From assembly GCF_029846175.1 (NCBI RefSeq), contig NZ_JARWAC010000006.1:62001-126000 (forward strand): 64,000 nt of DNA, given 5' to 3'. The notes beneath the pieces were generated by a model, which was not told where the DNA came from, ran no database searches, and worked only from the letters and a program-made list of their open reading frames with translations. Position numbers and translations under genes: made by a program. Shown here piece after piece: positions 1 through 64,000 of the stretch (positions are counted from its first letter, which is position 1; each line of letters starts with the position of its first letter). The DNA is from Sphaerisporangium sp. TRM90804. Its GTDB lineage: Bacteria > Actinomycetota > Actinomycetes > Streptosporangiales > Streptosporangiaceae.

Positions 1-75
1 GACGGCGACCGTGGCCTCACCGCGCACCAGCAGAGCCAGCACGCGCGCGGCGTCGGCGGTCGCCGCGGGGGTCAT
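1..75 (-). CDS. cinA: CinA-family protein, N-terminal end only
   Basis: The reading frame begins [17 protein letters not shown] and runs off the left edge after 25 codons. The start resembles the CinA C-terminal-domain family (nicotinamide-nucleotide amidohydrolase, PncC), which recycles NMN by deamidation in the cytoplasm. The ATG overlaps the pgsA stop by 4 bp (ATGA), so the two genes are translationally coupled. cinA directly after pgsA is the standard actinobacterial order, and this supports the name more than the short peptide does. No catalytic residue lies inside the window. Confidence 0.6.
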   Translation of the reverse strand, partial: MTPAATADAARVLALLVRGEATVAV

Positions 76-674
76 TCCCCGCGGGCCTTCTCGGCCACCG
101 CCCGCAGCCGCACGGCGCGGATGACGTAGTCGACGCCGGTCACCACGGTGACGGCCAGCGCGGCGCCGAGCAGCACCCACCGCAACAGCCCCGGCACGCC
201 CGGCAGGATGAACAGCGCGATGGCGGCGATCTGCAGCACGGTCTTGACCTTGCCGCCGTAGCTGGCCGGGATGACGCCGTGCCGGATCACCGCCACCCGC
301 AGGGCCGTGACGCCGGCCTCGCGCACCAGGATGGCCACCGTGACCCACCAGGGCAGCTCGGACAGCAGCGAGAGCGCGACCAGCGCGGCGCCGATCAGCG
401 CCTTGTCGGCGATCGGGTCGGCGATCTTCCCGAAGTCGGTGATCAGGCCGTACCGCCGGGCGAGCCAGCCGTCGAGCTGGTCGGTCAGGGAGGCCAGCAG
501 GAACACCACGAGCGCGGTGTAGCGCCAGCCCGGGCCGGAGAAGAGGCACACGACGAAGAGCGGCACCACGAGCAGCCGGAGGACGGTCAGCACGTTGGCG
601 ATGTTCCACGGGCTGACGGGCCGGGTCACGGGCTGGGTGAGCGGCTCGGTGCCGGTCTCCGGCGGGTTGGTCAT
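72..674 (-). CDS. pgsA: CDP-diacylglycerol-glycerol-3-phosphate 3-phosphatidyltransferase
   Basis: This integral membrane enzyme makes phosphatidylglycerol phosphate from CDP-diacylglycerol and glycerol 3-phosphate, the committed step to acidic phospholipids. The 200-residue protein has the complete CDP-alcohol phosphotransferase motif: D65, D68, G69, A72, R73, G82, D86 and D90. Hydrophobic segments follow at about 27-47, 52-62, 95-113 and 145-185. The ATG overlaps the rimO stop by 4 bp, and the stop overlaps the cinA start, so it sits in a tight operon downstream of rimO. A related CDP-alcohol transferase such as a cardiolipin synthase is possible, but the context and length favour PgsA. Confidence 0.9.
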
Positions 675-2077
675 GGCCCGGCCTTGATCCGCGCTATCAG
701 GTCGACCCCTTCGGCGTCGACGACCGTGGCCCGGACGATCTGGCCGGGCACCAGGCCGATGCCCTGGACGGTGACCGAGCCGTCGACCTCGGGGCCCTGG
801 TGGGCCGCGCGGCCCTCGTAGCCGCCGTCACCGAGATCCTCCTCGATGAGGACCTCCAGGTCGGACCCGATGCGCTCCTCGGCGCGCTGGGCGGTGAGCT
901 GCTCGGCGAGCGCGCTCAGCGTGGCCAGCCGCTCGTCGACGACCTCCTGCTCCAGGTGGCCGTCCAGCCGCGCGGCCTCGGTGCCCTCCTCGTCGGAGTA
1001 CCCGAACAGGCCGATGACGTCGAGCCCGGCCTCCTCCAGGAACCCGGCGAGCTCGCCGAACTCGGCCTCGGTCTCGCCGGGGAAGCCGACGATGAAGTTG
1101 GAGCGCACCCCGGCCTCGGGCGCCCGGTCGCGGACGGCCTGGAGCAGATCGAGGAAGCGGCGGGGGTCGCCGAAGCGGCGCATGCGGCGCAGCACCGGGC
1201 CGCTGGCGTGCTGGAACGACAGGTCGAAGTAGGGCGCCACGCCCTCGGTGCCGGCGATGACGTCGATCAGGCCCGGCCGCAGCTCGGCCGGCTGCAGGTA
1301 GCTCACCCGGACGCGGGCGAGGCCCTCGACGGCGGCCAGCTCGGGGAGCAGCTTCTCCAGGGCCCGCAGGTCGCCGAAGTCCTTGCCGTAGGAGGTGGAG
1401 TTCTCGCTGACCAGCACGAGCTCCTTCACGCCCTGCGCGGCCAGCCAGGCGGCCTCGGCCAGCAGCTCCTCGGGGCGGCGGGAGACGTAGGACCCGCGGA
1501 ACGCCGGGATGGCGCAGAAGCTGCACCGGCGGTCGCACCCGGAGGCGAGCTTCAGCGACGCGACCGGGCCGCCCGACAGCCGCTTGCGCAGCGTGCGCGG
1601 GCCGCTGGCGGGCGCCAGCCCCTCGGGCAGCTCGCCGTGGCCCGGGATGTGGACCGCGTGCGCGGATCGCTCCACCGGGCTGATCGGCAGCAGCGTGCGC
1701 CGGTCGCGCGGGGTGTGCGGGACGAGCGGCCGGCCGGCCAGCACGTCGTCCAGCCGGTCCCCGATGGCGGCGTAGTCGTCGAAGGAGACGACCGCCGACG
1801 CCTCGGGCAGGGCCTCGGCGAGCTCCTTGCCGTAGCGCTCGGCCATGCAGCCCGCGGCGACGACCTTGGCGCCGGAGTCGGCCGCGGCGAGCACGGTGTC
1901 GATCGAGTCCTTCTTCGCCGAGTCGATGAAGCCACACGTGTTGACGACGACGACATCGGGGTCGTCGTCGTCGAGCCGCCACCCGGCGGCCTCCAGTCGG
2001 GCGGCGAGCTCCTCGGAGTCGACCTCGTTGCGGGCGCAGCCCAGCGTTATCAGCGATGCGGTACGGCGGGAAGACAT
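671..2077 (-). CDS. rimO: Ribosomal protein S12 methylthiotransferase RimO
   Basis: RimO is a radical-SAM enzyme that adds a methylthio group to a conserved Asp of ribosomal protein S12. The 468-residue product shows the expected three parts: an N-terminal MTTase domain with cluster cysteines C14, C48 and C77; a radical-SAM core with CxxxCxxC at C181, C185 and C188; and a C-terminal TRAM domain at about 400-468. The frame is open upstream of 2077, but [13 protein letters not shown] matches where the family begins and no ribosome-binding site supports a longer form. A TACCGT hexamer sits 9 nt before the ATG. The MiaB tRNA methylthiotransferase is the nearest paralogue; synteny with ftsK and pgsA favours RimO. 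Confidence 0.93.
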
Positions 2078-2171
2078 GATGGCTCTACGGTATCGGCACT
2101 TGGCCACCGGGGGACGCACTCCCCCCGTACTCGCCGCGCCCCGGCGCTCCCGACGGCCGCCACCATGCCTT

Positions 2172-2915
2172 TCACCTGGACTTGGGCACCTCGGGGCCGA
2201 ACGACCTGTGGACGAGCTGCCCCACCTTGCCCGGCACCCCGAGACGCTTGCCGTTGACCTTCAGGTCGACGCCTCCGGCGTTGCCGATGGTGACCCGCAC
2301 CTCCTTGCGCGCCTTCCAGATCGAGATCTGCCCGGCGGGCATGGTGCCGCGGAACATCTGCTTGCCCTTGGAGTCGCTCACCTCCAGGAAGGAGGCGCTC
2401 CTGGTCTTCACCTGGAGCGTCACCAGGTCGCTCACCGGCTTGGCGGCCTTGGGGTTGGCCGGTGGCCGCGAGGACGCGGAGGAGGTCGGCACGGCGCTCG
2501 GCCGAAGGTCGGCGCCGGTCGCGACCGGCTCTCCCGACCCGCTCATCACGCGGGTGACGCCGAACACCGCGACGATGGCGAGGGCGATGGCCATCGCGGT
2601 CGACCAGTTGGGGTTGCGGCGCTCGCGCAGCTTGATCGTGCTCTCGGCCTGGAAGACGGCCGCGGCCCTTACCGGGCGCGGGACGCCGCCGTGCTCCTCG
2701 TCGTACTGGTGCACCACGGCGTCGGGATCGAGCCCGAGCGCCTTGCCGATGTTGCGGACGTGTCCCCTGGCGTAGAAGTCGCCGCCGCAGAGCGAGAAGT
2801 CATCCCGCTCCATGGCGTAGATCACCGTCTCCCTGATGCGCGTATGGGCGCTCAACTGAGCGACCGTCATCCCCGCCGCGTTCCGTGCCGCGGCCAGCGT
2901 CACCCCAATGCTCAT
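2172..2915 (-). CDS. RodZ-like HTH membrane protein (HTH_25 plus DUF4115)
   Basis: The 247-residue product has an XRE-type helix-turn-helix at about 1-70, a charged linker, one transmembrane helix at about 105-122, a Ser/Pro/Ala-rich stretch and a C-terminal DUF4115-type beta domain from about 165. This is the RodZ architecture, in which a cytoplasmic HTH contacts MreB-type cytoskeleton and an external domain faces the wall. The actinobacterial members between ftsK and rimO are little studied, so a morphogenetic role here is inference. The start at 2915 follows a GAGGGGG ribosome-binding site; an in-frame upstream extension of 23 codons lacks one. It lies between ftsK and rimO on the same strand. 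Confidence 0.8.
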
Positions 2916-3015
2916 GCGTCCCCCTCGCCGTGCACCCTGCGCTACGCGCCCGTAATCCGACGATGCGTAGTCATTCACATTCAATCAGTTATCGAGAGGG
3001 CCGGTCGCGGAGGGG

Positions 3016-5547
3016 TCACTCTCCCCGCAAGTCGGCGAGCAGACCGGGTAGTTCGTCCGGTTTCACCATGACCTCGCGGGCCTTGGAGCCCTCGCTCGGC
3101 CCGACGACGTTGCGGCTCTCCAGCAGGTCCATCAGGCGGCCGGCCTTGGCGAAGCCCACGCGCAGCTTGCGCTGGAGCATCGAGGTGGAGCCGAACTGCG
3201 TGGAGACGATCAGCTCGGCCGCCTGCACCAGCAGGTCGAGGTCGTCGCCGATGTCCTCGTCGATCTCGCGCTTGGCGGTCGCCACGGCGGCGACGTCGTC
3301 GCGGTACTCCACCTGCATCTGTGCCTTGCAGTGCCCGACGATGTCGGCGATCTCCTTCTCGGAGACGAAGGCGTTCTGCAGGCGCATCGGCTTGCTGGCG
3401 CCCATCGGCAGGAAGAGCGCGTCGCCCTGCCCGACCAGCTTCTCGGCGCCGGGCTGGTCGAGGATGACGCGCGAGTCGGCCAGCGAGGAGGTGGCGAACG
3501 CGAGCCGCGAGGGCACGTTGGCCTTGATCAGGCCGGTGACGACGTCCACCGAGGGGCGCTGGGTGGCGATGACCAGGTGGATGCCGGCCGCCCGCGCGAG
3601 CTGGGTGATGCGGACGATGGAGTCCTCGACGTCGCGCGGGGCGACCATCATCAGGTCGGCCAGCTCGTCGACGATCACCAGCAGGTACGGGTAGGGCTCG
3701 TAGACGCGCTCGCTGCCCGGCGGCGGCACCAGCTTGCCCGCGCGCACGGCCTTGTTGAAGTCGTCCACGTGACGGAAGCCGCTGGCCGCCAGGTCGTCGT
3801 AGCGGCGGTCCATCTCCCCGACGACCCATTCGAGGGCCTCGGCGGCCTTCTTCGGGTTGGTGATGATCGGGGTGATCAGGTGAGGGATTCCCTCATAGGT
3901 GTTGAGCTCCACCCGCTTGGGGTCGACCAGCACCATCCGCACCTCGTCGGGGGTGGCGCGCATCAGCACCGAGCAGATCAGGCCGTTGATGCACGTCGAC
4001 TTGCCCGCTCCGGTGGCGCCGGCGATGAGGATGTGCGGCATCTTCGCCAGGTTGGCCACGATGGTGCGGCCCTCGACGTCCTTGCCGAGCCCCACGATCA
4101 TCGGGTGGTGGTCGGCCTGCGCCACCTGCGAGCGCAGCACGTCGCCCAGGCTGACCAGGTCCTTGTCGGTGTTGGGGATCTCGACGCCGATCGCCGACTT
4201 GCCGGGGATCGGCGACAGGATGCGGACGTCGGCCGACTTGACGGCGTAGGCGATGTTCCTGGTGAGCGCGGTGACCTTCTCCACCTTGACGGCCGGGCCC
4301 AGCTCGATCTCGTACCGGGTGACCGTCGGGCCGCGGGTGAAGCCCACCACCTGGGCGTCGATCGCGAACTGCTCCAGCACGCTGCTGAGGGCGTTGACCA
4401 CGACGGAGTTGGCCTTGGTGTGCGGCTTGGGCGGGGTGCCCGGCCTCAGCGCCTTGGGGTCGGGCAGGGAGTACGGCCCGGCCTGGGGGGACAGCACGAG
4501 CTGCTCGACCGTGCGCGGCGCCGGGGTGGGCTCGGGCGGCTCGGGCACGCGCGCGGGCTCGGCGGGCTCGTCCTCGTCGACCAGGCCCGGAACGATCTCG
4601 GGCGAGTGGTCGGGGACACGGCCGGGGCCGCCCTCGACCAGGGGGGTGTCGTACGGCTTGACGTGCTCGCCGACCACGGGAGCTTCGGCGTCCCGCTTGG
4701 GCGCCCCGCGCGAGCCGCGCGGGGTCTTGGACGCCGGCTTGGGCTTGGCCTGCCCGTCGCCCTTCTGGAAGAGCATGTGCCGGATCTCCGACAGGCGCTC
4801 GGGCACCCGGTGGACGGGCGTAGCGGTGATGACCAGGACGCCGAAGCCGGACAGCAGCAGGAGCAGGGGGATGGTGATGAACGCCGGCAGGATGCTGGAG
4901 GGCGGCGCCGAGACGATGAAGCCGATCATGCCGCCGGCCGCCGAGACCTTGTCCATGCCGTCGGTCGCGCTCGGCCCGGAGGGGTACGGCGTGGCGTGCG
5001 CGACGTGGACGATGCCGAGCAGCCCGGCGAGCAGGGCGGTCCAGCCGATCATCATGCGGGCGGTGTCGGCGTTCTGGTCGGGATGCCGCAGCAGGCGCCA
5101 GGCCACCAGGGCGAGCAGGAGCGGCACCGCCCAGGCCAGGGAGCCGAGGGTGCCGCGCAGCACGGCGTCGACCACGGAGGCGAACGTGCCGCGCGTGGTG
5201 CGCCAGGTCATCGCCGCCAGGACGACCGCGGCGGCCAGCACCGCGAGGCCGAGGCCGTCGCGGCGGTGCGCGGGGTCCAGCTCGCGCGCCTGCGCTCCCA
5301 GGGCCCGCGCGGCGCTGCCGATGCCGTTGGCGAACAGCAGCCACACGCCGACGAAGAGCCTGCCGATGGCCAGGAAGACCCAGCCGATCGGGTCGGGCTG
5401 CGTGGAGGCGCCGCGGCGCGCGGCCGGCCTCGCGCCGGAAGCGCGCCCGCTCCGCGTGGCGGCCGGCCGCTTGGCGGAGGCCGCACGCGACGGCGCCGAC
5501 CGCTTCGCCGACCCTTTTGGGGTGCTTTTCGACGTACGGGTGGCCAT
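3016..5547 (-). CDS. ftsK: DNA translocase FtsK/SpoIIIE
   Basis: FtsK is a septal membrane ATPase that pumps double-stranded DNA during chromosome segregation. The 843-residue protein has a basic Ala/Arg-rich N-terminus (1-50), hydrophobic membrane segments at about 54-73, 99-114, 133-151, 168-183 and 222-242, a Pro/Glu-rich linker (260-380), the alpha/beta motor with Walker A GATGAGKST at 510-518, and a winged-helix gamma domain at the end that would read KOPS-type polarity sequences. The start at 5547 is chosen because TACCCT lies exactly 7 nt upstream and no Shine-Dalgarno is present, which fits a leaderless mRNA. An upstream in-frame extension of 45 Arg-rich codons is unlikely to be coding. 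Confidence 0.95.
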   Translation of the reverse strand: MATRTSKSTPKGSAKRSAPSRAASAKRPAATRSGRASGARPAARRGASTQPDPIGWVFLAIGRLFVGVWLLFANGIGSAARALGAQARELDPAHRRDGLGLAVLAAAVVLAAMTWRTTRGTFASVVDAVLRGTLGSLAWAVPLLLALVAWRLLRHPDQNADTARMMIGWTALLAGLLGIVHVAHATPYPSGPSATDGMDKVSAAGGMIGFIVSAPPSSILPAFITIPLLLLLSGFGVLVITATPVHRVPERLSEIRHMLFQKGDGQAKPKPASKTPRGSRGAPKRDAEAPVVGEHVKPYDTPLVEGGPGRVPDHSPEIVPGLVDEDEPAEPARVPEPPEPTPAPRTVEQLVLSPQAGPYSLPDPKALRPGTPPKPHTKANSVVVNALSSVLEQFAIDAQVVGFTRGPTVTRYEIELGPAVKVEKVTALTRNIAYAVKSADVRILSPIPGKSAIGVEIPNTDKDLVSLGDVLRSQVAQADHHPMIVGLGKDVEGRTIVANLAKMPHILIAGATGAGKSTCINGLICSVLMRATPDEVRMVLVDPKRVELNTYEGIPHLITPIITNPKKAAEALEWVVGEMDRRYDDLAASGFRHVDDFNKAVRAGKLVPPPGSERVYEPYPYLLVIVDELADLMMVAPRDVEDSIVRITQLARAAGIHLVIATQRPSVDVVTGLIKANVPSRLAFATSSLADSRVILDQPGAEKLVGQGDALFLPMGASKPMRLQNAFVSEKEIADIVGHCKAQMQVEYRDDVAAVATAKREIDEDIGDDLDLLVQAAELIVSTQFGSTSMLQRKLRVGFAKAGRLMDLLESRNVVGPSEGSKAREVMVKPDELPGLLADLRGE

Positions 5548-5554
5548 GTTAGGG

Positions 5555-5560
5555 AGGGTA
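5555..5560 (-). promoter_or_regulatory. Candidate -10 of a leaderless ftsK promoter
   Basis: On the minus strand TACCCT is followed by 7 nt and then the ftsK ATG, with no purine-rich ribosome-binding site. This TANNNT plus 6-9 nt arrangement is typical of leaderless actinobacterial mRNAs. No clear -35 was seen. Confidence 0.5.
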
Positions 5561-5665
5561 CGGCCGAGGCGGGCCGGACGCGCGAAGGCGCGCCGGGCAC
5601 ACGGGACTCGCGGCCCCCATCCGCCCCGCGCCCGCGGGGGGCCATCACGGCGAACACGAGATTGT

Positions 5666-5699
5666 GTTCTATGTATTGACATGATGTTTCATGTAATGG
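5666..5699 (+). promoter_or_regulatory. Operator A of the shared island motif, upstream of the symporter
   Basis: Read toward the symporter gene, this 34-bp stretch begins GTTCTATGTA and ends TTTCATGTAATGG. The same arrangement with the same orientation and nearly the same length occurs before the tautomerase (7508-7540) and kduI (10931-10964). The two half-sites TAYATRRAA are 20 bp apart on one face of the helix. A TTGACA (-35-like) lies between the halves, so binding would block transcription. IclR-family regulators encoded in the island are the obvious candidates; this is inference. Confidence 0.65.
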
Positions 5700-5733
5700 A
5701 ACCTCCATCCATCAACCGTTGGAAGGAGGACCG

Positions 5734-7230
5734 ATGTCCGCGCTCGACTGGTCCGTACTGGGGGCCTATTTCGTGATCATGGTCGCGATCGGGGTGTGGT
5801 CGAAGAACCGCATCAAGACCGTGATCGACTACTTCACGGCCTCCGGGAGGATCCCCTGGTGGCTCTCGGGGATCTCCCACCACATGTCGGGTTACAGCGC
5901 GGTCATGTTCGTCGCGTTCGCGGCCGTGGCCTACGACTACGGCCTCACCGTCTACGTGTGGTGGGCGATGACCATCGGCGTCGGCGTCGGCATCGGCGCC
6001 TTCCTGTTCGCCGCCCGCTGGAACCGGCTGCGGTCCAAGCACGGCGTGGTGTCACCGCTGGAGTACCTGACCAGGCGCTACAACCTGCCCACCCAGCAGG
6101 TGATGGCCTACAGCGGCGCGCTGCTGAAGGTGGTCGACATCGCCGCCAAGTGGGTCGCCATCGCGGTGCTGCTGAAGGGCTTCGCCGGCATCCCCATCCA
6201 GTACGGCATCGCGCTCACCGGCGTGGTGACGGTGATCTACGTGACCGTGGGCGGCCTGTGGGCCGACGTGCTGACCGACTTCGGGCAGTTCGTCATCCAG
6301 GGCGTGGCCGGCGTGGCGATGTTCGTGGCCGTCCTGGGCCAGCTCGGCGGCGTGCCCGCCCTGTGGACCATGTGGGACAGGCTGCCGGAGGGGCACGGCG
6401 ACCCGCTGACCGGGCCCTACACCGGCACCTACCTCCTGGCCTTCCTGCTGATCAAGACCTTCGAGTACAACGGCGGCATGTGGAACCTCGCCCAGCGGTA
6501 CATGAGCGCGCCGTCGGGCACCCAGGCCAAGAAGGCGGCGCTGCTGTCGAGCGCGCTGTGGCTGGTCTGGCCGCTGATCCTGTTCATCCCGATGTTCGCC
6601 GCGCCGCTGATCGTCCCCGGCCTCGCCGACTCCGACCAGTCGTACGTGCGGCTGGCGCAGGAGCTGCTGCCGGCCGGGCTGATCGGCCTGGTGCTCGCCG
6701 GGTTCTTCTCGCACACCATGGCGATGGTGTCCTCGGACGCCAACGTGATCTCCGCCGTGATCACCCGCGACATGCTGCCCGTGTTCGTGAAGCGGGTGCG
6801 CACGATGTCGGCCCAGGCGGCGCTGCGGCTGGCGCGGATCACCACGTTCGTCTTCGTGGCCACCAGCATGACGATCGCGATCGTCACCCAGGGCCAGGGC
6901 GTGGTGCTGAAGATCGTGGTGGACATCGTGGCCGCGACGATGGGGCCGATCTCGATCCCGCTCATGCTGGGCCTGCTGCCGTGGTTCCGGCGCAGCGGCC
7001 CCACGGCGGCCATCGTGTCCTGGGCCGCGGGCCTCGGCGTCTGGACCGTGCTCAAGTGGGTGATCGCCTCGGCGAACCTGACGCTGGTCGTCGCCGCGCC
7101 CCTGGTCACCTCGCTGATCCTCTACGTCGTCATCGGTTTCCTGCGGCCGGAGAACCGGCCCGACAGGGACGAGCTGATCGACTCCCTGGACGACGACGAC
7201 GTCTCCGGACGGCACACCGTCACGGCGTGA
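5734..7230 (+). CDS. Sodium:solute symporter (SSS/SLC5 family)
   Basis: A 498-residue polytopic membrane protein with about 13 hydrophobic segments spread over its length, fitting the SSS family, which couples Na+ influx to uptake of sugars, sugar acids or other solutes. The ATG at 5734 is preceded by a strong GGAAGGAGGA site 3 nt upstream; an in-frame ATG at 5719 lacks one. It stands alone on the plus strand, diverging from ftsK and preceded by the operator shared with the tautomerase and kduI. Uptake of galacturonate or a related uronate is therefore the likely role, but substrate specificity cannot be read from the sequence. Confidence 0.85.
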   Translation: MSALDWSVLGAYFVIMVAIGVWSKNRIKTVIDYFTASGRIPWWLSGISHHMSGYSAVMFVAFAAVAYDYGLTVYVWWAMTIGVGVGIGAFLFAARWNRLRSKHGVVSPLEYLTRRYNLPTQQVMAYSGALLKVVDIAAKWVAIAVLLKGFAGIPIQYGIALTGVVTVIYVTVGGLWADVLTDFGQFVIQGVAGVAMFVAVLGQLGGVPALWTMWDRLPEGHGDPLTGPYTGTYLLAFLLIKTFEYNGGMWNLAQRYMSAPSGTQAKKAALLSSALWLVWPLILFIPMFAAPLIVPGLADSDQSYVRLAQELLPAGLIGLVLAGFFSHTMAMVSSDANVISAVITRDMLPVFVKRVRTMSAQAALRLARITTFVFVATSMTIAIVTQGQGVVLKIVVDIVAATMGPISIPLMLGLLPWFRRSGPTAAIVSWAAGLGVWTVLKWVIASANLTLVVAAPLVTSLILYVVIGFLRPENRPDRDELIDSLDDDDVSGRHTVTA

Positions 7231-7247
7231 GCGCCGCCGTCGCCGGT

Positions 7248-7283
7248 ACGCGGCCGGAGGGGGAGGTCCCCTTCCGGCCGCGT
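7248..7283. terminator. Bidirectional terminator hairpin between convergent genes
   Basis: An almost perfect 17-bp inverted repeat (left arm 7248-7264, right arm 7267-7283, one G-T pair) lies between the symporter stop at 7230 and the tautomerase stop at 7298. It can serve both strands. No T-run is present, as is common for actinomycete terminators. Confidence 0.75.
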
Positions 7284-7297
7284 CGGCGTCCCCGCGG

Positions 7298-7483
7298 CTA
7301 CTTGTCCGACTCCAGGGTGCCGCCGTTGGCGACGTCGGACTTCTCGATCTCGGTGAAGACGATGCGCACCGACTCCCTGCGCGCCTTCAGGATGCCGATG
7401 GCCGCTTCGGTGACCGCCGCGACGAACTCGCGGCGCTGGTCCATCGTGCGACCCGACAGCAGTTCTACGGTGATGTTGGGCAT
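7298..7483 (-). CDS. 4-oxalocrotonate tautomerase-family protein
   Basis: The 61-residue product starts MPNITVELL, so removal of Met would expose the catalytic N-terminal proline of the 4-OT family. Length matches the short 4-OT subfamily, which works as a hexamer and interconverts keto and enol forms of 2-oxo acids. The ATG at 7483 follows GGAGGA; a start 4 codons upstream is less well placed. The gene reads away from operator B and is probably the gene it controls most directly. Its place in a pectin regulon suggests tautomerisation of a keto-deoxyuronate, but that substrate is inference and no such 4-OT role is known to me. Confidence 0.8.
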   Translation of the reverse strand: MPNITVELLSGRTMDQRREFVAAVTEAAIGILKARRESVRIVFTEIEKSDVANGGTLESDK

Positions 7484-7507
7484 GATGTCCTCCAATGTAC
7501 GGCTGTA

Positions 7508-7540
7508 CCGTTACATGAAATCAGAGTCCGCTACATGAAC
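7508..7540 (-). promoter_or_regulatory. Operator B of the shared island motif, between tautomerase and kdgK
   Basis: On the plus strand it begins CCGTTACATGAAA and ends TACATGAAC; the two TACATGAA half-sites start at 7512 and 7532, exactly 20 bp apart. CCRTTACAT is conserved in all three copies in the island. Orientation relative to the tautomerase matches sites A and C relative to their genes. The site also abuts the divergent kdgK ribosome-binding site, so it may control both genes. Confidence 0.7.
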
Positions 7541-7554
7541 AAAGGAGTCCGTCG

Positions 7555-8502
7555 TTGGACGTGATGGTGATCGGCGAGCCGTTGATCGAGTTCTCGGCGC
7601 CCGCCCCCCTGACCGAGGCGGACACCTTCCAGCTGTCCTTCTCCGGCGACGCGCTGAACGCCGCCGTGGCGGCGGCCGCGGCGGGGGCGCACGCCGCCCT
7701 GGTCACGTTCGTCGGCGACGACGAGTTCGGCGAGCGCCTGATCCGCTTCGCCGCCGGCCGCGGCGTCGACACCCGGTGGATGCGCAGGGGCGCCGGCTCC
7801 ACCGGCGCCTACGCCGTCGGCGCCGACCCCGGCGGCGACCGGGCCTTCGCCTACATGCGCGCGTGCAGCGCGGCCTCCCGCATGGGCCCCGCGGACCTCA
7901 CCGACGTGCCGCTCGGCGAGACGGCCGTGCTGCTCGTCTCCGGGATCACGTCGGCGCTGTCGGACTCCTGCGCCCGCGCCGTGCGGCACGCCGCCGCCAC
8001 CGTCCACGGCGCCGGCGGCGGCGTCGTCTACGACCCCAACTACCGCTTCCGGCTCACCGGCCCGCAGGCCGCCCGGGAGGCGCTGGAGGCGGTCGCCCCG
8101 TACGCCGCCCTGGTGACCCCCTCGTGCCCGGGGGACAGCGGGCCGCTGCTGGGAGCCGACGACCCGGAGAAGGCCGCACGAGCCTGCCTGGGGCTCGGCG
8201 CGCGCGCGGTGGCCGTCACCCTGGGGCCCGAGGGCGTCCTGGTGGGCGAGCGCGGCGCGGACGGCGTCCGGCTGCGGCGGGTGCCGGCGATCCCGGCACG
8301 GAAGATCGTGGACCAGACGGGGGCCGGCGACGCCTTCGCGGGCACGCTGGCCGCCCGGATGGCCGCCGGGGACGAGCTCGCCGACGCCGTGCGTGCCGGC
8401 ACGGCCGCCGCCGCCATCAGCCTGGAGGGACAGGGCGGCACCGGCCGCGTCGCCACCGGGGAGGAGATCAGGCGCCTGCTCGACGGGACGCGCTCGCCCT
8501 AG
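7555..8502 (+). CDS. kdgK: PfkB-family sugar kinase, probable 2-keto-3-deoxygluconate kinase
   Basis: The product would phosphorylate 2-keto-3-deoxygluconate (KDG) to KDPG, the common end of the isomerase route of pectin breakdown. The 315-residue length and the ribokinase fold fit. PfkB signature 2 is seen as DQTGAGDAFAG at 253-263, with the catalytic base D259, and GEPLIEF near the N-terminus is typical of KDG kinases. The start is TTG at 7555, 7 nt after AAAGGAG; GTG at 7561 and ATG at 7564 are alternatives. It diverges from the tautomerase across operator B. No KDPG aldolase is encoded nearby. Another ketose kinase specificity cannot be excluded. Confidence 0.8.
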   Translation: MDVMVIGEPLIEFSAPAPLTEADTFQLSFSGDALNAAVAAAAAGAHAALVTFVGDDEFGERLIRFAAGRGVDTRWMRRGAGSTGAYAVGADPGGDRAFAYMRACSAASRMGPADLTDVPLGETAVLLVSGITSALSDSCARAVRHAAATVHGAGGGVVYDPNYRFRLTGPQAAREALEAVAPYAALVTPSCPGDSGPLLGADDPEKAARACLGLGARAVAVTLGPEGVLVGERGADGVRLRRVPAIPARKIVDQTGAGDAFAGTLAARMAAGDELADAVRAGTAAAAISLEGQGGTGRVATGEEIRRLLDGTRSP

Positions 8503-8546
8503 CGCGGCCAGGTCTGGCCACGAACCGGGCCCCTCTGCCCGTCGCC

Positions 8547-9326
8547 TCAGCCCGCCGGGCGGGCGCGGGAGAAGGCCGTCCCCGGGGCGCCCAGGGCCAC
8601 CGAGACGTCCCGGGCCGTGGCCGCCACGACGGGGGCCAGCCGCTCCAGGGCGTCGGGCTCCATGTCCATGGCGAGGGTGGAGATCGAGATGCCGCCGAGC
8701 ACCCGGCCGGTGTGGTCGAAGACCGCCGCGCCGACGCAGCGGATGCCCGGCTCGTTCTCCTCGTCGTCCAGGGCGTAGCCGAGCGCGCGCACCTTGCCCA
8801 GGTGCGCCAGCAGCTCCTCGACGCCGGTGAGGGTGGCCGCGGTCAGGCGGGGCAGGCCGGTGCGGCCGGCGATCGCCCGCACCTCGTCGTCGTCCAGCTC
8901 GGCCAGGATCGCCTTGCCGATCGCGGTGCTGTGCAGGCGCAGGCTCATGCCCACCCGGGACGGCATCTGGTAGGGCCTGCGCCCCTCCAGCTTGTCGACG
9001 TAGACCGCCTCGTCGGCGCTGCGGATGCCGAAGTGGGTGGTGTAGCCGGTGCGCTCGTGCAGCGCCCGCAGGGCCGCCGACGCCTGCCGCGAGGGGTCGA
9101 AGCGGCTCATCACCTTGCCCGCCAGGGTGAGGATGCGCGGCCCCGGCTCGTAACCGCCCGCGCCGTCGGCACGGGCGAAGCCCCACTCGACGAGCGACTG
9201 CAGGATGCGGTGGACGGTCGACTTGGAGACGCCGGTCGCCGCGGCGATGTCGGTGACGCGGTGGTGCTCGGCGATAGCCTCCAGCACCGCCAGCGCCTTG
9301 TCGATGGAGCTGCCTTCCCTGACCAC
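8547..9326 (-). CDS. IclR-family transcriptional regulator (KdgR-like), first copy
   Basis: The 259-residue protein has an N-terminal winged HTH (about 8-60, with VSKSTVHRILQSL as recognition region) and an IclR effector-binding domain (about 75-250). Pectin pathways in other bacteria are controlled by the IclR-family repressor KdgR responding to KDG, so this is the best candidate to bind the CCRTTACAT operators. The gene lies 32 bp after kduD on the same strand and is probably co-transcribed with kduI-kduD. It also has its own TAGGCT hexamer 6 nt before the GTG start. Effector and target assignment are inference. Confidence 0.85.
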   Translation of the reverse strand: MVREGSSIDKALAVLEAIAEHHRVTDIAAATGVSKSTVHRILQSLVEWGFARADGAGGYEPGPRILTLAGKVMSRFDPSRQASAALRALHERTGYTTHFGIRSADEAVYVDKLEGRRPYQMPSRVGMSLRLHSTAIGKAILAELDDDEVRAIAGRTGLPRLTAATLTGVEELLAHLGKVRALGYALDDEENEPGIRCVGAAVFDHTGRVLGGISISTLAMDMEPDALERLAPVVAATARDVSVALGAPGTAFSRARPAG

Positions 9327-9332
9327 GCTCCG

Positions 9333-9338
9333 AGCCTA
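9333..9338 (-). promoter_or_regulatory. Candidate -10 of an internal leaderless promoter for the first IclR gene
   Basis: TAGGCT on the minus strand lies 6 nt before the GTG start at 9326, inside the 32-bp gap after kduD. The same gap contains a weak CGGAGC, so a leadered transcript from kduI is equally possible. Confidence 0.35.
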
Positions 9339-9358
9339 CTAACAGCGCGGCGGGAACA

Positions 9359-10105
9359 TCACCTGGCGAGCCAGCCGCCGTCCACGGCGAGCACGTGGCC
9401 GTTGACGTAGTCGGCGCCGCGCGAGGCGAGGAAGACGGCCGCGCCCGTGAGGTCCTCCGGCATCCCCCACCGCCCGGCGGGGATGCGGGCCCGGATCGCC
9501 GGCTCGCGCTCGGGGTCGGCCCGCAGGGCCCCGGTGTTGCCGGTGGCGATGTACCCGGGGGCGATGGCGTTGACCTGCACGCCGTACGGCGCCCACTCGC
9601 AGGCCAGGGCGCGGGTGAGGCCCGCGACGGCGTGCTTGGCCGCGGTGTAGCCGACGACGTTGACGCCGCCCTGGAACGAGAGCATCGACGCGATCATGAT
9701 GATCTTCCCGGCGCCGCGTTCGAGCATCGGCACGCCCACGGCCTTGCTGAGCAGGAAGGCGGCGTCCAGGTCGACGTCCATCACCGCCCGCCAGTCGTCG
9801 AAGGAGTGCTCCGCCGCCGGGGCCCTGCGGATGATCCCGGCGTTGTTGACCAGGATGTCGACGCGGTGCCGGGCGAGCAGCTCGCCGGCCGCCCGCCCGA
9901 GCAGCGAGACGTCCGACAGGTCGGCGATCCAGCGCCAGGCCTCCCTGCCGGTCTTGCGGACCTCGGCCTCGACCTCGTCCAGGTCGTCGCGGTGGCCGTG
10001 CAGGACGACGTCGGCGCCCGCCCGCGCCAGCCCCACCGCGATTGCCCGGCCGATGCCGGTGCGGGTGCCGGTGACCAGCGCCGTCCTGCCTTCGAGGCTG
10101 AACAT
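9359..10105 (-). CDS. kduD: 2-deoxy-D-gluconate 3-dehydrogenase / DKII reductase (SDR family)
   Basis: KduD reduces 2,5-diketo-3-deoxygluconate (DKII) to 2-keto-3-deoxygluconate with NAD(P)H. The 248-residue protein is a classical SDR: nucleotide-binding TGxxxGIG at 12-19, NNAG at 87-90, catalytic S140, Y153 and K157, and a C-terminal PGYIxT region. The start codon overlaps the kduI stop by one base (TGATG), which indicates translational coupling, and the kduI-kduD pairing supports the assignment over generic SDRs. The frame continues upstream through kduI but that extension is out of phase with a real gene. The first IclR gene follows. Confidence 0.88.
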   Translation of the reverse strand: MFSLEGRTALVTGTRTGIGRAIAVGLARAGADVVLHGHRDDLDEVEAEVRKTGREAWRWIADLSDVSLLGRAAGELLARHRVDILVNNAGIIRRAPAAEHSFDDWRAVMDVDLDAAFLLSKAVGVPMLERGAGKIIMIASMLSFQGGVNVVGYTAAKHAVAGLTRALACEWAPYGVQVNAIAPGYIATGNTGALRADPEREPAIRARIPAGRWGMPEDLTGAAVFLASRGADYVNGHVLAVDGGWLAR

Positions 10106-10917
10106 CACCGCATCTCGCCGATCGCGACCTGTTCCATGTCGTCGTAGGCCTGGTTCTCCCCGCCCATCGCCCAGACGAAGGAGTAGGCGCGGGTGCCGAA
10201 CCCGCAGTGCACCGACCAGGGCGGGGAGATCACGGCCTGGCGGTCGGCGACCATGATGTTGCGGGTCTCGTCCGGCCTCCCCATGAGGTGCACGACCCGC
10301 TGGCCGGCCGGGACGTCGAAGTACAGGTAGACCTCGGTGCGGCGCTCGTGGGTGTGGCAGGGCATGGTGTTCCACATGCTGCCGGGCTCCAGCACGGTGA
10401 CGCCCAGGACGAGCTGGCAGCTCTGGATGCCCTTGGCGTGGATGTACTTGTAGATCGTCCGGTCGTTGGACCCCTCCTGCGAGCCCAGCCGCACCGGCTC
10501 GGCGTCGTCCAGCCCGGCCCCGGCCGTCGGGTACTCGGTGTGGGCGGGGGTGGAGACCAGGTAGAAGGCCCCTCCCGCGAACGAGACCGCGCGGGCTCCC
10601 CTGCCGACGTACAGGCACTCCTTGGTGCCGAGCCGGTGCGGCGTGCCGTCGACGGTCACGGTGCCGGGGTCGCCGAGGTTGACCACCCCGAGCTCGCGGC
10701 GTTCGAGGAAGTACTCCGAGCGCAGCTCGCCGGGGCAGGGCAGCTCGATCGTCGTCTCCTGCGCCAGGGCGCCCCCGACGATGATGCGGTCCTCGTGGGA
10801 GTACACCAGGCGCACCTGCCCGGCGACGAACAGCTCCTCGGCCAGGAACCGGCTCCGCAGCCGGTCGGTCGTCATGCCGGGCACCTGGTCGGGTGCGGTC
10901 GCGTACCGTACCTCCAC
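10105..10917 (-). CDS. kduI: 5-keto-4-deoxyuronate isomerase
   Basis: KduI converts 5-keto-4-deoxyuronate (DKI), formed from unsaturated galacturonate, into DKII. The zinc ligands of the E. coli enzyme (H196, H198, E203, H245) map with identical spacing to H188, H190, E195 and H237 of this protein, counted from the chosen start. Two GTG codons at 10920 and 10917 could start translation; AGGAGG at 10922-10927 is too close to the first, so 10917 is preferred (270 residues). It is the first gene of kduI-kduD-iclR and lies immediately behind operator C. Confidence 0.93.
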   Translation of the reverse strand: MEVRYATAPDQVPGMTTDRLRSRFLAEELFVAGQVRLVYSHEDRIIVGGALAQETTIELPCPGELRSEYFLERRELGVVNLGDPGTVTVDGTPHRLGTKECLYVGRGARAVSFAGGAFYLVSTPAHTEYPTAGAGLDDAEPVRLGSQEGSNDRTIYKYIHAKGIQSCQLVLGVTVLEPGSMWNTMPCHTHERRTEVYLYFDVPAGQRVVHLMGRPDETRNIMVADRQAVISPPWSVHCGFGTRAYSFVWAMGGENQAYDDMEQVAIGEMR

Positions 10918-10930
10918 CACGCCTCCTATT

Positions 10931-10964
10931 CCGTTACATAGAATGCAATATTGCTATATAGAAC
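10931..10964 (-). promoter_or_regulatory. Operator C of the shared island motif, upstream of kduI
   Basis: Read toward kduI it begins GTTCTATATA and ends TTCTATGTAACGG, and is 34 bp like site A. The half-sites TACATAGAA (from 10935) and TATATAGAA (from 10955) are 20 bp apart. A possible promoter TTGTTC-N17-TTCTAT overlaps both halves, which points to repression. Confidence 0.7.
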
Positions 10965-11006
10965 AACCACAGGCGTGTGCGGTCAAGCGGCCGGGCCGGG
11001 CGGGCG

Positions 11007-11789
11007 CTAGTAGGTGCGGCGGACGCCTCGGGCGGCGACCTCGATGCGGTCGCGCGCCTCCAGCAGGCAGGCCGCGATCTCCTTGTCGCGGCCGGCGGTC
11101 AGCCGGGGAATCGGCACCGAGACGCTGACGGCGTCGCGCGGCGGGTAGGCGATGTCCAGCGCGACGCCGAAGCAGCGCAGGCCCTCGGTGTTCTCCTCGC
11201 GGTCGACGGAGTACCCGCGCTTGCGGATGCGGCGCAGGTCGGCCACGAGCTGCGCCTGCTCGACGATGGTGTTCTTGGTCAGCCGGGGCAGCGTCGCCGG
11301 CACCAGCCGCGCCACCTCGTCGTCGTCGCGGGTGGCCAGGATCGCCTTGCCGAGTGAGGTCGTGCTGGCCGGCAGGCGGCGGCCCACCCGCGTGAACGGC
11401 CGCAGGTAGTGGCGCGAGGCACGGGTGGCGAGGTAGACGACGTCGAAGTGGTCGAGCCGGGCCAGGTGGACGGTCTCCCCGGTGACCTCGGCCAGCCAGT
11501 CGAGCGCGTCGCGCGCGAGCTGCACCACCGGGTCGCCGTCGATGTACGTGGCGCCGACCAGCAGCGCCCGCATGCCTATGCGGTAAAGGGTGCCGGTGAC
11601 GTCGGTCTCGATCCAGCCGAGGTCGACCAGGGTGCGCAGCAGCGCGTGCAGGCTGCTCTTGGGGTAGCCGAGCTTGCCCTGCAGGTCGGAGAGACTGTGC
11701 AGACCGGGGTACTGGGCGAAGAAGTCGAGAAGCTCCACCGTGCGGACGGCGGACTTCACATGCGGCACAGCGATCCCCTGCTCGGTCAT
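11007..11789 (-). CDS. IclR-family transcriptional regulator, second copy
   Basis: The 260-residue protein has a winged HTH at about 12-65 (YPKSSLHALLRTLV as recognition region) and an IclR effector domain at about 85-250. It is clearly diverged from the IclR protein at 8547-9326, so the two are paralogues rather than a recent duplication. It begins 40 bp after udh, with AGGGAGGA before the ATG, and appears to be the last gene of an enolase-superfamily/udh/iclR operon. It may sense a galactarate-branch intermediate and control the ABC importer or kdgD, but neither effector nor operator can be assigned. Confidence 0.85.
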   Translation of the reverse strand: MTEQGIAVPHVKSAVRTVELLDFFAQYPGLHSLSDLQGKLGYPKSSLHALLRTLVDLGWIETDVTGTLYRIGMRALLVGATYIDGDPVVQLARDALDWLAEVTGETVHLARLDHFDVVYLATRASRHYLRPFTRVGRRLPASTTSLGKAILATRDDDEVARLVPATLPRLTKNTIVEQAQLVADLRRIRKRGYSVDREENTEGLRCFGVALDIAYPPRDAVSVSVPIPRLTAGRDKEIAACLLEARDRIEVAARGVRRTY

Positions 11790-11829
11790 GTCCGTCCTCC
11801 CTGCCGCATCTTTCCTCTATTCTCGCCGG

Positions 11830-12606
11830 TCAGGACTCGACAACGCGCCCACCCAGCCAGGCGTATTCGGGGTCGTCCTGATCCAGCTCGGGCATCCGAT
11901 CGGCGTACGGCTCCGCGTCGTCGCGCGGGTGGTAGCCGAGGGCGCGGCCGGGGCCGAGGTCCCACCAGTTGCGCGTGTTGGCCGACACGCCCCAGAGCAC
12001 CGCGTAGGTCAGCTCCGGCGCCGTCAGGCACGCGTGCATCAGCCGCACCATGTCGGCCGGGCTGATCCAGGTCGACAGCGTGCGCGCGTTCACCGGCTCC
12101 GGGCAGAACGAGCCGATGCGCAGCGACGCCACCCGCATGCCGTACCTGTCGGAGTAGTAACGGCCGAGCGCCTCGCCGTACGCCTTGGAGACGCCGTAGA
12201 GCGAGTCGGGGGCCACGGGGGTGTCCGGCGCCACCAGCTCCTGGCGCCGCGTGAAGCCCGCGGCGTGGTTGCTGCTGGCGAAGACGACCCGCTCGACGCC
12301 CGCGCGCCTGGCCGCCTCGAAGACGCGGTAGGTGGCGTCGATGTTGGCGCCGAGCACCTCCTCCCACCCCGCCTTGGGCGACGCGTTGCCGGCCATGTGG
12401 ACCACGGCGTCCACGCCCTCCACCGCCCGCGCCAGCACGGCCGGGTCGTCGACGTCCCCCACGATCGTCTCGTGGAGGGTGTCCTCGACGGGGCGCCTGT
12501 CGAGGAGCCGCAGCGTGTAGCCGTGTTCGGGCAGCCCCGCGGTCAGGCAGGTGCCGATCCTTCCGGCCGCGCCGGTCAGGAGTACGTTCTTCACGGTCTT
12601 CACCAT
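11830..12606 (-). CDS. udh: Uronate dehydrogenase
   Basis: Udh oxidises D-galacturonate or D-glucuronate with NAD+ to the aldaro-lactone, the first step of the oxidative uronate route. The 258-residue extended SDR shows GAAGRIG at 12-18, SSNHAAGF at 111-118 and the catalytic Y137/K141 pair; the SSNH and YGVSK motifs are characteristic of uronate dehydrogenases. The start overlaps the end of the upstream enolase-superfamily gene by 7 bp, so the two are coupled and probably act in sequence: the lactone made here is the predicted substrate of that enzyme. A generic NAD-dependent epimerase is the alternative. Confidence 0.85.
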   Translation of the reverse strand: MVKTVKNVLLTGAAGRIGTCLTAGLPEHGYTLRLLDRRPVEDTLHETIVGDVDDPAVLARAVEGVDAVVHMAGNASPKAGWEEVLGANIDATYRVFEAARRAGVERVVFASSNHAAGFTRRQELVAPDTPVAPDSLYGVSKAYGEALGRYYSDRYGMRVASLRIGSFCPEPVNARTLSTWISPADMVRLMHACLTAPELTYAVLWGVSANTRNWWDLGPGRALGYHPRDDAEPYADRMPELDQDDPEYAWLGGRVVES

Positions 12607-13751
12607 GTGGCAACCGTATGGGCGGCGACGTGGTCGAAGTCAAGATCGTCCCCGAGGCCGGGGCGTAACGGAAGCGTGACGTTCCCCGACTCCTCCAGCG
12701 GGTCGACGATGGAGCGCAGGTGCGGCGGCGGGGTGTCGTAGTCGGAGTGCGGGTGCAGCAGGCCGCGCTCGTACCACTCGCCGCACATCGTGGCCCCGAT
12801 GACGGCCAGCGCCCCCGAGCCGTTGCCGTGGATCTCGCAGCCCATGCCGAACGACTCGGCCGTGTGCACCGCCTTCAGGGCCGGGATGACGCCGCCCGAG
12901 CCGACCACCCCGACGCGCAGGATGTCGCAGGCGCCGGCCGCCACCCACTCGGCCCGCGCCATGTGCTTGCCCCAGGAGGTCTCCGGGCCGAGGATCGGCG
13001 TGGCCAGCTGCTCCGCCAGCCACCGGTACGACTGGACGGACGCCTCCTCCATCGGCTCCTCGTACCAGGCGAAGCCCAGCTCGTCGAGCGCCCGGCCGAG
13101 CCTGAGCGCGTCGGTGCGGCTGTACCAGTGGTTGCTGTCGAGCATGAGCGCGACGTCGGGCCCCACGGCCTCGCGCACCGCCGTGCACGCCTTGATGTCC
13201 AGGTCGACCCCGAACGGCATCGGCGGCATCCAGGTGTGCAGCTTGATCCCGCGGTAGCCGCGCGCGACCAGCTCCTTGGCGAAGTCGGCGTAGTCGGAGA
13301 AGGACGCGAGGCCGCCGGGGATGTCGTCGCCGCACATGGTGCTGGCGTAGGCGGGGATGGTGGCGCGCGCGCCGCCGAGCAGCTTCCACACCGGGACGCC
13401 GAACGCGCGGCCCGCCAGGTCCCACAGCGCCTGGTCGACGGTGCTGAGCAGGCGGTCGGTGAGGTGGCCGTGCGCCCCGCGCTGCCGCCGCGCGAGCGCG
13501 TGCCACAGGCGCTCGCGGTCGAGGCCGTCCTGGCCGACGAGCACGGGCCGGACATGGGCCTTGATCATGCTCTCCCTGAGGGTCTCCGCCTGCCCCAGGC
13601 AGTAGCCCTTGACGCCGTCGCTGTCGGTGATCTCCAGCAGCGCCTCCTGGACCTCGCGCGGCGGGCCCGGATGCCGGTGCCCGTGGCCGTCCACCACGGA
13701 CCGGATGACGGTGCTGAACACGGTGACGGTGACACGCTCGATGACGGCCAT
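12600..13751 (-). CDS. Enolase-superfamily enzyme, probable galactarolactone cycloisomerase or sugar-acid dehydratase
   Basis: The 383-residue protein has the mandelate racemase/muconate lactonising architecture: capping domain at 1-125 and a barrel with K170-x-H172, metal ligands D205, E231 and E257, and H308 in EIHGNGSG. K170 and H308 correspond to the general bases of this subgroup. The family opens or dehydrates aldarate derivatives. Coupling to udh on the 3' side suggests galactaro-1,4-lactone cycloisomerase (Gci), giving 5-keto-4-deoxyglucarate for the KdgD encoded at 17319. An aldarate or galactonate dehydratase cannot be excluded. AAGGAG precedes the ATG. Confidence 0.8.
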   Translation of the reverse strand: MAVIERVTVTVFSTVIRSVVDGHGHRHPGPPREVQEALLEITDSDGVKGYCLGQAETLRESMIKAHVRPVLVGQDGLDRERLWHALARRQRGAHGHLTDRLLSTVDQALWDLAGRAFGVPVWKLLGGARATIPAYASTMCGDDIPGGLASFSDYADFAKELVARGYRGIKLHTWMPPMPFGVDLDIKACTAVREAVGPDVALMLDSNHWYSRTDALRLGRALDELGFAWYEEPMEEASVQSYRWLAEQLATPILGPETSWGKHMARAEWVAAGACDILRVGVVGSGGVIPALKAVHTAESFGMGCEIHGNGSGALAVIGATMCGEWYERGLLHPHSDYDTPPPHLRSIVDPLEESGNVTLPLRPGLGDDLDFDHVAAHTVATW

Positions 13752-13761
13752 GACGCTCCTT

Positions 13762-13781
13762 CTCGTGCGACCTCGTGCGAC
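13762..13781. repeat. Tandem 10-bp direct repeat before the enolase-superfamily gene
   Basis: CTCGTGCGAC occurs twice back to back, 10 bp upstream of the start codon, on the same face one helical turn apart. It could be a regulator site or a slippage product. Confidence 0.4.
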
Positions 13782-13857
13782 TGGCGACGGCGCGCGGGGC
13801 GCCCCGGGGCGGGTGCCGGCCCGCCACGGCCGGCGCGCCCGGTGCGGAGCCGGCTCC

Positions 13858-13896
13858 GGGGCCCCCGCCCGTGGTCAGGTGACGGGCGCGGGCCCC
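13858..13896 (-). terminator. Hairpin between the ABC binding-protein gene and the enolase-superfamily gene
   Basis: A 15-bp stem with one C-C mismatch (arms 13858-13872 and 13882-13896, 9-nt loop) begins 29 nt after the binding-protein stop on the minus strand. It could terminate the importer transcript or protect its 3' end, partly uncoupling importer and enzyme expression. Confidence 0.6.
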
Positions 13897-13924
13897 GGGC
13901 CGCCGCCGGCCCCGCGGGCCGGGT

Positions 13925-15250
13925 CTAGTTGGAGTGGGACTTCTTCCACTCGGCCTGAGCCTCCGTGAGCATCTGGCCCATGGTGTCGAGGAACTCCTGC
14001 GGCTTCATCTGGCCCAGCAGCACCTTCTGGAACAGCGGCTCGGTGTCGGCCTTGGTGATGGAGGAGAACTGCGGCAGGTGGTAGGGCGGGGAGACGACGA
14101 CCGTGGCGGGGTCGGCCAGCACCTCGACGGCGCTCTTGAGGTAGGGGCGCTCGTCGATCCAGGCGTCCTGCTGGGCGTCCTTGTTCGCCGGGATCTGCCC
14201 GGTCTGCTGGTTCCAGTAGGAGTTGTTCTCCTTGGAGACCAGGAACTCGACGAACTTCCAGGCGGCTTCCTTGTGCTCGCTGTTCTTGAAGACGCCGAAC
14301 CCGTCGACCGGGTTGGCCACGATGGTGCGCTTGCCGGAGGCGCCGACCGGCAGCGGGTAGGCGTCGATCTTCTCGGCGCCGAACGCCTTGACGTGGTCGT
14401 TGTAGGACCCCAGGTTGTGGTGCATCATCGCGACCTTGCCGCTGGTGAACTGGGCCACCATCTTCGGGAAGTCGTTGGTGACGTCGGCCTCGGGCGTGGC
14501 CTTCTTGTACAGCGCGGCGATCTTGCCGACCAGCTCGGCGTTCGCGGGGTCGTTCACGGTGCTCTTGCCCGAGGCGTCGAAGAACTCCGTGACGCCGGAG
14601 TAGGCGTAGGCCTCGGCGAGGAGCTGGAAGATCGATCCGGCGCCGCCGCGGATGGTCCAGCCGTACTGGTCGGGCGTCTTGGTCAGCTTGCCGACGGCGG
14701 TGAAGAACTCGTCCCAGGTCTCGGGCGCCTCGACCCCGGCCTCGGCGAGCTTGTCCTTCTGGTACCAGACGACGTCGAGGTTGGAGGTCGCCGGCACCAT
14801 GTAGAGCTTGCCGTCGGGGGTGGCCTGCTTGACCGAGGCCAGCATGCTGTCGAGCACCTTGCCGTTCACCGCGCTGCCGGCGAGCCAGGCGTCGGCCGGC
14901 TCCAGCGCCTGCTGCCCGGTCAGGTTGGCCAGGTAGCTGGTGGTCACGCCGCCGACGTCGGGGGTCTCGCCGCCGGCGATGGCGGTGTCGTACTTCTGCT
15001 GCACCGAGGCGATCGGGATGCCCACGTACTCGACCTTGATCGTCGGGTTGGCCGCCTCGAAGCGCTTGATCAGCTCCTGGTAGATCGGGGTGCGCACGCC
15101 GCCGTTGTTGTCCCAGAACGTGATGGTGGTCGCGCCGGATCCCTCGCCACCCCCGCCGCCACCGCCGGAGTCGGACCCGCATGCCGCCGCGGTGACGCAC
15201 AGGGCGAGCGCGGCGACGGCCGCCGAGCAGACCTTCGTGATTCTTCTCAT
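13925..15250 (-). CDS. ABC sugar importer, solute-binding lipoprotein
   Basis: The 441-residue protein has a lipoprotein signal (basic start, hydrophobic core, lipobox AAAC with Cys24) followed by a Gly/Ser linker and a family 1-type extracellular solute-binding domain. It would deliver sugar to the two permeases encoded just upstream. Given the surrounding genes, galacturonate, oligogalacturonides or another uronide are likely ligands, but this is inferred from context only. The ATG follows GAAGGA. The upstream permease stop is 27 nt away, so all three genes form one unit. Confidence 0.88.
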   Translation of the reverse strand: MRRITKVCSAAVAALALCVTAAACGSDSGGGGGGGEGSGATTITFWDNNGGVRTPIYQELIKRFEAANPTIKVEYVGIPIASVQQKYDTAIAGGETPDVGGVTTSYLANLTGQQALEPADAWLAGSAVNGKVLDSMLASVKQATPDGKLYMVPATSNLDVVWYQKDKLAEAGVEAPETWDEFFTAVGKLTKTPDQYGWTIRGGAGSIFQLLAEAYAYSGVTEFFDASGKSTVNDPANAELVGKIAALYKKATPEADVTNDFPKMVAQFTSGKVAMMHHNLGSYNDHVKAFGAEKIDAYPLPVGASGKRTIVANPVDGFGVFKNSEHKEAAWKFVEFLVSKENNSYWNQQTGQIPANKDAQQDAWIDERPYLKSAVEVLADPATVVVSPPYHLPQFSSITKADTEPLFQKVLLGQMKPQEFLDTMGQMLTEAQAEWKKSHSN

Positions 15251-15277
15251 CTTCCGGTGTCCTTCTTTCGGGGGGTG

Positions 15278-16165
15278 CTATCCCTTCACGGCGCCGGCGC
15301 TCAGGCCGTGCACGAGATAGCGCTGGATCACGGCGAACACGAGCACGACGGGGACGGCGGCTATGACGCCGCCCGCCGCCAGGGCTCCGAAGTCGGCGCT
15401 GTACTCCCCGATGGTGTAGCTGAGGCCGACGGGGATCGTGAAGTTGTCCTGCCTGCTGATGAACATCAGCGCGAACAGGAAGGTGTTCCAGGTGTCGATG
15501 AACGCGAACGAGCCCACGGCGACGAGCCCGGGGCGCAGCTGGGGCAGCACGACCGCGAGGAACGCGCGGCCCCGGGTGCAGCCGTCGACCATCGCCGCCT
15601 CCTCCACCTGGAAGGGGACCGAGGAGACGAACCCGCTCATGAGGATGATCGACAGCGGCAGGTTGAAGACCGTGCCGGCGATCACCAGGCTCCACAGGGA
15701 GTTGATGAGCCCCAGGCCCTTGAAGATGGTGAACAGCGGGATCAGCATCATGGCGCCCGGGATGAACTGCGTGCACAGCAGCACGACCAGGAAGACCGTC
15801 CTGCCGCGGAAGCGGAACCGCGCCAGCGCGTAGCCGCCCATGAGCGCGATGCCCGTGGTGAAGAACAGCGACAGCACGCCGACGATCACGCTGTTCTTGA
15901 AGAAGACGGCGTACCCGATGTCATTCCAGACGGTGTCGAAGTGCTCGAAGGTGATCGGCCACGGCACCGGGGCGGTCGACCCCGTCGGCCGCAGCGCGAA
16001 CACGATCATCCAGTAGAAGGGGACGAGCGTGAACACCAGGTAGAGCCCGAGCGGGACGTACAGCCGCAGCACCCGCCCCCGGTCCTTGCGCGGGTCCTTC
16101 CGCGCGCCGGGCGGGGTGCCCGCCGCCGTCCGGGGACGGTCTCGCACGATGACCTCGGTCGCCAT
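15278..16165 (-). CDS. ABC sugar importer permease, MalG type
   Basis: The 295-residue membrane protein has about six hydrophobic segments and the cytoplasmic EAA loop (EEAAMVDG...LPQL) that contacts the ATPase. It belongs to the carbohydrate CUT1 permeases. Two starts are possible: ATG at 16180, overlapping the upstream permease stop by 4 bp, and ATG at 16165, preceded by GAGGGG at suitable distance; the latter is chosen. No ATP-binding gene is present in the operon, so a shared MsiK-type ATPase encoded elsewhere is expected, as in other actinomycete CUT1 importers. Confidence 0.87.
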   Translation of the reverse strand: MATEVIVRDRPRTAAGTPPGARKDPRKDRGRVLRLYVPLGLYLVFTLVPFYWMIVFALRPTGSTAPVPWPITFEHFDTVWNDIGYAVFFKNSVIVGVLSLFFTTGIALMGGYALARFRFRGRTVFLVVLLCTQFIPGAMMLIPLFTIFKGLGLINSLWSLVIAGTVFNLPLSIILMSGFVSSVPFQVEEAAMVDGCTRGRAFLAVVLPQLRPGLVAVGSFAFIDTWNTFLFALMFISRQDNFTIPVGLSYTIGEYSADFGALAAGGVIAAVPVVLVFAVIQRYLVHGLSAGAVKG

Positions 16166-16176
16166 GGAACCGCCCC

Positions 16177-17079
16177 TCATCCCTTGTGGTCCGCGCCGAA
16201 GCGGCTCAGCCGGAGGTACAGCAGCGAGCAGAACAGCAGGATCAGGAAGCCGGCCGTGGTGAGCGCCGACCCGTACCCGAAGTCCTTGGAGTCGATGGCC
16301 CGCTGGGCCACGTACAGGGGCAGGGTGGTGGTGGCCTGCGCGGGCCCGCCGCCGGTGAGGGTGTAGATCAGGTCCACGTTGTTGAACTCCCACACCGAGC
16401 GGAGCAGCGTGGCCAGCACGATCGCGTCGCGCAGGTGCGGCAGCGTGACGTGCAGGAAGCGGCGCACGCGGCCCGCCCCGTCCACGGCCGCCGCCTCGTA
16501 CAGCTCGCCGGGGATGCCCGCGAGGCCGGCGAGCAGCAGGATGGCGAAGAACGGCACGCCCCGCCACAGCTCGGTGATGACCAGGGCGCCGAAGACGGTG
16601 TCGGGGTTGCCGAGCACGGCCGCCTCCGGCGCGCCGAGGTAGCGCACGATTCCGGTCGTGGGGTTGTAGAGCAGGATCCAGATGCTGGTGGTGAGGACGC
16701 CGGAGACCGCCCACGGGGAGAACACCAGCGATCGGGCCAGCCCCCGGCCGATGAAACTTTCATTCACTATGAGCGCGAGCGCCAGGCCGAGGACGAGCTG
16801 CAGCACGATCTCCACGAGCACCCATTGGGCGGTGAAGCCCAGGCTGGACCAGAAGAGAGGGTCCTCGAACAGCATCTCCCGGAAGTTGTCCAGGCCCGCG
16901 AAGCCGTTGGCCCACGGCCTGGTCAGGTTGTAGTGCTGCAGGCTGTAATACAGAACGCTGCCGATGGGGTAGACGAGGAACACCGCGATCAGCACGACGG
17001 TCGGGGAGATCAGCAGGTACGGCGCCCAGCGCAGGGCCAGGGGGCGTCTCTCCGCCGAAGCTGTCCTCGCCAAGGTCAC
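16177..17079 (-). CDS. ABC sugar importer permease, MalF type
   Basis: This 300-residue permease has about six transmembrane segments and the EAA loop (EAAAVDGAG...LPHL). It is the first gene of the importer operon. The frame opens with GTG at 17106, but GTG at 17079 lies 7 nt after AAGGAA and gives the usual length, so 17079 is preferred. Upstream is a 13-bp palindrome at 17112-17124 that is different from the CCRTTACAT operator, suggesting that importer and kduI promoters answer to different regulators. Confidence 0.87.
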   Translation of the reverse strand: MTLARTASAERRPLALRWAPYLLISPTVVLIAVFLVYPIGSVLYYSLQHYNLTRPWANGFAGLDNFREMLFEDPLFWSSLGFTAQWVLVEIVLQLVLGLALALIVNESFIGRGLARSLVFSPWAVSGVLTTSIWILLYNPTTGIVRYLGAPEAAVLGNPDTVFGALVITELWRGVPFFAILLLAGLAGIPGELYEAAAVDGAGRVRRFLHVTLPHLRDAIVLATLLRSVWEFNNVDLIYTLTGGGPAQATTTLPLYVAQRAIDSKDFGYGSALTTAGFLILLFCSLLYLRLSRFGADHKG

Positions 17080-17111
17080 CTCGCGATTCCTTTCACGTTG
17101 CGACACGTTTC

Positions 17112-17124
17112 TGAACGACGTTCA
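17112..17124. promoter_or_regulatory. Palindrome upstream of the ABC importer operon
   Basis: TGAACG and CGTTCA flank a central A, giving a perfect 13-bp inverted repeat 33 bp before the chosen importer start. Candidate operator; binder unknown, the second IclR or a distant regulator being possible. Confidence 0.5.
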
Positions 17125-17268
17125 CAGATGTGGACGCGCCGTCAACGTAGGAACGCGGCCGGGGCACTGTCAAGCCTTCGGCAGGTAACCAAAGCATTTC
17201 GAAAGACCGTCGCCCGTGTTTCCGCCGCTCCCTTGACTGCCGCCTGCTTCGAGTCATACCTTCCCTGT

Positions 17269-17286
17269 GTTCATGTATATGAATAC
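17269..17286. promoter_or_regulatory. Variant of the island half-site as an inverted repeat, upstream of kdgD
   Basis: GTTCATGTATATGAATAC carries a perfect TACATGAA on the minus strand and TATATGAA on the plus strand, overlapping at the centre. The half-site matches those of operators A-C, but here the halves are inverted rather than repeated at 20 bp. It lies 33 bp upstream of the kdgD start. Confidence 0.45.
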
Positions 17287-17318
17287 AGTCCTTAGATATG
17301 TACACACGAGAGGACCGC

Positions 17319-18239
17319 ATGACTCCGCTGGCGGATCGACTCGACGGCCCGCTTTTCTTTCCCGTCACACCTTGCGACGCGCGGGAGCGGCTCAACATCG
17401 ACGTCTTTCGCGAGCACGTCCGGGAAGGCGTCGAGGCCGGCTGCGGTGCCGTGTTCGCCTGCTGCGGCACCGGGGAGTTCCCCTCGCTCAGCCTGGACGA
17501 CTACGCCGCCTGCGTCGCGGCGGCCGTGGAGGTGACGGCCGGCCGCGTGCCCGTGATCGCCGGCACCGGCTACGGCGTGGCACTGGCGTCACGGTTCGCC
17601 GCCACCGCGCGGGACGCCGGGGCCGACGGCCTGCTCGCGCTGCCGCCCTACCTCGTCCACGCCCAGCAGGAGGGGCTGCGCCGGCACTACGAGGCGCTTG
17701 CCGACTCCTCGCCGCTCCCGCTGATCCTCTATCAGCGCGACAACGCGATCTTCGACCCCGATACCGTCGTCGCCCTGGCGCGCCACCCGCGGATCGTCGG
17801 GCTGAAGGACGGGTACGGCGACCTCGACCTGCTGCAGCGCATCATCAGCGCCACCAGGTCCGCCTCCGTCGACCTGCTCTTCTTCAACGGGCTGCCCACG
17901 GCCGAGATCTCGGCGCTCGCCTACCGCGGGCTCGGCGTCACCCGCTACTCCTCAGCGGTCTTCTGCTTCCTCCCCGGTGTGGCCAAGCGGTTCTACCACG
18001 CCCTCGTGGGCGGCGACGACGCCACGGTCGGCCTGCTGATCGACGAGTTCTACCGGCCCCTGGTCGAGCTGCGCCGCCAGGGCGCCGGATACGCCGTCTC
18101 GCTGATCAAGACAGGGGTCAGGCTGCGCGGCCTGGACGCCGGGCCGGTGCGCGCCCCGCTGTGCGAGCCCGCGCCCGAGCACGTCAAGCGTCTCGGCGAG
18201 CTGATCGAGCACGTGCTGGAGCTCGTCGAGGAGCCTTGA
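17319..18239 (+). CDS. kdgD: 5-dehydro-4-deoxyglucarate dehydratase
   Basis: KdgD dehydrates and decarboxylates 5-keto-4-deoxyglucarate to 2-oxoglutarate semialdehyde. The 306-residue protein is a DapA-superfamily barrel with Schiff-base K163 in the segment VGLKDGYGD and the catalytic Tyr139 in LYQRDN; GLKDGYGD and YQRDNA are typical of this family rather than DapA. The ATG at 17319 follows GAGAGGA; seven codons upstream an in-frame ATG lacks a site. With udh and the enolase-superfamily gene it completes the oxidative route except for 2-oxoglutarate semialdehyde dehydrogenase, which is not in the window. The pectate lyase gene follows 58 bp later. Confidence 0.9.
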   Translation: MTPLADRLDGPLFFPVTPCDARERLNIDVFREHVREGVEAGCGAVFACCGTGEFPSLSLDDYAACVAAAVEVTAGRVPVIAGTGYGVALASRFAATARDAGADGLLALPPYLVHAQQEGLRRHYEALADSSPLPLILYQRDNAIFDPDTVVALARHPRIVGLKDGYGDLDLLQRIISATRSASVDLLFFNGLPTAEISALAYRGLGVTRYSSAVFCFLPGVAKRFYHALVGGDDATVGLLIDEFYRPLVELRRQGAGYAVSLIKTGVRLRGLDAGPVRAPLCEPAPEHVKRLGELIEHVLELVEEP

Positions 18240-18297
18240 CCGGACCCCCTGGAGGCGCCCTCCCCCGGAAGGCACCTCCCTGACCAGGAGGTATCCC

Positions 18298-19632
18298 TTG
18301 AGAACACCCGCGATCCTGGCGGCGGCGCTCCTTTGCGCGTCAGCGCTCGTCGCCGCCCCCGCGTCCGCCGCGGCGCCGCCGGGGGCCGACGGCTCCCGAT
18401 CGGGCGGGGCCGTCCCGCTCGGACGGCAGGTGCTGCCCGCCGGCGACGGCTGGGCGTCGGCGACCACCGGCACGACCGGCGGCTCGGCGGCCGACGCCGC
18501 CCACGTCTTCACGGTCACCGACCGCAAGGGGCTGGTCGCCGCGCTGGCCGGGGGCGACGCCACCCCCAAGATCATCTACGTCAAGGGTGAGATCGACGCC
18601 AACACCGACGACTCCGGCGCCCGGCTGACCTGCGACGACTACGCCGTCAACGGGTACACCACGCAGGGCTACCTCGCCGCGTACGACCCGGCGGTGTGGG
18701 GGCGCGACGCCGAGCCCTCCGGCCCGCTGGAGGACGCCCGCGCGGCCTCCGCCGCGAAGCAGACCGCGTGGATCCGGCAGAAGGTGGGATCCAACACCAC
18801 CATCGCCGGCCTCGGGCGCGCGGTGATCAAGGGCATGAACCTGCACGTCGACCAGGCCGACAACGTCATCATCCGCAACATCCAGTTCCGCGACGCCTAC
18901 GACTGCTTCCCCCAGTGGGACCCCACCGACGGCGACGAGGGCAACTGGAACTCCCTCTACGACAACATCTCGGTCACCCGCTCCACCCACGTTTGGGCCG
19001 ACCACAACGGCTTCGACGACGGCGCCAACCCCGACTCCGGGCAGCCGGTGTACTTCGGGCGGCCCTACCAGGTGCACGACGGCCAACTCGACGTCACCAA
19101 CGGCTCCGACCTGGTCACCATCTCGTGGAACCGGTTCGCCGACCACGACAAGACCATGCTGATCGGCTCCACCAACAACCCCGCCACCGACGCCGGCAAG
19201 CTGAACGTCACCGTGCACCACAACGCGTTCGACACCGTGCTCCAGCGGGCGCCGCGCGTGCGGTTCGGCCAGGTGCACGTCTACAACAACTTCTACGACG
19301 TGCCCTCCGGCGACGACTACGTATACGGCCTGGGCGTCGGCGTGCAGTCGAAGATCTACGCCGAGAACAACTTCGTCCGGCTGGGGCGGGGCGCCGGCGC
19401 CGACCAGATCATCTACGACTGGGGCGGCACCGCCGTGCACGTCACCGGCACCCTGGTGGCGAGCGGCGCGTCGGTGCGCCGCGTCGACCTGCTCGCCGCC
19501 TACAACGCCACCCACGACCCCGACCTGTCGGGGGACGTCGGATGGACTCCCACGCTGCACACCGGGGTGGATCACACCGCCCTGGTGCCGGTCGAGGTGC
19601 CGCTCTGGGCAGGCCCGGGCCGCCTGCGCTGA
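18298..19632 (+). CDS. Secreted pectate lyase (polysaccharide lyase family 1)
   Basis: The 444-residue protein begins with a Sec signal peptide (about 1-24, cleavage after ASA) and continues as a right-handed beta-helix lyase that splits polygalacturonate by beta-elimination outside the cell. Visible family features are VWADHNGFDDG (calcium-binding Asp) and RAPRVRFGQVHVYNNFYD, containing the catalytic Arg. The start is TTG, 5 nt after a strong AGGAGGT. It follows kdgD on the same strand and supplies the unsaturated oligogalacturonides that justify kduI/kduD. No GH88/GH105 unsaturated glucuronyl hydrolase is seen in the window. Confidence 0.92.
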   Translation: MRTPAILAAALLCASALVAAPASAAAPPGADGSRSGGAVPLGRQVLPAGDGWASATTGTTGGSAADAAHVFTVTDRKGLVAALAGGDATPKIIYVKGEIDANTDDSGARLTCDDYAVNGYTTQGYLAAYDPAVWGRDAEPSGPLEDARAASAAKQTAWIRQKVGSNTTIAGLGRAVIKGMNLHVDQADNVIIRNIQFRDAYDCFPQWDPTDGDEGNWNSLYDNISVTRSTHVWADHNGFDDGANPDSGQPVYFGRPYQVHDGQLDVTNGSDLVTISWNRFADHDKTMLIGSTNNPATDAGKLNVTVHHNAFDTVLQRAPRVRFGQVHVYNNFYDVPSGDDYVYGLGVGVQSKIYAENNFVRLGRGAGADQIIYDWGGTAVHVTGTLVASGASVRRVDLLAAYNATHDPDLSGDVGWTPTLHTGVDHTALVPVEVPLWAGPGRLR

Positions 19633-19715
19633 GCCGGCCCTCCCCGGCCGGGGCCGCGCTTCGGCCGGCCCCGGTGCCGACCGGACCCGTCACGCGGCGG
19701 TGGCGGGTCCACCGG

Positions 19716-20246
19716 TCAGCACACCTGCGAGAGCCAGGGCTGGTGCCCGCCGCCGAACGGGGCGGCTCCGCGGCCCACGGCCGACATCAGCCAGGCCGCC
19801 GACCGCTCCGCCCGAGCGACGACGTCCCCGGGGTAGCAGTAGCGCACCCGGTGCTCGGCGAACTCGTCCTCGTCGTCGACGAACAGGCGCCCGCTGCGCA
19901 GCAGCAGCACGTCCAGATCGAGATCGACCATCGTGACCTGCCCGTCTCGCCACCGCGGGACGGTGGCGACGTCGCAGTAGATCGCGGTCTCCTCAGGCTC
20001 GCCGTTGAAGCAGGCGGTCCACCAGGCGTCCCGGGGGAACAGCATGACGAACGGCTGCCGCCACACGACGGGCGGCTCGAAGCCGCGCCGGCCGCTGGTG
20101 CCGGCCGGGCAGCCCGCCCAGACGCCGTGCTCGTCCTCCCCCAGCAGCCGGGCGCCGTGGTGCCAGTGCAGCGACCCGTCGTACTTGGTGAAGACGACCT
20201 GGATGGCCGCGCCGGTGACGCCCTCGCCGTGGGCGGGGGCGTTCAC
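19716..20246 (-). CDS. DUF402 family protein
   Basis: The 176-residue product matches the DUF402/FomD-like fold, which includes nucleoside tri- and diphosphate phosphohydrolases. The acidic cluster in MVDLDLDVLLL and the DDEDEFAEH segment (about 110-135) fit the metal-binding strands. The best start is GTG at 20246, although the ribosome-binding site is weak. It lies downstream of RNase J on the same strand with a 72-bp gap, and converges with the pectate lyase gene, so it marks the right border of the catabolic island. Substrate unknown. Confidence 0.75.
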   Translation of the reverse strand: MNAPAHGEGVTGAAIQVVFTKYDGSLHWHHGARLLGEDEHGVWAGCPAGTSGRRGFEPPVVWRQPFVMLFPRDAWWTACFNGEPEETAIYCDVATVPRWRDGQVTMVDLDLDVLLLRSGRLFVDDEDEFAEHRVRYCYPGDVVARAERSAAWLMSAVGRGAAPFGGGHQPWLSQVC

Positions 20247-20318
20247 CGGCGACCAGCCTGGATGCTGACCATGGCTCTCCTCGGCACGGGGATTCCGGCA
20301 CGAGAAACCTACGCCAGG

Positions 20319-22004
20319 TCAGACCTCCACGACCACCGGGATGATCATCGGACGCCGGCGGTAGGTGTCGCTGACCCACCGGCCGACGATGCGCCGGGTG
20401 AGCCTGCGCATCTGCTGCGGATCGGCGACGCCGTCGGCCGCCGAGTCCTGCAGGGCGGCCTCGATCAACGGGATGACCGCGTCGAACGCCTCGGTCTCGA
20501 TACCCGACCCGCGCGCGTAGATCTCCGGCCCGCCGGTGACCTTGCCCGTCGTCGAGTCGACCACCACGACCACCGAGATGAACCCCTCGTCGCCGAGGAT
20601 GCGCCGGTCCTTCAGCGCCGTGTCGGTGACCGCGCCGACCGAGCTGCCGTCGACGTAGACGTAGCCGCACTGCACCGCGCCCACGATGCGGGCCCGGCCG
20701 TCGACCATGTCGACCACCACGCCGTCCTCGGCGATGACGATGTGATCGTCGGGCACGCCGGTCAGCGCCGCGAGCTTGGCGTGCGCGCGCATGTGGCGCC
20801 ACTCGCCGTGCACGGGCATGAAGTTGGACGGCTTGGTGAGGTTGAGCACGTACAGCAGCTCGCCCGCGGCCGCGTGACCGGAGACGTGCACCGTGGCGTT
20901 GCCCTTGTGCACGACCCGGGCCCCCCAGCGGGTGAGCCCGTTGATCACCTTGTTGACCGCGGTCTCGTTGCCGGGCACCAGCGAGGACGCCAGCACCACC
21001 GTGTCGCCCTCGGCGACGCGGATCGGGTGGTCGCGGTTGGCCATCCGCGACAGCGCCGCCATGGGCTCGCCCTGGGACCCCGTGCAGATGAGCACGACGT
21101 CCTCCGGCGGCCACTCCTCGATCTCACGGGAGTCGACCAGCAGGCCCGGAGGGACCTTGAGGTAGCCGAGCTCCCGCGCCACCGTCATGTTGCGGACCAT
21201 CGACCGCCCGATGAGCGCGACCTTGCGGCCGTTCTCCTGGGCGGCGTCGAAGACCTGCTGCACGCGGTGGACGTGCGAGGCGAAACAGGCGACGATGATG
21301 CGCTTGGCCGCGCTGCGGAACACCTCGTCGATCACCGGGCCGATGGTGCGCTCGCTCGGGACGAACCCGGGCACCTCGGAGTTGGTGGAGTCGGACATCA
21401 GCAGGTCGACGCCTTCGGCGCCGAGCCTGGCGAAGGCCCCGAGGTCGGTGAGCCGGCCGTCCAGCGGAAGCTGGTCCATCTTGAAGTCGCCGGTGTGCAG
21501 CACGATGCCCGCGGGCGTCCTGATCGCGACGGCCAGGGCGTCCGGGATGGAGTGGTTGACCGCCACGAACTCGCACTCGAACGGCCCGAACCGGCGGCGG
21601 TCGCCCTCGACCACCTCGGCCTTGACCGGCTGAATGCGGTGCTCGGTCAGCTTGCTCTCGATGAAGCCCAGCGTGAGCCGGGACCCCACGAGCGGGATGT
21701 CGGCGCGCTCGCGCAGCAGGTAGGGCACGGCGCCGATGTGGTCCTCGTGCGCGTGCGTGAGCACGACGGCCTCGATGTCGTCGAGGCGGCCCCTGATGTA
21801 GTCGAAGTCGGGCAGGATCAGGTCGACGCCCGGCTGTTCCGGATCGGGGAACAGCACGCCGCAGTCGACGACCAGCAGACGGCCGTCGAACTCGAAGACC
21901 GCCATGTTGCGGCCGATCTCGCCCAGTCCGCCGAGCGCGACGATGCGCAGCCCGTTCTCAGGGAGCGGAGGCGGCGGCCCGAGCTCCGGGTGTGGATGGC
22001 TCAT
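20319..22004 (-). CDS. rnj: Ribonuclease J
   Basis: RNase J is a metallo-beta-lactamase/beta-CASP ribonuclease with 5'-3' exo- and endonuclease activity in mRNA turnover and rRNA maturation. The 561-residue protein shows HAHEDH at 84-89 as the zinc motif, further His/Asp metal ligands, the beta-CASP insertion and a C-terminal domain. The chosen ATG at 22004 follows GGGGGA and fits the family; 43 Arg-rich upstream codons in frame are unlikely to be translated. It follows dapA, the conserved actinobacterial order. Confidence 0.95.
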   Translation of the reverse strand: MSHPHPELGPPPPLPENGLRIVALGGLGEIGRNMAVFEFDGRLLVVDCGVLFPDPEQPGVDLILPDFDYIRGRLDDIEAVVLTHAHEDHIGAVPYLLRERADIPLVGSRLTLGFIESKLTEHRIQPVKAEVVEGDRRRFGPFECEFVAVNHSIPDALAVAIRTPAGIVLHTGDFKMDQLPLDGRLTDLGAFARLGAEGVDLLMSDSTNSEVPGFVPSERTIGPVIDEVFRSAAKRIIVACFASHVHRVQQVFDAAQENGRKVALIGRSMVRNMTVARELGYLKVPPGLLVDSREIEEWPPEDVVLICTGSQGEPMAALSRMANRDHPIRVAEGDTVVLASSLVPGNETAVNKVINGLTRWGARVVHKGNATVHVSGHAAAGELLYVLNLTKPSNFMPVHGEWRHMRAHAKLAALTGVPDDHIVIAEDGVVVDMVDGRARIVGAVQCGYVYVDGSSVGAVTDTALKDRRILGDEGFISVVVVVDSTTGKVTGGPEIYARGSGIETEAFDAVIPLIEAALQDSAADGVADPQQMRRLTRRIVGRWVSDTYRRRPMIIPVVVEV

Positions 22005-22190
22005 GCTCGTCCCCCGCGTGTTCCGGCCCGCCCGCGCACGGCTCCCTCGCCGAGCCGTCCGGCGCGATGCCGGCCGTGATCGCTGTGTCTCTCTCTCAAA
22101 CTTTCTGTTTCCTCTCCGCCGCGTTAAGCGCACGGCACCACTCGAACATTCCCCCGCCGATTACGCCCGGCGGCCGGCGGCACGTCTTGG

Positions 22191-22213
22191 CGTCCCCACG
22201 CGACGCGGGGACG
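22191..22213 (-). terminator. Hairpin after dapA
   Basis: CGTCCCC and GGGGACG form a 7-bp stem with a 9-nt loop, starting 8 nt after the dapA stop on the minus strand. No T-run follows, so it may act as an attenuator before rnj. Confidence 0.5.
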
Positions 22214-22220
22214 CGGCCCT

Positions 22221-23135
22221 TCAGTCGGACAGCTTCAGCCCTGACGCGACCAGGTCGGCGCGCAGGAGCGCGATCTGCTCGCGGGTCGCCTCCACCAGAG
22301 GCAGCCGCAGCGGACCGACGCCTCTGCCCACAAGAGCCAGCGCCGCCTTGACCATGATCGCACCTTGCGTGCGGGTCATGATGCCGGTGACCGCGGGCAG
22401 CAGCCGCTGGTGCACCTCGCGCGCGGCCTTCACGTCGCCCGCCTCGTACAGCTGGATCATGGACGCCAGATCGGCGCCGACCACATGGCTCACGACGCTG
22501 ACGAAGCCGACCGCGCCCACCGACAGCCAGGGCAGGTTCAGCGTGTCGTCACCACAGTAGAAGGCGAGGTCGGTGCGCGCCATCACCTGGGAGCCGGCGA
22601 ACAGGTCGCCCTTGGCGTCCTTCACGGCCTGGATGCGCGGGTGGACGGCCAGGCGCGTCAGCGTCTCGCCGCTGATCTCGACGCCGGAGCGTGTCGGGAT
22701 GTCGTACAGCATCACGGGAAGCCCCGTGGAGTCGGCCACCGCCGTGAAGTGGCGGTACAGGCCCTCCTGGGGCGGCTTGTTGTAGTAGGGCGTCACCACG
22801 AGCAGACCGTGCGCGCCGGCCCGCTCGGCGGCCTGGGCCAGCTCGATCGAGTGCCCGGTGTCGTAGGTGCCCACACCGGCCACGACGGTCGCCCGGTCGC
22901 CCACGGCCTCGACGACCGCGCGCAGGATGCGGTCTTTCTCGGCGTCGCTCGTGGTCGCGGACTCGCCGGTGGTGCCGCTCACGACCAGGCCGTCGTTCTT
23001 CTGCTCATCCACCAGGTAGGTGGCCAGTCGCTGGACGCCGTCGGCGTCGACGGCGCCGTCGCGGTCGAAGGGCGTGACCATGGCGGTCAGCAGGCGGCCG
23101 AAGGGCGCGCCGGAAGTCTGTGTTGGCGATGCCAT
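22221..23135 (-). CDS. dapA: 4-hydroxy-tetrahydrodipicolinate synthase
   Basis: DapA condenses pyruvate with aspartate semialdehyde in the lysine/diaminopimelate pathway. The 304-residue protein has the catalytic set of the family: T55-T56 in SGTTGE, Y144 in LYDIPTR, R149 and Schiff-base K172. The ATG at 23135 has TACCGT exactly 7 nt upstream and no Shine-Dalgarno, so a leaderless transcript is likely; a 49-codon upstream extension in frame has no support. rnj follows. It is a distant homologue of the KdgD encoded at 17319 but differs in active-site loops. Confidence 0.94.
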   Translation of the reverse strand: MASPTQTSGAPFGRLLTAMVTPFDRDGAVDADGVQRLATYLVDEQKNDGLVVSGTTGESATTSDAEKDRILRAVVEAVGDRATVVAGVGTYDTGHSIELAQAAERAGAHGLLVVTPYYNKPPQEGLYRHFTAVADSTGLPVMLYDIPTRSGVEISGETLTRLAVHPRIQAVKDAKGDLFAGSQVMARTDLAFYCGDDTLNLPWLSVGAVGFVSVVSHVVGADLASMIQLYEAGDVKAAREVHQRLLPAVTGIMTRTQGAIMVKAALALVGRGVGPLRLPLVEATREQIALLRADLVASGLKLSD

Positions 23136-23142
23136 AGAGGGA

Positions 23143-23148
23143 ACGGTA
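23143..23148 (-). promoter_or_regulatory. Candidate -10 of a leaderless dapA promoter
   Basis: TACCGT on the minus strand is followed by 7 nt and the dapA ATG. No ribosome-binding site is present in the interval. Confidence 0.5.
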
Positions 23149-23593
23149 CCTGGATCCTGGAAGACGGTGGACCCCGCCACCCCGGTTCCCGCTCCCGGGT
23201 ATTTGAACCTGGTGTGTGCGGCTTCGCCCGGAGCGCCCCCCGAACAGAGATTGAGGCCGCCGATATGTGCTCGGGGGTACACACATCGACGACCTCTACC
23301 CCTGCAATCGGACGGGCTTACGGGTGTGTTACATGGATTCGAGGAGAATTTTCCGATCGTCCGTCGCCGCCCGCCGCGGCCTTCCCGGAGCGGGACGGCC
23401 CAGGCCGTGCTCCGCGGGAGGCCATCCGCCGGAAGCGCTTCCTCGCGGCGCCCGGAGGCTCGCGATCACCCTCCGTGGGCGTTGAATGACCTTTCGTAAA
23501 GTTGGAACTCCAATTTTCGGTCATTACTCCCCGTTGTCCAATGATTACGGCAAGATAGGGAACGATCTCGAAGCGGCCCGAGGGATGGGACGG
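23149..23593. other. Divergent intergenic region between dapA and a GntR gene
   Basis: This 445-bp stretch holds no convincing gene. It contains an imperfect inverted repeat (CGATaTGTG at 23259-23267 with CACAcATCG at 23280-23288) and, nearer the GntR gene, an AT-richer zone with TTGGAACTCCAA (23502-23513), which could be a -35 region or operator. An upstream extension of the GntR frame to 23486 is open but lacks family similarity. Confidence 0.4.
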
Positions 23594-24340
23594 ATGACTG
23601 GCAACGACCCGGTGTATCTCCGTGTGGTCGAAGAGCTGCGGGGGCAGATCGTCGACGGCACCCTGCCGCCGGGCGCGCCGATCCCCTCCCGCGCGCAACT
23701 CACCCAGCGCTTCCGCGTCGGCGAGACCGCCGCCAGGCACGCGCTGCGCGTCCTGGCCGCCGAGGGCCTGATCATCGGCAAGGTCGGCTCCGGGCACTAC
23801 GTGCGCGAGAAGTCGGTGCTCTACCCCCTGCAGCGCAGCCGCCACGTCGACCACGACATCCCCTTCGCCGCCGACATGCAGGCCGGGGGCCACCGCGCCA
23901 CGTGGGACTGGCGCAGCGAGCACGCCAAGGCGGGCCGCGAGATCGCCGGGCGGCTCCACCTGGCCGAGTCCGCCGCCGTCACCCGCACGCGTTACGTCTT
24001 TCGCACCGACGGCAGGCCCATGCAGCTCGCCACCTCCTACGAGCCGGCCGAGCTCTCCCGGGCACAGCCCCCCGCCGAGGAGGGCACCAACGGCAACGGC
24101 CGCAAGGGCCTGCTCGCCCGCATGTCCGCCGCTGGCATGCGCGTCACCGACATCCGCGAGAGCGTCCACACCCGCGTCCCCCAGCCGACCGAGAGCGACC
24201 TCCTCGGCCTGCCCACCGGTGTGCACGTCCTGCACATCGAGCGCACCCACTGGTCCGGCGACCGCCCCGTGGAGACCAGCGACATCGTCGTACCCGGCGA
24301 CCGCTTCCGCCTCGTCTACTCCGTCTCCCCCAACCCCTGA
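23594..24340 (+). CDS. GntR-family transcriptional regulator with UTRA domain
   Basis: The 248-residue protein has a GntR winged HTH at about 3-72 and a UTRA ligand-binding domain at about 95-240, placing it in the HutC subfamily, which usually senses small sugars, amino acids or related metabolites. Start at 23594 is preferred because the HTH domain begins at once and GAGGG/GGGACGG lies just upstream; ATG at 23585 is the alternative. It diverges from dapA and has no obvious partner gene; the next gene, an acetyltransferase, is 318 bp away. Ligand and targets are unknown. Confidence 0.82.
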   Translation: MTGNDPVYLRVVEELRGQIVDGTLPPGAPIPSRAQLTQRFRVGETAARHALRVLAAEGLIIGKVGSGHYVREKSVLYPLQRSRHVDHDIPFAADMQAGGHRATWDWRSEHAKAGREIAGRLHLAESAAVTRTRYVFRTDGRPMQLATSYEPAELSRAQPPAEEGTNGNGRKGLLARMSAAGMRVTDIRESVHTRVPQPTESDLLGLPTGVHVLHIERTHWSGDRPVETSDIVVPGDRFRLVYSVSPNP

Positions 24341-24363
24341 CCCCCACCCGCTCGCCCCGCCGT

Positions 24364-24530
24364 ACGCCCACCCGCCGCGCCCCCGACCACCGCGCCCCCG
24401 CCCGCCGCACACGCGACCGCCGCACGCCCACCCACCGCGCCCCCGACCCGCCGTGCGCCCACCCACCGCGCCCCCGACCCGCCGTACGCCCGCCGCCACG
24501 CGCCTGCCCGCCGTGCGCGCGACCGGGCGC
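24364..24530. repeat. C-rich tandem repeat (31-bp unit) after the GntR gene
   Basis: Two consecutive 31-bp units at 24425-24455 and 24456-24486 differ only in the last base; each starts CGCCCACCCACCGCGCC. Degraded copies extend left to about 24364 and right to about 24530. The strand is almost free of G in the units, so it may form unusual structure or act as a transcription pause. Not a CRISPR array: the units have no spacers. Confidence 0.7.
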
Positions 24531-24658
24531 CGGGCCGCACTTCCCGGGACACGGCGGCGAGCACGCCGCCCCTGAGGGCGCCGGCGGGTTACTCGGGGTG
24601 CGTCCGCGCCTCCGCGCCCCGATACGGTGGGGATGCACATGAAGGGGGGTCTGTCGCC

Positions 24659-25240
24659 ATGGCAGACGTGGGGGTGCGCGCCGCGCGGGTCGACGACGTC
24701 GCGGCGGTGACGGCCACCCAGATCCGGGCCTGGAAGGCCGGTTACCGGCCGTTCCTGCCCGAGGGCCCGCTGGAGCAGATGACCGGCCCGTCGGCCGAGA
24801 AGCTCTGGGCGCGCCAGTGGGAGGAGGCCGTGCTGACTCCGCCCACGCCGCGGCACCGGCTGCTGGTGGCCGTCGAGACCGACGACCCGCTGACGTCACT
24901 GGCGAGCGGGCCGGGCGGCGGCGCGCAGCAGGTCGTCGGCCTCGCCTCGCACGGCCCCGCCGAGGACCCCGACCTCGACCCGTCGGCCGAGGCCGAGTTG
25001 CTCACGCTGCTGGTCGACCCCGGCCACGTCCGGCGCGGGCACGGCAGCCGCCTGCTCAACGCCACCGTCGACCACCTGCGCGAGGACGGCTTCACCACGG
25101 TGGTCACCTGGGTGTTCGCCGAGGACGACGCCATGCTGGGCTTCTTCGGCTCCGCGGGCTGGGCGCCCGACGAGGCCGAGCGCGTGCTGGAGATGGGCCG
25201 CCCGATCCGCATGATCCGCCTGGCCACCGACATCGCCTGA
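24659..25240 (+). CDS. GNAT-family N-acetyltransferase
   Basis: A 193-residue acetyl-CoA-dependent acetyltransferase of the GNAT fold. The acetyl-CoA binding motif A is VDPGHVRRGHGSRLL at about 121-135, matching the R/QxxGxG/A rule. The middle region is Gly/Ala-rich and poorly conserved. The ATG at 24659 follows a run of G (AAGGGGGG). Neighbours give no clue to the substrate; it lies between the GntR gene and menA, each separated by more than 300 bp, so it is probably monocistronic. Confidence 0.8.
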   Translation: MADVGVRAARVDDVAAVTATQIRAWKAGYRPFLPEGPLEQMTGPSAEKLWARQWEEAVLTPPTPRHRLLVAVETDDPLTSLASGPGGGAQQVVGLASHGPAEDPDLDPSAEAELLTLLVDPGHVRRGHGSRLLNATVDHLREDGFTTVVTWVFAEDDAMLGFFGSAGWAPDEAERVLEMGRPIRMIRLATDIA

Positions 25241-25618
25241 GCCGCCACCCGCGACGCGTTTCCACCGGCGCCTCCCGGCTTCCCCGGCTTCCCGGGGCAT
25301 CCAGAGCTTCTCGTGCTTAGGGGGCGTCTGGGACGCGGCGTCCCACCACGACCGCCGCTCCCCACGGGAACGCCCCGAACGCCCTCCACCGGGCGCCCGG
25401 CGCCTCCGGGGCTTCCCGGGCGTCCGGCGGCATTCCGGTCATCCCGGGCTTCCGGGATGGCCTGGACGCGGTGCCGTGCTCGGTCGCCGCTCTCCACGGG
25501 GGCACCCCTGGTTCGGGTCTACGGGGCATCAACTAGCCTGCTTAGTCGAAATCCGGGAGGCCGCGCCGCAGCGGCGGCGAGGGCGTTCCGGGACCCGACT
25601 CTTGGTGGAGGACGACCC
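25241..25618. other. Non-coding region upstream of menA
   Basis: No gene is seen in these 378 bp. The sequence repeats CTTCCCGG/CTTCCGGG-type words and contains a 7-bp hairpin (ATCCCGG, loop GCTT, CCGGGAT, 25441-25458). A possible menA -10, TAGCCT, lies at 25534-25539. Confidence 0.4.
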
Positions 25619-26494
25619 GTGGCGACACCCGCTCAGTGGCTCGCGGGAGCACGACCCCGCACCCTCCCGGCGGCCGTGGTCCCCGTCGCCGTGGGCACGG
25701 GCGTGGCCGCCTCCTACGACGGGGCCGTCTGGTGGCGCGCGCTGCTGGCCCTGTTCGTGGCGCTGATCCTGCAGGTGGGCGTCAACTACGCCAACGACTA
25801 CAGCGACGGGGTGCGCGGCACCGACCAGGACCGCGTCGGCCCGCTGCGCCTGGTCGGCTCCGGGGCCGCCTCCCCGCGGTCGGTGCTGCTCGCGGCGGCG
25901 GGCTGCTTCCTGGCGGCGGCGGTGGCGGGCCTGGCGCTGGTCGTCGCGACCCGCGCGTGGTGGCTGCTGCTCGTCGGCGCGCTGGCCATCGCCGCCGCCT
26001 GGTTCTACACCGGAGGCTCCCGCCCCTACGGCTACCGCGCCTTCGGCGAGATCTCGGTCTTCGTCTTCTTCGGCCTGGTGGCCGTGGCGGGCACGACGTA
26101 CGTGCAGCTGGAGAGCCTGCCGTGGCTCGCGGTGGTCGCCGCCGTGCCGGTCGGGCTGCTCGCCTGCGCGCTGCTGGTGGTCAACAACCTGCGCGACATC
26201 GCCACCGACGGGCCCGCCGGCAAGCGGACGCTGGCCGTCGTGCTCGGCGACGCCCGCACCCGCCTGCTCTACGGCGCCTGCCTGCTGCTGCCGTTCGCCA
26301 TCGCGCTGGCGCTGGCGTTCGCGCGGCCGTTCGCGGCGCTCACCGTGCTGGCCCTGCCACTGGCCCTCGCCCCGGCCGGCGCCGTGCGCTCCGGGGGCGC
26401 CGGCCGCACGCTGATCACGACGTTGCAGCAGACCGGCCGCGCCCAGCTCGTCTTCGGCCTGCTGTTCGCCCTCGGCCTCGCCCTCACCCTCTGA
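25619..26494 (+). CDS. menA: 1,4-dihydroxy-2-naphthoate polyprenyltransferase
   Basis: MenA attaches the polyprenyl chain to 1,4-dihydroxy-2-naphthoate, forming demethylmenaquinone in the membrane. The 291-residue UbiA-family protein shows NDYSDGVRGTD (about 58-68), the first Asp-rich prenyl-diphosphate motif, and a second motif RDIATD (about 195-200), with roughly eight hydrophobic segments. The start is GTG at 25619 behind GGTGGAGGA; the frame is open for another 102 codons upstream but that part reads as non-coding. It stands alone here, converging with dapB across a hairpin terminator. Confidence 0.9.
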   Translation: MATPAQWLAGARPRTLPAAVVPVAVGTGVAASYDGAVWWRALLALFVALILQVGVNYANDYSDGVRGTDQDRVGPLRLVGSGAASPRSVLLAAAGCFLAAAVAGLALVVATRAWWLLLVGALAIAAAWFYTGGSRPYGYRAFGEISVFVFFGLVAVAGTTYVQLESLPWLAVVAAVPVGLLACALLVVNNLRDIATDGPAGKRTLAVVLGDARTRLLYGACLLLPFAIALALAFARPFAALTVLALPLALAPAGAVRSGGAGRTLITTLQQTGRAQLVFGLLFALGLALTL

Positions 26495-26500
26495 CCCGGC

Positions 26501-26528
26501 CCCCGAGAGGCCGCTGAAGGCCTTTCGG
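26501..26528. terminator. Bidirectional terminator between menA and dapB
   Basis: An 11-bp stem (CCCGAGAGGCC with GGCCTTTCGGG, one G-T pair) and 6-nt loop lie between the convergent stops at 26494 and 26543. Confidence 0.7.
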
Positions 26529-26542
26529 GCCCGCGGGGGGCC

Positions 26543-27289
<747 letters not shown>

Positions 27290-27291
27290 CT

Positions 27292-27297
27292 AGCGTA
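27292..27297 (-). promoter_or_regulatory. Candidate -10 of the dapB promoter
   Basis: TACGCT on the minus strand ends 8 nt before the dapB GTG and directly follows the terminator hairpin of the upstream operon. Confidence 0.45.
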
Positions 27298-27300
27298 GCG

Positions 27301-27336
27301 TCAAGCCCGGGCCCCCAAGAGGGAACCCGGGCTTGA
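27301..27336 (-). terminator. Terminator hairpin after the M16 protease gene
   Basis: TCAAGCCCGGG (27301-27311) and CCCGGGCTTGA (27326-27336) form a perfect 11-bp stem with a 14-nt loop, 26 nt downstream of the M16 stop. Confidence 0.75.
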
Positions 27337-27362
27337 TCACCGCTTGCGACGGGTGAGGCCCG

Positions 27363-28676
27363 TCAGGCGACGAAGGCGCTGAAGTCCTTGTCGCCGAAGG
27401 GCCCGATCACGGCGAGCGTGAGCGGCTGCGAGAGCACCTCGCGGGCCACCGCGTCGACCTCGTCGGGCGTGACGGCCTCGATGCGCGCGAGCACCTCGTC
27501 GACCGGCATCAGCGTGTCGTACACCAGCTCGCTCTTGCCGATGCGCGACATGCGCGAGCCGGTGTCCTCCAGGCCGAGCACCAGGCCGCCGCGCATCTGG
27601 CCCTTGCCGCGGACGATCTCCTCGTCGGTCAGGCGCTCGGCGATCACGCGGTCGAGCTCCTCGCGGCAGATCTTCAGCACGTCCTCGATCTTGGCCGGGA
27701 GGCAGCCGACGTAGATGCCGAACTGGCCGGTGTCGGCGTACTGGGCGGTGTAGCTGTACGCCGAGTAGGCCAGGCCGCGCTTCTCGCGGATCTCCTGGAA
27801 CAGGCGCGACGACATGCCCCCGCCCAGGGCGGCGTTGAGCACGCCCAGCGCGAAACGGCGGTCGTCGGTGCGCGACAGCGCGGTGGTGCCGAGCACGAGG
27901 TTGGCCTGCTCGGTCGGCCGGTCGACCACGCGCACGCCCGAGCGGGGCGAGGCGCCGGGGCCGGACAGGCGCGGCGGCGTCGGCGCGGCGGTGCCGCCGA
28001 GCGCGCCCGCCCGCTCGTAGGCCGCGGCCACCAGCTCCACCACCCGCTCGTGGGAGATGTTGCCGCTCACCGAGACGACGGTGTGCGGCGGCCGGTAGTA
28101 GCTGTGGTAGTACTCGGCGATGCGGTCGCGCGACAGGGTCTGGATCGACTCCACCGAGCCGAGGATGGGGCGGCCCAGGGGGATGTCGCCGTACAGCTCG
28201 GCCGAGAACTGCTCGTGCACGACGTCGGAGGGATCGTCGTCGTGCATGGCGATCTCCTCCAGGATCACCCCCCGCTCGGACTCGACGTCCTCGGCGGTGA
28301 CCAGCGAGGAGGTCACCACGTCGGCCAGCACGTCGATGGCCAGCGGGAGATCCTCGTCGAGCACCCGCGCGTAGTAGCAGGTGTACTCCTTGGCGGTGAA
28401 GGCGTTGATCTCGCCGCCGATGCCCTCGATCGCCGCGGAGATCTCCAGGGCGTCACGGGCCGGAGTGCCCTTGAACAGCAGGTGTTCCAGGAAGTGGGTG
28501 GCCCCGGTGTGCTCCTGGGCCTCGTCGCGGGATCCGATGCCGACCCACATGCCGACCGCGACGGAGCGCACGGTCGGCATGGTCTCGGTCACCACGCGGA
28601 GCCCGCCGGGCAGGACGGTGCGCCGCACCACCCCGGCGCCGTCGCCGCCGGGGTGCAGCAGGGTGGTGGAGCTCAC
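27363..28676 (-). CDS. M16-family zinc metalloprotease (insulinase/mitochondrial processing peptidase type)
   Basis: The 437-residue protein has the inverted zinc motif HFLEH at 61-65 (H61, E64, H65) and the downstream ligand Glu in [10 protein letters not shown] near 140, then an inactive C-terminal M16 half. Actinobacterial members next to pnp are usually called processing peptidases, with unknown substrates. GTG start overlaps the pnp stop by 4 bp (GTGA), so it is translated with pnp. No signal peptide is evident, so it probably acts in the cytoplasm. Confidence 0.9.
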
Positions 28677-30985
28677 GAGTTGCGGTCGTCCCGTCCACCC
28701 CGGGTGCGGGTGCGGCGCGGACGGTCGCCGCCGCGGTCGCCGCGGTCGTCACGAGGGGCGGCGTCGGCCGGGGGGGCCTCGACGTCCCCGCCGGACTCGG
28801 CGCGGGCCGCGGCCTCCTTCTCGACGACCTCGACCGGGACCAGCGACAGCTTGCCGCGTGAGTCGATCTCGGCGATCTCGACCTGCACCTTGTCGCCGAC
28901 GTTCATGACGTCCTCGACGTTCTCGATGCGCTTGCCGCCGTGCAGCTTGCGGATCTGGGAGACGTGCAGCAGGCCGTCCTTGCCGGGCAGCAGGCTGACG
29001 AACGCGCCGAAGGCGGCGATCTTGACGACCGTGCCCAGGTAGCGCTCGCCGATCTCGGGCATGTGCGGGTTCGCGATCGAGTTGATCGTGGTCCGCGCCG
29101 CCTCCGCCGAGGGACCGTCGGTCGCCCCGATGTAGATCGTGCCGTCGTCCTCGATGGTGATCTCGGCGCCGGTGTCGTCCTGGATCTGGTTGATCATCTT
29201 GCCCTTCGGGCCGATGACCTCGCCGATCTTGTCGACCGGGACCTTGATCGTGATGATGCGCGGCGCGGTCGGGTTCATCTCCGCCGGGGAGTCGATCGCC
29301 TCGCGCATCACGTCGAGGATGGCCAGGCGGGCGGCCCGGGCCTGCTTGAGCGCGGCCGCGAGCACGTCGGCCGGGATGCCGTCGAGCTTGGTGTCGAGCT
29401 GCAGCGCCGTGATGACGTCACGGGTGCCGGCGACCTTGAAGTCCATGTCGCCCATGGCGTCCTCGGCGCCGAGGATGTCGGTCAGCGTGACGAACTGGTC
29501 GCCCTCGCCGATCAGACCCATCGCGATGCCCGCGACCATCTCCTTGAGCGGCACGCCGGCGTCCAGCAGCGCCATGGTGGACGCGCAGACCGAGCCCATG
29601 CTCGTGGAGCCGTTGGAGCTGAGCGCCTCCGACACCTGCCGGATGGCGTACGGGAACTCCTCGCGGGTCGGCAGCACGGGCATCAGCGCCCGCTCCGCGA
29701 GCGCGCCGTGGCCGATCTCGCGGCGCTTGGGCGAGCCCACCCGGCCGGTCTCACCGGTGGAGTAGGGCGGGAAGTTGTAGTTGTGCATGTAGCGCTTGGT
29801 GCGCTCGGGGTTCAGCGTGTCGATCATCTGCTCCATGCGGAGCATGTTCAGCGTGGTGATGCCCAGGATCTGGGTCTCGCCGCGCTCGAACAGGGCCGAC
29901 CCGTGCACCCGCGGCACCACGTGCACCTCGGCGCTGAGCTGGCGGATGTCCTTCGGCCCGCGGCCGTCGATGCGGACGCCCTCCTTGATGACGCGCTCGC
30001 GCATCAGCTTCTTGGTGAGCGAGCGGTACGCCGCGGCGATCTCCTTCTCGCGCCCCTCGAAGTCGGAGCCCAGCTTCTCCAGCGCCAGTGCCCTGACCCG
30101 GTCGAGCTCGACCTCGCGCTCCTTCTTGCCCGCGATGGTCAGCGCGGAGGCCAGCTCGCTGGAGACGGCGCCGGCGACGGCCTCGTACGCGTCCTCCTGG
30201 TAGTCCAGGAAGATCGGGAACTGGGCGGTCTCCTTGGCGGCGACCCTGGCGATCTGGCTCTGCGCCTCGACCAGCACCTTGATGAACGGCTTGGCGGCCT
30301 CAAGGCCCTCGGCCACGGTCTCCTCGGTGGGGGCGACCGCGCCATCGGCGACGAGCTTCAGCGTGTCGCGGGTGGACTCGGCCTCGACCATCATGATCGC
30401 GACGTCGCCGTCGGGAAGCACACGGCCGGCGACGACCATGTCGAACGTCGCGCCCTCAAGCTCGGTGTGGGTGGGGAAGGCCACCCACTGGCCGCTGATC
30501 AGCGCGATGCGGACGCCGCCGAGCGGGCCCGAGAACGGCAGGCCCGCGAGCTGCGTCGACAGGCTGGCCGCGTTGATGGCCACCACGTCGTACAGGTGGT
30601 CGGGGTTGAGAGCCATGACGGTCGCCACGACCTGCACCTCGTTGCGCAGGCCCTTGACGAACGAGGGGCGCAGCGGACGGTCGATCAGCCGGCAGGTGAG
30701 GATGGCGTCCTCGGAAGGACGGCCCTCACGCCGGAAGAACGAGCCGGGGATGCGCCCGGCGGCGTACATGCGCTCCTCGACATCCACGGTGAGCGGGAAG
30801 AAATCCAGGCTCTCCTTGGGGTTCTTGGACGCGGTGGTGGCGGACAGGACCATCGTCTCGTCGTCAAGGTAGACGACGGCGCTTCCCGCCGCCTGGCGCG
30901 CGAGCCGTCCGGTTTCGAACCGGACCGTACGCGTGCCGAATGAGCCGTTGTCGATCACGGCTTCCGTGCTGTGGACACCCTCCAC
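28673..30985 (-). CDS. pnp: Polynucleotide phosphorylase / guanosine pentaphosphate synthetase
   Basis: PNPase is a phosphorolytic 3'-5' exoribonuclease; actinomycete homologues were also described as guanosine pentaphosphate synthetase. The 770-residue protein has two RNase PH domains, the second with the catalytic Asp region ([11 protein letters not shown]), then KH (about 600) and S1 domains and an Arg/Gly/Asp-rich tail. The GTG at 30985 follows AGAGGAGGT and is preferred to longer in-frame starts. A perfect 6-bp stem palindrome (GTCCGG/CCGGAC) lies at 30907-30925 early in the coding region. It is downstream of rpsO. Confidence 0.95.
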
Positions 30986-31325
30986 GGGGGACCTCCTCTT
31001 GGGTCGGTCGCCCGCGTCCGTGCTCTGGTCGCACTCGCTCAGGCACGTGCCGGCCGGCCGGTGTCTTCGCGGTCGGCCGACTCGTGCCCGGCTTCCGTAT
31101 GACGGCTCCCCGTCATGTGCAGCGCCGGTCTTCGATCGAAGCACCCGGCCTGTGCGGCATACGCCGCAGACATCCGGAAGCCACTACCGAGGACCGGCCC
31201 GCAGGCGTCACGGGACGCGCGTTCTTGTGTGCTGTGCGGACGCGGGGCACTTTTCTCGGCTGTTCAGTTGTCTTTCGGACCATATCGGTGCGGTGCCGCG
31301 CCGTCGTCCGGCGCGGCCGCCGCGT

Positions 31326-31354
31326 CCCCGCCGGAAGGCCCGGCACCGGCGGGG
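31326..31354 (-). terminator. Perfect 9-bp hairpin in the rpsO-pnp spacer
   Basis: CCCCGCCGG (31326-31334) and CCGGCGGGG (31346-31354) enclose an 11-nt loop. No T-run follows, so it is more likely an RNase III processing site or attenuator than a full terminator. Confidence 0.6.
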
Positions 31355-31361
31355 TTGCGAA

Positions 31362-31382
31362 GGAGCGGCGCGAGACCGCTCC
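31362..31382 (-). terminator. Hairpin directly after rpsO
   Basis: GGAGCGG and CCGCTCC form a 7-bp stem with a 7-nt loop, 8 nt downstream of the rpsO stop. Confidence 0.6.
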
Positions 31383-31390
31383 CTCTCAGG

Positions 31391-31660
31391 TTATCGGCGC
31401 AGGCCGAGCCGCTCGATGAGGGTGCGGTAGCGCTCGATGTCCTTGCTCATGAGGTACTTCAGCAGCCGGCGGCGACGGCCGACCAGCAGCAGGAGCCCAC
31501 GGCGGCTGTGGTGGTCGTGCTTGTGGGTCTTGAGGTGCTCGGTGAGCTCGCTGATGCGCTTGCTCAGCAGCGCGATCTGCACCTCGGGGGACCCGGTGTC
31601 ACCATCACCGGTGCCGTACTCGGAGATGATCTGCTTCTTGGCGGCGGTGTCGAGCGACAC
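31391..31660 (-). CDS. rpsO: 30S ribosomal protein S15
   Basis: S15 binds 16S rRNA early in small-subunit assembly. The 89-residue protein has the full family sequence, including [30 protein letters not shown] and the basic C-terminus. The GTG start at 31660 follows AAGGAGA. It precedes pnp in the conserved rpsO-pnp unit and is separated from ribF by 172 bp, so it likely has its own promoter; S15 often also represses its own mRNA. Confidence 0.96.
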
Positions 31661-31832
31661 GGCTCTCCTTCTACTGTCTACGGGCACACGTGGCAGGTTG
31701 GTTTTTCCTACGAACGACCGTGTATGCCTACAGTCGCCGTAACCGGTCGGCGGGCAGCGCACAGCGCGCCGAAGCCGAGCCGACACGTCAGGCTACCACC
31801 GCGCGGACCGCGCCGCGCCCTGCTCGCGCCGC

Positions 31833-32819
31833 TCAGCCGTCGGTGAGGCGGCGCGCGTCGTCGACGTCGTGGTCCATCTGGTCGATGAGGGCGTCGATGG
31901 AGCCGAACTTCAGCGTGTCGCGGAGCCGCACGGCGAAGTCGACCAGAACGTGCGCGCCGTACAGATCGAGGTCGTCGCGGTCGATGGCGTACGCCTCGAC
32001 GGTGCGCTCGATGCCCTCGAAGGTCGGGTTGGTGCCGATGGAGATCGCCGCCGGCCACCGCTGCCCCTGGTACGGCGAGGGCGACTGGGTGCATTCGAGC
32101 CACCCGGCGTAGACGCCGTCGGCGGGAATGGCGGTGTAGGCGGGCAGCTCGACGTTGGCCGTGGGGAAGCCGAGCGCCTTGCCGCGCTGGAACCCCCGGA
32201 CGACCACACCCTCCACCCGGTGCGGGCGGCCGAGCACCTCGGCCGCCGCGGCGACGTCTCCGGCGGCCAGGCTCTCGCGGATCGAGCTGGAGGAGATCGC
32301 CTCGCCGTCGCTGACCACCGGGACGCCCTCGGCGACGAAGTCGTACTTCTCACCGAGCTCCCGCAGGGTGTCGAGGTTGCCCGCCGCCTTGTGGCCGAAG
32401 CGGAAGTTCTCCCCCACCACGACCCCCGCGGCGTGCAGGCGGTCGACCAGGACGGCCTGGACGAACTCGTCGGGGGTCATCCGGGAGAACTCCAGCGTGA
32501 AGGGCAGCACGCAGACGGCGTCGACGCCGAGGGCACCGAGCAGCTCGGCGCGGTGCCGGGGCGTCGTCAGCCGGGACGGGTGGGTGCCCGGCCGGACCAC
32601 CTCTTCCGGATGGGGGTCGAAGGTGACCACGACGGAGGCGACGCCCAGCCTTCGCGCCATCGCGACGGCGCTGCCGACCATGCGCTGGTGGCCTCGGTGC
32701 ACGCCGTCGAACACGCCGATAGTGATGACGGATCTGCCCCAGTCTGCGGGCACGTCGTCGAGTCCGTGCCAAGCCTGCACCTCGACCTCGTTCCTGTGCT
32801 GACGGTCGCGTTCACTCAC
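31833..32819 (-). CDS. ribF: Bifunctional riboflavin kinase / FAD synthetase
   Basis: RibF phosphorylates riboflavin to FMN and adenylates FMN to FAD. The 328-residue protein has an N-terminal nucleotidyltransferase domain with GVFDGVHRGHQ (about 35-45) and a C-terminal riboflavin-kinase barrel with GFPTANVELP and DGVYAG (about 210-240). The GTG start has TAGGGT 6 nt upstream and no strong Shine-Dalgarno. It follows truB by 89 bp in the conserved order. Confidence 0.94.
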   Translation of the reverse strand: MSERDRQHRNEVEVQAWHGLDDVPADWGRSVITIGVFDGVHRGHQRMVGSAVAMARRLGVASVVVTFDPHPEEVVRPGTHPSRLTTPRHRAELLGALGVDAVCVLPFTLEFSRMTPDEFVQAVLVDRLHAAGVVVGENFRFGHKAAGNLDTLRELGEKYDFVAEGVPVVSDGEAISSSSIRESLAAGDVAAAAEVLGRPHRVEGVVVRGFQRGKALGFPTANVELPAYTAIPADGVYAGWLECTQSPSPYQGQRWPAAISIGTNPTFEGIERTVEAYAIDRDDLDLYGAHVLVDFAVRLRDTLKFGSIDALIDQMDHDVDDARRLTDG

Positions 32820-32825
32820 CCGACC

Positions 32826-32831
32826 ACCCTA
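32826..32831 (-). promoter_or_regulatory. Candidate -10 of a leaderless ribF promoter
   Basis: TAGGGT on the minus strand is followed by 6 nt and the ribF GTG start. Confidence 0.35.
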
Positions 32832-32908
32832 CCGGCGGGCCGCGGCATCACGAGGGGCCCGCACCCCACCCCTACGCGGTCACGCAGGCGGGCCGGGGTG
32901 CGCCGGCG

Positions 32909-33820
32909 CTAGGGGACGAACACCGCGAGGGGTCTGGCGGCGCCGCCGCGCTCCTCCACCAGGGCCAGCAGGGTGCCGTCGGGGGCGAAGACGCCGATGG
33001 GGCCGGCGCCCTGGCCGGCGGCGGGAAGGCGCCCGCCGTGCGCCACCAGCCTGGCCTCCTCCTCGGTGACGTCCCTGCGGGGGAAGGCTGCGGCGACGGC
33101 GTCGGCGATGGGCAGGATCGCGCAGTCCTCGGCCAGTTCCTCGATCGTGCGGGCCATCGCCAGGTCGTACGGGCCGACGCGGGTGCGGCGCAGGCGGGTC
33201 AGGTGGCCGCCGACGCCCAGGGCGTCACCGAGGTCACGGGCCAGGGAGCGGATGTAGGTGCCGCTGGAGCAGCTCACCGTGGCGTCCAGGTCGACGGCGT
33301 CGCCCTCGCGGCGGACGGCGGTGACCTCGAAGGCGTGGACGGTGACCGGGCGGGCCCGCAGCTCGACCTCCTCACCGGCCCTGGCTCGCTTGTAGGCGCG
33401 CTCGCCGTTCACCTTGATCGCGCTGACCTGCGGCGGAACCTGCATGATGGCGCCGGTCAGCGCGGCCACGCCCGCCCGGATCGCCTCGTCGGGCACGTGG
33501 CCAGCCGGGGTCTTGGCGACCGGCTCCCCCTCGGCGTCGTCGGTGCCGGTGGTCATGCCGAGCCGGATCGTGGCGTCGTAGCCCTTCTCGGTGAGCGCCA
33601 GGTGGCCGAGCAGCCGGGTGGCCTTCTCGACGCCCACGACGAGCACGCCGGTCGCCATGGGGTCCAGCGTGCCCGCGTGCCCGACCCGGCGGGTGCCGGC
33701 CAGGCGCCGCATCCTGCCCACCACGTCGTGGGAGGTCCAGCCGGCCGGCTTGTCCACGACGATCAGCCCGCTGGGCGGCACCGGCCGCCCGGCGCGACCC
33801 GCCGTGCTCATCGCGCACAT
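32909..33820 (-). CDS. truB: tRNA pseudouridine(55) synthase TruB
   Basis: TruB makes the universal pseudouridine 55 in the tRNA T-loop. The 303-residue protein contains GHAGTLDPMATG with catalytic D53, the KxxDG-type binding strand near the start and a C-terminal PUA-like domain. ATG at 33820 lies 8 nt after GGAG; a second ATG three codons later is possible. It follows the DHH phosphoesterase by 19 bp in the nusA-rpsO cluster. Confidence 0.94.
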   Translation of the reverse strand: MCAMSTAGRAGRPVPPSGLIVVDKPAGWTSHDVVGRMRRLAGTRRVGHAGTLDPMATGVLVVGVEKATRLLGHLALTEKGYDATIRLGMTTGTDDAEGEPVAKTPAGHVPDEAIRAGVAALTGAIMQVPPQVSAIKVNGERAYKRARAGEEVELRARPVTVHAFEVTAVRREGDAVDLDATVSCSSGTYIRSLARDLGDALGVGGHLTRLRRTRVGPYDLAMARTIEELAEDCAILPIADAVAAAFPRRDVTEEEARLVAHGGRLPAAGQGAGPIGVFAPDGTLLALVEERGGAARPLAVFVP

Positions 33821-33839
33821 CGTGAAGGCTCCTTGCCGG

Positions 33840-34958
33840 TCAGGGGGAAGGATGGTCGGCGGCCAGGGCCGCGCGGAACCTGGCCATGGTCTCCTCGGGC
33901 GAGGTGTGGGAGGTGAACCCGGCCGCCCGCACGTGGCCGCCGCCGCCCAGGGCCGTGCAGGCACGCCCGACGTCGACCGCCCCCTTGGAGCGCGTGGACA
34001 CCTGCCACGCCCCCTCGTCGTCCTCCTTGAGCACGACCGCGACATCGGTGCCGTCGGTACGGCGGACGACGTCGATGACGCCCTCCACCTCGTCGTACGG
34101 CAGGAGGTACGCGGCCCGGTCGGCGCGCGGCACGAAGGTCCACACCAGGCCGAGGCCGCCGGCGGCGTCCTGGTCGACCTCGCAGCGGCCCAGCGCCAGG
34201 CCCAGCACCTTGAGGTAGCCGAACGGGGAGCGGTCCCACAGCTCGCGGGCGATCTCGTCGGTGCGCAGGCCGGCCTCGACCAGGCGGGCCGCCATGCGGT
34301 GCGCGGCCGGGGTGGTGCAGGAGTGCCGGAACGACCCGGTGTCGGTGACCAGGCCGGTGTACAGGCAGGTCGCGACGTCGCGGTCGACGGGCAGGCCCAG
34401 CCGGGCCATCAGCTCCTCCACGATCATGGAGGTGGACGCGGCGGACGCGTCGACCAGCGGCAGGGTGCCGAAGCCGGTGTTGGACGGGTGGTGGTCGGCG
34501 ACGATCAGCTCGCGCGCCTTGGCGGCGTTGGGCGCCAGCAGGCCCAGGCGGTCGACCGTGGGCGCGTCGAAGCTGATCATCAGCTCCGGCTCGGCCGGGT
34601 AGTCGCCCGGTGGCACGAGCAGCTCCTGGCCGGGCAGGTACCGCAGCAGCCGGGGCACCGCGAACCGGCGGTCGCCGAACGACGCCGTCACCCGCTTGCC
34701 CGCCCGGCGCAGCGCCATGCCGAGGCCCAGCATCGAGCCGAGCGCGTCGCCGTCGGGCGACACGTGGCACACCAGCGCCACCTCGGGGGCCGCCTGGATG
34801 AGCTCGACGGCCCGGCGCCAGCCGTCCTCCGGCACCGCGAGGTCGGTGAGCCGCGCGGCCTGGCCGCCCGGCGCGGCGCCGGACGGCCCCGAGGGTGTCT
34901 CCGGGGACGGCGCGCCCGGCGCGGCGGGCCGCGTGCGGGCGCCCGCGCCGGGGGTCAC
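33840..34958 (-). CDS. DHH/DHHA1-family phosphoesterase (NrnA-like oligoribonuclease/pAp phosphatase)
   Basis: NrnA-type enzymes degrade nano-RNAs and dephosphorylate pAp. The 372-residue protein has an extra Pro/Ala-rich N-terminus (1-40), metal residues H65, D69 and D71 in [11 protein letters not shown]131, the DHH triad D155-H156-H157 and the DHHA1 motif [10 protein letters not shown] near the C-terminus. GTG start overlaps the rbfA stop by 4 bp. In other actinobacteria the gene sits at the same place between rbfA and truB. Metabolic specificity between nano-RNA, pAp and cyclic dinucleotides cannot be read from sequence. Confidence 0.9.
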
Positions 34959-35449
34959 GGCGCCGAAGGGCGCGCGCGGTCCAAGGAGTCGGCACCGGTC
35001 TCGCCGGCCAGGTCGTCCTCGGCCTCGTCGCCCTCTTCGGGCTTGCGGTAGGGGTCGGGCTCGCCCGCGTGGACGGCGCCCTCCGCCTTCTTGGCGATCT
35101 CCTCGTCTCGCTCCCTGGCCTCGGCGAACAGCTCGTCCAGGTGCCGGGCGCTGTCGGGGAGCGGGTCGTGGTGGAACGTCAGGGTCGGCGTGTACCGCAC
35201 GCCGGTCTGGCGGCCGACCTCCGACCGGATGATCCCCTTGGCGCTCTCCAGAGCCGCGGCGGTGTCGGCACGCTCGGCCTCGGAGCCGAAGACGGTGTAG
35301 TAGACGGTCGCGTCGCGCAGGTCGCCGGTGATCCGGGTGTCGGTCACCGTCACGAAGCCCAGCCGGGGATCCTTGATCCTCCGCTCGAGCATCTCGGCGA
35401 CAATCTGCTGGATGCGGTCCGCCAGTTTCCGGGCGCGTGCTGCGTCCAC
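34955..35449 (-). CDS. rbfA: Ribosome-binding factor A
   Basis: RbfA assists late 30S maturation, especially under cold. The 164-residue protein has the single KH-like domain (1-110; [13 protein letters not shown] motif) and an unusually long acidic, Glu/Asp-rich C-terminal tail of about 50 residues, common in actinobacteria. GTG start at 35449; a GAGGGGG-like ribosome-binding site lies just upstream. A perfect hairpin separates it from the DUF503 gene. Confidence 0.93.
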
Positions 35450-35488
35450 GATCGCGCTCCCCCTCCTTGGTCGCTTCTCTCGCTTAAC

Positions 35489-35519
35489 GGCCCCCGGGAA
35501 GCGAGGCTTCCCGGGGGCC
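35489..35519. terminator. Perfect 14-bp hairpin between DUF503 and rbfA genes
   Basis: GGCCCCCGGGAAGC (35489-35502), loop GAG, and the exact complement (35506-35519) form one of the strongest hairpins in the window. It starts 2 nt after the DUF503 stop on the minus strand. The short T-run (TTT) is on the plus-strand side, so on the minus strand it would be a T-poor terminator or attenuator. Confidence 0.75.
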
Positions 35520-35521
35520 TT

Positions 35522-35821
35522 TCAGTCCTCGTCATCGCCGATGAGCCGTTGCCTCGCGGAGAGCAGCTCGATCTCGGGGCGGGCCGCGATGAGGCGTTCG
35601 CACGCCTCCATGACCTCTCCGCAGTTGGCCGCCGTCGACGACACCACGGCCACCCCGATCTCGGCGCGGCGGTGCAGGTCGAGGCTGCCGGTCTCGGCCA
35701 CCGCGACCGCCGGGAACCGGCGGCGCACCTCGGCGATGATCGGACGCACCACGGAGCGCTTCTGCTTCAGCGACCGAACGTCGCCGAGCAGGATGTCCAG
35801 GGTAAGTGCACCTATGTACAT
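35522..35821 (-). CDS. DUF503 family protein
   Basis: The 99-residue product, starting MYIGALTLDILLG, matches the DUF503 family, a small ferredoxin-like alpha/beta protein encoded next to infB and rbfA in many bacteria, function unknown. The conserved SLKQKR segment (17-22) is present. ATG at 35821 is preferred; GTG four codons earlier is possible and overlaps a TACCGT hexamer. Position in the nusA-infB-rbfA cluster suggests a translation or ribosome role. Confidence 0.85.
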   Translation of the reverse strand: MYIGALTLDILLGDVRSLKQKRSVVRPIIAEVRRRFPAVAVAETGSLDLHRRAEIGVAVVSSTAANCGEVMEACERLIAARPEIELLSARQRLIGDDED

Positions 35822-35907
35822 GGCAGTCGCCACGGTACCCGGTGAGAAGGGCGGGCCCGGCGCCCGCGGGGATCAACCCCGCGGGCGCCGGCCGCCTCAC
35901 TCGCACA

Positions 35908-38900
35908 TCAGGGGCGCGGCTTCTCCCGCATCTCGAACGTCTCGATGACGTCGTCGATCTTGATGTCGTTGTACCCGACACCGATACCGCACTCGAAGCC
36001 CTCGCGGACCTCGGTCGCGTCGTCCTTGAAGCGGCGAAGCGAGGAAACGGTGAGGTTGTCGGCCACGACGACACCGTCGCGGATGATGCGGGCCTTGCTG
36101 TTGCGCGTGATCACACCGGAGCGGACCAGGCAGCCCGCCACGTTGCCGATCTTCGGGACCTTGAAGACGTCGCGGACCTCCGCGGTGCCCGTCTGGGCCT
36201 CCTCGAACTCCGGCTTCAGCATGCCCTTCAGGGCCGCCTCGATCTCCTCGATCGCCTGGTAGATGACCGAGTAGTACCGGATGTCGACGCCCTCGCGCTC
36301 GGCCAGGTCGCGCGCCCGGACCTCCGGGCGGACGTTGAAGCCGATGATGACCGCGTTGTCGTCCGCGATCGCCAGGTTGACGTCGTACTCGGTGATCGCA
36401 CCGACGGCCCGGTGGAGCACCCGAAGGCGCACCTCCTCGCCGACGTCGATCTTGAGCAGGGCGTCCTCAAGGGCCTCCACGGAACCGGACACGTCACCCT
36501 TGATGATGAGCTTGAGCTCGTCGACCTTGCCCTTCTCCATGTCGCTGAAGAGCTCTTCGAGGGTGCGGCGCCGGCTGGACTTGGCCATGTCGGCGATGCG
36601 CTGGCGGGCCGCCCGCTGCTGGGCGATCTGCCGGGCCATGCGGTCGTCGGTGACGACGATGAAGTTGTCACCGGCGCTCGGGACCGCGGTGAGACCGAGA
36701 ACCAGCACCGGACGCGACGGGTCGGCCTCGGCGACCTGCTCGCCGCTGTCGTCCAGCATCGCCCGGACGCGGCCGAAGGCCTCGCCACAGACGATGGAGT
36801 CGCCGACCCGAAGCGTTCCGCGCTGCACGAGCACGGTCGCCACCGGGCCGCGGCCCTTGTCGAGGTGCGCCTCGATGGCGATGCCCTGGGCGTCCATCGT
36901 CGGGTTGGCCCGCAGGTCGAGCTCGGCGTCCGCCGTGAGCAGGATCGCCTCCAGCAGCTCGTCGATGCCGAGCCCCTGCTTGGCGGAGATGTCCACGAAC
37001 AGCGTCGAGCCGCCGTACTCCTCGGCGACCAGACCGTACTCGGTGAGCTGCGCCCGCACCCGCATGGGGTCGGCGCCCTCCTTGTCGATCTTGTTGACCG
37101 CGACCACCACGGGCACGCTCGCCGCGTGGGCGTGGTTCAGCGCCTCGATGGTCTGAGGCTTCACGCCGTCGTCGGCCGCGACCACCAGCACGGCGATGTC
37201 GGTCGCCTGCGCGCCTCGGGCACGCATGGCGGTGAACGCCTCGTGACCCGGGGTGTCGATGAAGGTGATCTTGCGGTCGGCGCCCTCGTGCACGGTCGCC
37301 ACCTGGTAGGCGCCGATGTGCTGGGTGATGCCGCCCGCCTCGCGCGCCACCACGTTGGTGTTGCGGATGGCGTCCAGCAGCTTGGTCTTACCGTGGTCGA
37401 CGTGACCCATGACGGTCACGACCGGCGGACGGGACTCCAGATCGCTCTCGTCGCCCTCGTCCTCGCCGAACTCGATGTCGAAGGACTCGAGAAGCTCGCG
37501 GTCCTCCTCCTCCGGGCTGACGACCTGGATGGCGTAGTTGAGCTCGGCGCCCAGGAGCTGCAGGGTCTCCTCGTTCACCGACTGGGTGGCGGTCACCATC
37601 TCGCCGAGGTGCAACATGATCTGCACCAGCGACGCGGGGTTCGCACCGATCTTGTCGGCGAAGTCGGACAGCGAGGCTCCGCGCGGCAGGCGCAGGACCT
37701 GGCCGTTGCCGCGGGGGACCTGCACGCCGCCGATCGACGGGGCCTGCATGTTGTCGAACTCTTGACGCCTCTGGCGCTTGGACTTGCGGCCACGCGTCGG
37801 ACGACCGCCGGGACGCCCGAAGGCACCCGCCGTACCGCCACGCCCGCGGGCGCCGCCGCCACCGGGACGACCGCCGAAGCCGCCGCCACCGCCGCCGGGA
37901 CCGGCACCCGTGCCGGGACCGCCGGGACGACCGCCGGTGCCCGTGCGGGCACCGCCGAAGCCGCCGCCACCGCCGCCACCGGGACGACCGCCGAAGCCGC
38001 CGCCACCGCCGCCGCCGGGACGGCCACCGCCGCCACCGCCGCCGGGACGGCCGGGACCGCCACCGCCGGGACGACCGCCACCGCCGGCGCCACCGCCGCC
38101 ACCACCACCGGGACCGGAGGGGCGCGAAGGCATCATCATCGGGTTGGGACGCGGGCCGCCGGGACGGGGGCCGCCCGCACCGGGACCGGGACGCGGACCC
38201 GCCGAACCGGGACCCGGACGCGGGCCTCCGGCACCGGCCGGGCCGGGACGCGCACCCGGGGGACGCGGCATCGCGCCGTCGCGGGGGCCGTCACGGCGCG
38301 GCTCGCGCGGACCGGCGCCCTCACGGCGCGGCTCGCGGGGACCGCCGTCGCGCGGGGCGGAGTCGCGGCCGGGAGGGCCACCACCCTCGCGGCCCGGACG
38401 CGGCGGGCGCTGGCCCATGCCGCTCGCGGTGGAGCTGAACGGGTTGTTGCCCGGACGCGGGCCACGCGGGCCCGGCTTCGGGCCAGAGGGGCGCGAGCCG
38501 CCGGGCGCCGGAGCGCCGGGACGCGAGCCCGTGGGCGCGGCGCCGCCGGGCGCCGGGGCGCCCGGGGCGGTGCCACCGGGAGCGGCGCCGCCGGGGCCCG
38601 CCGAAGCGGCCGGACGCTGAGCCGGACCGGGCCGGGGGCCGGGCTTGGGAGCCGTGCGCCCGCCGGAAGCGGCCGGACGCGCGACATCGGGACGCGGCGC
38701 GTCGGAACGGGGCCCGTCGAAACGGGGACCGTCGGCACGCGGAGCGTCGGAACGGGGCGTCTCGGGGCGCGGAGCCTCGAAACGAGGAGCCTCGGTGCGG
38801 GCGGCCTCCGGACGGGGCACCGCGGGACGCGGCTCCTCCTGCCGGGGCGCTTCGGCGCGCGCGGGACGCGGCGCCTCCTGCGGAGGCTGGTTGACGTGCG

Positions 38901-39255
38901 GCATCGGCACCGGAGGACGGGGCCCGGTGTTCGCCGGACCCGGCCTCGGGACGGGCCCGGGCCTCGGGCCGGGACCAGGCCGCGGCGCCGCTTGACCGGG
39001 CGCCGAAGCGCCGTTTCCGCCCTGGCTGTGCGCCGGACGGGGAGACGCCTTCTGAGGCGCCCTGGACGACCTGTCGCCGCCCCTGGAATCGGAGGATCCC
39101 CTGGAGAACGCCTCCGTAAGCTTGCGGACCACCGGCGCTTCTATCGTTGAAGACGCCGATCGAACGAACTCGCCCATTTCCTGGAGCTTGGCCATCACGA
39201 CCTTGCTCTCTACTCCGAACTCCTTGGCGAGCTCGTAGACTCGGACCTTCGCCAC
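35908..39255 (-). CDS. infB: Translation initiation factor IF-2
   Basis: IF-2 is the GTPase that places initiator tRNA on the ribosome. The 1115-residue protein starts with the IF2_N fold ([10 protein letters not shown]), followed by about 450 residues of Pro/Gly/Arg/Ala-rich low-complexity sequence containing many GRPGGG-type repeats (about 330-520), then IF2 N-domain 2, the G domain with GHVDHGKT at 617-624, and domains II-IV. GTG start at 39255 with AGGGAG upstream. The long disordered N-terminus is typical of actinomycetes but at the long end. Confidence 0.96.
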
Positions 39256-39406
39256 TGCACTCCCTAACTCGGCCCGGGAGGCTGTGCCGCCGGACCGTCG
39301 CTACCTGGACGTACTCATCGCCGCATGCTCATCAGGCGCTCATCGCTATCTGACCCGCCTATCGACTCGGCGTCCTACATGACAGTTGGTAACCATTCAC
39401 CCGGTC

Positions 39407-39700
39407 CTACTCGGCGTCAAGCCCCACCAGTGAAGCTCGCAAACACACGACGTCGAGCGGCCCCGCGACGCGAAATGAACGCGGAAACGCTCGGCGACGT
39501 TCGGCGAGCTCCAGGCAACGCAGGGCCGGATGCACGTATGCACCGCGGCCCCGCAGCCGCCCTCGCAGGTCGGGGACGATCTCGCCCTCGACCACCACCA
39601 GGCGGAGCAGCTCGGACTTTACCGTGCGAACCCGGCAGCCCACGCATGTTCTCAGCGGGGCGGCCCGGCCACCGTTCTCAAGCTTACCTTGTGGAGGCAT
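39407..39700 (-). CDS. ylxR: YlxR family (DUF448) RNA-binding protein
   Basis: The 97-residue basic protein carries the family motif RTCVGCR (18-24, C19 and C22) and GRGAYVHP. YlxR proteins are small RNA-binding proteins encoded between nusA and infB; roles in RNase P and transcription control have been reported for some. The ATG at 39700 lies inside the nusA 3' end (17-bp overlap), with no clear ribosome-binding site, so translation is probably coupled to nusA. Confidence 0.88.
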
Positions 39701-40697
39701 CGGCGGGACCGGCGGTGTCGCCTGCGGCCGTCGCCTGCGTATCGGGCCTGATGTCGATGCGCCACCCGGTGAGGCGAGCGGCGAGGCGGGCGTTCTGCCC
39801 CTCTTTGCCGATCGCCAGCGAAAGCTGGTAGTCAGGCACCGTCACCCGGGCGACCCGACCATCAAGGTCGAGGACCTCCACGTGTGAAACCCGCGCGGGC
39901 GACAGGGCATTCCCCACGAACTCCCCCGGGTCGTCCGACCAGTCGATGATGTCGATCTTCTCGCCGTGCAGCTCGGTCATCACGTTGCGCACCCGTGACC
40001 CCATGGGGCCGATGCAGGCGCCCTTGGCGTTGACCCCGCCGCGCCGCGACCTTACCGCGATCTTGGTGCGGTGGCCGGCCTCGCGGGCGATGGCGGCGAT
40101 CTCCACCGTGCCGTCGGCGATCTCGGGAACCTCCAGGGCGAACAGCTTCTTGACGAGGTTCGGGTGGGTGCGGGACAGCGTGACCGACGGGCCCTTGTGC
40201 CCCTTCTTCACCTGCACGACGTAGCAGCGCAGCCGCTCGCCGTGCACGTACTCCTCGCCGGGGACCTGCTCGTTGTGCGGCAGGATCGCCTCGATCTTGC
40301 CGAGGTCGACCAGCACCACGCGGGGGTCCTTGCCCTGCTGGATCACGCCCGCGACCAGCTCGCCCTCGCGGCTCGCGAACTCGCCGAAGTTGATCTCGTC
40401 CTCGGCGTCCCTGAGCTGCTGGAGGATCACCTGCTTGGCCGTGGTCGCGGCGATGCGGCTGAAGTTGCCGGGGGTGTCGTCGTACTCCCTGACGACCCCG
40501 CCCTCGTCGTCCAGCTCCGCGGCCCAGATCGTCACGTGCCCGGAGGCGCGGTCGAGATGCGCGCGCCCCTTCGGGGCCGCGCCCTCGGTGCGGAGGTACG
40601 CGATGAGCAGGGCGTCCTCGATGGCCTTCACAACCAGGTCGAAGGAGATGTCCTTCTCCCGCTCCAGGCTGCGCAGAACGGTCATGTCGATGTCCAC
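39684..40697 (-). CDS. nusA: Transcription termination/antitermination factor NusA
   Basis: NusA binds RNA polymerase and nascent RNA, affecting pausing, termination and rRNA antitermination. The 337-residue protein has the N-terminal polymerase-binding domain, an S1 domain (about 110-185) and two KH domains with [11 protein letters not shown] and [16 protein letters not shown]. It lacks the acidic repeats of E. coli NusA, as in other actinobacteria. GTG at 40697 after GGGGGAG is preferred over ATG at 40685. It follows rimP by 11 bp. Confidence 0.95.
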
Positions 40698-40708
40698 AAG
40701 GCTCCCCC

Positions 40709-41224
40709 CTAGACCTCGTCGCCGTCGCCGGCGTCTTCCTCGTGCCGGTCGTCCTCGTCGCGCCGGCGGAACTCGACCTGCACCCGCCCCTTGGCGAGCT
40801 CCTCCCACGCGAGCAGCCGCGGCGTGCCGGTGTCGTCGGGCCGCAGCTCGACGCCGGAGTCGCCGACGGCGGCGATGCGGCCCTCGGCGAGGCTGCCGTC
40901 ACGAAGGTCGGCCTTGACGAGCCGCCCCTTGTTCCGGCGCCAGTGGCGCTGCTCGGTGAGCGGGCGGTCGACACCGGGCGAGGTGACCTCCAGGACGTAA
41001 GGGCCGGTGCCCATCACGTCGCTGTCGTCGAGCGCCTTGGAGACGCCCTGACTCACTTCGGCGACCTGGTCGAGGTTCACGCCGCCGTCGCCGTCCACGA
41101 CGACCCTCAGGAGGCGTCGCCGGCCGGCGGGGGTGATCGTGACGTCTTCGAGATCGAGCCCCTTCGCGGCGGCGACGGGCTCGAGAAGTTTGAACAGGCG
41201 GTCACGTCGAGCGTCTGCGCTCAT
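40709..41224 (-). CDS. rimP: Ribosome maturation factor RimP
   Basis: RimP is needed for 30S maturation. The 171-residue protein has the family N-domain ([20 protein letters not shown]), the EVSSPGxDRPL-type motif, here [11 protein letters not shown], and a C-terminal SH3-like domain followed by an acidic tail. The ATG at 41224 follows GGGAGGT; upstream in-frame codons cross the predicted promoter. It is the first gene of the nusA-infB operon and diverges from the DUF4439 genes. Confidence 0.93.
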
Positions 41225-41242
41225 GCTGACCTCCCAGTTGTA

Positions 41243-41271
41243 ATTATGGGCCGTCGTACTCGACGGCCGAA
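41243..41271 (-). promoter_or_regulatory. Promoter and inverted repeat of the rimP-nusA-infB operon
   Basis: On the minus strand CATAAT (41243-41248) lies behind a TTCGGC -35 with a 17-bp spacer. A perfect 8-bp inverted repeat, GGCCGTCG and CGACGGCC around TACT (41249-41268), fills the spacer. This is a likely operator controlling the operon, or a structured promoter element. Confidence 0.55.
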
Positions 41272-41410
41272 GGCGGACCTCGCCCAACGGTTCACCAGCC
41301 TATCGACACCAGGGCGTGGAAAGAGCGCCACTCGGCCACCCACCCGGTGACGCGCCGTACGATGCTAGTGCCAAGCCAGGAGAAGCCGTCATTCCACGGG
41401 AGGCCGCACC

Positions 41411-41929
41411 GTGCGCCAGCGTGCCCTGACCCGGCGCGCCCTGCTTCGCGGTACCGCCGCCGGAGCCGCCGCCGCGGTCGCCGGCTGCTCGCCCACACCG
41501 GGCGCGCCGCCCGCGGCCCCGCCCGCGCCGCCCGACCCCGAGACCGTCCTGCTCACCGGCGTCATCGCCGCCAAGGAGGAGATGGTCGCGCTCTACCGGC
41601 GGGCCGGCGAGGCCGACGCCGCGACGGCCGCCGAGCTGCTGCCGTTCCGGCAGCGCCACGAGGCCCACCTGGCGGAGCTGCGCCGCCGCCTCCCGGCGTC
41701 CGCGCCCTCCGCCACGCCGACGGCTCCGGTCTCCCCCGCGCCGACCTCGCCGGCGCCGACGCCCTCCCCCTCGGCGGTGTCCGTCGGCGCGCTGCGCACC
41801 CTGGAGCGCAAGGCGGCCGCGGCCCGGCCCCGCCAGGCCGAGGGCGTCTCCCCCGCGCTGGCCCAGCTCCTGGCCTGCATCGGCGCCTGCGAGGCCGTGC
41901 ACGCGACGGCCCTGCCGAGGACGTCGTGA
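41411..41929 (+). CDS. Tat-exported lipoprotein with DUF4439-type (ferritin-like) domain
   Basis: The 172-residue protein starts with twin arginines (RRALLRG) and a lipobox (VAGC, Cys26), so it is probably exported folded and lipid-anchored. A Pro-rich linker follows, then helical segments with EExVALYRRAG and HEAHLAELRRR, resembling the ferritin-like DUF4439 fold; a Ser/Pro/Thr-rich insert splits the domain. GTG start with GGGAGG upstream. Its stop overlaps the start of a second DUF4439 protein (GTGA), so the two are coupled and probably work together. Function unknown; metal binding not established. Confidence 0.7.
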   Translation: MRQRALTRRALLRGTAAGAAAAVAGCSPTPGAPPAAPPAPPDPETVLLTGVIAAKEEMVALYRRAGEADAATAAELLPFRQRHEAHLAELRRRLPASAPSATPTAPVSPAPTSPAPTPSPSAVSVGALRTLERKAAAARPRQAEGVSPALAQLLACIGACEAVHATALPRTS

Positions 41930-42387
41930 CCGATCCGCTGCGCGCCCTGATCAAGGTGCTGGACGCCGAGCACGCCGCCGTGTACGCCTACGGCGTCGTC
42001 GGCGCACGCGCCGGCGGCGCACGCGCCGCGGCGACGGCCGGCTACGAGGCCCACCGGGCCCGGCGCGACCAGCTCCGCGCGATGATCAGGGCCAGGGGCG
42101 GCACGCCCTCGGAGGCCGGCGCGGCCTACGACCTGCCGTTCCCGGTGCCGACGGCGCGCGACGCCGAGCGCCTGGCCGCCCACGTCGAAGAGCGGGTGAC
42201 CGCCGCCTACCTCGAACTGGCCGCCGTCGCCGACCCCACGCTGCGCCGCCTCGCGTTCACGGCGATGCAGGAGAGCGCGGTCAGGGGCTACGGCTGGCAC
42301 TCGCCGATCACCGCCTTCCCCGGGCGGGCCCGGGCCGCGGCGCCGGCGCCCGCCGTGACCCCGTCGCCGAGCACCACCGGGCCGTAG
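41926..42387 (+). CDS. DUF4439 ferritin-like protein, cytoplasmic
   Basis: The 153-residue protein is mainly helical with LDAEHAAVYAYGVVGA, YEAHRARRDQLRAMI and AMQESAVRGYGW, the DUF4439 signature with candidate metal-binding Glu/His residues (E and H in AEHAA and YEAH). There is no signal peptide, in contrast to the overlapping upstream gene. GTG start at 41926 follows GAGGAC. Genes of this kind are found beside rimP and proS in actinomycetes; role unknown. Confidence 0.8.
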   Translation: MTDPLRALIKVLDAEHAAVYAYGVVGARAGGARAAATAGYEAHRARRDQLRAMIRARGGTPSEAGAAYDLPFPVPTARDAERLAAHVEERVTAAYLELAAVADPTLRRLAFTAMQESAVRGYGWHSPITAFPGRARAAAPAPAVTPSPSTTGP

Positions 42388-42484
42388 CCCCGTCGCCCGG
42401 CCTCACGCCCAAGGTCATTCGCACGTTTGCGATCTGTTCCGTGGGTAGACGCTGTTTCGTCGAAATACAGCCACGGAGGGCACG

Positions 42485-42679
42485 ATGGGACTCAGTTACC
42501 GTAAGTCGATCAAGATGGGGCCGTTCCGGCTCAACCTTTCGCGCAGCGGTGTGGGGCACAGCTACGGCGGACGTGGCTTCCGTGTCACCAAGACCGCCGA
42601 CGGGCGCCGCACCCTCACCGTGAACCTGCCCGGCGGCTTCCACTGGAAGAAGACGCTCGGCTCCCGAAGCAGCAGGTGA
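42485..42679 (+). CDS. DUF4236 small protein
   Basis: The 64-residue protein begins MGLSYRKSIKMGPFRLNLSRSG and continues with a GxRGFRVTKTADGRR segment, the DUF4236 pattern of short beta-strand repeats. The family is widespread, small and without known function. The ATG follows CACGGAGGG. It is preceded by 97 bp of non-coding DNA and converges with proS. Confidence 0.8.
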   Translation: MGLSYRKSIKMGPFRLNLSRSGVGHSYGGRGFRVTKTADGRRTLTVNLPGGFHWKKTLGSRSSR

Positions 42680-42697
42680 CCGTCGCGGACCGTATGG

Positions 42698-44455
42698 TCA
42701 GACGGCGCCGGACACCGGGTGGACGGCGGCGACGACGCGGGTGACCGCCTCGTCCAGGGGGATCTCCTCCCTGCCGCCGCCCGCCCGGTCACGCAGCTCC
42801 ACGACTCCTTGAGCCAGGCCGCGCCCGACGATCAGGATCGTCGGGACGCCCAGCAGCTCGGCGTCCTTGAACTTCACCCCCGGCGAGACGCTCGCGCGGT
42901 CGTCGACGAGCACGCGCAGGCCCTTGGCCTCCAGCTCCTCGGCGAGCCGTGTCGCCACCTCGACCTGGTTGTCCTTGCCGGTGCCCACGACGTGCACGTC
43001 GGCGGGCGCCACCTCGCGGGGCCAGACCAGGCCCAGCTCGTCGTGCGTCTGCTCGGCCAGCACGGCGACCGCCCGTGAGACGCCCACCCCGTAGGAGCCC
43101 ATGGTGATGCGGATGGGCTTGCCGTCGGGGCCGAGGGCGTCGAGCCCGGCGACGTCGGCGTACTTGCGGCCGAGCTGGAAGATGTGGCCGATCTCGATGC
43201 CGCGGTCGATGGACAGGTCGTGGGCGCAGCGGGGGCAGGAGTCGCCGGCCCGCACCTCGGCGGCCTCGATCGTGCCGTCGGCCTCGAAGTCGCGGCCCGC
43301 GACGACGTGCGCCGCGTGCTTGCCCTCCTCGTTGGCTCCGGTGACCCAGGAGGAGCCGGCGACCACGCGGGGGTCGACGAGGTAGCGGATGCCCAGCTCC
43401 TTGAGGACCTGCGGGCCGATGTAGCCGCGCACCAGGCCGGGGTGCCTGGCGAAGTCGGGGGCCTCGAAGATCTCGGGAACGCCGGGCGACAGCGACGCCT
43501 CCAGCCGCTTGAAGTCGACCTCGCGGTCGCCGGGCAGGCCGACGACCAGGGTCTCGGTCTCGCCGGAGCCGGGCGTGCGCACCTTGACCACGACGTTCTT
43601 GAGCGTGCCCGCGGCGGTGACGCCGAGGCCGTACCGCTCGTTGACGTAGGCGACCAGCGAGTCGATGGTCGGGGTGCCGGGGGTGTCGAGCACCTCCAGG
43701 GCGGGGTGGTCGCCGCTCACGGCGGGCGGCGCGGGCGTGACGACGGCCTCGGCGTTGGCCGCGTAGCCGCAGTTGCGGCAGGCCACGAAGGTGTCCTCGC
43801 CGGTCTCGCAGGGGGCGAGGAACTCCTCGGACGCGGAGCCGCCCATGGCGCCGGACATCGCGAAGCAGATCTTGTAGTCGATGCCGAGCCGGTCGAACAG
43901 CTTGATGTAGGCCTCGCGGTGCAGCTCGTAGGAGCGCTTGAGACCGTCGTCGTCGAGGTCGAAGGAGTAGGAGTCCTTCATGATGAACTCGCGCCCGCGC
44001 AGGATGCCCGCCCGGGGCCGCGCCTCGTCGCGGTACTTCGTCTGAATTTGGTAGAGGATGACCGGGAAGTCCTTATAGGAGGAGTACTCCCCCTTCACCA
44101 TGTCGGTGAACATCTCCTCGTGCGTGGGGCCGAGCAGGTAGTCGGCGCCCTTGCGGTCCTTCAGGCGGAACAGCGTGTCGCCGTACTCCGTCCAGCGGCC
44201 GGTGGCCTCGTAGTACTCGCGGGGCAGCAGCGCCGGGAACAGGACCTCCTGACCGCCCATGGCGTTCATCTCCTCGCGCACCACGCGGGCGACGTTCTCC
44301 ATGACGATCTTACCGAGGGGCAGCCACGAGTAGATGCCCGGCGCGACCCGGCGGACGTAACCGGCGCGGACCAGCAGCCGGTGGCTCGGCACCTCGGCGT
44401 CCGCCGGGTCCTCACGCAGGGTGCGAAGGAACAGGGTGGACATACGCAGCAGCAC
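42698..44455 (-). CDS. proS: Prolyl-tRNA synthetase
   Basis: ProRS charges tRNA-Pro in the cytoplasm. The 585-residue length and the central YbaK-type editing insertion (about 225-400) show the bacterial type. Class II motifs are visible: motif 2 around the [10 protein letters not shown] segment (137-146) and motif 3 near [19 protein letters not shown] at 44455 is preferred because GAGGAG lies 5 nt upstream; ATG at 44443 is the alternative. It converges with DUF4236. Confidence 0.95.
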
Positions 44456-44999
44456 GGCTACTCCTCGGTCGCGGGGATCGGCAGGTATACAGGCTATCGA
44501 CTCCCGCGCGGACCTCGCCCGCGGTTAAAGCCCGCACCGTCGCCGCCGGACGGGGGCGCCCGGCCGCCGCCGGCGGCGCGTGAACCGGTGTCGCCGGAGG
44601 GTGGGGCGAGTGTACGCCCCCGGCCGCCGAAAGTCCCCCGAGCCCGGACCCCGGCGCGAACGCCCCCGGGGACGGGCGGAGCCTACGCGGCACCCCGGCG
44701 CGGGCACCGGGGCCACCCCAGACGGGATCATAAGCTGGACCTGGGAGCCGGCCGGCGCAGCCGCGCGGAGCCCCGCGCGCGAACGCCGCCGTCCCACGCC
44801 GTGTCACCGCGAAGGCCGAGGTGAGCGAGGGGGCCGTTCCGTCACCGGACCGCCGGAAAGGGCGGTGCCGCCCGTTTCCCGCCGACGACCGGAACCGGAT
44901 CTCCCCGGCGACGCGGCCGTGTACGTCTGGCCCGAGGGGGCGGGTTCGGCGACAATCACCAGCATGACACCGTGGGGCCCCGGCCCCGAAGGAGGCCAC

Positions 45000-46331
45000 A
45001 TGCCGCTCCGCGTTGCGGTCGTGGGATCCGGTCCCGCCGGCATCTACACGGCCGAGGCCCTGACCAAGCAGGCGGGCGAGCCGGTCGAGATCGATGTGCT
45101 GGACCGGCTGCCGACCCCGTACGGACTGGTCAGGTACGGCGTAGCACCCGACCACACCTCCATCAAGTCGATCGCCGGCTACCTGCGCCGCGTCCTGGAG
45201 CAGCCGGCGGTGCGGTTCCTCGGCGGCGTCGAGCTCGGCGCCGACATCTCGGTGGACGAACTGCGATCCAGCTACGACGCGGTCGTGTTCTGCACGGGCG
45301 CCATGGTCGACCGGCGTCTGGGCATCCCCGGGGAGGACCTCCCCGGCAGCGTCGCCGCCACCGACTTCGTCAACTGGTACTGCGGGCACCCCGACGTGCC
45401 GCCGGAGGCCTTCCTGCTCGACAGCCCCGACGTCGCCGTGATCGGCGTCGGCAACGTCGCGGTCGACGTCGTCCGGATCCTCGCCAAGACCGCCGAGGAG
45501 CTCCGCTCGACCGACGTTCCGCAGGAGGTGCTCGACCGGCTCTCCAAGAGCCAGGTGCGGGGCATCCACATGATCGGCCGGCGCGGCCCCGAGCACGCCA
45601 AGTTCACGCTCAAGGAGCTGCGCGAGCTGGGCGAGCTGGAGAACTGCGACGTCACCGTGCGGCCGGAGGAGGCCGGCGACAGCGACGTCAGCGAGCTGTC
45701 GCGGCAGGTGCGCGGCAACGTCGAGGTGCTGAGGTCCTGGTGCACCAGGGCCCCGGCGGGCCGGCCGCGCCGCCTGGACGTGCGCTTCTGGCTGCGCCCG
45801 GTGGAGATCCTCGGGTCCTCCCGCGTCGAGGGGCTCCGGCTGGAGCGCACGACGCTGGAGAACGGCCGGGTCGTCGGCACCGGCGAGTTCGAGACCATCC
45901 GCGCGGGCATGGTGCTGCGCTCGGTCGGGTACCAGAGCGTCCCGCTGCCGGGGGTGCCGTTCGACAGCGCCACGATGACCGTCCCGAACGTCGCCGGCCG
46001 GGTCGACGAGGGGCGCTACGTCGCGGGCTGGCTGAAGCGCGGGCCCTCCGGGGTCATCGGCACCAACAAGTCCGACGCCGCCGAGACCGTGCGCACCCTG
46101 CTGGCCGACCTCGCCTCGCGCCCCGACCGCCCGGCGCCGTCGACCCGCCTGGACGACCTGCTGGCGGCGCGCGGCGTGGCGCCGGTGACCTACGACGAGT
46201 GGCTGGCGATCGAGGCGGCCGAGGCCGCGCTGGCGGCGACGCTGGGCCGGGGCGAGGCCGTCAAGCTGGTCGGGCGCGGCGCCATGCTGACCGCCACCGG
46301 GCGCGCCTGGCCGCCCGCGGAGAAGGTCTGA
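45000..46331 (+). CDS. Ferredoxin-NADP reductase, FprA type
   Basis: The 443-residue flavoprotein resembles mycobacterial FprA and adrenodoxin reductase: FAD-binding GSGPAGIYTAE at 9-19, the LPTPYGLVRYGVAPDH segment, NADP-binding GVGNVAVDVVR (about 148-158), the RRGP loop and the C-terminal GWLKRGPSGVIGTNK. It would transfer electrons between NADPH and ferredoxin, for example for P450s. The ATG follows GAAGGAGG; an upstream in-frame extension to 44580 is not supported. Monocistronic, with a hairpin after the stop. Confidence 0.92.
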   Translation: MPLRVAVVGSGPAGIYTAEALTKQAGEPVEIDVLDRLPTPYGLVRYGVAPDHTSIKSIAGYLRRVLEQPAVRFLGGVELGADISVDELRSSYDAVVFCTGAMVDRRLGIPGEDLPGSVAATDFVNWYCGHPDVPPEAFLLDSPDVAVIGVGNVAVDVVRILAKTAEELRSTDVPQEVLDRLSKSQVRGIHMIGRRGPEHAKFTLKELRELGELENCDVTVRPEEAGDSDVSELSRQVRGNVEVLRSWCTRAPAGRPRRLDVRFWLRPVEILGSSRVEGLRLERTTLENGRVVGTGEFETIRAGMVLRSVGYQSVPLPGVPFDSATMTVPNVAGRVDEGRYVAGWLKRGPSGVIGTNKSDAAETVRTLLADLASRPDRPAPSTRLDDLLAARGVAPVTYDEWLAIEAAEAALAATLGRGEAVKLVGRGAMLTATGRAWPPAEKV

Positions 46332-46342
46332 GGCCGGTGAGC

Positions 46343-46375
46343 GTCCCCGGTCGCCCGTAGCCGGGCGGCCGGGAC
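46343..46375. terminator. Bidirectional hairpin between the reductase and DUF6986 genes
   Basis: Arms GTCCCCGGTCGCCCG and CGGGCGGCCGGGAC pair with one bulge and one G-T pair around TAGC. It separates convergent genes. Confidence 0.6.
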
Positions 46376-46388
46376 GGGCCGGCGGGCG

Positions 46389-47585
46389 TCAGCCCGGGCC
46401 GTCGAGCGCGAGGCCGGCGCGGCGCAGGGCCGCGGCCAGGGTCTTGATCGTTGCCGGCTCGTCCATCACCCCGCCGCCCGCCTCGCGCCGCGCCTCCCAG
46501 GCGCGGACGCGCTCGGCGTAGGCGTCGTAGGAGGCGAGGTGGAAGGCGTAAACCGTGGCGTAGCGGCTCACCAGGTGTGAGGGGTGCATGTCCCAGCCCT
46601 GGTAGAAGCCGTGGCGCAGCGAGTGGCGCACCGTCGCGGCGTGCGCGCGCCACAGCGCGTGGACGTCCTCGGTCGTCTTGGAGGCGGGCGAGGCGGCCAG
46701 CGAGCCGTCCGACAGCTCCACGCCGGTGCCGGCCAGGGCGACGCGCATGACCTCGCGCGCGTGGTCGCACACGGGGTGGTCCAGGCGCTGCTCGGCCGGC
46801 GGCAGGCCGCAGGCGGCGGTGTAGTCGAAGACCCCGAAGTGCGCGGCCGCCAGGCGTCCGCCCAGGGAGGGCACCAGGTCCGGCGAGCGCTGCAGGAACA
46901 GGACGGTCTGCGGCGCCTCCACCTGCATCTCGAACCGCAGCGTCCCGGGGGCGAGCCCGAGGGCTCGCTCGCGGTCCGCCAGGCAGGCGGCGAACTGCCC
47001 CAGATACGCCTCCATCAGGACCTTCGGGAAGGTGACCGTGAAGCCGCCCGGCAGGCCGCCGGCCCCGCCGATGACGCCGGTCAGCAGCACGTCCAGGGTG
47101 CGCAGGGTGCGCGCGGGGTCCCCGTCGGCGAACGACCGCAGCCGCAGCCCCCAGCGGCGCGGCAGCGTGCCCTCGGCGCTCAGCAGGGCGACCGTCTCGG
47201 CGGCCCGCTCGGCGTGCCGGTCCTCCTCCTCGGCCGGCCGCGCGCCGTAGCCGTCCTCGAAGTCGATCCTCAGGTCCTCGACCGGCTCGGCGGCGAGCTT
47301 GCGTGCCACCCGGCCGCGCACGTCGTCCGCCAGGCCGCCGGGGAGGGGGCCGAACACCCGCGACAGCGCGGCGGCGCCGGGCAGGTGGGCGTCCAGCAGC
47401 CCGAGCGCGGCCTCGCCCCAGGAGCGGACGGTGTCGCGGTCGAACCGGTCGGCGGGGACGTAGACGGTGTGCACGGGCTGCCATCCGTCGGCCGGGCCCG
47501 GGTACCGCTCCCCCTGCTCCCGGAAGGCCGCGGCGAAGCCGGGCACCGCCTCGGAGGCCGCGTTCTCGCCGGAGACGGGCGGCAT
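46389..47585 (-). CDS. DUF6986 family protein (HpcH/HpaI aldolase-like barrel)
   Basis: The 398-residue protein resembles aldolases of the HpcH/HpaI/citrate-lyase superfamily: acidic metal-binding regions are seen as LRIDFEDGYG (about 108-117) and RFEMQVEAPQ (about 213-222), with HFGVFDYTAACG further on. Family members are widespread in actinomycetes but their substrate is not known to me. ATG one base after the cutC stop shows co-transcription with cutC. Confidence 0.7.
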   Translation of the reverse strand: MPPVSGENAASEAVPGFAAAFREQGERYPGPADGWQPVHTVYVPADRFDRDTVRSWGEAALGLLDAHLPGAAALSRVFGPLPGGLADDVRGRVARKLAAEPVEDLRIDFEDGYGARPAEEEDRHAERAAETVALLSAEGTLPRRWGLRLRSFADGDPARTLRTLDVLLTGVIGGAGGLPGGFTVTFPKVLMEAYLGQFAACLADRERALGLAPGTLRFEMQVEAPQTVLFLQRSPDLVPSLGGRLAAAHFGVFDYTAACGLPPAEQRLDHPVCDHAREVMRVALAGTGVELSDGSLAASPASKTTEDVHALWRAHAATVRHSLRHGFYQGWDMHPSHLVSRYATVYAFHLASYDAYAERVRAWEARREAGGGVMDEPATIKTLAAALRRAGLALDGPG

Positions 47586-47586
47586 G

Positions 47587-48267
47587 TCAGATCGTGTCCA
47601 CCAGCTCGCGCCACCGCCGTACCCGCTCGCGGTCGACGGGGGCCGACCACGACTCGCGGACCGGGCTTCCCACGTGGAAGCCGCGCACGCCGTAGTCGAG
47701 CAGCGGGGCGACCAGATGGGGTTCGAGGCCGCCGCCGGCGAGGATGAGGGGCGCGTCCCCCATCTCGGCGCGTGAGCGCAGCACGGGCAGACCGGAGGCG
47801 ATGCCGGAGGGGCTGCCGGAGGTCAGGACGGTCGCGAGGTTGGGCAGCAGCCGTACCGCGCGCCATGCGGCCTGGACGTCGGCCGCGTTGTCCACCGCGC
47901 GGTGGAACGTCCAGGGCAGCGGGGTGACCGCGTGGATCAGCGCCTCGGTCGCGGCGAGGTCGACGGCGCCGGCGGCGTCCAGGAAGCCGAAGACGAAACC
48001 GGCCGCGCCGGCGTCCGTGAGGATCCGCGCGTCCTCGGTGAGCCGCTCGAGCTCCTCGGAGGTCACGGTGTAGCCCGCGTTGGACCGGAGCATCACCATC
48101 TGAGGCAGCGCGGACTGCTTGGCGATCGCCGCGACCGTCTCGGGGGCGGGGGTGAGCCCGCCTACCGACATGTCGGACACGATCTCCAAGCGGTCCGCGC
48201 CGCCATCCTCTGCGGCCACGGCGTCGCGCACGTCGAGCGCGATCACCTCTAGCAGCGATCCGGTCAT
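47587..48267 (-). CDS. cutC: CutC family protein
   Basis: The 226-residue TIM barrel matches CutC, originally linked to copper homeostasis, although its biochemical role is unsettled. Motifs include LEVIALDVRDAVAAEDGGADRLEI, GGLTP and ILAGGGL. The ATG at 48267 has TACCCT 8 nt upstream and no ribosome-binding site, so a leaderless mRNA is likely. The DUF6986 gene follows with a 1-nt gap. Confidence 0.88.
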   Translation of the reverse strand: MTGSLLEVIALDVRDAVAAEDGGADRLEIVSDMSVGGLTPAPETVAAIAKQSALPQMVMLRSNAGYTVTSEELERLTEDARILTDAGAAGFVFGFLDAAGAVDLAATEALIHAVTPLPWTFHRAVDNAADVQAAWRAVRLLPNLATVLTSGSPSGIASGLPVLRSRAEMGDAPLILAGGGLEPHLVAPLLDYGVRGFHVGSPVRESWSAPVDRERVRRWRELVDTI

Positions 48268-48275
48268 GGGTTCAG

Positions 48276-48281
48276 AGGGTA
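48276..48281 (-). promoter_or_regulatory. Candidate -10 of a leaderless cutC promoter
   Basis: TACCCT on the minus strand is followed by 8 nt and the cutC ATG; no purine-rich site lies in between. Confidence 0.45.
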
Positions 48282-48394
48282 TCGGACGGTCCTGTCCGGA
48301 GTTGGACCGCTACCAGGTATAGATCAGCACCTGTCCTGTCTTGCAGGGCTACGTGGTATCTCTACCGTCCTGTGGTGACTTGCCAGGAGTGCCG

Positions 48395-49048
48395 TCAGGC
48401 AGCCCCCGAGTACGAGCGCGCCATGCTCCGCAGCGAGACGGCGTGCTCGCGGCTGCGCGAGCCGGTGTGCTCGTGCACGTCGGCCGGGCGCTCGAACAGC
48501 GCGCCCGAGGCGCGGTGCGGCAGGTCCACCGTACGCACGTGCCGGAAGCCGTGGCCGCTGTAGTAGGCCTGGAGCGCACGGTTGTGCTTGGCGCAGTCCA
48601 GGCGCAGCCACCGCCGCCCGGTGGCCGCCACGCGCAGGGCCGCCCAGTCGAGCAGGGTCTCGCCCAGCCCCTGACCGGAGAAGGCCCGCCCCACCGCGAG
48701 CTTGTGCACGTACAGCGCGCTGTCGGGACGGTCGGCCGGGGTCCAGAACTCGGGGTCGGCGTGGTCGTCCAGGGCCAGTGTCGCCGCGGGGACCATGCCC
48801 GCGCCGTTCGCGCCGCGGCCGTCCGCGGCGCCCGTCCCGCGCCCGTCGTCCACCACGTACAGGGTCCCCTCGGCGATGAGCGGCTCGATGCGCGCGGCGG
48901 GGAAGCCGCCCGCCGGCCACTGCCGGATGCCGCGGCCGTTCAGCCAGTCGGCGGTCTCCGCCAGCAGCGCCAGAACGCCGGGGAGGTCGGCGGCGGTGGC
49001 GTTACGGAGGGTGAGGGGACGGGCCTGCTGGAGGGTGTCGGAGTACAT
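48395..49048 (-). CDS. GNAT-family N-acetyltransferase
   Basis: A 217-residue acetyltransferase. The acetyl-CoA motif is VGRAFSGQGLGETLLDWA (about 117-134), preceded by the LYVHKLAV strand and followed by LRLDCAKHNRALQAYYSGHGF, the typical GNAT C-terminal half. A GTGAADGRGANGAG insert (about 70-85) is Gly/Ala-rich. ATG follows AAAGGA. Substrate unknown; neighbours are unrelated. Confidence 0.85.
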   Translation of the reverse strand: MYSDTLQQARPLTLRNATAADLPGVLALLAETADWLNGRGIRQWPAGGFPAARIEPLIAEGTLYVVDDGRGTGAADGRGANGAGMVPAATLALDDHADPEFWTPADRPDSALYVHKLAVGRAFSGQGLGETLLDWAALRVAATGRRWLRLDCAKHNRALQAYYSGHGFRHVRTVDLPHRASGALFERPADVHEHTGSRSREHAVSLRSMARSYSGAA

Positions 49049-49246
49049 CGGTCATCCTTTCGGTGCCGCTGGTGACGCCTCGAACACGGAAAGTGCTCGA
49101 TCGGGGGCGCGCGGCTTTCCCAGTCAAAGCCCGTGTCAACGACATTCGCCGCAGGGGTCGCAGGCGTCACCGGCGAAGGCGGGGACGGCCTGGCGCCGCA
49201 GGGGGAGGGCGCCGCCGCACCGCGGCGGCGGGCGGTGCGGGAGCGG

Positions 49247-49996
49247 TCAGCTCAGCGCGAGCTCATACCTGATCAGGTGCTTGTCGGCGGGCAGGACCGA
49301 CACGGCTACACGCACGGGGGTGCGCTCACGGTCGTAGCCAACTCGGACATATACGACGACAGGCGTACCAGGTTCGAGTTGCAGACGCGAGGATTCTTCA
49401 GGAGTCGGCATACGTGCCGAGATGTCGTCCACGACGCGCACCTGGCGGTGGCCCAGTTCCTCCAGCACCCGGTTGGCCCCGCGGGTGATGTCCCCCGGGC
49501 GCGCGATCTCCGAGTCGCGGACGAGGGCGTGCGGGAAGTAGGAGTCGTTGGTGTTGTACGGCTGGTCGTCGACGTAGCGCAGCCGGCGGCGCACGACCGC
49601 GACCGCGCCCTCGTCCAGCTCCAGCCGGGCGGCGATCTCCTCCGGCGGCTCGACGATGGAGACCTGGATCTCCTGGCCGGGCTTGCGCCCCTCCTTGGTG
49701 ACCGCCTCGGCGAAGGCCTCTCTGCGCACCATGCCCTGGGAGGCGTTCAGCTCGTCCTGGGGGCGCATCAGCAGCGCGCGGCGGTCGCGGACGAAGCTGC
49801 CGCGGCGGCGCATCCGGGTGATCAGGCCTTCGTTCTCCAACTCGGCCAGGGCGAGGCGTACCGTGTTGCGGCTGACCTCATGGGAGTCCATGAGGTCCAT
49901 CTCCGTCGGAAGCTGGGCCCCGGGCCCAAGCTCGCCGGAGTAGATGGCTCTGCGAAGCTCGCCGGCCACCTGCTGGTACAGCGTCGACCGTGCCAA
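49247..49996 (-). CDS. GntR-family transcriptional regulator with UTRA domain (autoregulated)
   Basis: The 249-residue protein has a GntR winged HTH (1-70; SRNTVRLALAELENEGLI) and a UTRA domain (95-245). The start is TTG at 49996 after AGGTGAGA. The HutC subfamily includes KorSA-like regulators of actinomycete plasmids and integrative elements, but no integrase or transfer gene is seen here. Its promoter, TTGCTG-N16-TAGATT, is followed by an operator-like TTTGTACCTACG, mirrored in front of the divergent small gene at 50145, so it probably represses both. Ligand unknown. Confidence 0.85.
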   Translation of the reverse strand: MARSTLYQQVAGELRRAIYSGELGPGAQLPTEMDLMDSHEVSRNTVRLALAELENEGLITRMRRRGSFVRDRRALLMRPQDELNASQGMVRREAFAEAVTKEGRKPGQEIQVSIVEPPEEIAARLELDEGAVAVVRRRLRYVDDQPYNTNDSYFPHALVRDSEIARPGDITRGANRVLEELGHRQVRVVDDISARMPTPEESSRLQLEPGTPVVVYVRVGYDRERTPVRVAVSVLPADKHLIRYELALS

Positions 49997-50017
49997 ATCT
50001 CACCTACGGTTCGTCCT

Positions 50018-50029
50018 TTTGTACCTACG
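50018..50029. promoter_or_regulatory. Operator 1 next to the GntR promoter
   Basis: TTTGTACCTACG lies directly downstream of the predicted -10 (TAGATT, minus strand, 50030-50035) and so overlaps the GntR transcription start. An 11/12 inverted copy lies at 50100-50111. Confidence 0.65.
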
Positions 50030-50065
50030 AATCTAGACGATCTCGATCTGACAGCAAACAACCCC

Positions 50066-50111
50066 TTGACCACGGCGTCGCGACCACGCATTATCCAAAC
50101 GTTGGTACAAA
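50066..50111 (+). promoter_or_regulatory. Promoter and operator 2 of the small gene divergent from GntR
   Basis: TTGACC (50066-50071), 17-bp spacer, CATTAT (50089-50094) is one of the best consensus promoters in the window. The operator copy CGTTGGTACAAA (50100-50111) covers the expected start of transcription, mirroring operator 1. Confidence 0.7.
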
Positions 50112-50144
50112 TCCATCAAAGGGTCGGCGAGGGGGTGAGGGCCG

Positions 50145-50489
50145 GTGCTGGCGGTACGAGCGGGTACGCCTTATCTGCCCTGGCACGATCCACGCGAGGC
50201 AACGCGTTTGCTGCGCTACGCGTTGCACCGTGAGGGCTTCACTCACACGTACCAGAGCAGCGGAAACGGCATGTCAGTGCTGTCTGTGACCACCGAGCTC
50301 ACCGTCTGGTGCCGCAAGGGCTGCTTCATCTGGAAAGAGGACGGCTTCACCGTCACCCACTCCGCCGCCGACCCCGTCGGCGCCGCACGGCTGATCACGC
50401 GCCACTTCCGCAGGCCGGCCGACGAGGAGTCCCCCGACACCCGGGAGCACGACTCCGCCGACCGGCCTCCCACAGACTCCGTGCGGTAA
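50145..50489 (+). CDS. Small protein of unknown function divergent from a GntR regulator
   Basis: The 114-residue product starts GTG at 50145 behind GGGTGAGGG. It has an N-terminal YLPWHDPREATRLLRYALHREG helix-forming region, a beta-rich middle with VWCRKGCFIW (two cysteines) and a polar, charged tail. There is no signal or membrane segment and no family I recognise. It shares a divergent, doubly operated promoter region with the GntR gene and ends in two tandem terminators, so it is a deliberately insulated transcription unit, probably the main target of that regulator. Confidence 0.65.
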   Translation: MLAVRAGTPYLPWHDPREATRLLRYALHREGFTHTYQSSGNGMSVLSVTTELTVWCRKGCFIWKEDGFTVTHSAADPVGAARLITRHFRRPADEESPDTREHDSADRPPTDSVR

Positions 50490-50495
50490 ACGACC

Positions 50496-50527
50496 GCCAG
50501 GACCCCAACCCTCGCCGGGGTCCTGGC
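50496..50527 (+). terminator. First of two tandem terminators after the small gene
   Basis: GCCAGGACCCC (50496-50506) and GGGGTCCTGGC (50517-50527) form a perfect 11-bp stem with a 10-nt loop, 7 nt after the stop codon. Confidence 0.8.
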
Positions 50528-50543
50528 AGTCGCGCCGGGGCGG

Positions 50544-50582
50544 ACGTGTCCTGGCGGGTCCCCCACGCCCGCCAGGACACGT
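50544..50582 (+). terminator. Second tandem terminator, with T-rich tail
   Basis: ACGTGTCCTGGCGGG (50544-50558) and its exact complement (50568-50582) form a 15-bp stem with a 9-nt loop followed by TTCCGTTTCT. This is the most classical intrinsic terminator in the window. The rest of 50583-50832 shows no gene. Confidence 0.88.
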
Positions 50583-50832
50583 TTCCGTTTCTCCCGCCCA
50601 TCGCGTCGCCGGGGGCCCACTGGGCGGTAATCGGCCTGTTCTCCTGCAAAACAGCCTGAGATACGCTGCGTGCGCCGGGACGGATGCGACACCTGGGGGC
50701 GCGCATGCCGATGACCACCGGCTCCGGCCGTGGCCGGGGCGCGGGCACCCGGAACGGCCTCGATGCCGGGACTCCCGGCCCGGCCGGTGGGGCACTTTCG
50801 GCCCACCGCCGTCACGACGATGGGGGAGCCGG

Positions 50833-51348
50833 TTGACCTGCGCCGATGAATACCGTCCGGCCTCACCACCGACCGACGGGCGCCACTTCCGCAACGTGCT
50901 GGGACGCTTCGCCACCGGTGTGGTCGCCATCACGGCGATCGACCCGTCCACCGGCGAGCCGTGCGGTCTGGCGGCCAACTCCTTCACCTCGGTCTCCCTG
51001 CGCCCCCCGCTGGTCGCGTTCTGCGTCGCGCACACCAGCACCACGTGGCCGCGCCTGCGGACCGCCGCGCGGCTGTGCGTGAGCGTGCTGTCCGAGCGGC
51101 ACGAGAAGGTCTGCGAGCAGCTCGCGGCCAAGGGCTGGGACAAGTTCGCCGGCCTGCGCTGGTCGCCCTCCCCCGGCGGCTCGCCGGTGATCGACGGCTC
51201 GCTGGCGTGGATCGACTGCGCCGTGGAGGCCGAGCACGTGGCGGGCGACCACGTCATCGTCGTGGCCCGCGTGCTGGACCTCGACACGCACGTCGACCAC
51301 GCTCCGCTGGTGTTCTTCCGCGGCACCTACGGCCGGTTCGAGAAGTGA
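50833..51348 (+). CDS. Flavin reductase family protein (FMN-binding split barrel)
   Basis: The 171-residue protein fits the flavin:NAD(P)H reductase-like split-barrel family, which supplies reduced FMN/FAD to two-component monooxygenases or acts in reductases. Typical features are FRNVLGRFATGVVAIT, GLAANSFTSVSLRPPL and the C-terminal PLVFFRGTYGRF. The start TTG at 50833 follows GGGGGAGCC. No partner monooxygenase is encoded nearby; the SDR gene follows after 96 bp. Confidence 0.85.
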   Translation: MTCADEYRPASPPTDGRHFRNVLGRFATGVVAITAIDPSTGEPCGLAANSFTSVSLRPPLVAFCVAHTSTTWPRLRTAARLCVSVLSERHEKVCEQLAAKGWDKFAGLRWSPSPGGSPVIDGSLAWIDCAVEAEHVAGDHVIVVARVLDLDTHVDHAPLVFFRGTYGRFEK

Positions 51349-51444
51349 CGGTCATCGGCCGGCCCGCCCGAGGTCACGGCCGGGCCATGCGAACCGACCG
51401 GTCGGTATGGACGGGCGCCGGGACGTGCGGCATCATCGGTTGGC

Positions 51445-52203
51445 ATGTCACTGTTCTCTGTTGAAGGCAAGACGGTCGTCGTCACGGGCGGTTCCCGGGG
51501 CATCGGCAGGATGATCGCCTCGGGGTTCGCGGCGGCGGGCGCGACGGTCTACATCTCCTCGCGCAAGGCCGCCGAGGTGGAGAAGACCGGCGCCGAGCTG
51601 GGCTGCGTCGCCGTGCCGGCCGACCTGTCCACCCCCGAGGGCGTCGAGACCCTGGTGTCGGCCGTCGCCGAGCGGGAGGACCGGCTGGACGTGCTGGTCA
51701 ACAACGCGGGCGCCACCTGGGGCGCGCCGCTGGAGGAGTACCCCGGGCACGCCTTCGACAAGCTGTGGGGCATCAACGTCAAGGGCGTGTTCTTGCTGAC
51801 GCAGCGGTTCCTGCCGCTGCTGCGCGCGGCCGCCTCGCCCGACGACCCCGCCCGCGTCGTCAACATCGGCTCGGTGGACGGCATCCGAACGCCGACGGTG
51901 GAGAACTACGCCTACTCGGCGGCCAAGGCCGGCGTCCACATGCTCACCAAGCATCTGGCCAAGACGCTCGCCCGCGAGTCGATCACGGTCAACGCCATCG
52001 CCCCCGGGCCGTTCGAGTCGAAGATGATGGCCTACGCGCTGGACGACCCGGCCATGCGCGGACTGGTCGAGTCGCAGGTGCCGCTCGGCCGCATCGGGCG
52101 GCCCGACGACATGGCGGGGGCCGCCATCTTCCTCTCCTCGCGCGCCGGCGCCTACCTCACCGGGGCCGTCATCCCGGTGGACGGCGGCATCACCGCCGGC
52201 TGA
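51445..52203 (+). CDS. SDR-family oxidoreductase
   Basis: The 252-residue short-chain dehydrogenase has TGGSRGIG at about 14-21, NNAG at about 86-89 and catalytic Ser, Tyr and Lys in IGSVDG and YAYSAAK. It resembles 3-oxoacyl-ACP reductase and related NAD(P)-dependent enzymes, but the substrate cannot be assigned. It follows the flavin reductase gene; a functional link is not evident. Start ATG at 51445 has only a weak CGGTTGG upstream. Confidence 0.85.
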   Translation: MSLFSVEGKTVVVTGGSRGIGRMIASGFAAAGATVYISSRKAAEVEKTGAELGCVAVPADLSTPEGVETLVSAVAEREDRLDVLVNNAGATWGAPLEEYPGHAFDKLWGINVKGVFLLTQRFLPLLRAAASPDDPARVVNIGSVDGIRTPTVENYAYSAAKAGVHMLTKHLAKTLARESITVNAIAPGPFESKMMAYALDDPAMRGLVESQVPLGRIGRPDDMAGAAIFLSSRAGAYLTGAVIPVDGGITAG

Positions 52204-52313
52204 CCGCCGAGGCTGTGCGGCGCCGGGTCCCCGCCCGCCCAACGTAAGCGACAAACCGTCACAACCGCCCCACAAGTAACACAGAGGTAAAGAAACTCCC
52301 TTGTCAGTGACAA

Positions 52314-52335
52314 TCACCGGTGACACGGTGATCAC
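52314..52335. promoter_or_regulatory. Inverted repeats upstream of the M14 carboxypeptidase gene
   Basis: TCACCGGTGA (52314-52323) is a perfect 10-bp palindrome, followed by CACGGTGATCAC, which repeats half of it. It ends at the start codon and could be a repressor site or start-region hairpin. Confidence 0.45.
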
Positions 52336-54867
52336 ATGCTCATGCGTCACAAGGTGGTCGCACCCGCCGTCCTGGCACTCGCGATCGCCGTCCCCGCCGG
52401 GGTGGCCAACGCCGCCCCCACCCCCGCACCCGCTACCGCCGCCGGCACGTGTGACCCCACGCGGACCCCGGCGGCCTACCTCGGCAAGGTCCCGACCCCC
52501 AGGAGCGTCCTCGGCTTCGACCTCGGCGAGCGGGAGGTCACCTCGGCCGAGTCCGACACCCTCGTGGACCGGATCGACCGGTCGAGCGACCGCGTCGTCT
52601 CGGGCACCCTCGCCACCACGGCGCAGGGCCGCCCGCTGAAGTACGCCATCGTCGGCAAGCCCTCCAACGTCACCAGGGCCGGCCTGGCCGCGACCGAGCT
52701 GGCCGTCAAGGCGCTGCGCAGCCCCCTCACCCCCTCGGTGCTCGTCCGGGAGCTCGCCAAGCGGACGCCGGCCATCCTGTGGGTCACCGGCAACGTGCAC
52801 GGCAACGAGGAGAGCGGCGCGGACGCCGCCCTGAAGACGCTGTACGACCTGGCCGACCGGGACGACTGCGCGGCCAGGCGCATCCTGGACAAGGCGACCG
52901 TGGTCGTGCTCCCCGTGCAGAACCCGGACGGCCGCGAGGCCGACAACCGGCGCAACGCGTACGGGTTCGACATGAACCGCGACTGGTTCGCCCGGACGCA
53001 ACCGGAGACCGACGGCAAACTGGAGATGCTCCGCAAGTACCCGCCGCAGGTCTACATCGACGCGCACGAGCAGGGCGGCACGGCATACTTCTTCCCGCCG
53101 AACGCCGACCCGATCTACCACGACATCGCCGAGCCGGCCTACCGGTGGATCAGCGAGCTCTACGGCCAGGCGATGATCGACGAGTTCACCCGGCGCGGCA
53201 TCCCCTTCACCAACAGGGACGTCTACGACCTGTTCTACATGGGGTACGGCGACACGGTGCCGACCACCGGCTTCAACGCGGCGGGGATGACGTTCGAGAA
53301 GGGCGGCAGCTCCCCGATCCCCACCCGGACCGCCGAGCAGTTCCTCACCCAGTGGGTCACGCTGTCCACCGCCGCGGCGAACAAGGACGCGATCCTGACC
53401 ACGTGGCACGGCATGTTCACCGAGGCGCTCAAGCAGGGCCTGGCGGGCGAGCTGGAGCCGAACCAGGTGTACAACCCGGGCAACGAGGTCCTCACCCAGG
53501 TTCCCGACCGGCCCGTCCGGCACTACTTCCTGCGCGCCGACGACCCGGCGAAGAAGGCGGCCGTGCAGTCGATCGTGCGCCGCCTGCAGCGCATGGACGT
53601 CCAGGTGTTCACGCTGGCCAAGTCGCTCACCGTCTCGGACTTCAAGGAGTACGGCAGGGCCCCCTCCCGCACGACGCTGCCCGAGGGCACGTACTGGATC
53701 CCGATGGCCCAGGGTCAGAAGCACTGGATCCAGGCCATGCTGAACGAGGACGCCTACACACCGTTCCCCTACTTCTACGACGTCACGGCGTGGAGCCTGC
53801 CGCTGCTGGCCAACGTGCGGGGCGGCTCCTCCGGCAGCGTGCTGCTGCCGCGGGCCACGCCCGCCAAGGCCGTCCCCGCGGTGGTGTCGCCGCCCGCTCC
53901 CGCCGGGAAGCCGAAGATCGGCGTGCTGCAGCTCTCGGCGACCTCCACCGCCGCGGTGGAGTCGACCGGCTGGCTGCGCCACCGCCTCGACCGCGACTGG
54001 AAGCTGCCCTTCACCCTGCTCAGCCCGGCCGACGTGGCCGCCGGGAAGCTCGCCGGCCTCGACGTCGTCCTGGCCCCGGCCGGGCCCGCGTCCACCGCCG
54101 ACGCCGCGCTCGGCGACGCCGGTCGCGAGGCGCTGCGCGCCTGGGTCGGCGGCGGCGGCCGGTACGTCGGCTGGAGCGGCGGCGCGCAGCTCGCGTCGCT
54201 GGCCGGGATCAGCACGGCCACCTTCACCGACCCGACCTCCGACGTGCCCGGCTCGCTCTTCCGCGTGAACGTCGCGGGCGGCCCCCTGGCGGCCGGCGTC
54301 GGCTCCACCGCCTGGCAGTTCTACTCCTACGACCCGCTGATGCGCGCCTCGAACCCGTCCCACGTGGTCGCCTCGTACCCGGCCGCGGGCTCCGCCGACT
54401 GGTTCGTCTCCGGCTTCCAGATCGGCGCAGAGGAGCTGGGCGGCACGGCGGCGGCGCTGTCGGAGCCGGTCGGCCGGGGCCACACGGTGCTGTTCGCCGC
54501 CGAGCCCAACTTCCGCGCCTTCACCGACGGCACCGCCCGCCTGCTCGCCAACGCCATCACCGCCCCCCTGCCCGCCGACGCCGGCGCCCGCGCCCGCGCC
54601 GTCACCCCCCGGGCCGCGCCCGCCCTCGTCTCCGACCAGGAGACCCCCATCCGCGTCACCGTCAAGCAGGCCGACAAGCCCGCGGTCGCCGCCGCCCTGA
54701 CGTCCTTCGGCGCCAGGTGGACCGAACAGCCCGCCCCCGGCGGCGCCGTCAGGTTCGTCGTGGCCAACCCCGAGGGCCTCTCCCTCCACGAACACCCCTG
54801 GGCCGCCCGGCTCCCCGCCACTCTCAAGACCGCCCGAGTGACCCCCCTGGCCGTCGTCCTCCCCTGA
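52336..54867 (+). CDS. Secreted M14 zinc carboxypeptidase with C-terminal domain
   Basis: The 843-residue protein has a Sec signal peptide (1-26, cleavage after ANA) and an M14 carboxypeptidase domain (about 65-400) with zinc ligands H155, E158 and H244 and the catalytic E321 region (MTFEKGG). The C-terminal half (about 500-730) contains a glutamine-amidotransferase-like segment around GGGRYVGWSGGAQL, as in several large actinomycete carboxypeptidases. Probably exported and cleaving C-terminal residues or peptidoglycan peptides; specificity unknown. ATG at 52342 is an alternative start. Confidence 0.88.
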   Translation: MLMRHKVVAPAVLALAIAVPAGVANAAPTPAPATAAGTCDPTRTPAAYLGKVPTPRSVLGFDLGEREVTSAESDTLVDRIDRSSDRVVSGTLATTAQGRPLKYAIVGKPSNVTRAGLAATELAVKALRSPLTPSVLVRELAKRTPAILWVTGNVHGNEESGADAALKTLYDLADRDDCAARRILDKATVVVLPVQNPDGREADNRRNAYGFDMNRDWFARTQPETDGKLEMLRKYPPQVYIDAHEQGGTAYFFPPNADPIYHDIAEPAYRWISELYGQAMIDEFTRRGIPFTNRDVYDLFYMGYGDTVPTTGFNAAGMTFEKGGSSPIPTRTAEQFLTQWVTLSTAAANKDAILTTWHGMFTEALKQGLAGELEPNQVYNPGNEVLTQVPDRPVRHYFLRADDPAKKAAVQSIVRRLQRMDVQVFTLAKSLTVSDFKEYGRAPSRTTLPEGTYWIPMAQGQKHWIQAMLNEDAYTPFPYFYDVTAWSLPLLANVRGGSSGSVLLPRATPAKAVPAVVSPPAPAGKPKIGVLQLSATSTAAVESTGWLRHRLDRDWKLPFTLLSPADVAAGKLAGLDVVLAPAGPASTADAALGDAGREALRAWVGGGGRYVGWSGGAQLASLAGISTATFTDPTSDVPGSLFRVNVAGGPLAAGVGSTAWQFYSYDPLMRASNPSHVVASYPAAGSADWFVSGFQIGAEELGGTAAALSEPVGRGHTVLFAAEPNFRAFTDGTARLLANAITAPLPADAGARARAVTPRAAPALVSDQETPIRVTVKQADKPAVAAALTSFGARWTEQPAPGGAVRFVVANPEGLSLHEHPWAARLPATLKTARVTPLAVVLP

Positions 54868-54878
54868 CCCCCATCCCC

Positions 54879-54914
54879 CGGCCCGTTCCCTCCCGCGAGA
54901 GAGGGGACGGGCCG
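54879..54914 (+). terminator. Terminator after the M14 carboxypeptidase gene
   Basis: CGGCCCGTTCCCTC (54879-54892) pairs with GAGGGGACGGGCCG (54901-54914) through 14 bp including one G-T pair, loop 8 nt, 12 nt after the stop codon. Confidence 0.75.
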
Positions 54915-54926
54915 CCGCACGAGAGG

Positions 54927-55068
54927 ATGTCGTCGGCGGTGGTCGACGCTCTCGTCGGCGCCCCCGCCGACCCACGCCTCACTCGGCGCTCCGCTCGTCA
55001 CCGCGGACGCCGAGATGGAGACGGCCGTGAAGCTGGGCGTCGACGTGCGCGTCATACGCGGCTCCTGA
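54927..55068 (+). pseudogene. Decayed PIN-domain (VapC-like) gene remnant
   Basis: The codons 54982-55068 read LGAPLVTADAEME then TAVKLGVDVRVIRGS and stop, which is the usual end of a PIN-domain ribonuclease (LGxPLVTAD, the last acidic motif). No in-frame start exists. A short frame from ATG 54927 with VVDALV, resembling the preceding PIN segment, is one base out of phase, so the gene appears truncated and frameshifted. No antitoxin partner is seen. Assignment rests on a 28-residue match by eye. Confidence 0.45.
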
Positions 55069-55111
55069 GGTCCTCTCCTCGTGCCCGCGCCCGCCCTTGG
55101 GTTTCGCGGGG

Positions 55112-55945
55112 TCAGAGGAGGTTCAGCAGGGCGGTCGTCAGGCGTTCGGGGGTGCCGGGGGCCTCGCTGAGGTAGAGGTAGGGCTCCACGAGTTCCAGCT
55201 CTATGAGGGCGGGGGTGGCGTCGGGGAGCCTGACCAGGTCGACGCGGGCGTAGAGGAGGGTCTCGGGGACTTCGGCCAGCACGCGTTCGGCCAGGGCGAG
55301 CTGGTCGGGGGCCGGGTCGCGCGCGAGCGTGGCGACGTGGTTGCCGGCGGGGCGGTTCGGGCCGGTGGCCAGCATGGCGTTGCGGCGGCGGGCGTGGCTG
55401 AAACGGCCGCCGAGGTAGATGAGCGAGGTCTCGCCCTCGTCCTCGACCATGGTCAGGTAGGGCTGGATCATCGCGGTGAGCCCCCCGGCGGTGATCCGCG
55501 CGGCGTGCTCCCGCGCGACGGCCTGGTCGGTGGTGCGGATCGTCGACCGCGCCCCCGACGAGACGCTCGGCTTGACGACGTACTCCTTCCACTCGCCGTC
55601 CCAGTCGGGCAGCGTCACCGGCTCGCCGGGCGCGACCCAGTGCGTCGGCACGACCGGCACGCCGAGGTCGCGCAGGTAGACCTTGTCGGTGTTGCGCTCG
55701 ATCACCCCGGCGGGGTTCAGCAGCCGCGTCTCCCCCGCGGCCCGGTGGGCCCACTCCACGAAGGCGTCCCGCCGCGTGATGTAGTCCCAGGTGGACCGCA
55801 CCACCGCGGCGTCGAAGTCCGCCCACCGCACGTCCGGCCGGTCCCAGTGCACCGCCCGCCCCTCGATCCCCGCGCGCTCCCACACCGCCAGCAGCACGTC
55901 CCTGTCGTCATCTGGACCGTCATACGTGACATAAGCGATCTTCAC
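55112..55945 (-). CDS. ATP-grasp family protein (RimK/DcsG-like)
   Basis: The 277-residue protein matches ATP-grasp ligases: an N-terminal domain starting MKIAYVTYDGPDDDR, an ATP-binding region with VVKPSVSSGARST (about 125-137) and a Mg-binding end LIELELVEPYLYL. The fold joins amino and carboxyl groups through acyl phosphates; homologues include the O-ureido-serine cyclo-ligase of cycloserine synthesis, but substrate here is unknown. GTG start with GGGGGAG upstream. It converges with the PIN remnant. Confidence 0.8.
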   Translation of the reverse strand: MKIAYVTYDGPDDDRDVLLAVWERAGIEGRAVHWDRPDVRWADFDAAVVRSTWDYITRRDAFVEWAHRAAGETRLLNPAGVIERNTDKVYLRDLGVPVVPTHWVAPGEPVTLPDWDGEWKEYVVKPSVSSGARSTIRTTDQAVAREHAARITAGGLTAMIQPYLTMVEDEGETSLIYLGGRFSHARRRNAMLATGPNRPAGNHVATLARDPAPDQLALAERVLAEVPETLLYARVDLVRLPDATPALIELELVEPYLYLSEAPGTPERLTTALLNLL

Positions 55946-56198
55946 GACACTCCCCCGGGGATCAAGCGACCAGTACCGTCAGCATCGTACGGACATGTCC
56001 GGCCCCCCGGCCGGGCGGTCGTCCCGGGAGACGCGGGCGTGTCGCCGGCCCGGCCGCTCACGGCCCGGGCGGGGTGACGGGCGTTCCTGGCGCAGGTCAA
56101 GGCCTGGACGGCCGCACCTAATGCGACGCCGCCCCCTGTCGGGGAGGGTTCTTCGGAGGCGCCCGTGGCGGGTAGACACCTGGTGACGGGGGGAAGTC

Positions 56199-56558
56199 AT
56201 GAAGAACATCGTCATGGTCGTCGCGCTCGCCACAGTCGCGGTCTTCGGGACTATCGCGGCCGGATTGCCCACGGACGGCACCGGGAAGCAACCGGTCAGT
56301 CCCGAGCAGTACCGGATACTGACGCAGCAGTGCCGGTACGCCAACACGGTCCAGGCCCGCCGGGAATGCCGGATCGACGTGTCGAAGAGGTATGAGGTCG
56401 GCAACGCCCCGGCCAAGCTTGACTGCCGCACGTACTCCAGCGTGACGGTCTGCGGCCGGCTCACGCTGAGCGCGGGCGAGCAGCGCTGCGTCACGCAGTC
56501 GGTCGAGAGCGGGCTCTCCCCGCGCCGCGCCGAGGTGGAATGTTACGCCTTCGCCTGA
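56199..56558 (+). CDS. Small secreted cysteine-rich protein of unknown function
   Basis: The 119-residue product has an uncleaved or cleaved N-terminal hydrophobic segment (4-22) and an extracellular part with six cysteines (in QQCRYAN, RRECRID, LDCRTY, TVCGRL, QRCVTQ, VECYAF), an even number spaced as if forming three disulfides. No family recognised. ATG follows GGGGGAAG. It lies alone between the divergent ATP-grasp gene and the convergent GH3 gene. Confidence 0.65.
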   Translation: MKNIVMVVALATVAVFGTIAAGLPTDGTGKQPVSPEQYRILTQQCRYANTVQARRECRIDVSKRYEVGNAPAKLDCRTYSSVTVCGRLTLSAGEQRCVTQSVESGLSPRRAEVECYAFA

Positions 56559-56648
56559 GCGCCCGGCCACGCCTCCTGTCGAGCCGGGCGCACGGGTGTG
56601 GCGGACACCCCGGGCGGGGCGCTCAGCGCGCCCGCCCACACGACTGTG

Positions 56649-56766
56649 CGGCCCCGCCGCCCGCGCACATCCCAGCGGCTGTGAGCACACCCCCGCGGAC
56701 GACGGCCCCGTCCACCGGCGGCCGCGACCCCTGTACGGCCCCGCCGCCCGCGCCCCAGCGGCTGTG
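56649..56766. repeat. Direct repeat pair in the region downstream of the small secreted protein
   Basis: CGGCCCCGCCGCCCGCGC plus CCCAGCGGCTGTGA occurs at 56649-56684 (with a 4-nt insert) and again at 56735-56766. The 303-bp region 56559-56861 otherwise shows no gene; the repeat may act in termination between the convergent genes. Confidence 0.6.
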
Positions 56767-56861
56767 ACCGCAGCATCCCGGCGGACCCACCCCGGAGGCC
56801 GGTGACCCCCGAAACGAAGGCCTCCCGGCCGAGCGGCGAAGTCGCCCGCCGATGCGTCGGG

Positions 56862-58400
56862 TCACGCGTCCCGGTGGACCCCCTCGACCGCGTCGAGTCT
56901 GCCGGTGAGGGCTTCGGCGGCCGCCTGGCCGCTGACGCGAGCGGCGCCGTGGGTGGCGATGTGGACGGCGCCGAGGTCGGTGCGGCCGGGCAGTCCCATC
57001 TCGACCACGATGGCGTCCGGGCGGGCCTCAAGCAGGCGGGCGAGCGCGGCCGCCTGCCACGGGTGACGGTGGGCGTCGCGGACGACCACCACCAGGGGGC
57101 GGCCGGCGGCGGGATGCAGGACCGCGCCGTTGTGGTGGGCGGTGGCCGTCCAGCTCTGCTCGTCGAAGCGGGCGACGGTGGTCCCCGGGAGCAGCTCGAC
57201 GAGCGGGCGGGAGATGCCCCAGGGAGTGTTCTTGTCGATCGCCAGGTTCATCGGCGGGGACAGCTCGACCACGTGGGGAGCGCTGGTGAGCGGCAGCGGC
57301 GCGCCCCCTTCCGGACCGTTGATCCGGATGGCGCGGCGCGCGGCGGCGAGCCCGGCCGGCGCTCCTGCGGGCGCGCCGTCGACGGCCCCGGCGGGGCGGA
57401 GGGCGCCGGACCACGCCGTCAGGGCCGAGACACGCTCGGCCGCCTCGGCGAGGCGGTCCTCCGGCAGGCGGCCCTCGGCGACGGCGTCGGCGACGGCCTC
57501 GCGGATCGTCACCACCACGGCGTCGTCGGCGTTCTCGCCCCCCACGCAGACCAGGTCGGCGCCGGCGGCGACGGCCATGGCGCTCGCGCCGCCGATGCCG
57601 TAACGCCCCGCGACGGCCGCCATCTCGATGGCGTCGGTGATGATCACCCCCTGGAAGCCCAGCTCGTTCCTGAGCAGGCCGGTGAGGACGCGGTGACTCA
57701 GCGTCGCGGGCAGCTCGGGGTCGCAGGCCAGGGTGAGCAGGTGACCGGTCATGATCATGCGGACGCCCTCGGCGATCGCCGCCTTGAAGGGGAGCAGCTC
57801 GACCTCGTGCAGCCGCTCTCCGGTCGCGGTGATCGCCGGCAGGCCGTGGTGGGAGTCGACCGCGGTGTCCCCGTGCCCGGGGAAGTGCTTGGCGCAGGCC
57901 GCGACGCCCGCCGCCTGGAGCCCCCGTATCCAGGCGGCGGTATGCCGGGCCACCAGCGCGGGGTCGGCGCCGAACGAGCGAAGGCCGATCACCGGGTTGG
58001 CGAAGTTGGAGTTGACGTCCGCCGACGGGGCGAAGTCGACGTTCACGCCCGCGGCGGCCAGGTCGTCCCCCAGCCCGCGGGCGATCTCCTCGGTCAGTGC
58101 GACGTCGTCCACCACGCCCAGGGCGTAGTTGCCGGGGCGCGAGCTGCCGTCGCGCACCTCCAGCCGGGTGACGTCGCCGGTCTCCTCGTCGATGCCGATG
58201 ACCGCGTCGGGCCGTTCGGCGCGCAGCGCGGCCGTCAGCTCGGCGAGCTGCGCGAGGTCCACGACGTTGCGGGAGAACAGGACGACGCCCGGAAGCCCTT
58301 CACCCAGCCTGCGGCGCAGCCAGTCGGGCGGCGTCCTCCCCTCGAATCCGGGAAGCAGCACCGAATCGGCTAGACGCAGGAGCTCGGGACTGCGCTTCAT
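56862..58400 (-). CDS. Glycoside hydrolase family 3, beta-N-acetylhexosaminidase (NagZ-like)
   Basis: NagZ-type enzymes release N-acetylglucosamine from muropeptides or chito-oligosaccharides through a covalent Asp nucleophile and a His-Asp dyad. The 512-residue protein has KHFPGHGDTAVDSHHGLP at 171-188 (NagZ signature) and nucleophile D256 in IITDAIEM; a C-terminal alpha/beta sandwich follows. No signal peptide, so it acts inside the cell. ATG at 58400 after GAGGAGAG. It lies behind a 21-bp palindrome at 58520-58540 that looks like a ROK-type operator. Confidence 0.9.
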   Translation of the reverse strand: MKRSPELLRLADSVLLPGFEGRTPPDWLRRRLGEGLPGVVLFSRNVVDLAQLAELTAALRAERPDAVIGIDEETGDVTRLEVRDGSSRPGNYALGVVDDVALTEEIARGLGDDLAAAGVNVDFAPSADVNSNFANPVIGLRSFGADPALVARHTAAWIRGLQAAGVAACAKHFPGHGDTAVDSHHGLPAITATGERLHEVELLPFKAAIAEGVRMIMTGHLLTLACDPELPATLSHRVLTGLLRNELGFQGVIITDAIEMAAVAGRYGIGGASAMAVAAGADLVCVGGENADDAVVVTIREAVADAVAEGRLPEDRLAEAAERVSALTAWSGALRPAGAVDGAPAGAPAGLAAARRAIRINGPEGGAPLPLTSAPHVVELSPPMNLAIDKNTPWGISRPLVELLPGTTVARFDEQSWTATAHHNGAVLHPAAGRPLVVVVRDAHRHPWQAAALARLLEARPDAIVVEMGLPGRTDLGAVHIATHGAARVSGQAAAEALTGRLDAVEGVHRDA

Positions 58401-58519
58401 CACTCTCCTCGCCTGGCGGCCCGCGCCCGCGTGCGTGCCGGCGGGTCGCGCCGGGGCCGCGGGACGGAGCGGATGGGGGCACACCGCGGACCCGGGCACC
58501 CTCGGACAACCCGTTAATC

Positions 58520-58540
58520 TAATAGGAAACTTTCCTATTA
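58520..58540. promoter_or_regulatory. Perfect 21-bp palindrome upstream of the NagZ-like gene
   Basis: Arms TAATAGGAAA and TTTCCTATTA flank a central C. GGAAA-TTTCC cores of this kind are operators of ROK-family repressors controlling chitosan/amino-sugar genes in Streptomyces (CsnR type, from memory). No ROK gene is in the window, so the binder would be encoded elsewhere. It lies about 120 bp upstream of the GH3 start, in an AT-rich promoter zone. Confidence 0.7.
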
Positions 58541-58572
58541 TCCATACCACTTCACCATGGGTTTCGCGGCGA

Positions 58573-59694
58573 TCAGACTCGCTCGACGACGATGACGCCC
58601 GCCTGCCCGCCTTCCTCGGCCATCGTCTGGAGACCGTAGCGGCCGCCGGTGCGCTCAAGCTCGTGCAGCAGCGTCGTCATCAGCCGCGCGCCCGCGGCGC
58701 CGGACGGGTGGCCGAGGGCGAGCGCCCCGCCGTTGGGGTTGACGCGGGCGGGGTCGGCGCCGGTCTCGCGCAGCCACGCCGGCACGACGCTCGCGTAGGG
58801 CTCGTCGGCCTCCACGACGTCGAAGTCGGTGATCTTCATTCCGGCCCGGCGCAGGGCGTGCGCGGTGGCGGGGATCGGCGCGGAGAGCATCGACGCGGGA
58901 TCGGCGCCCCGGGACGACGTGTGGCGGATCCGGGCGCGCGGCGTCAGCCCGTGCGCCCGCACGGCCTCCTGCGAGGCGACCAGCAGCGCGGCGGCGCCGT
59001 CCGCGAGCGGCGAGCACAGGGCCGCGGTCAGCCTGCCGCCGGCCGGCGGCTCCAGGGCCGCCATCGCGCCGGGCGTGACGGCGCGGCCCGGGCCCTCGTC
59101 CACGAGCAGCCCCGCGTAGGGGGCGATCTCGCGCTCGAAGCGGCCCTCCTCGACGGCGGCCAGGGCCCGCCGGCGGGACTGCGAGGCGAACTCCTCCATC
59201 ACCTCCCGCGTGAGGTCCCACCTGGCGGCCATCGTCTCGGCGCCGCGCAGCGGGGTCACCTCCCGGCCGCCGAACCGGGCGCGCCAGCCCCTGGACCCCT
59301 CCGGCGCGGCCGTCCCGCCGGCCGGCCCGGGTCCGCCGGCGCGGTGCACGCCGGCGGCGACGACCAGGTCGGCGCTCCCGGCGCGGACGGCCAGGGCGGC
59401 GAGGTGCACGGCGTGCTGCGAGGACCCGGCCCCCCGGCCGACGGTGGTGCCGGGCACGGCCTCGGGCAGGCCTGCGGCGAGCCAGCAGGCGCGGGCGGGG
59501 TTGGCCGCCCCCGGGCCGATCGCGTCCACCTGACCGAGCACGACCTCGTCGACCGCGCCCGGGTCGGCACCGGTACGATCCAGGAGCGCGCGGATGGTAT
59601 GCGCAGCCAGGTCGACGGGGTGGGCCCCGGCCAGGCCGCCGCCCGGGAGCCCCACGGGGGTCCGCACGGCGCCGACGATGTACGCCTCGTTCAT
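58573..59694 (-). CDS. Thiolase-family protein lacking both catalytic cysteines
   Basis: The 373-residue protein has full thiolase length and fold signatures ([44 protein letters not shown] with the catalytic His near 329). However, the nucleophilic cysteine is Ala89 in VGRGAGSSQ, and the second cysteine is Ala359 in [10 protein letters not shown]. It therefore cannot act as an ordinary acetyl-CoA acetyltransferase; a non-catalytic, structural or lyase-type role (as in some SCP-x/Ltp2 relatives) is possible. It diverges from a KstR2-like TetR gene, and KstR2 regulons elsewhere contain the thiolase fadA6. GGAGGA lies upstream of the ATG. Confidence 0.85.
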
Positions 59695-59759
59695 GTGCGA
59701 GCGGTCCTCCGGTCCCGGCCGCGGCGCGGGGGCGGCGCCGAATCGGTCCAGGTCAGGGT

Positions 59760-59773
59760 AGCAAGCGCTTGGT
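59760..59773. promoter_or_regulatory. Predicted KstR2-type operator
   Basis: AGCAAGCGCTTGGT fits the mycobacterial KstR2 consensus AnCAAGnnCTTGnT at every defined position and contains the palindrome CAAGCGCTTG. It lies between the thiolase and the KstR2-like gene. Confidence 0.75.
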
Positions 59774-59822
59774 CGATCACGGCAGGCCGGGTGAGCAGGC
59801 GACTCGCCTCCCGCATCGGGCG

Positions 59823-59836
59823 AACAAGCGATTGCG
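59823..59836. promoter_or_regulatory. Second, weaker KstR2-type operator
   Basis: AACAAGCGATTGCG matches the same consensus with one change in the second CTTG and one at the final T. It lies just upstream of the CATAAT -10 of the regulator gene. Confidence 0.4.
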
Positions 59837-59844
59837 CGTAGGCC

Positions 59845-59850
59845 CATAAT
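59845..59850 (+). promoter_or_regulatory. Candidate -10 of the KstR2-like regulator gene
   Basis: CATAAT is followed by GGAGGAC and a GTG at 59858; the first ATG (59849) overlaps it. A leaderless start at 59858 is plausible. Confidence 0.4.
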
Positions 59851-59857
59851 GGAGGAC

Positions 59858-60580
59858 GTGAACACGCCGAAGAACTCCGGAGCGCAGGCGGTCGCGGGAG
59901 CGACCGGCGGGGGCGCGGCCCGGGGAGGGGCGCCGGGCAGGCGCCAGGGCGGCACGCGACGCGCCGGGGGGAGCACCGCCTCCGAGCGCCGCGACCATCT
60001 CGTCAAACTCGCCGCCGAGCTCTTCGCCCGCAAGGGGTTCCAGGCCACCACCGTGCGCGAGATCGCCGACGAGGCGGGCATCCTGTCGGGAAGCCTCTAC
60101 CACCACTTCGACTCCAAGGAGACGATCGTCGACGAGGTCCTGTCGACCTTCCTCGCCGACCTCATCGGGCGCTACCGCGCGGCACTCGACCACGGCGGCG
60201 ACGCCCGCGCCGTCCTGTCCGAGATGGTGCGCATCGGCTTCGGCACCCTCGACCCGCACCGCGCCGCGATCACCGTCATGCAGAACGACTGGAACTACCT
60301 CAGGTCGCTGCCCGGCGACCGCTTCGACTACCTCATCAAGGCCGAGGACGAGGTCGAGCGCATGTGGGTGGAGCAGATCAAGCGCGGCCAGGCCGAGGGG
60401 TCCTTCCGCGCCGACGTCGACCCCAAGCTCACCTACCGCATGATCCGCGACACCATCTGGGTCGCCGTGCGGTGGTTCCGCCCCGGCGGCCGCCTGAACA
60501 CCGTCGGCCTGGCCGAGCACTACATCACCGTGCTGTTCGACGGTCTGGCCACGGGCGACCGCACCAGCCAGCGGGCATGA
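59858..60580 (+). CDS. TetR-family regulator, KstR2-like
   Basis: The HTH region ATTVREIADEAGILSGSLYHHF followed by DSKETIVDEVL and the C-terminal MIRDTIWVAVRWFRPGG closely match mycobacterial KstR2, the repressor of the ring-C/D (HIP) part of cholesterol catabolism that responds to HIP-CoA. The protein has an extra 40-residue basic, Gly/Ala-rich N-terminus; start is GTG 59858 or ATG 59849. Its own upstream region carries a full KstR2 operator match, so the regulator is probably autoregulated and controls the divergent thiolase-like gene. The rest of a HIP gene set is not in the window. Confidence 0.85.
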   Translation: MNTPKNSGAQAVAGATGGGAARGGAPGRRQGGTRRAGGSTASERRDHLVKLAAELFARKGFQATTVREIADEAGILSGSLYHHFDSKETIVDEVLSTFLADLIGRYRAALDHGGDARAVLSEMVRIGFGTLDPHRAAITVMQNDWNYLRSLPGDRFDYLIKAEDEVERMWVEQIKRGQAEGSFRADVDPKLTYRMIRDTIWVAVRWFRPGGRLNTVGLAEHYITVLFDGLATGDRTSQRA

Positions 60581-61260
60581 CCCCGCTCCACAAGGCCGTG
60601 CGGCTGGCCCTCACCGAGGTCGCCGACCCCGCCAAGGCTCCGCTGATGCAGGCGTACATGAAGTCCGAGATGCCCTTCCTGGGGGTCCAGACCGTGCCGC
60701 GCCGGGCGGCGCTGCGCCGGGTCTTCGCCGAGCAGCGCCTCGAGAGCGCGCCCGAGTGGCGCAGGGCCGTCCTGGCCCTGTGGCGCGACGCCGAGTACCG
60801 CGAGGAGCGTTACGCGGCCGTCGAGCTGACCGCCTCGCGCCACTACAAGAGCTTCCAGACGCTGTACACCGTGCCGATGTACGAGGAGATGATCGTCACC
60901 GGCGCCTGGTGGGACTACGTGGACGAGCTGGCGATCCGGCGCGTCGGGGCGCTGCTGGCGGCCTACCCCGACACCATGCGCCCCCTGATGCTCGAGTGGG
61001 CGCGCGACGACGACCTGTGGCGCCGCCGCACGGCGATCCTGTGCCAGAACTCCTTCAAGCGGCGCACCGACGCCGGCCTGCTGTACGCCTGCATCGAGCC
61101 GAGCCTGTCCGACAACGCCTTCTTCGCCCGCAAGGCGATCGGCTGGGCGCTGCGCGAGTACGCCAAGACCGACCCCCACGAGGTCGTCCGCTACGTGCGG
61201 CACAAGGGCCTGACCGGCCTCAGCCGCCGCGAGGCCCTGAAGAACCTGCCGTCCGTCTAG
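60577..61260 (+). CDS. DNA alkylation repair protein, AlkD-like
   Basis: The 227-residue helical-repeat (ARM/HEAT-like) protein matches AlkD-type DNA glycosylases, which remove alkylated bases without flipping. The region TGAWWDYVDELA (about 109-120) holds the aromatic and acidic residues of the active cleft. ATG overlaps the end of the KstR2-like gene (ATGA), so both are co-transcribed although the functions look unrelated. Confidence 0.82.
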   Translation: MTPLHKAVRLALTEVADPAKAPLMQAYMKSEMPFLGVQTVPRRAALRRVFAEQRLESAPEWRRAVLALWRDAEYREERYAAVELTASRHYKSFQTLYTVPMYEEMIVTGAWWDYVDELAIRRVGALLAAYPDTMRPLMLEWARDDDLWRRRTAILCQNSFKRRTDAGLLYACIEPSLSDNAFFARKAIGWALREYAKTDPHEVVRYVRHKGLTGLSRREALKNLPSV

Positions 61261-61433
61261 AGCCGCGTGGCGGCGCATACCTCCGACGTCTGCGGGGGTG
61301 TTCGCCGTACGGCGACGGGGCCCGGCGAGCTGAGCTGCGCCTTCGCGACTCCAAGTGGCGCGGCTGCGGCGCCGCGAAGACAGAAGATCTGACGAGATAT
61401 CGCCACATGATCAACAGGGCAGGACCTGTCGGC

Positions 61434-61439
61434 TATATT
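61434..61439 (+). promoter_or_regulatory. Candidate -10 (TATATT) of the DUF574 gene
   Basis: TATATT lies 53 bp before the DUF574 start. The rest of 61261-61492 shows no gene. Confidence 0.4.
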
Positions 61440-61492
61440 CGCATCCAGAGGGGTCGTAGAGCGGAGACGTCCAGACGGCGAGGCAGGCACCT

Positions 61493-62305
61493 ATGAGCGA
61501 GCAGGAGAAGGCTCCCCCGGGGATCGATCCACGGACGCCCAGCGTGGCCCGCATGTACGACTACTACTTGGGCGGCAAGGACAACTTCGCCTCCGACCGC
61601 GAGTCCGCCGAGAGGATCATCAAGATCTTCCCGCAGGCCAAGGAGGTCGCGCGCGAGAACCGCGCGTTCCTCGGCCGGGCGGTGCGGCTGCTGGCCGAGC
61701 TCGGGATCCGCCAGTTCATCGACATCGGCACCGGCCTGCCCACCCGCGAGAACGTCCACCAGGTGGCTCTGGAGACGGCTCCCGGCTCGCGCGTCGTGTA
61801 CGTCGACAACGATCCCATCGTGCTGGTGCACGCCCGCGCCCTGCTCGCCGACAACCCGCGGACGATCGTCATCGACGGCGACCTGCGCGACCCGAAGGCG
61901 ATCATGGAGCACCCCGAGGTGCGGGCGCACATCGACGTCGACGAGCCCTACGCCGTCATCCTGTGCGCCATCGTGCACTTCGTCGAGGACGACGACGAGG
62001 CGACGGGCATCGTCTCCTACCTGCGCGACGACATCCCGCCGGGCGGTGCGCTGGTGCTCTCGCACGGGTTCCACGGCGATCTCGGCGACAGCACGATGGC
62101 GGAGGCGCGCGAGGTGTACGCGCGCACGAAGGGCACGCTGAAGCTGCGCGACCGCACGAAGATCGGCGAGTACTTCTCGGGGCTCGACCTGGTGGAGCCG
62201 GGCCTGGTGCACGTGCAGGCGTGGCGCCCGGAATACCCGGTGACGGTCGATCCGGGGGCGTCCGGCGGGCTCGGCGGCGTCGGGCTGGTTCCCCGCCGGC
62301 CCTGA
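61493..62305 (+). CDS. DUF574 SAM-dependent methyltransferase
   Basis: The 270-residue protein belongs to the DUF574 (S-adenosyl methyltransferase) family, very abundant in Streptosporangiales and Streptomyces. The start TPSVARMYDYYLGGKDNF is the family hallmark; FIDIGTGLPT (about 74-83) is the SAM-binding motif and VYVDNDP the acidic loop. Substrate unknown. ATG with a modest GAGGCAGG upstream. The MerR gene follows 49 bp later, possibly with its own promoter. Confidence 0.88.
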   Translation: MSEQEKAPPGIDPRTPSVARMYDYYLGGKDNFASDRESAERIIKIFPQAKEVARENRAFLGRAVRLLAELGIRQFIDIGTGLPTRENVHQVALETAPGSRVVYVDNDPIVLVHARALLADNPRTIVIDGDLRDPKAIMEHPEVRAHIDVDEPYAVILCAIVHFVEDDDEATGIVSYLRDDIPPGGALVLSHGFHGDLGDSTMAEAREVYARTKGTLKLRDRTKIGEYFSGLDLVEPGLVHVQAWRPEYPVTVDPGASGGLGGVGLVPRRP

Positions 62306-62313
62306 CCCCCGTC

Positions 62314-62348
62314 TTGGATAGTGCGATTATCCAAACGGGCGGTACCAT
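62314..62348 (+). promoter_or_regulatory. Inverted repeat and leaderless promoter of the MerR gene
   Basis: TTGGATA (62314-62320) and TATCCAA (62328-62334) are perfect arms with a 7-nt gap. TACCAT (62343-62348) lies 6 nt before the ATG, with no ribosome-binding site. The repeat probably is the regulator's own operator. Confidence 0.6.
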
Positions 62349-62354
62349 CCATCC

Positions 62355-62984
62355 ATGCGGATCTCCCAGCTCAGCGCCGCGTCCGGGGTGCCGATCCCCA
62401 CGATCAAGTACTACCTGCGCGAGGGCCTGCTCCCCCAGGGCGAGGTGACGGCCGCGACGCGCGCCGAGTACACCGAGGCGCACCTGCGCAGGCTGAGGCT
62501 GATCCGCGCCCTGCTGGAGGTCGGCCGCCTGCCCGTCGCGGCGATCGGCCAGATCATCGCGGCGGTGGAGGACGAGAGCCTTCCCGTGCACCAGATGCTG
62601 GGCACCGCCCACTACGCGCTCGCCCCGCCGGTCGAAGCCGGCCCGGACGACGACCACCGGCGGGCCCGCGAGCGCGTCGACGCCCTGGTCGCCGAGCTGG
62701 GCTGGAGCGTCCACCCCGAGGCGCCCACCCGGGACGAGCTGGCCGGCATCCTGGTGCGGCTCGACCAGCTCGGCATGCCGGCGAGCGAGGAGAGCCTGCG
62801 CGTCTACGCCTCGATCATGATGCGGCTCGTCTCCGAGCACGAGATGCACAAGATCGCGTTCGACGGCCCCCGGGAGGCCGCCGTCGAGTCGGTCGTGGTG
62901 GGCACGGTGCTGTACGGCAAGGCCTTCGACACGCTGCGGAGGCTGGCCCAGGAGTCGGAGTCGGCCCGCATCCTCGGCGCCTGA
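62355..62984 (+). CDS. MerR-family transcriptional regulator
   Basis: The 209-residue protein has the MerR winged HTH at 1-70 (MRISQLSAASGVPIPTIKYYLREGLL) and a C-terminal helical domain of about 130 residues without obvious metal-binding cysteines, so it more likely senses an organic ligand. Its ATG is preceded by TACCAT and an inverted repeat rather than a ribosome-binding site. No adjacent efflux gene is seen. Confidence 0.85.
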   Translation: MRISQLSAASGVPIPTIKYYLREGLLPQGEVTAATRAEYTEAHLRRLRLIRALLEVGRLPVAAIGQIIAAVEDESLPVHQMLGTAHYALAPPVEAGPDDDHRRARERVDALVAELGWSVHPEAPTRDELAGILVRLDQLGMPASEESLRVYASIMMRLVSEHEMHKIAFDGPREAAVESVVVGTVLYGKAFDTLRRLAQESESARILGA

Positions 62985-63076
62985 ACCCCTTACGCGGCAT
63001 CGGGCCGAGTCCCACGTGACCGCCCGGCCGTGGCGGCGACCCGCGGCGACCGTTCCCCCGGCCCGCGCTCGCGGGT

Positions 63077-63742
63077 TCAGCCGTCCAGCGGGCGGCGCAG
63101 CAGCCACAGGGCGGCGCGGCGCAGCAGCGTGCGGTGGGCGGGGCTGTCGTAGGAGCGCGTGTCGTGGCCGAGCGCGTCGTAGACGAGCCTGCCCTGCCCC
63201 GCCGGCCGCGCCCACACCAGCGGCTGCCCGAGCGAGGACGCCAGCGGCTGGACGCCCGTGAGCACGTCGAGGTCGCTGTACACCTCGTCCACCAGCTCGA
63301 AGTCCGCCAGGCCGTCCACGATCGGATGCCCGCCGTGGACCTTGACCTCGGCCGGGCCGAGCGGCGGGTGGCCGGAGACGCCCCACCTCCAGGAGGCGCC
63401 GAGCGTCCGCGCCCAGCCGTCCCAGTCGTCGAAGCAGATGGACGCGGCGTGCACGGCCAGCATCCCGCCGCCCCGGGCGAGGTGGCGCCGCAGGGTGTCA
63501 CGGCCCTCCGGCGGCAGCCGGAACGGCGCGCCTCCCTCGCCCGCCGACCAGCCGCCGTCGTTCCAGCACCGCAGCGCGTTCACGGTGATCAGGTCGAACT
63601 CGGCGCCGGCGGTGAGGGCTCCGGCGATGTCCTCGGTGACGGTGGACTCCACGCCCACCTCGGACAGCACGCCGGCGAGCGCCGCGGACGTCGCGGGGAA
63701 GTCGTGCGCGACTCCCCCGGAAAGGATCAGGTTCGTCGCCAC
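63077..63742 (-). CDS. ThuA-like family protein
   Basis: The 221-residue protein fits the ThuA-like (trehalose-utilisation-type, glutamine-amidotransferase-like fold) family: LITVNALRCWN, GGGMLAVHAASICFDDW and the C-terminal GRLVYDALGHDTRSY. Some relatives act in sugar catabolism but catalytic residues are not clear and function is unknown. GTG start with GAGGTG upstream. It converges with the MerR gene and diverges from a serine hydrolase gene. Confidence 0.82.
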   Translation of the reverse strand: MATNLILSGGVAHDFPATSAALAGVLSEVGVESTVTEDIAGALTAGAEFDLITVNALRCWNDGGWSAGEGGAPFRLPPEGRDTLRRHLARGGGMLAVHAASICFDDWDGWARTLGASWRWGVSGHPPLGPAEVKVHGGHPIVDGLADFELVDEVYSDLDVLTGVQPLASSLGQPLVWARPAGQGRLVYDALGHDTRSYDSPAHRTLLRRAALWLLRRPLDG

Positions 63743-63891
63743 GGGGACACCTCATCACAAGCGCGCCCGTTTCCGCCACCGGACGTGCTCCATGACCGGT
63801 CGCATGGCGGATGGGCCCTCTGTGGTGCATCGTCGGCGATTGTTAGGCTCTCCGAGGCCGACCAGCGCCGCTCCTTCCCACGGAGGTCTCC

Positions 63892-64000
63892 ATGACGGCT
63901 CAGGGTGTGTGCGACCCCCGGTTCACCCGGGTCCGCGAGGTGTTCGAGGGCCATTTCGCCCAGGGCCTGGAGCTCGGCGCGGCGTTCACCGTCCACCTCG
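63892..64000 (+). CDS. Serine hydrolase (beta-lactamase/esterase family), 5' end
   Basis: The visible 36 codons begin MTAQGVCDPRFTRVREVFEGHF and end within AAFTVHL, which resembles the N-terminus of actinomycete beta-lactamase-fold serine hydrolases (EstB-type esterases). The active-site SxxK lies beyond the window edge. ATG follows CACGGAGG; a TAGGCT -10 candidate lies about 45 bp upstream. Confidence 0.6.
   Translation, partial: MTAQGVCDPRFTRVREVFEGHFAQGLELGAAFTVHL

Follow-up and report, generated by a model that had tools for sequence, protein, structure and literature searches.

The locus and its three operators

The window, by which we mean the whole 64,000-nucleotide stretch of DNA that was analysed, comes from a soil actinobacterium and carries a pectin/uronate island whose flanking genes we take to be ftsK and ribonuclease J (rnj). 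The relevant genes and sites are the following.

5665-5702, minus strand: operator 1, an M1 site ahead of the symporter gene; box A at 5686-5702, box B at 5666-5682
5734-7230, plus strand: sodium:solute (SSF) symporter; putative target of operator 1
7298-7483, minus strand: tautomerase of the 4-oxalocrotonate-tautomerase family (Pfam above the gathering score, NCBIfam models below cut-off); putative target of operator 2
7505-7542, plus strand: operator 2 (M1), flanked by the divergent starts of tautomerase and kdgK
7555-8502, plus strand: PfkB sugar kinase, here named kdgK (best model KDG/KDGal kinase, below cut-off); putative target of operator 2
8547-9326, minus strand: IclR1, last gene of kduI-kduD-iclR1; proposed regulator
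9359-10105, minus strand: kduD, 2-dehydro-3-deoxy-D-gluconate 5-dehydrogenase (329 bits, below the cut-off of 338.85)
10105-10920, minus strand: kduI, 5-dehydro-4-deoxy-D-glucuronate isomerase (above cut-off)
10928-10965, plus strand: operator 3 (M1), ahead of the kduI-kduD-iclR1 genes, with 7 nt separating it from the start of kduI
11007-11789, minus strand: IclR2; proposed regulator of M2
11830-17106, minus strand, as iclR2: perm1-perm2-SBP-enolase-superfamily-udh, together a proposed M2/IclR2 unit in which the permeases were named by reading
17120-17135, plus strand: M2 palindrome GTTCACAGATGTGGAC, near perm1, conserved
17269-17284, plus strand: conserved M2 palindrome GTTCATGTATATGAAT, ahead of kdgD
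17298-18239, plus strand: kdgD, 5-dehydro-4-deoxyglucarate dehydratase
18298-19632, plus strand: pectate lyase (PF00544), downstream of kdgD

M1 spans 38 bp and consists of two 17-bp boxes placed 20 bp apart, and the window holds three near-identical copies. A sequence-only reading of this DNA had reported three sites with a common motif, all of which are present where it placed them, and had described each as two TAYATRRAA half-sites 20 bp apart. The spacing is indeed exact (5687-5695 and 5667-5675 in site 1, 7512-7520 and 7532-7540 in site 2, 10935-10943 and 10955-10963 in site 3), but these stretches, of which the second in site 2 (TACATGAAC) is 1 base away from TAYATRRAA, are the right arms of longer boxes. 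The first stretch is overlapped by CCATTACAT in site 1 and by CCGTTACAT in sites 2 and 3. Similarly, the core of the motif is as claimed, but the motif continues leftward (RTTC), which turns box A (RTTCYRYTACAYRRAAY) into an imperfect palindrome. The box palindromes had gone unseen in that reading, as had kdgK and kduD-iclR1 as members of the regulon.

The sites were said to face the symporter, tautomerase and kduI genes, and they do, but site 2 faces kdgK too: it lies between the divergent starts, 21 nt from that of the tautomerase and 12 nt from that of kdgK, and therefore probably serves both genes. Operator 1 contains TTGACA at 5676-5681, on the plus strand and in the sense of the symporter. 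Only one of the two IclR genes thought to lie between the sites, that for IclR1, does so; IclR2 is encoded beyond site 3.

Uniqueness, symmetry and conservation of M1

The composite motif had no match in shuffles of the window, in which TAYATRRAA occurred 0.03 times on average, compared with five times in the window itself. When the 34-mer was scanned against the organism's own genome (8.3 Mb in 86 contigs, 98.9% complete) at up to three mismatches, a scan that the sequence-only reading had proposed, only these three places were found, with no random matches and none for the reversed-pattern control. A looser scan with a single box (RTTCYRTTACATRRAAY, up to two mismatches) returned the three sites plus three 2-mismatch matches, against two in the control, and the extras were dismissed. 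A scan of viral contigs did not find the motif.

M1 recurs in relatives, from Sphaerisporangium to Actinoplanes, upstream of the symporter, tautomerase/kdgK and kduI-kduD-iclR genes. Among 101 scanned sequences there were 103 distinct sites above 25 bits; all but one (102) adjoin symporter, kduI, tautomerase or kdgK. The weight matrix and the profile (R1) were built from some of the sites they later found. A family scan that was independent of IclR1 covered 297 genomes and gave 20 sites, spread over 17 of them, and none in the reversed control. Uniqueness in the genome and retention of M1 by relatives that have these genes thus support the earlier claim that one shared operator sequence defines a regulon.

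The symmetry of box A across 97 pooled sites was reached by none of 1000 column permutations. All three site classes have the 20-nt direct repeat; box B symmetry is significant in the tautomerase/kdgK class only (5/1000 permutations) and not in the symporter class (162/1000), the kduI class (532/1000) or the pooled sites (64/1000), which counts against assigning M1 to IclR1. Could M1 be a conserved promoter element, that is, a sigma-factor site and no operator? TTGACA does lie within 32 of 34 symporter-class sites, but it is found in none of 29 kduI-class and none of 28 tautomerase-class sites, box A is symmetric, and M1 is confined to these genome places at up to three mismatches; we regard this explanation as highly improbable.

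A profile scan of the own genome revealed one further, unlinked M1-like site, upstream of an aldehyde dehydrogenase gene whose product is most like alpha-ketoglutaric semialdehyde dehydrogenase (best model, below cut-off). Of the extra matches predicted at pectin or uronate genes, this was the only one, and its gene is plausibly related. The site lies upstream of half of ten orthologues, with tandem scores of 17-18 out of 20 in G000, G001, G005, G007 and G010; G003 scored 16, G002 scored 15, and G006, G008 and G009 scored 13-14, the level of shuffles. A score of 17 was reached by 6 of 2000 shuffled stretches, in a comparison that is post hoc, the scoring key having been loosened after the sites had been seen. 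The best-scoring placement differs from the tandem picked by eye in G002, G003 and G010. In relatives, the aldehyde dehydrogenase gene sits in an apparent hydroxyproline-degradation operon; alpha-ketoglutaric semialdehyde dehydrogenase serves both the hydroxyproline and the galactarate pathways.

Two IclR regulators and two palindromes

IclR1 has both domains of its family above the gathering score (HTH_IclR, PF09339, 9.7e-20; IclR_C, PF01614, 6.7e-45). It adjoins M1 in all 17 site-bearing genomes (the window and 16 loci). Loci that were retrieved via IclR1 contain it by construction. With the best eight candidates per genome scored, IclR1 was found at E<=1e-100 in 53 of 297 genomes; the exact site is present in 17 of these 53 and in none of the other 244 (Fisher p 1.7e-14, relatedness ignored). 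The exact pattern is absent from the remaining 36, only some of which were read for looser sites, and this counts against the assignment, as does the finding that, among the 38 named loci whose IclR1 is no more than 69% identical, only 2 score above 20 bits. Kribbella loci, where IclR1 is about 50% identical, keep the M1 geometry with an altered core (judged by eye; L130 scored), and the gene of an Actinomadura relative of IclR1 is preceded by a single full palindrome.

Of 21 genomes searched, 10 contain an IclR2 orthologue (at least 80% identity). M1 is present in the other 11, where the search gave either nothing at E<=1e-40 or a best match of 49% identity. IclR1 rather than IclR2 is the likely partner of the M1 sites: every one of the 17 site-bearing genomes has IclR1, the exact site is missing from all 244 genomes without IclR1, and an IclR2 orthologue is missing from 11 of the 17. 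Binding of the three sites by IclR2, or by both proteins, would fit the position of IclR2, which ends 41 bp from operator 3, its 37% identity to IclR1 over 198 aligned residues and its presence in 10 of 11 Sphaerisporangium genomes; given its absence from eleven M1-bearing genomes and the different palindrome near its own genes, we consider this unlikely. Less likely still is a regulator encoded elsewhere and common to these genomes, since M1 co-occurs with IclR1 and matches the IclR-family consensus, and iclR1 itself is one of the genes that follow operator 3. Sequence directly shows the sites with their architecture, how they are conserved and that they co-occur with IclR1. The three M1 sites are very probably operators of IclR1, encoded last in kduI-kduD-iclR1.

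IclR2 may use another palindrome, GTTCAYRNNYRTGRAY (M2), in the perm1/kdgD promoter region, a second motif at the rest of the island that the sequence-only reading did not see. The evidence is mixed. In seven Sphaerisporangium genomes (G000, G001, G003, G005, G007, G009 and G010) M2 lies at the promoter region of the operon that includes iclR2, and two loci of genus g6 have it close to an IclR2-like gene. By itself M2 is unspecific: of its 12 strand-matches across the organism's genome (control, 0), two fall at the island. G002, G006 and G008 have IclR2, but M2 was not found upstream of udh at up to three mismatches, and their loci are without M2 at up to one mismatch, except that G006 has one remote match some 5 kb away from udh. 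M2 was also not found at L050, which has an IclR2-like gene (48%). The 73 named loci from outside Sphaerisporangium hold four exact matches, two in L101 near perm1/udh and one each in L129 and L146. Such misses in IclR2-bearing genomes and stray matches count against IclR2-M2 as the whole story.

Proposed regulon and comparison with known systems

The most likely mechanism is that IclR1 would bind M1 and repress by covering the promoter or start region, because operator 1 overlaps the conserved TTGACA and the other two operators lie directly next to ribosome-binding or start regions; a sigma-70 scan found no promoter here, which counts against it. Boxes 20 bp, or two helical turns, apart would suit a dimer of IclR1 dimers on one DNA face. 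IclR1 would be released by KDG or 5-keto-4-deoxyuronate, both intermediates in the breakdown of unsaturated uronates. Its predicted targets are the symporter (uptake), the tautomerase, KDG kinase, KduI, KduD and IclR1 itself, which, being encoded last behind operator 3, is autoregulated if the proposal holds. The unlinked aldehyde dehydrogenase is probably a further target, and IclR2 may control the remainder of the island via M2.

More tentatively, two paralogous IclR regulators might split pectin catabolism in Sphaerisporangium. IclR1, with its 20-bp-spaced tandem 17-mer, would govern the unsaturated-uronate KduI/KduD/KdgK branch and, through the unlinked operator, recruit alpha-ketoglutaric semialdehyde dehydrogenase; IclR2, with an even-length palindrome, would govern the oxidative galacturonate Udh/KdgD branch. 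In this scheme the 4-OT-family tautomerase might perform the enol-keto step by which the unsaturated uronate is opened, otherwise the task of KdgF, as chemistry and synteny suggest; the word tautomerase is absent among the matches listed for the kduI/KdgF literature. The proposal provides a testable pectin/uronate regulon for less-studied actinobacteria, and among the matches listed no title or abstract has such a regulon in this group. It also links a motif to one of two neighbouring IclR paralogues, connects an uncharacterised tautomerase with the pathway and offers IclR1 and IclR2 as a natural pair for how IclR proteins distinguish odd- from even-length palindromes.

KdgR of gamma-proteobacteria, which controls pectin and oligogalacturonate use, is, like IclR1, a member of the IclR family. 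Both IclR1 (164.9) and IclR2 (109.3) score below the cut-off of the KdgR equivalog NF011671 (275). In Suvorova and Gelfand 2021 (PMC8222616), the KdgR motif, RWWGAAACGNCGTTTCAKKA, is placed in group 2, whose two arms are in reverse order relative to group 1. The group 2 pattern TGRAACA-N1-TGTTYCA has no match in the window below three mismatches and two at three (chance mean 0.84), one of which overlaps operator 1. The earlier remark that the motif is unlike that of KdgR agrees with these results, M1 resembling the group 1 tandem type.

Group 1 (GTT-11-AAC) operators are described in that paper as 17-bp GTTYCRYW3RYGRAAC palindromes in tandem, with centres 18-22 nt apart. M1 shares with them the palindrome (operator 1 box A, 1 mismatch), a repeat distance (20 nt) within that range, the closeness upstream of the start and, as is common in a group 1 subgroup, sugar-acid targets. 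The published consensus clearly fits operator 1 only; operators 2 and 3 match less well, with three mismatches in operator 2 box A and, counting against the assignment to IclR1, no match at up to three mismatches in operator 3 box A. Across the window, this consensus gave five matches at up to three mismatches against 1.6 in shuffles. The same paper describes three-box operators for PcaU, PobR and HmgR of the IclR family; these and M1 both have more than two half-sites per operator, but M1 has two 17-bp boxes, in tandem and separated by 20 bp. The site type appears to be already known, and the pectin regulon to be a new example of it.

Three probable operators in the pectin/uronate island

The three sites reported in the sequence-only reading are all present in the window as claimed, each within a tandem 38-bp site (M1) of two 17-bp boxes, A and B. 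The composite motif had no matches in window shuffles, and a whole-genome scan with the 34-mer, allowing up to three mismatches, returned just these three places (control, 0). That the three sites form a real regulon is well supported. Of the two IclR genes said to lie between the sites, iclR1 does so (between sites 2 and 3), but iclR2 lies beyond site 3.

Proposed operators and nearby genes (window coordinates)
5665-5702, minus: operator 1, facing the symporter (SSF by Pfam)
7298-7483: tautomerase, 61 aa, 4-OT family by Pfam
7505-7542, plus: operator 2, between divergent tautomerase and kdgK
8547-9326, minus: iclR1, proposed M1 regulator
10928-10965, plus: operator 3, upstream of kduI-kduD-iclR1
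11007-11789: iclR2, proposed regulator of a second motif, M2

Model scores of island proteins
KduI: 394.7 bits, above cut-off 250
KduD: 329 bits, below cut-off 338.85
KdgD: PRK03620, 401.6, above cut-off 278; TIGR03249, 296.3, below cut-off 373.95
KdgK (PfkB kinase): nearest model KDG/KDGal kinase, 133.2 bits, below cut-off 400
Putative uronate dehydrogenase (Udh): best model Azf, 174.4 bits, below cut-off 400
Dehydratase: best model L-talarate/galactarate dehydratase, 116.8 bits, below cut-off 500
Further members: ABC solute-binding protein, pectate lyase, two putative permeases

From its gene context, we infer that the Azf-like protein is a uronate dehydrogenase. Behind operator 3, the minus-strand genes kduI, kduD and iclR1 follow in close succession; thus, IclR1 is probably autoregulated. 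The tautomerase, which might replace KdgF in opening the unsaturated uronate, begins with Met-Pro, has Arg residues at what we take to be 4-OT positions 11 and 39, and is matched in 32 of the 42 loci with IclR1 of at least 73% identity, as well as in many loci of Kribbella (79-97% identity). Terminator-like hairpins, of which the stretch holds four vs 0.9 in shuffles, abut operators 1 and 3 at their outer ends (5652-5669 and 10964-10985).

Conservation and architecture of M1

When 297 genomes of the family were scanned for exact matches to both half-sites, 17 of them proved to hold 20 sites in total; the reversed control gave none. In the 17 loci inspected (the window and 16 loci of ca. 19-20 kb from relatives), each exact site precedes the symporter gene or kduI, or else kdgK where the island is reduced. 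In 15 loci the island is bordered by genes that we presume to be ftsK and/or rnj; neither falls within the stretches read for L048 and L052. The expected conservation in relatives with the same genes was also borne out by an M1 weight matrix, which gave 103 distinct sites above 25 bits in 101 partly overlapping sequences (e.g. L080 and L019), 102 of them within 400 bp of expected genes; because 21 of these sites trained the matrix, this count is not independent, as the exact scan is. The remaining site (L048 542-579, 54.7 bits) is strong and has no adjoining symporter match. In some Sphaerisporangium (L072, L022, L023, L024), kduI and the symporter are unmatched while IclR1, kdgK and a site are retained; L072 has kduD fragments.

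Class consensuses (97 of 102 assigned sites)
Symporter (n=34): RTTCYRYTACAYRRAACRnnnTGTCAATACATRGRACR
kduI (n=29): RTTCYRYTACAYRRAAYnnnnnnYYGCTAYATRGAACA
Tautomerase/kdgK (n=34): GTTGCRTnACATRAnAYCAnATTCCRYTACATGRAACA

Every class carries the 20-nt direct repeat (0.55-0.62 vs 0.16-0.38 at other offsets). None of 1000 column permutations reached the pooled symmetry of box A (0.605); for its class values the counts were 0 (symporter), 8 (kduI) and 8 (tautomerase/kdgK). For box B they were 64 pooled, and 162, 532 and 5, respectively. TTGACA lies in the symporter's sense within 32/34 symporter-class operators, a promoter reading that is only suggestive since a sigma-70 scan found no promoter. The operator ends at most 13 nt from the matched kduI start in 23/29 kduI-class sites, and at most 17 nt from the kdgK match in 21/24 kdgK-facing sites. 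By eye, Kribbella kduI upstream regions (L130 scored) keep the GTTC-N9-GAAC boxes and 3-bp gap with a changed core.

IclR1, IclR2 and further sites

IclR1 occurs in 11/11 Sphaerisporangium genomes and, with the best eight candidates scored per genome, in 53/297 family genomes; these 53 include all 17 genomes that bear a site, and the other 244 have no exact site, although the Fisher p-value (1.7e-14) overstates this evidence because related genomes are not independent. Among the 80 of 117 relatives kept from a genome_contigs search with IclR1, at least one site above 20 bits occurs in 42/42 loci with IclR1 of at least 73% identity vs 2/38 at 69% or less. A sequence profile (R1), partly derived from the IclR1-positive genomes on which it was tested, gave hits at E<=0.1 in 16/16 genomes with IclR1 vs 0/6 without, every hit lying within the island. 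Of the 21 genomes searched for IclR2, ten, all of them Sphaerisporangium, have an orthologue (at least 80%); the other 11 all carry M1, with a best IclR2 match of 49% or none. Directly upstream of the gene for an Actinomadura IclR1 relative (69%) is a full GTTC-N9-GAAC palindrome (L120 6551-6588), which suggests autoregulation; the 17-kb locus has no kdu match.

On our own genome, a profile of 34 sites, including operator 2, recovered the three sites of the island; it also gave a fourth, at C25:108000-108036 (E 3e-4), and another at E 2.66. The fourth precedes, by ca. 40 bp, an aldehyde dehydrogenase gene (L208 8603-9958; best NCBIfam model alpha-ketoglutaric semialdehyde dehydrogenase, 375 bits, below cut-off 770); a CBM2-PL11 rhamnogalacturonan lyase (11624-13900) is 1.7 kb away. 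The dehydrogenase occurs in 10/11 Sphaerisporangium genomes, five of which score 17-18 of 20, on a post hoc key, for a tandem site within the 130 bp upstream. A DHDPS-family match precedes it in 5/6 relatives examined, and in several so does what we take, by eye, for a hydroxyproline-epimerase-like C-terminus. No IclR1 or IclR2 homologue was found in the six relatives' 16-kb stretches or the 20 kb around our own gene.

M2 comprises two conserved even-length palindromes in the perm1/kdgD region, GTTCAYRNNYRTGRAY, found in seven Sphaerisporangium genomes: between perm1 and kdgD in G000, G001, G003, G007 and G009, between perm1 and pieces matching pectate lyase in G010, and upstream of udh-iclR2 in G005 (one exact copy, one with a single mismatch). 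M2 was not found in G004, which lacks IclR2, but it was also missing before udh in three genomes that do have IclR2 (G002, G006 and G008). In another genus, L048 and L052 (the latter also L101, Streptosporangium subroseum) carry M2; in both, perm and kdgD genes have an IclR2-like gene (45-49%) close by. M2 was not found in L050, where an IclR2-like gene adjoins kduI. We lean slightly toward IclR2 acting through M2.

Comparison with known operators

No title or abstract among the matches listed in a literature search describes this regulon. As the sequence-only reading held, M1 is unlike the KdgR consensus: the KdgR operator has its arms in the opposite order, and IclR1 scores below the KdgR model cut-off. 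The regulon appears to be a new example of an operator type already described by Suvorova and Gelfand (2021; PMC8222616).
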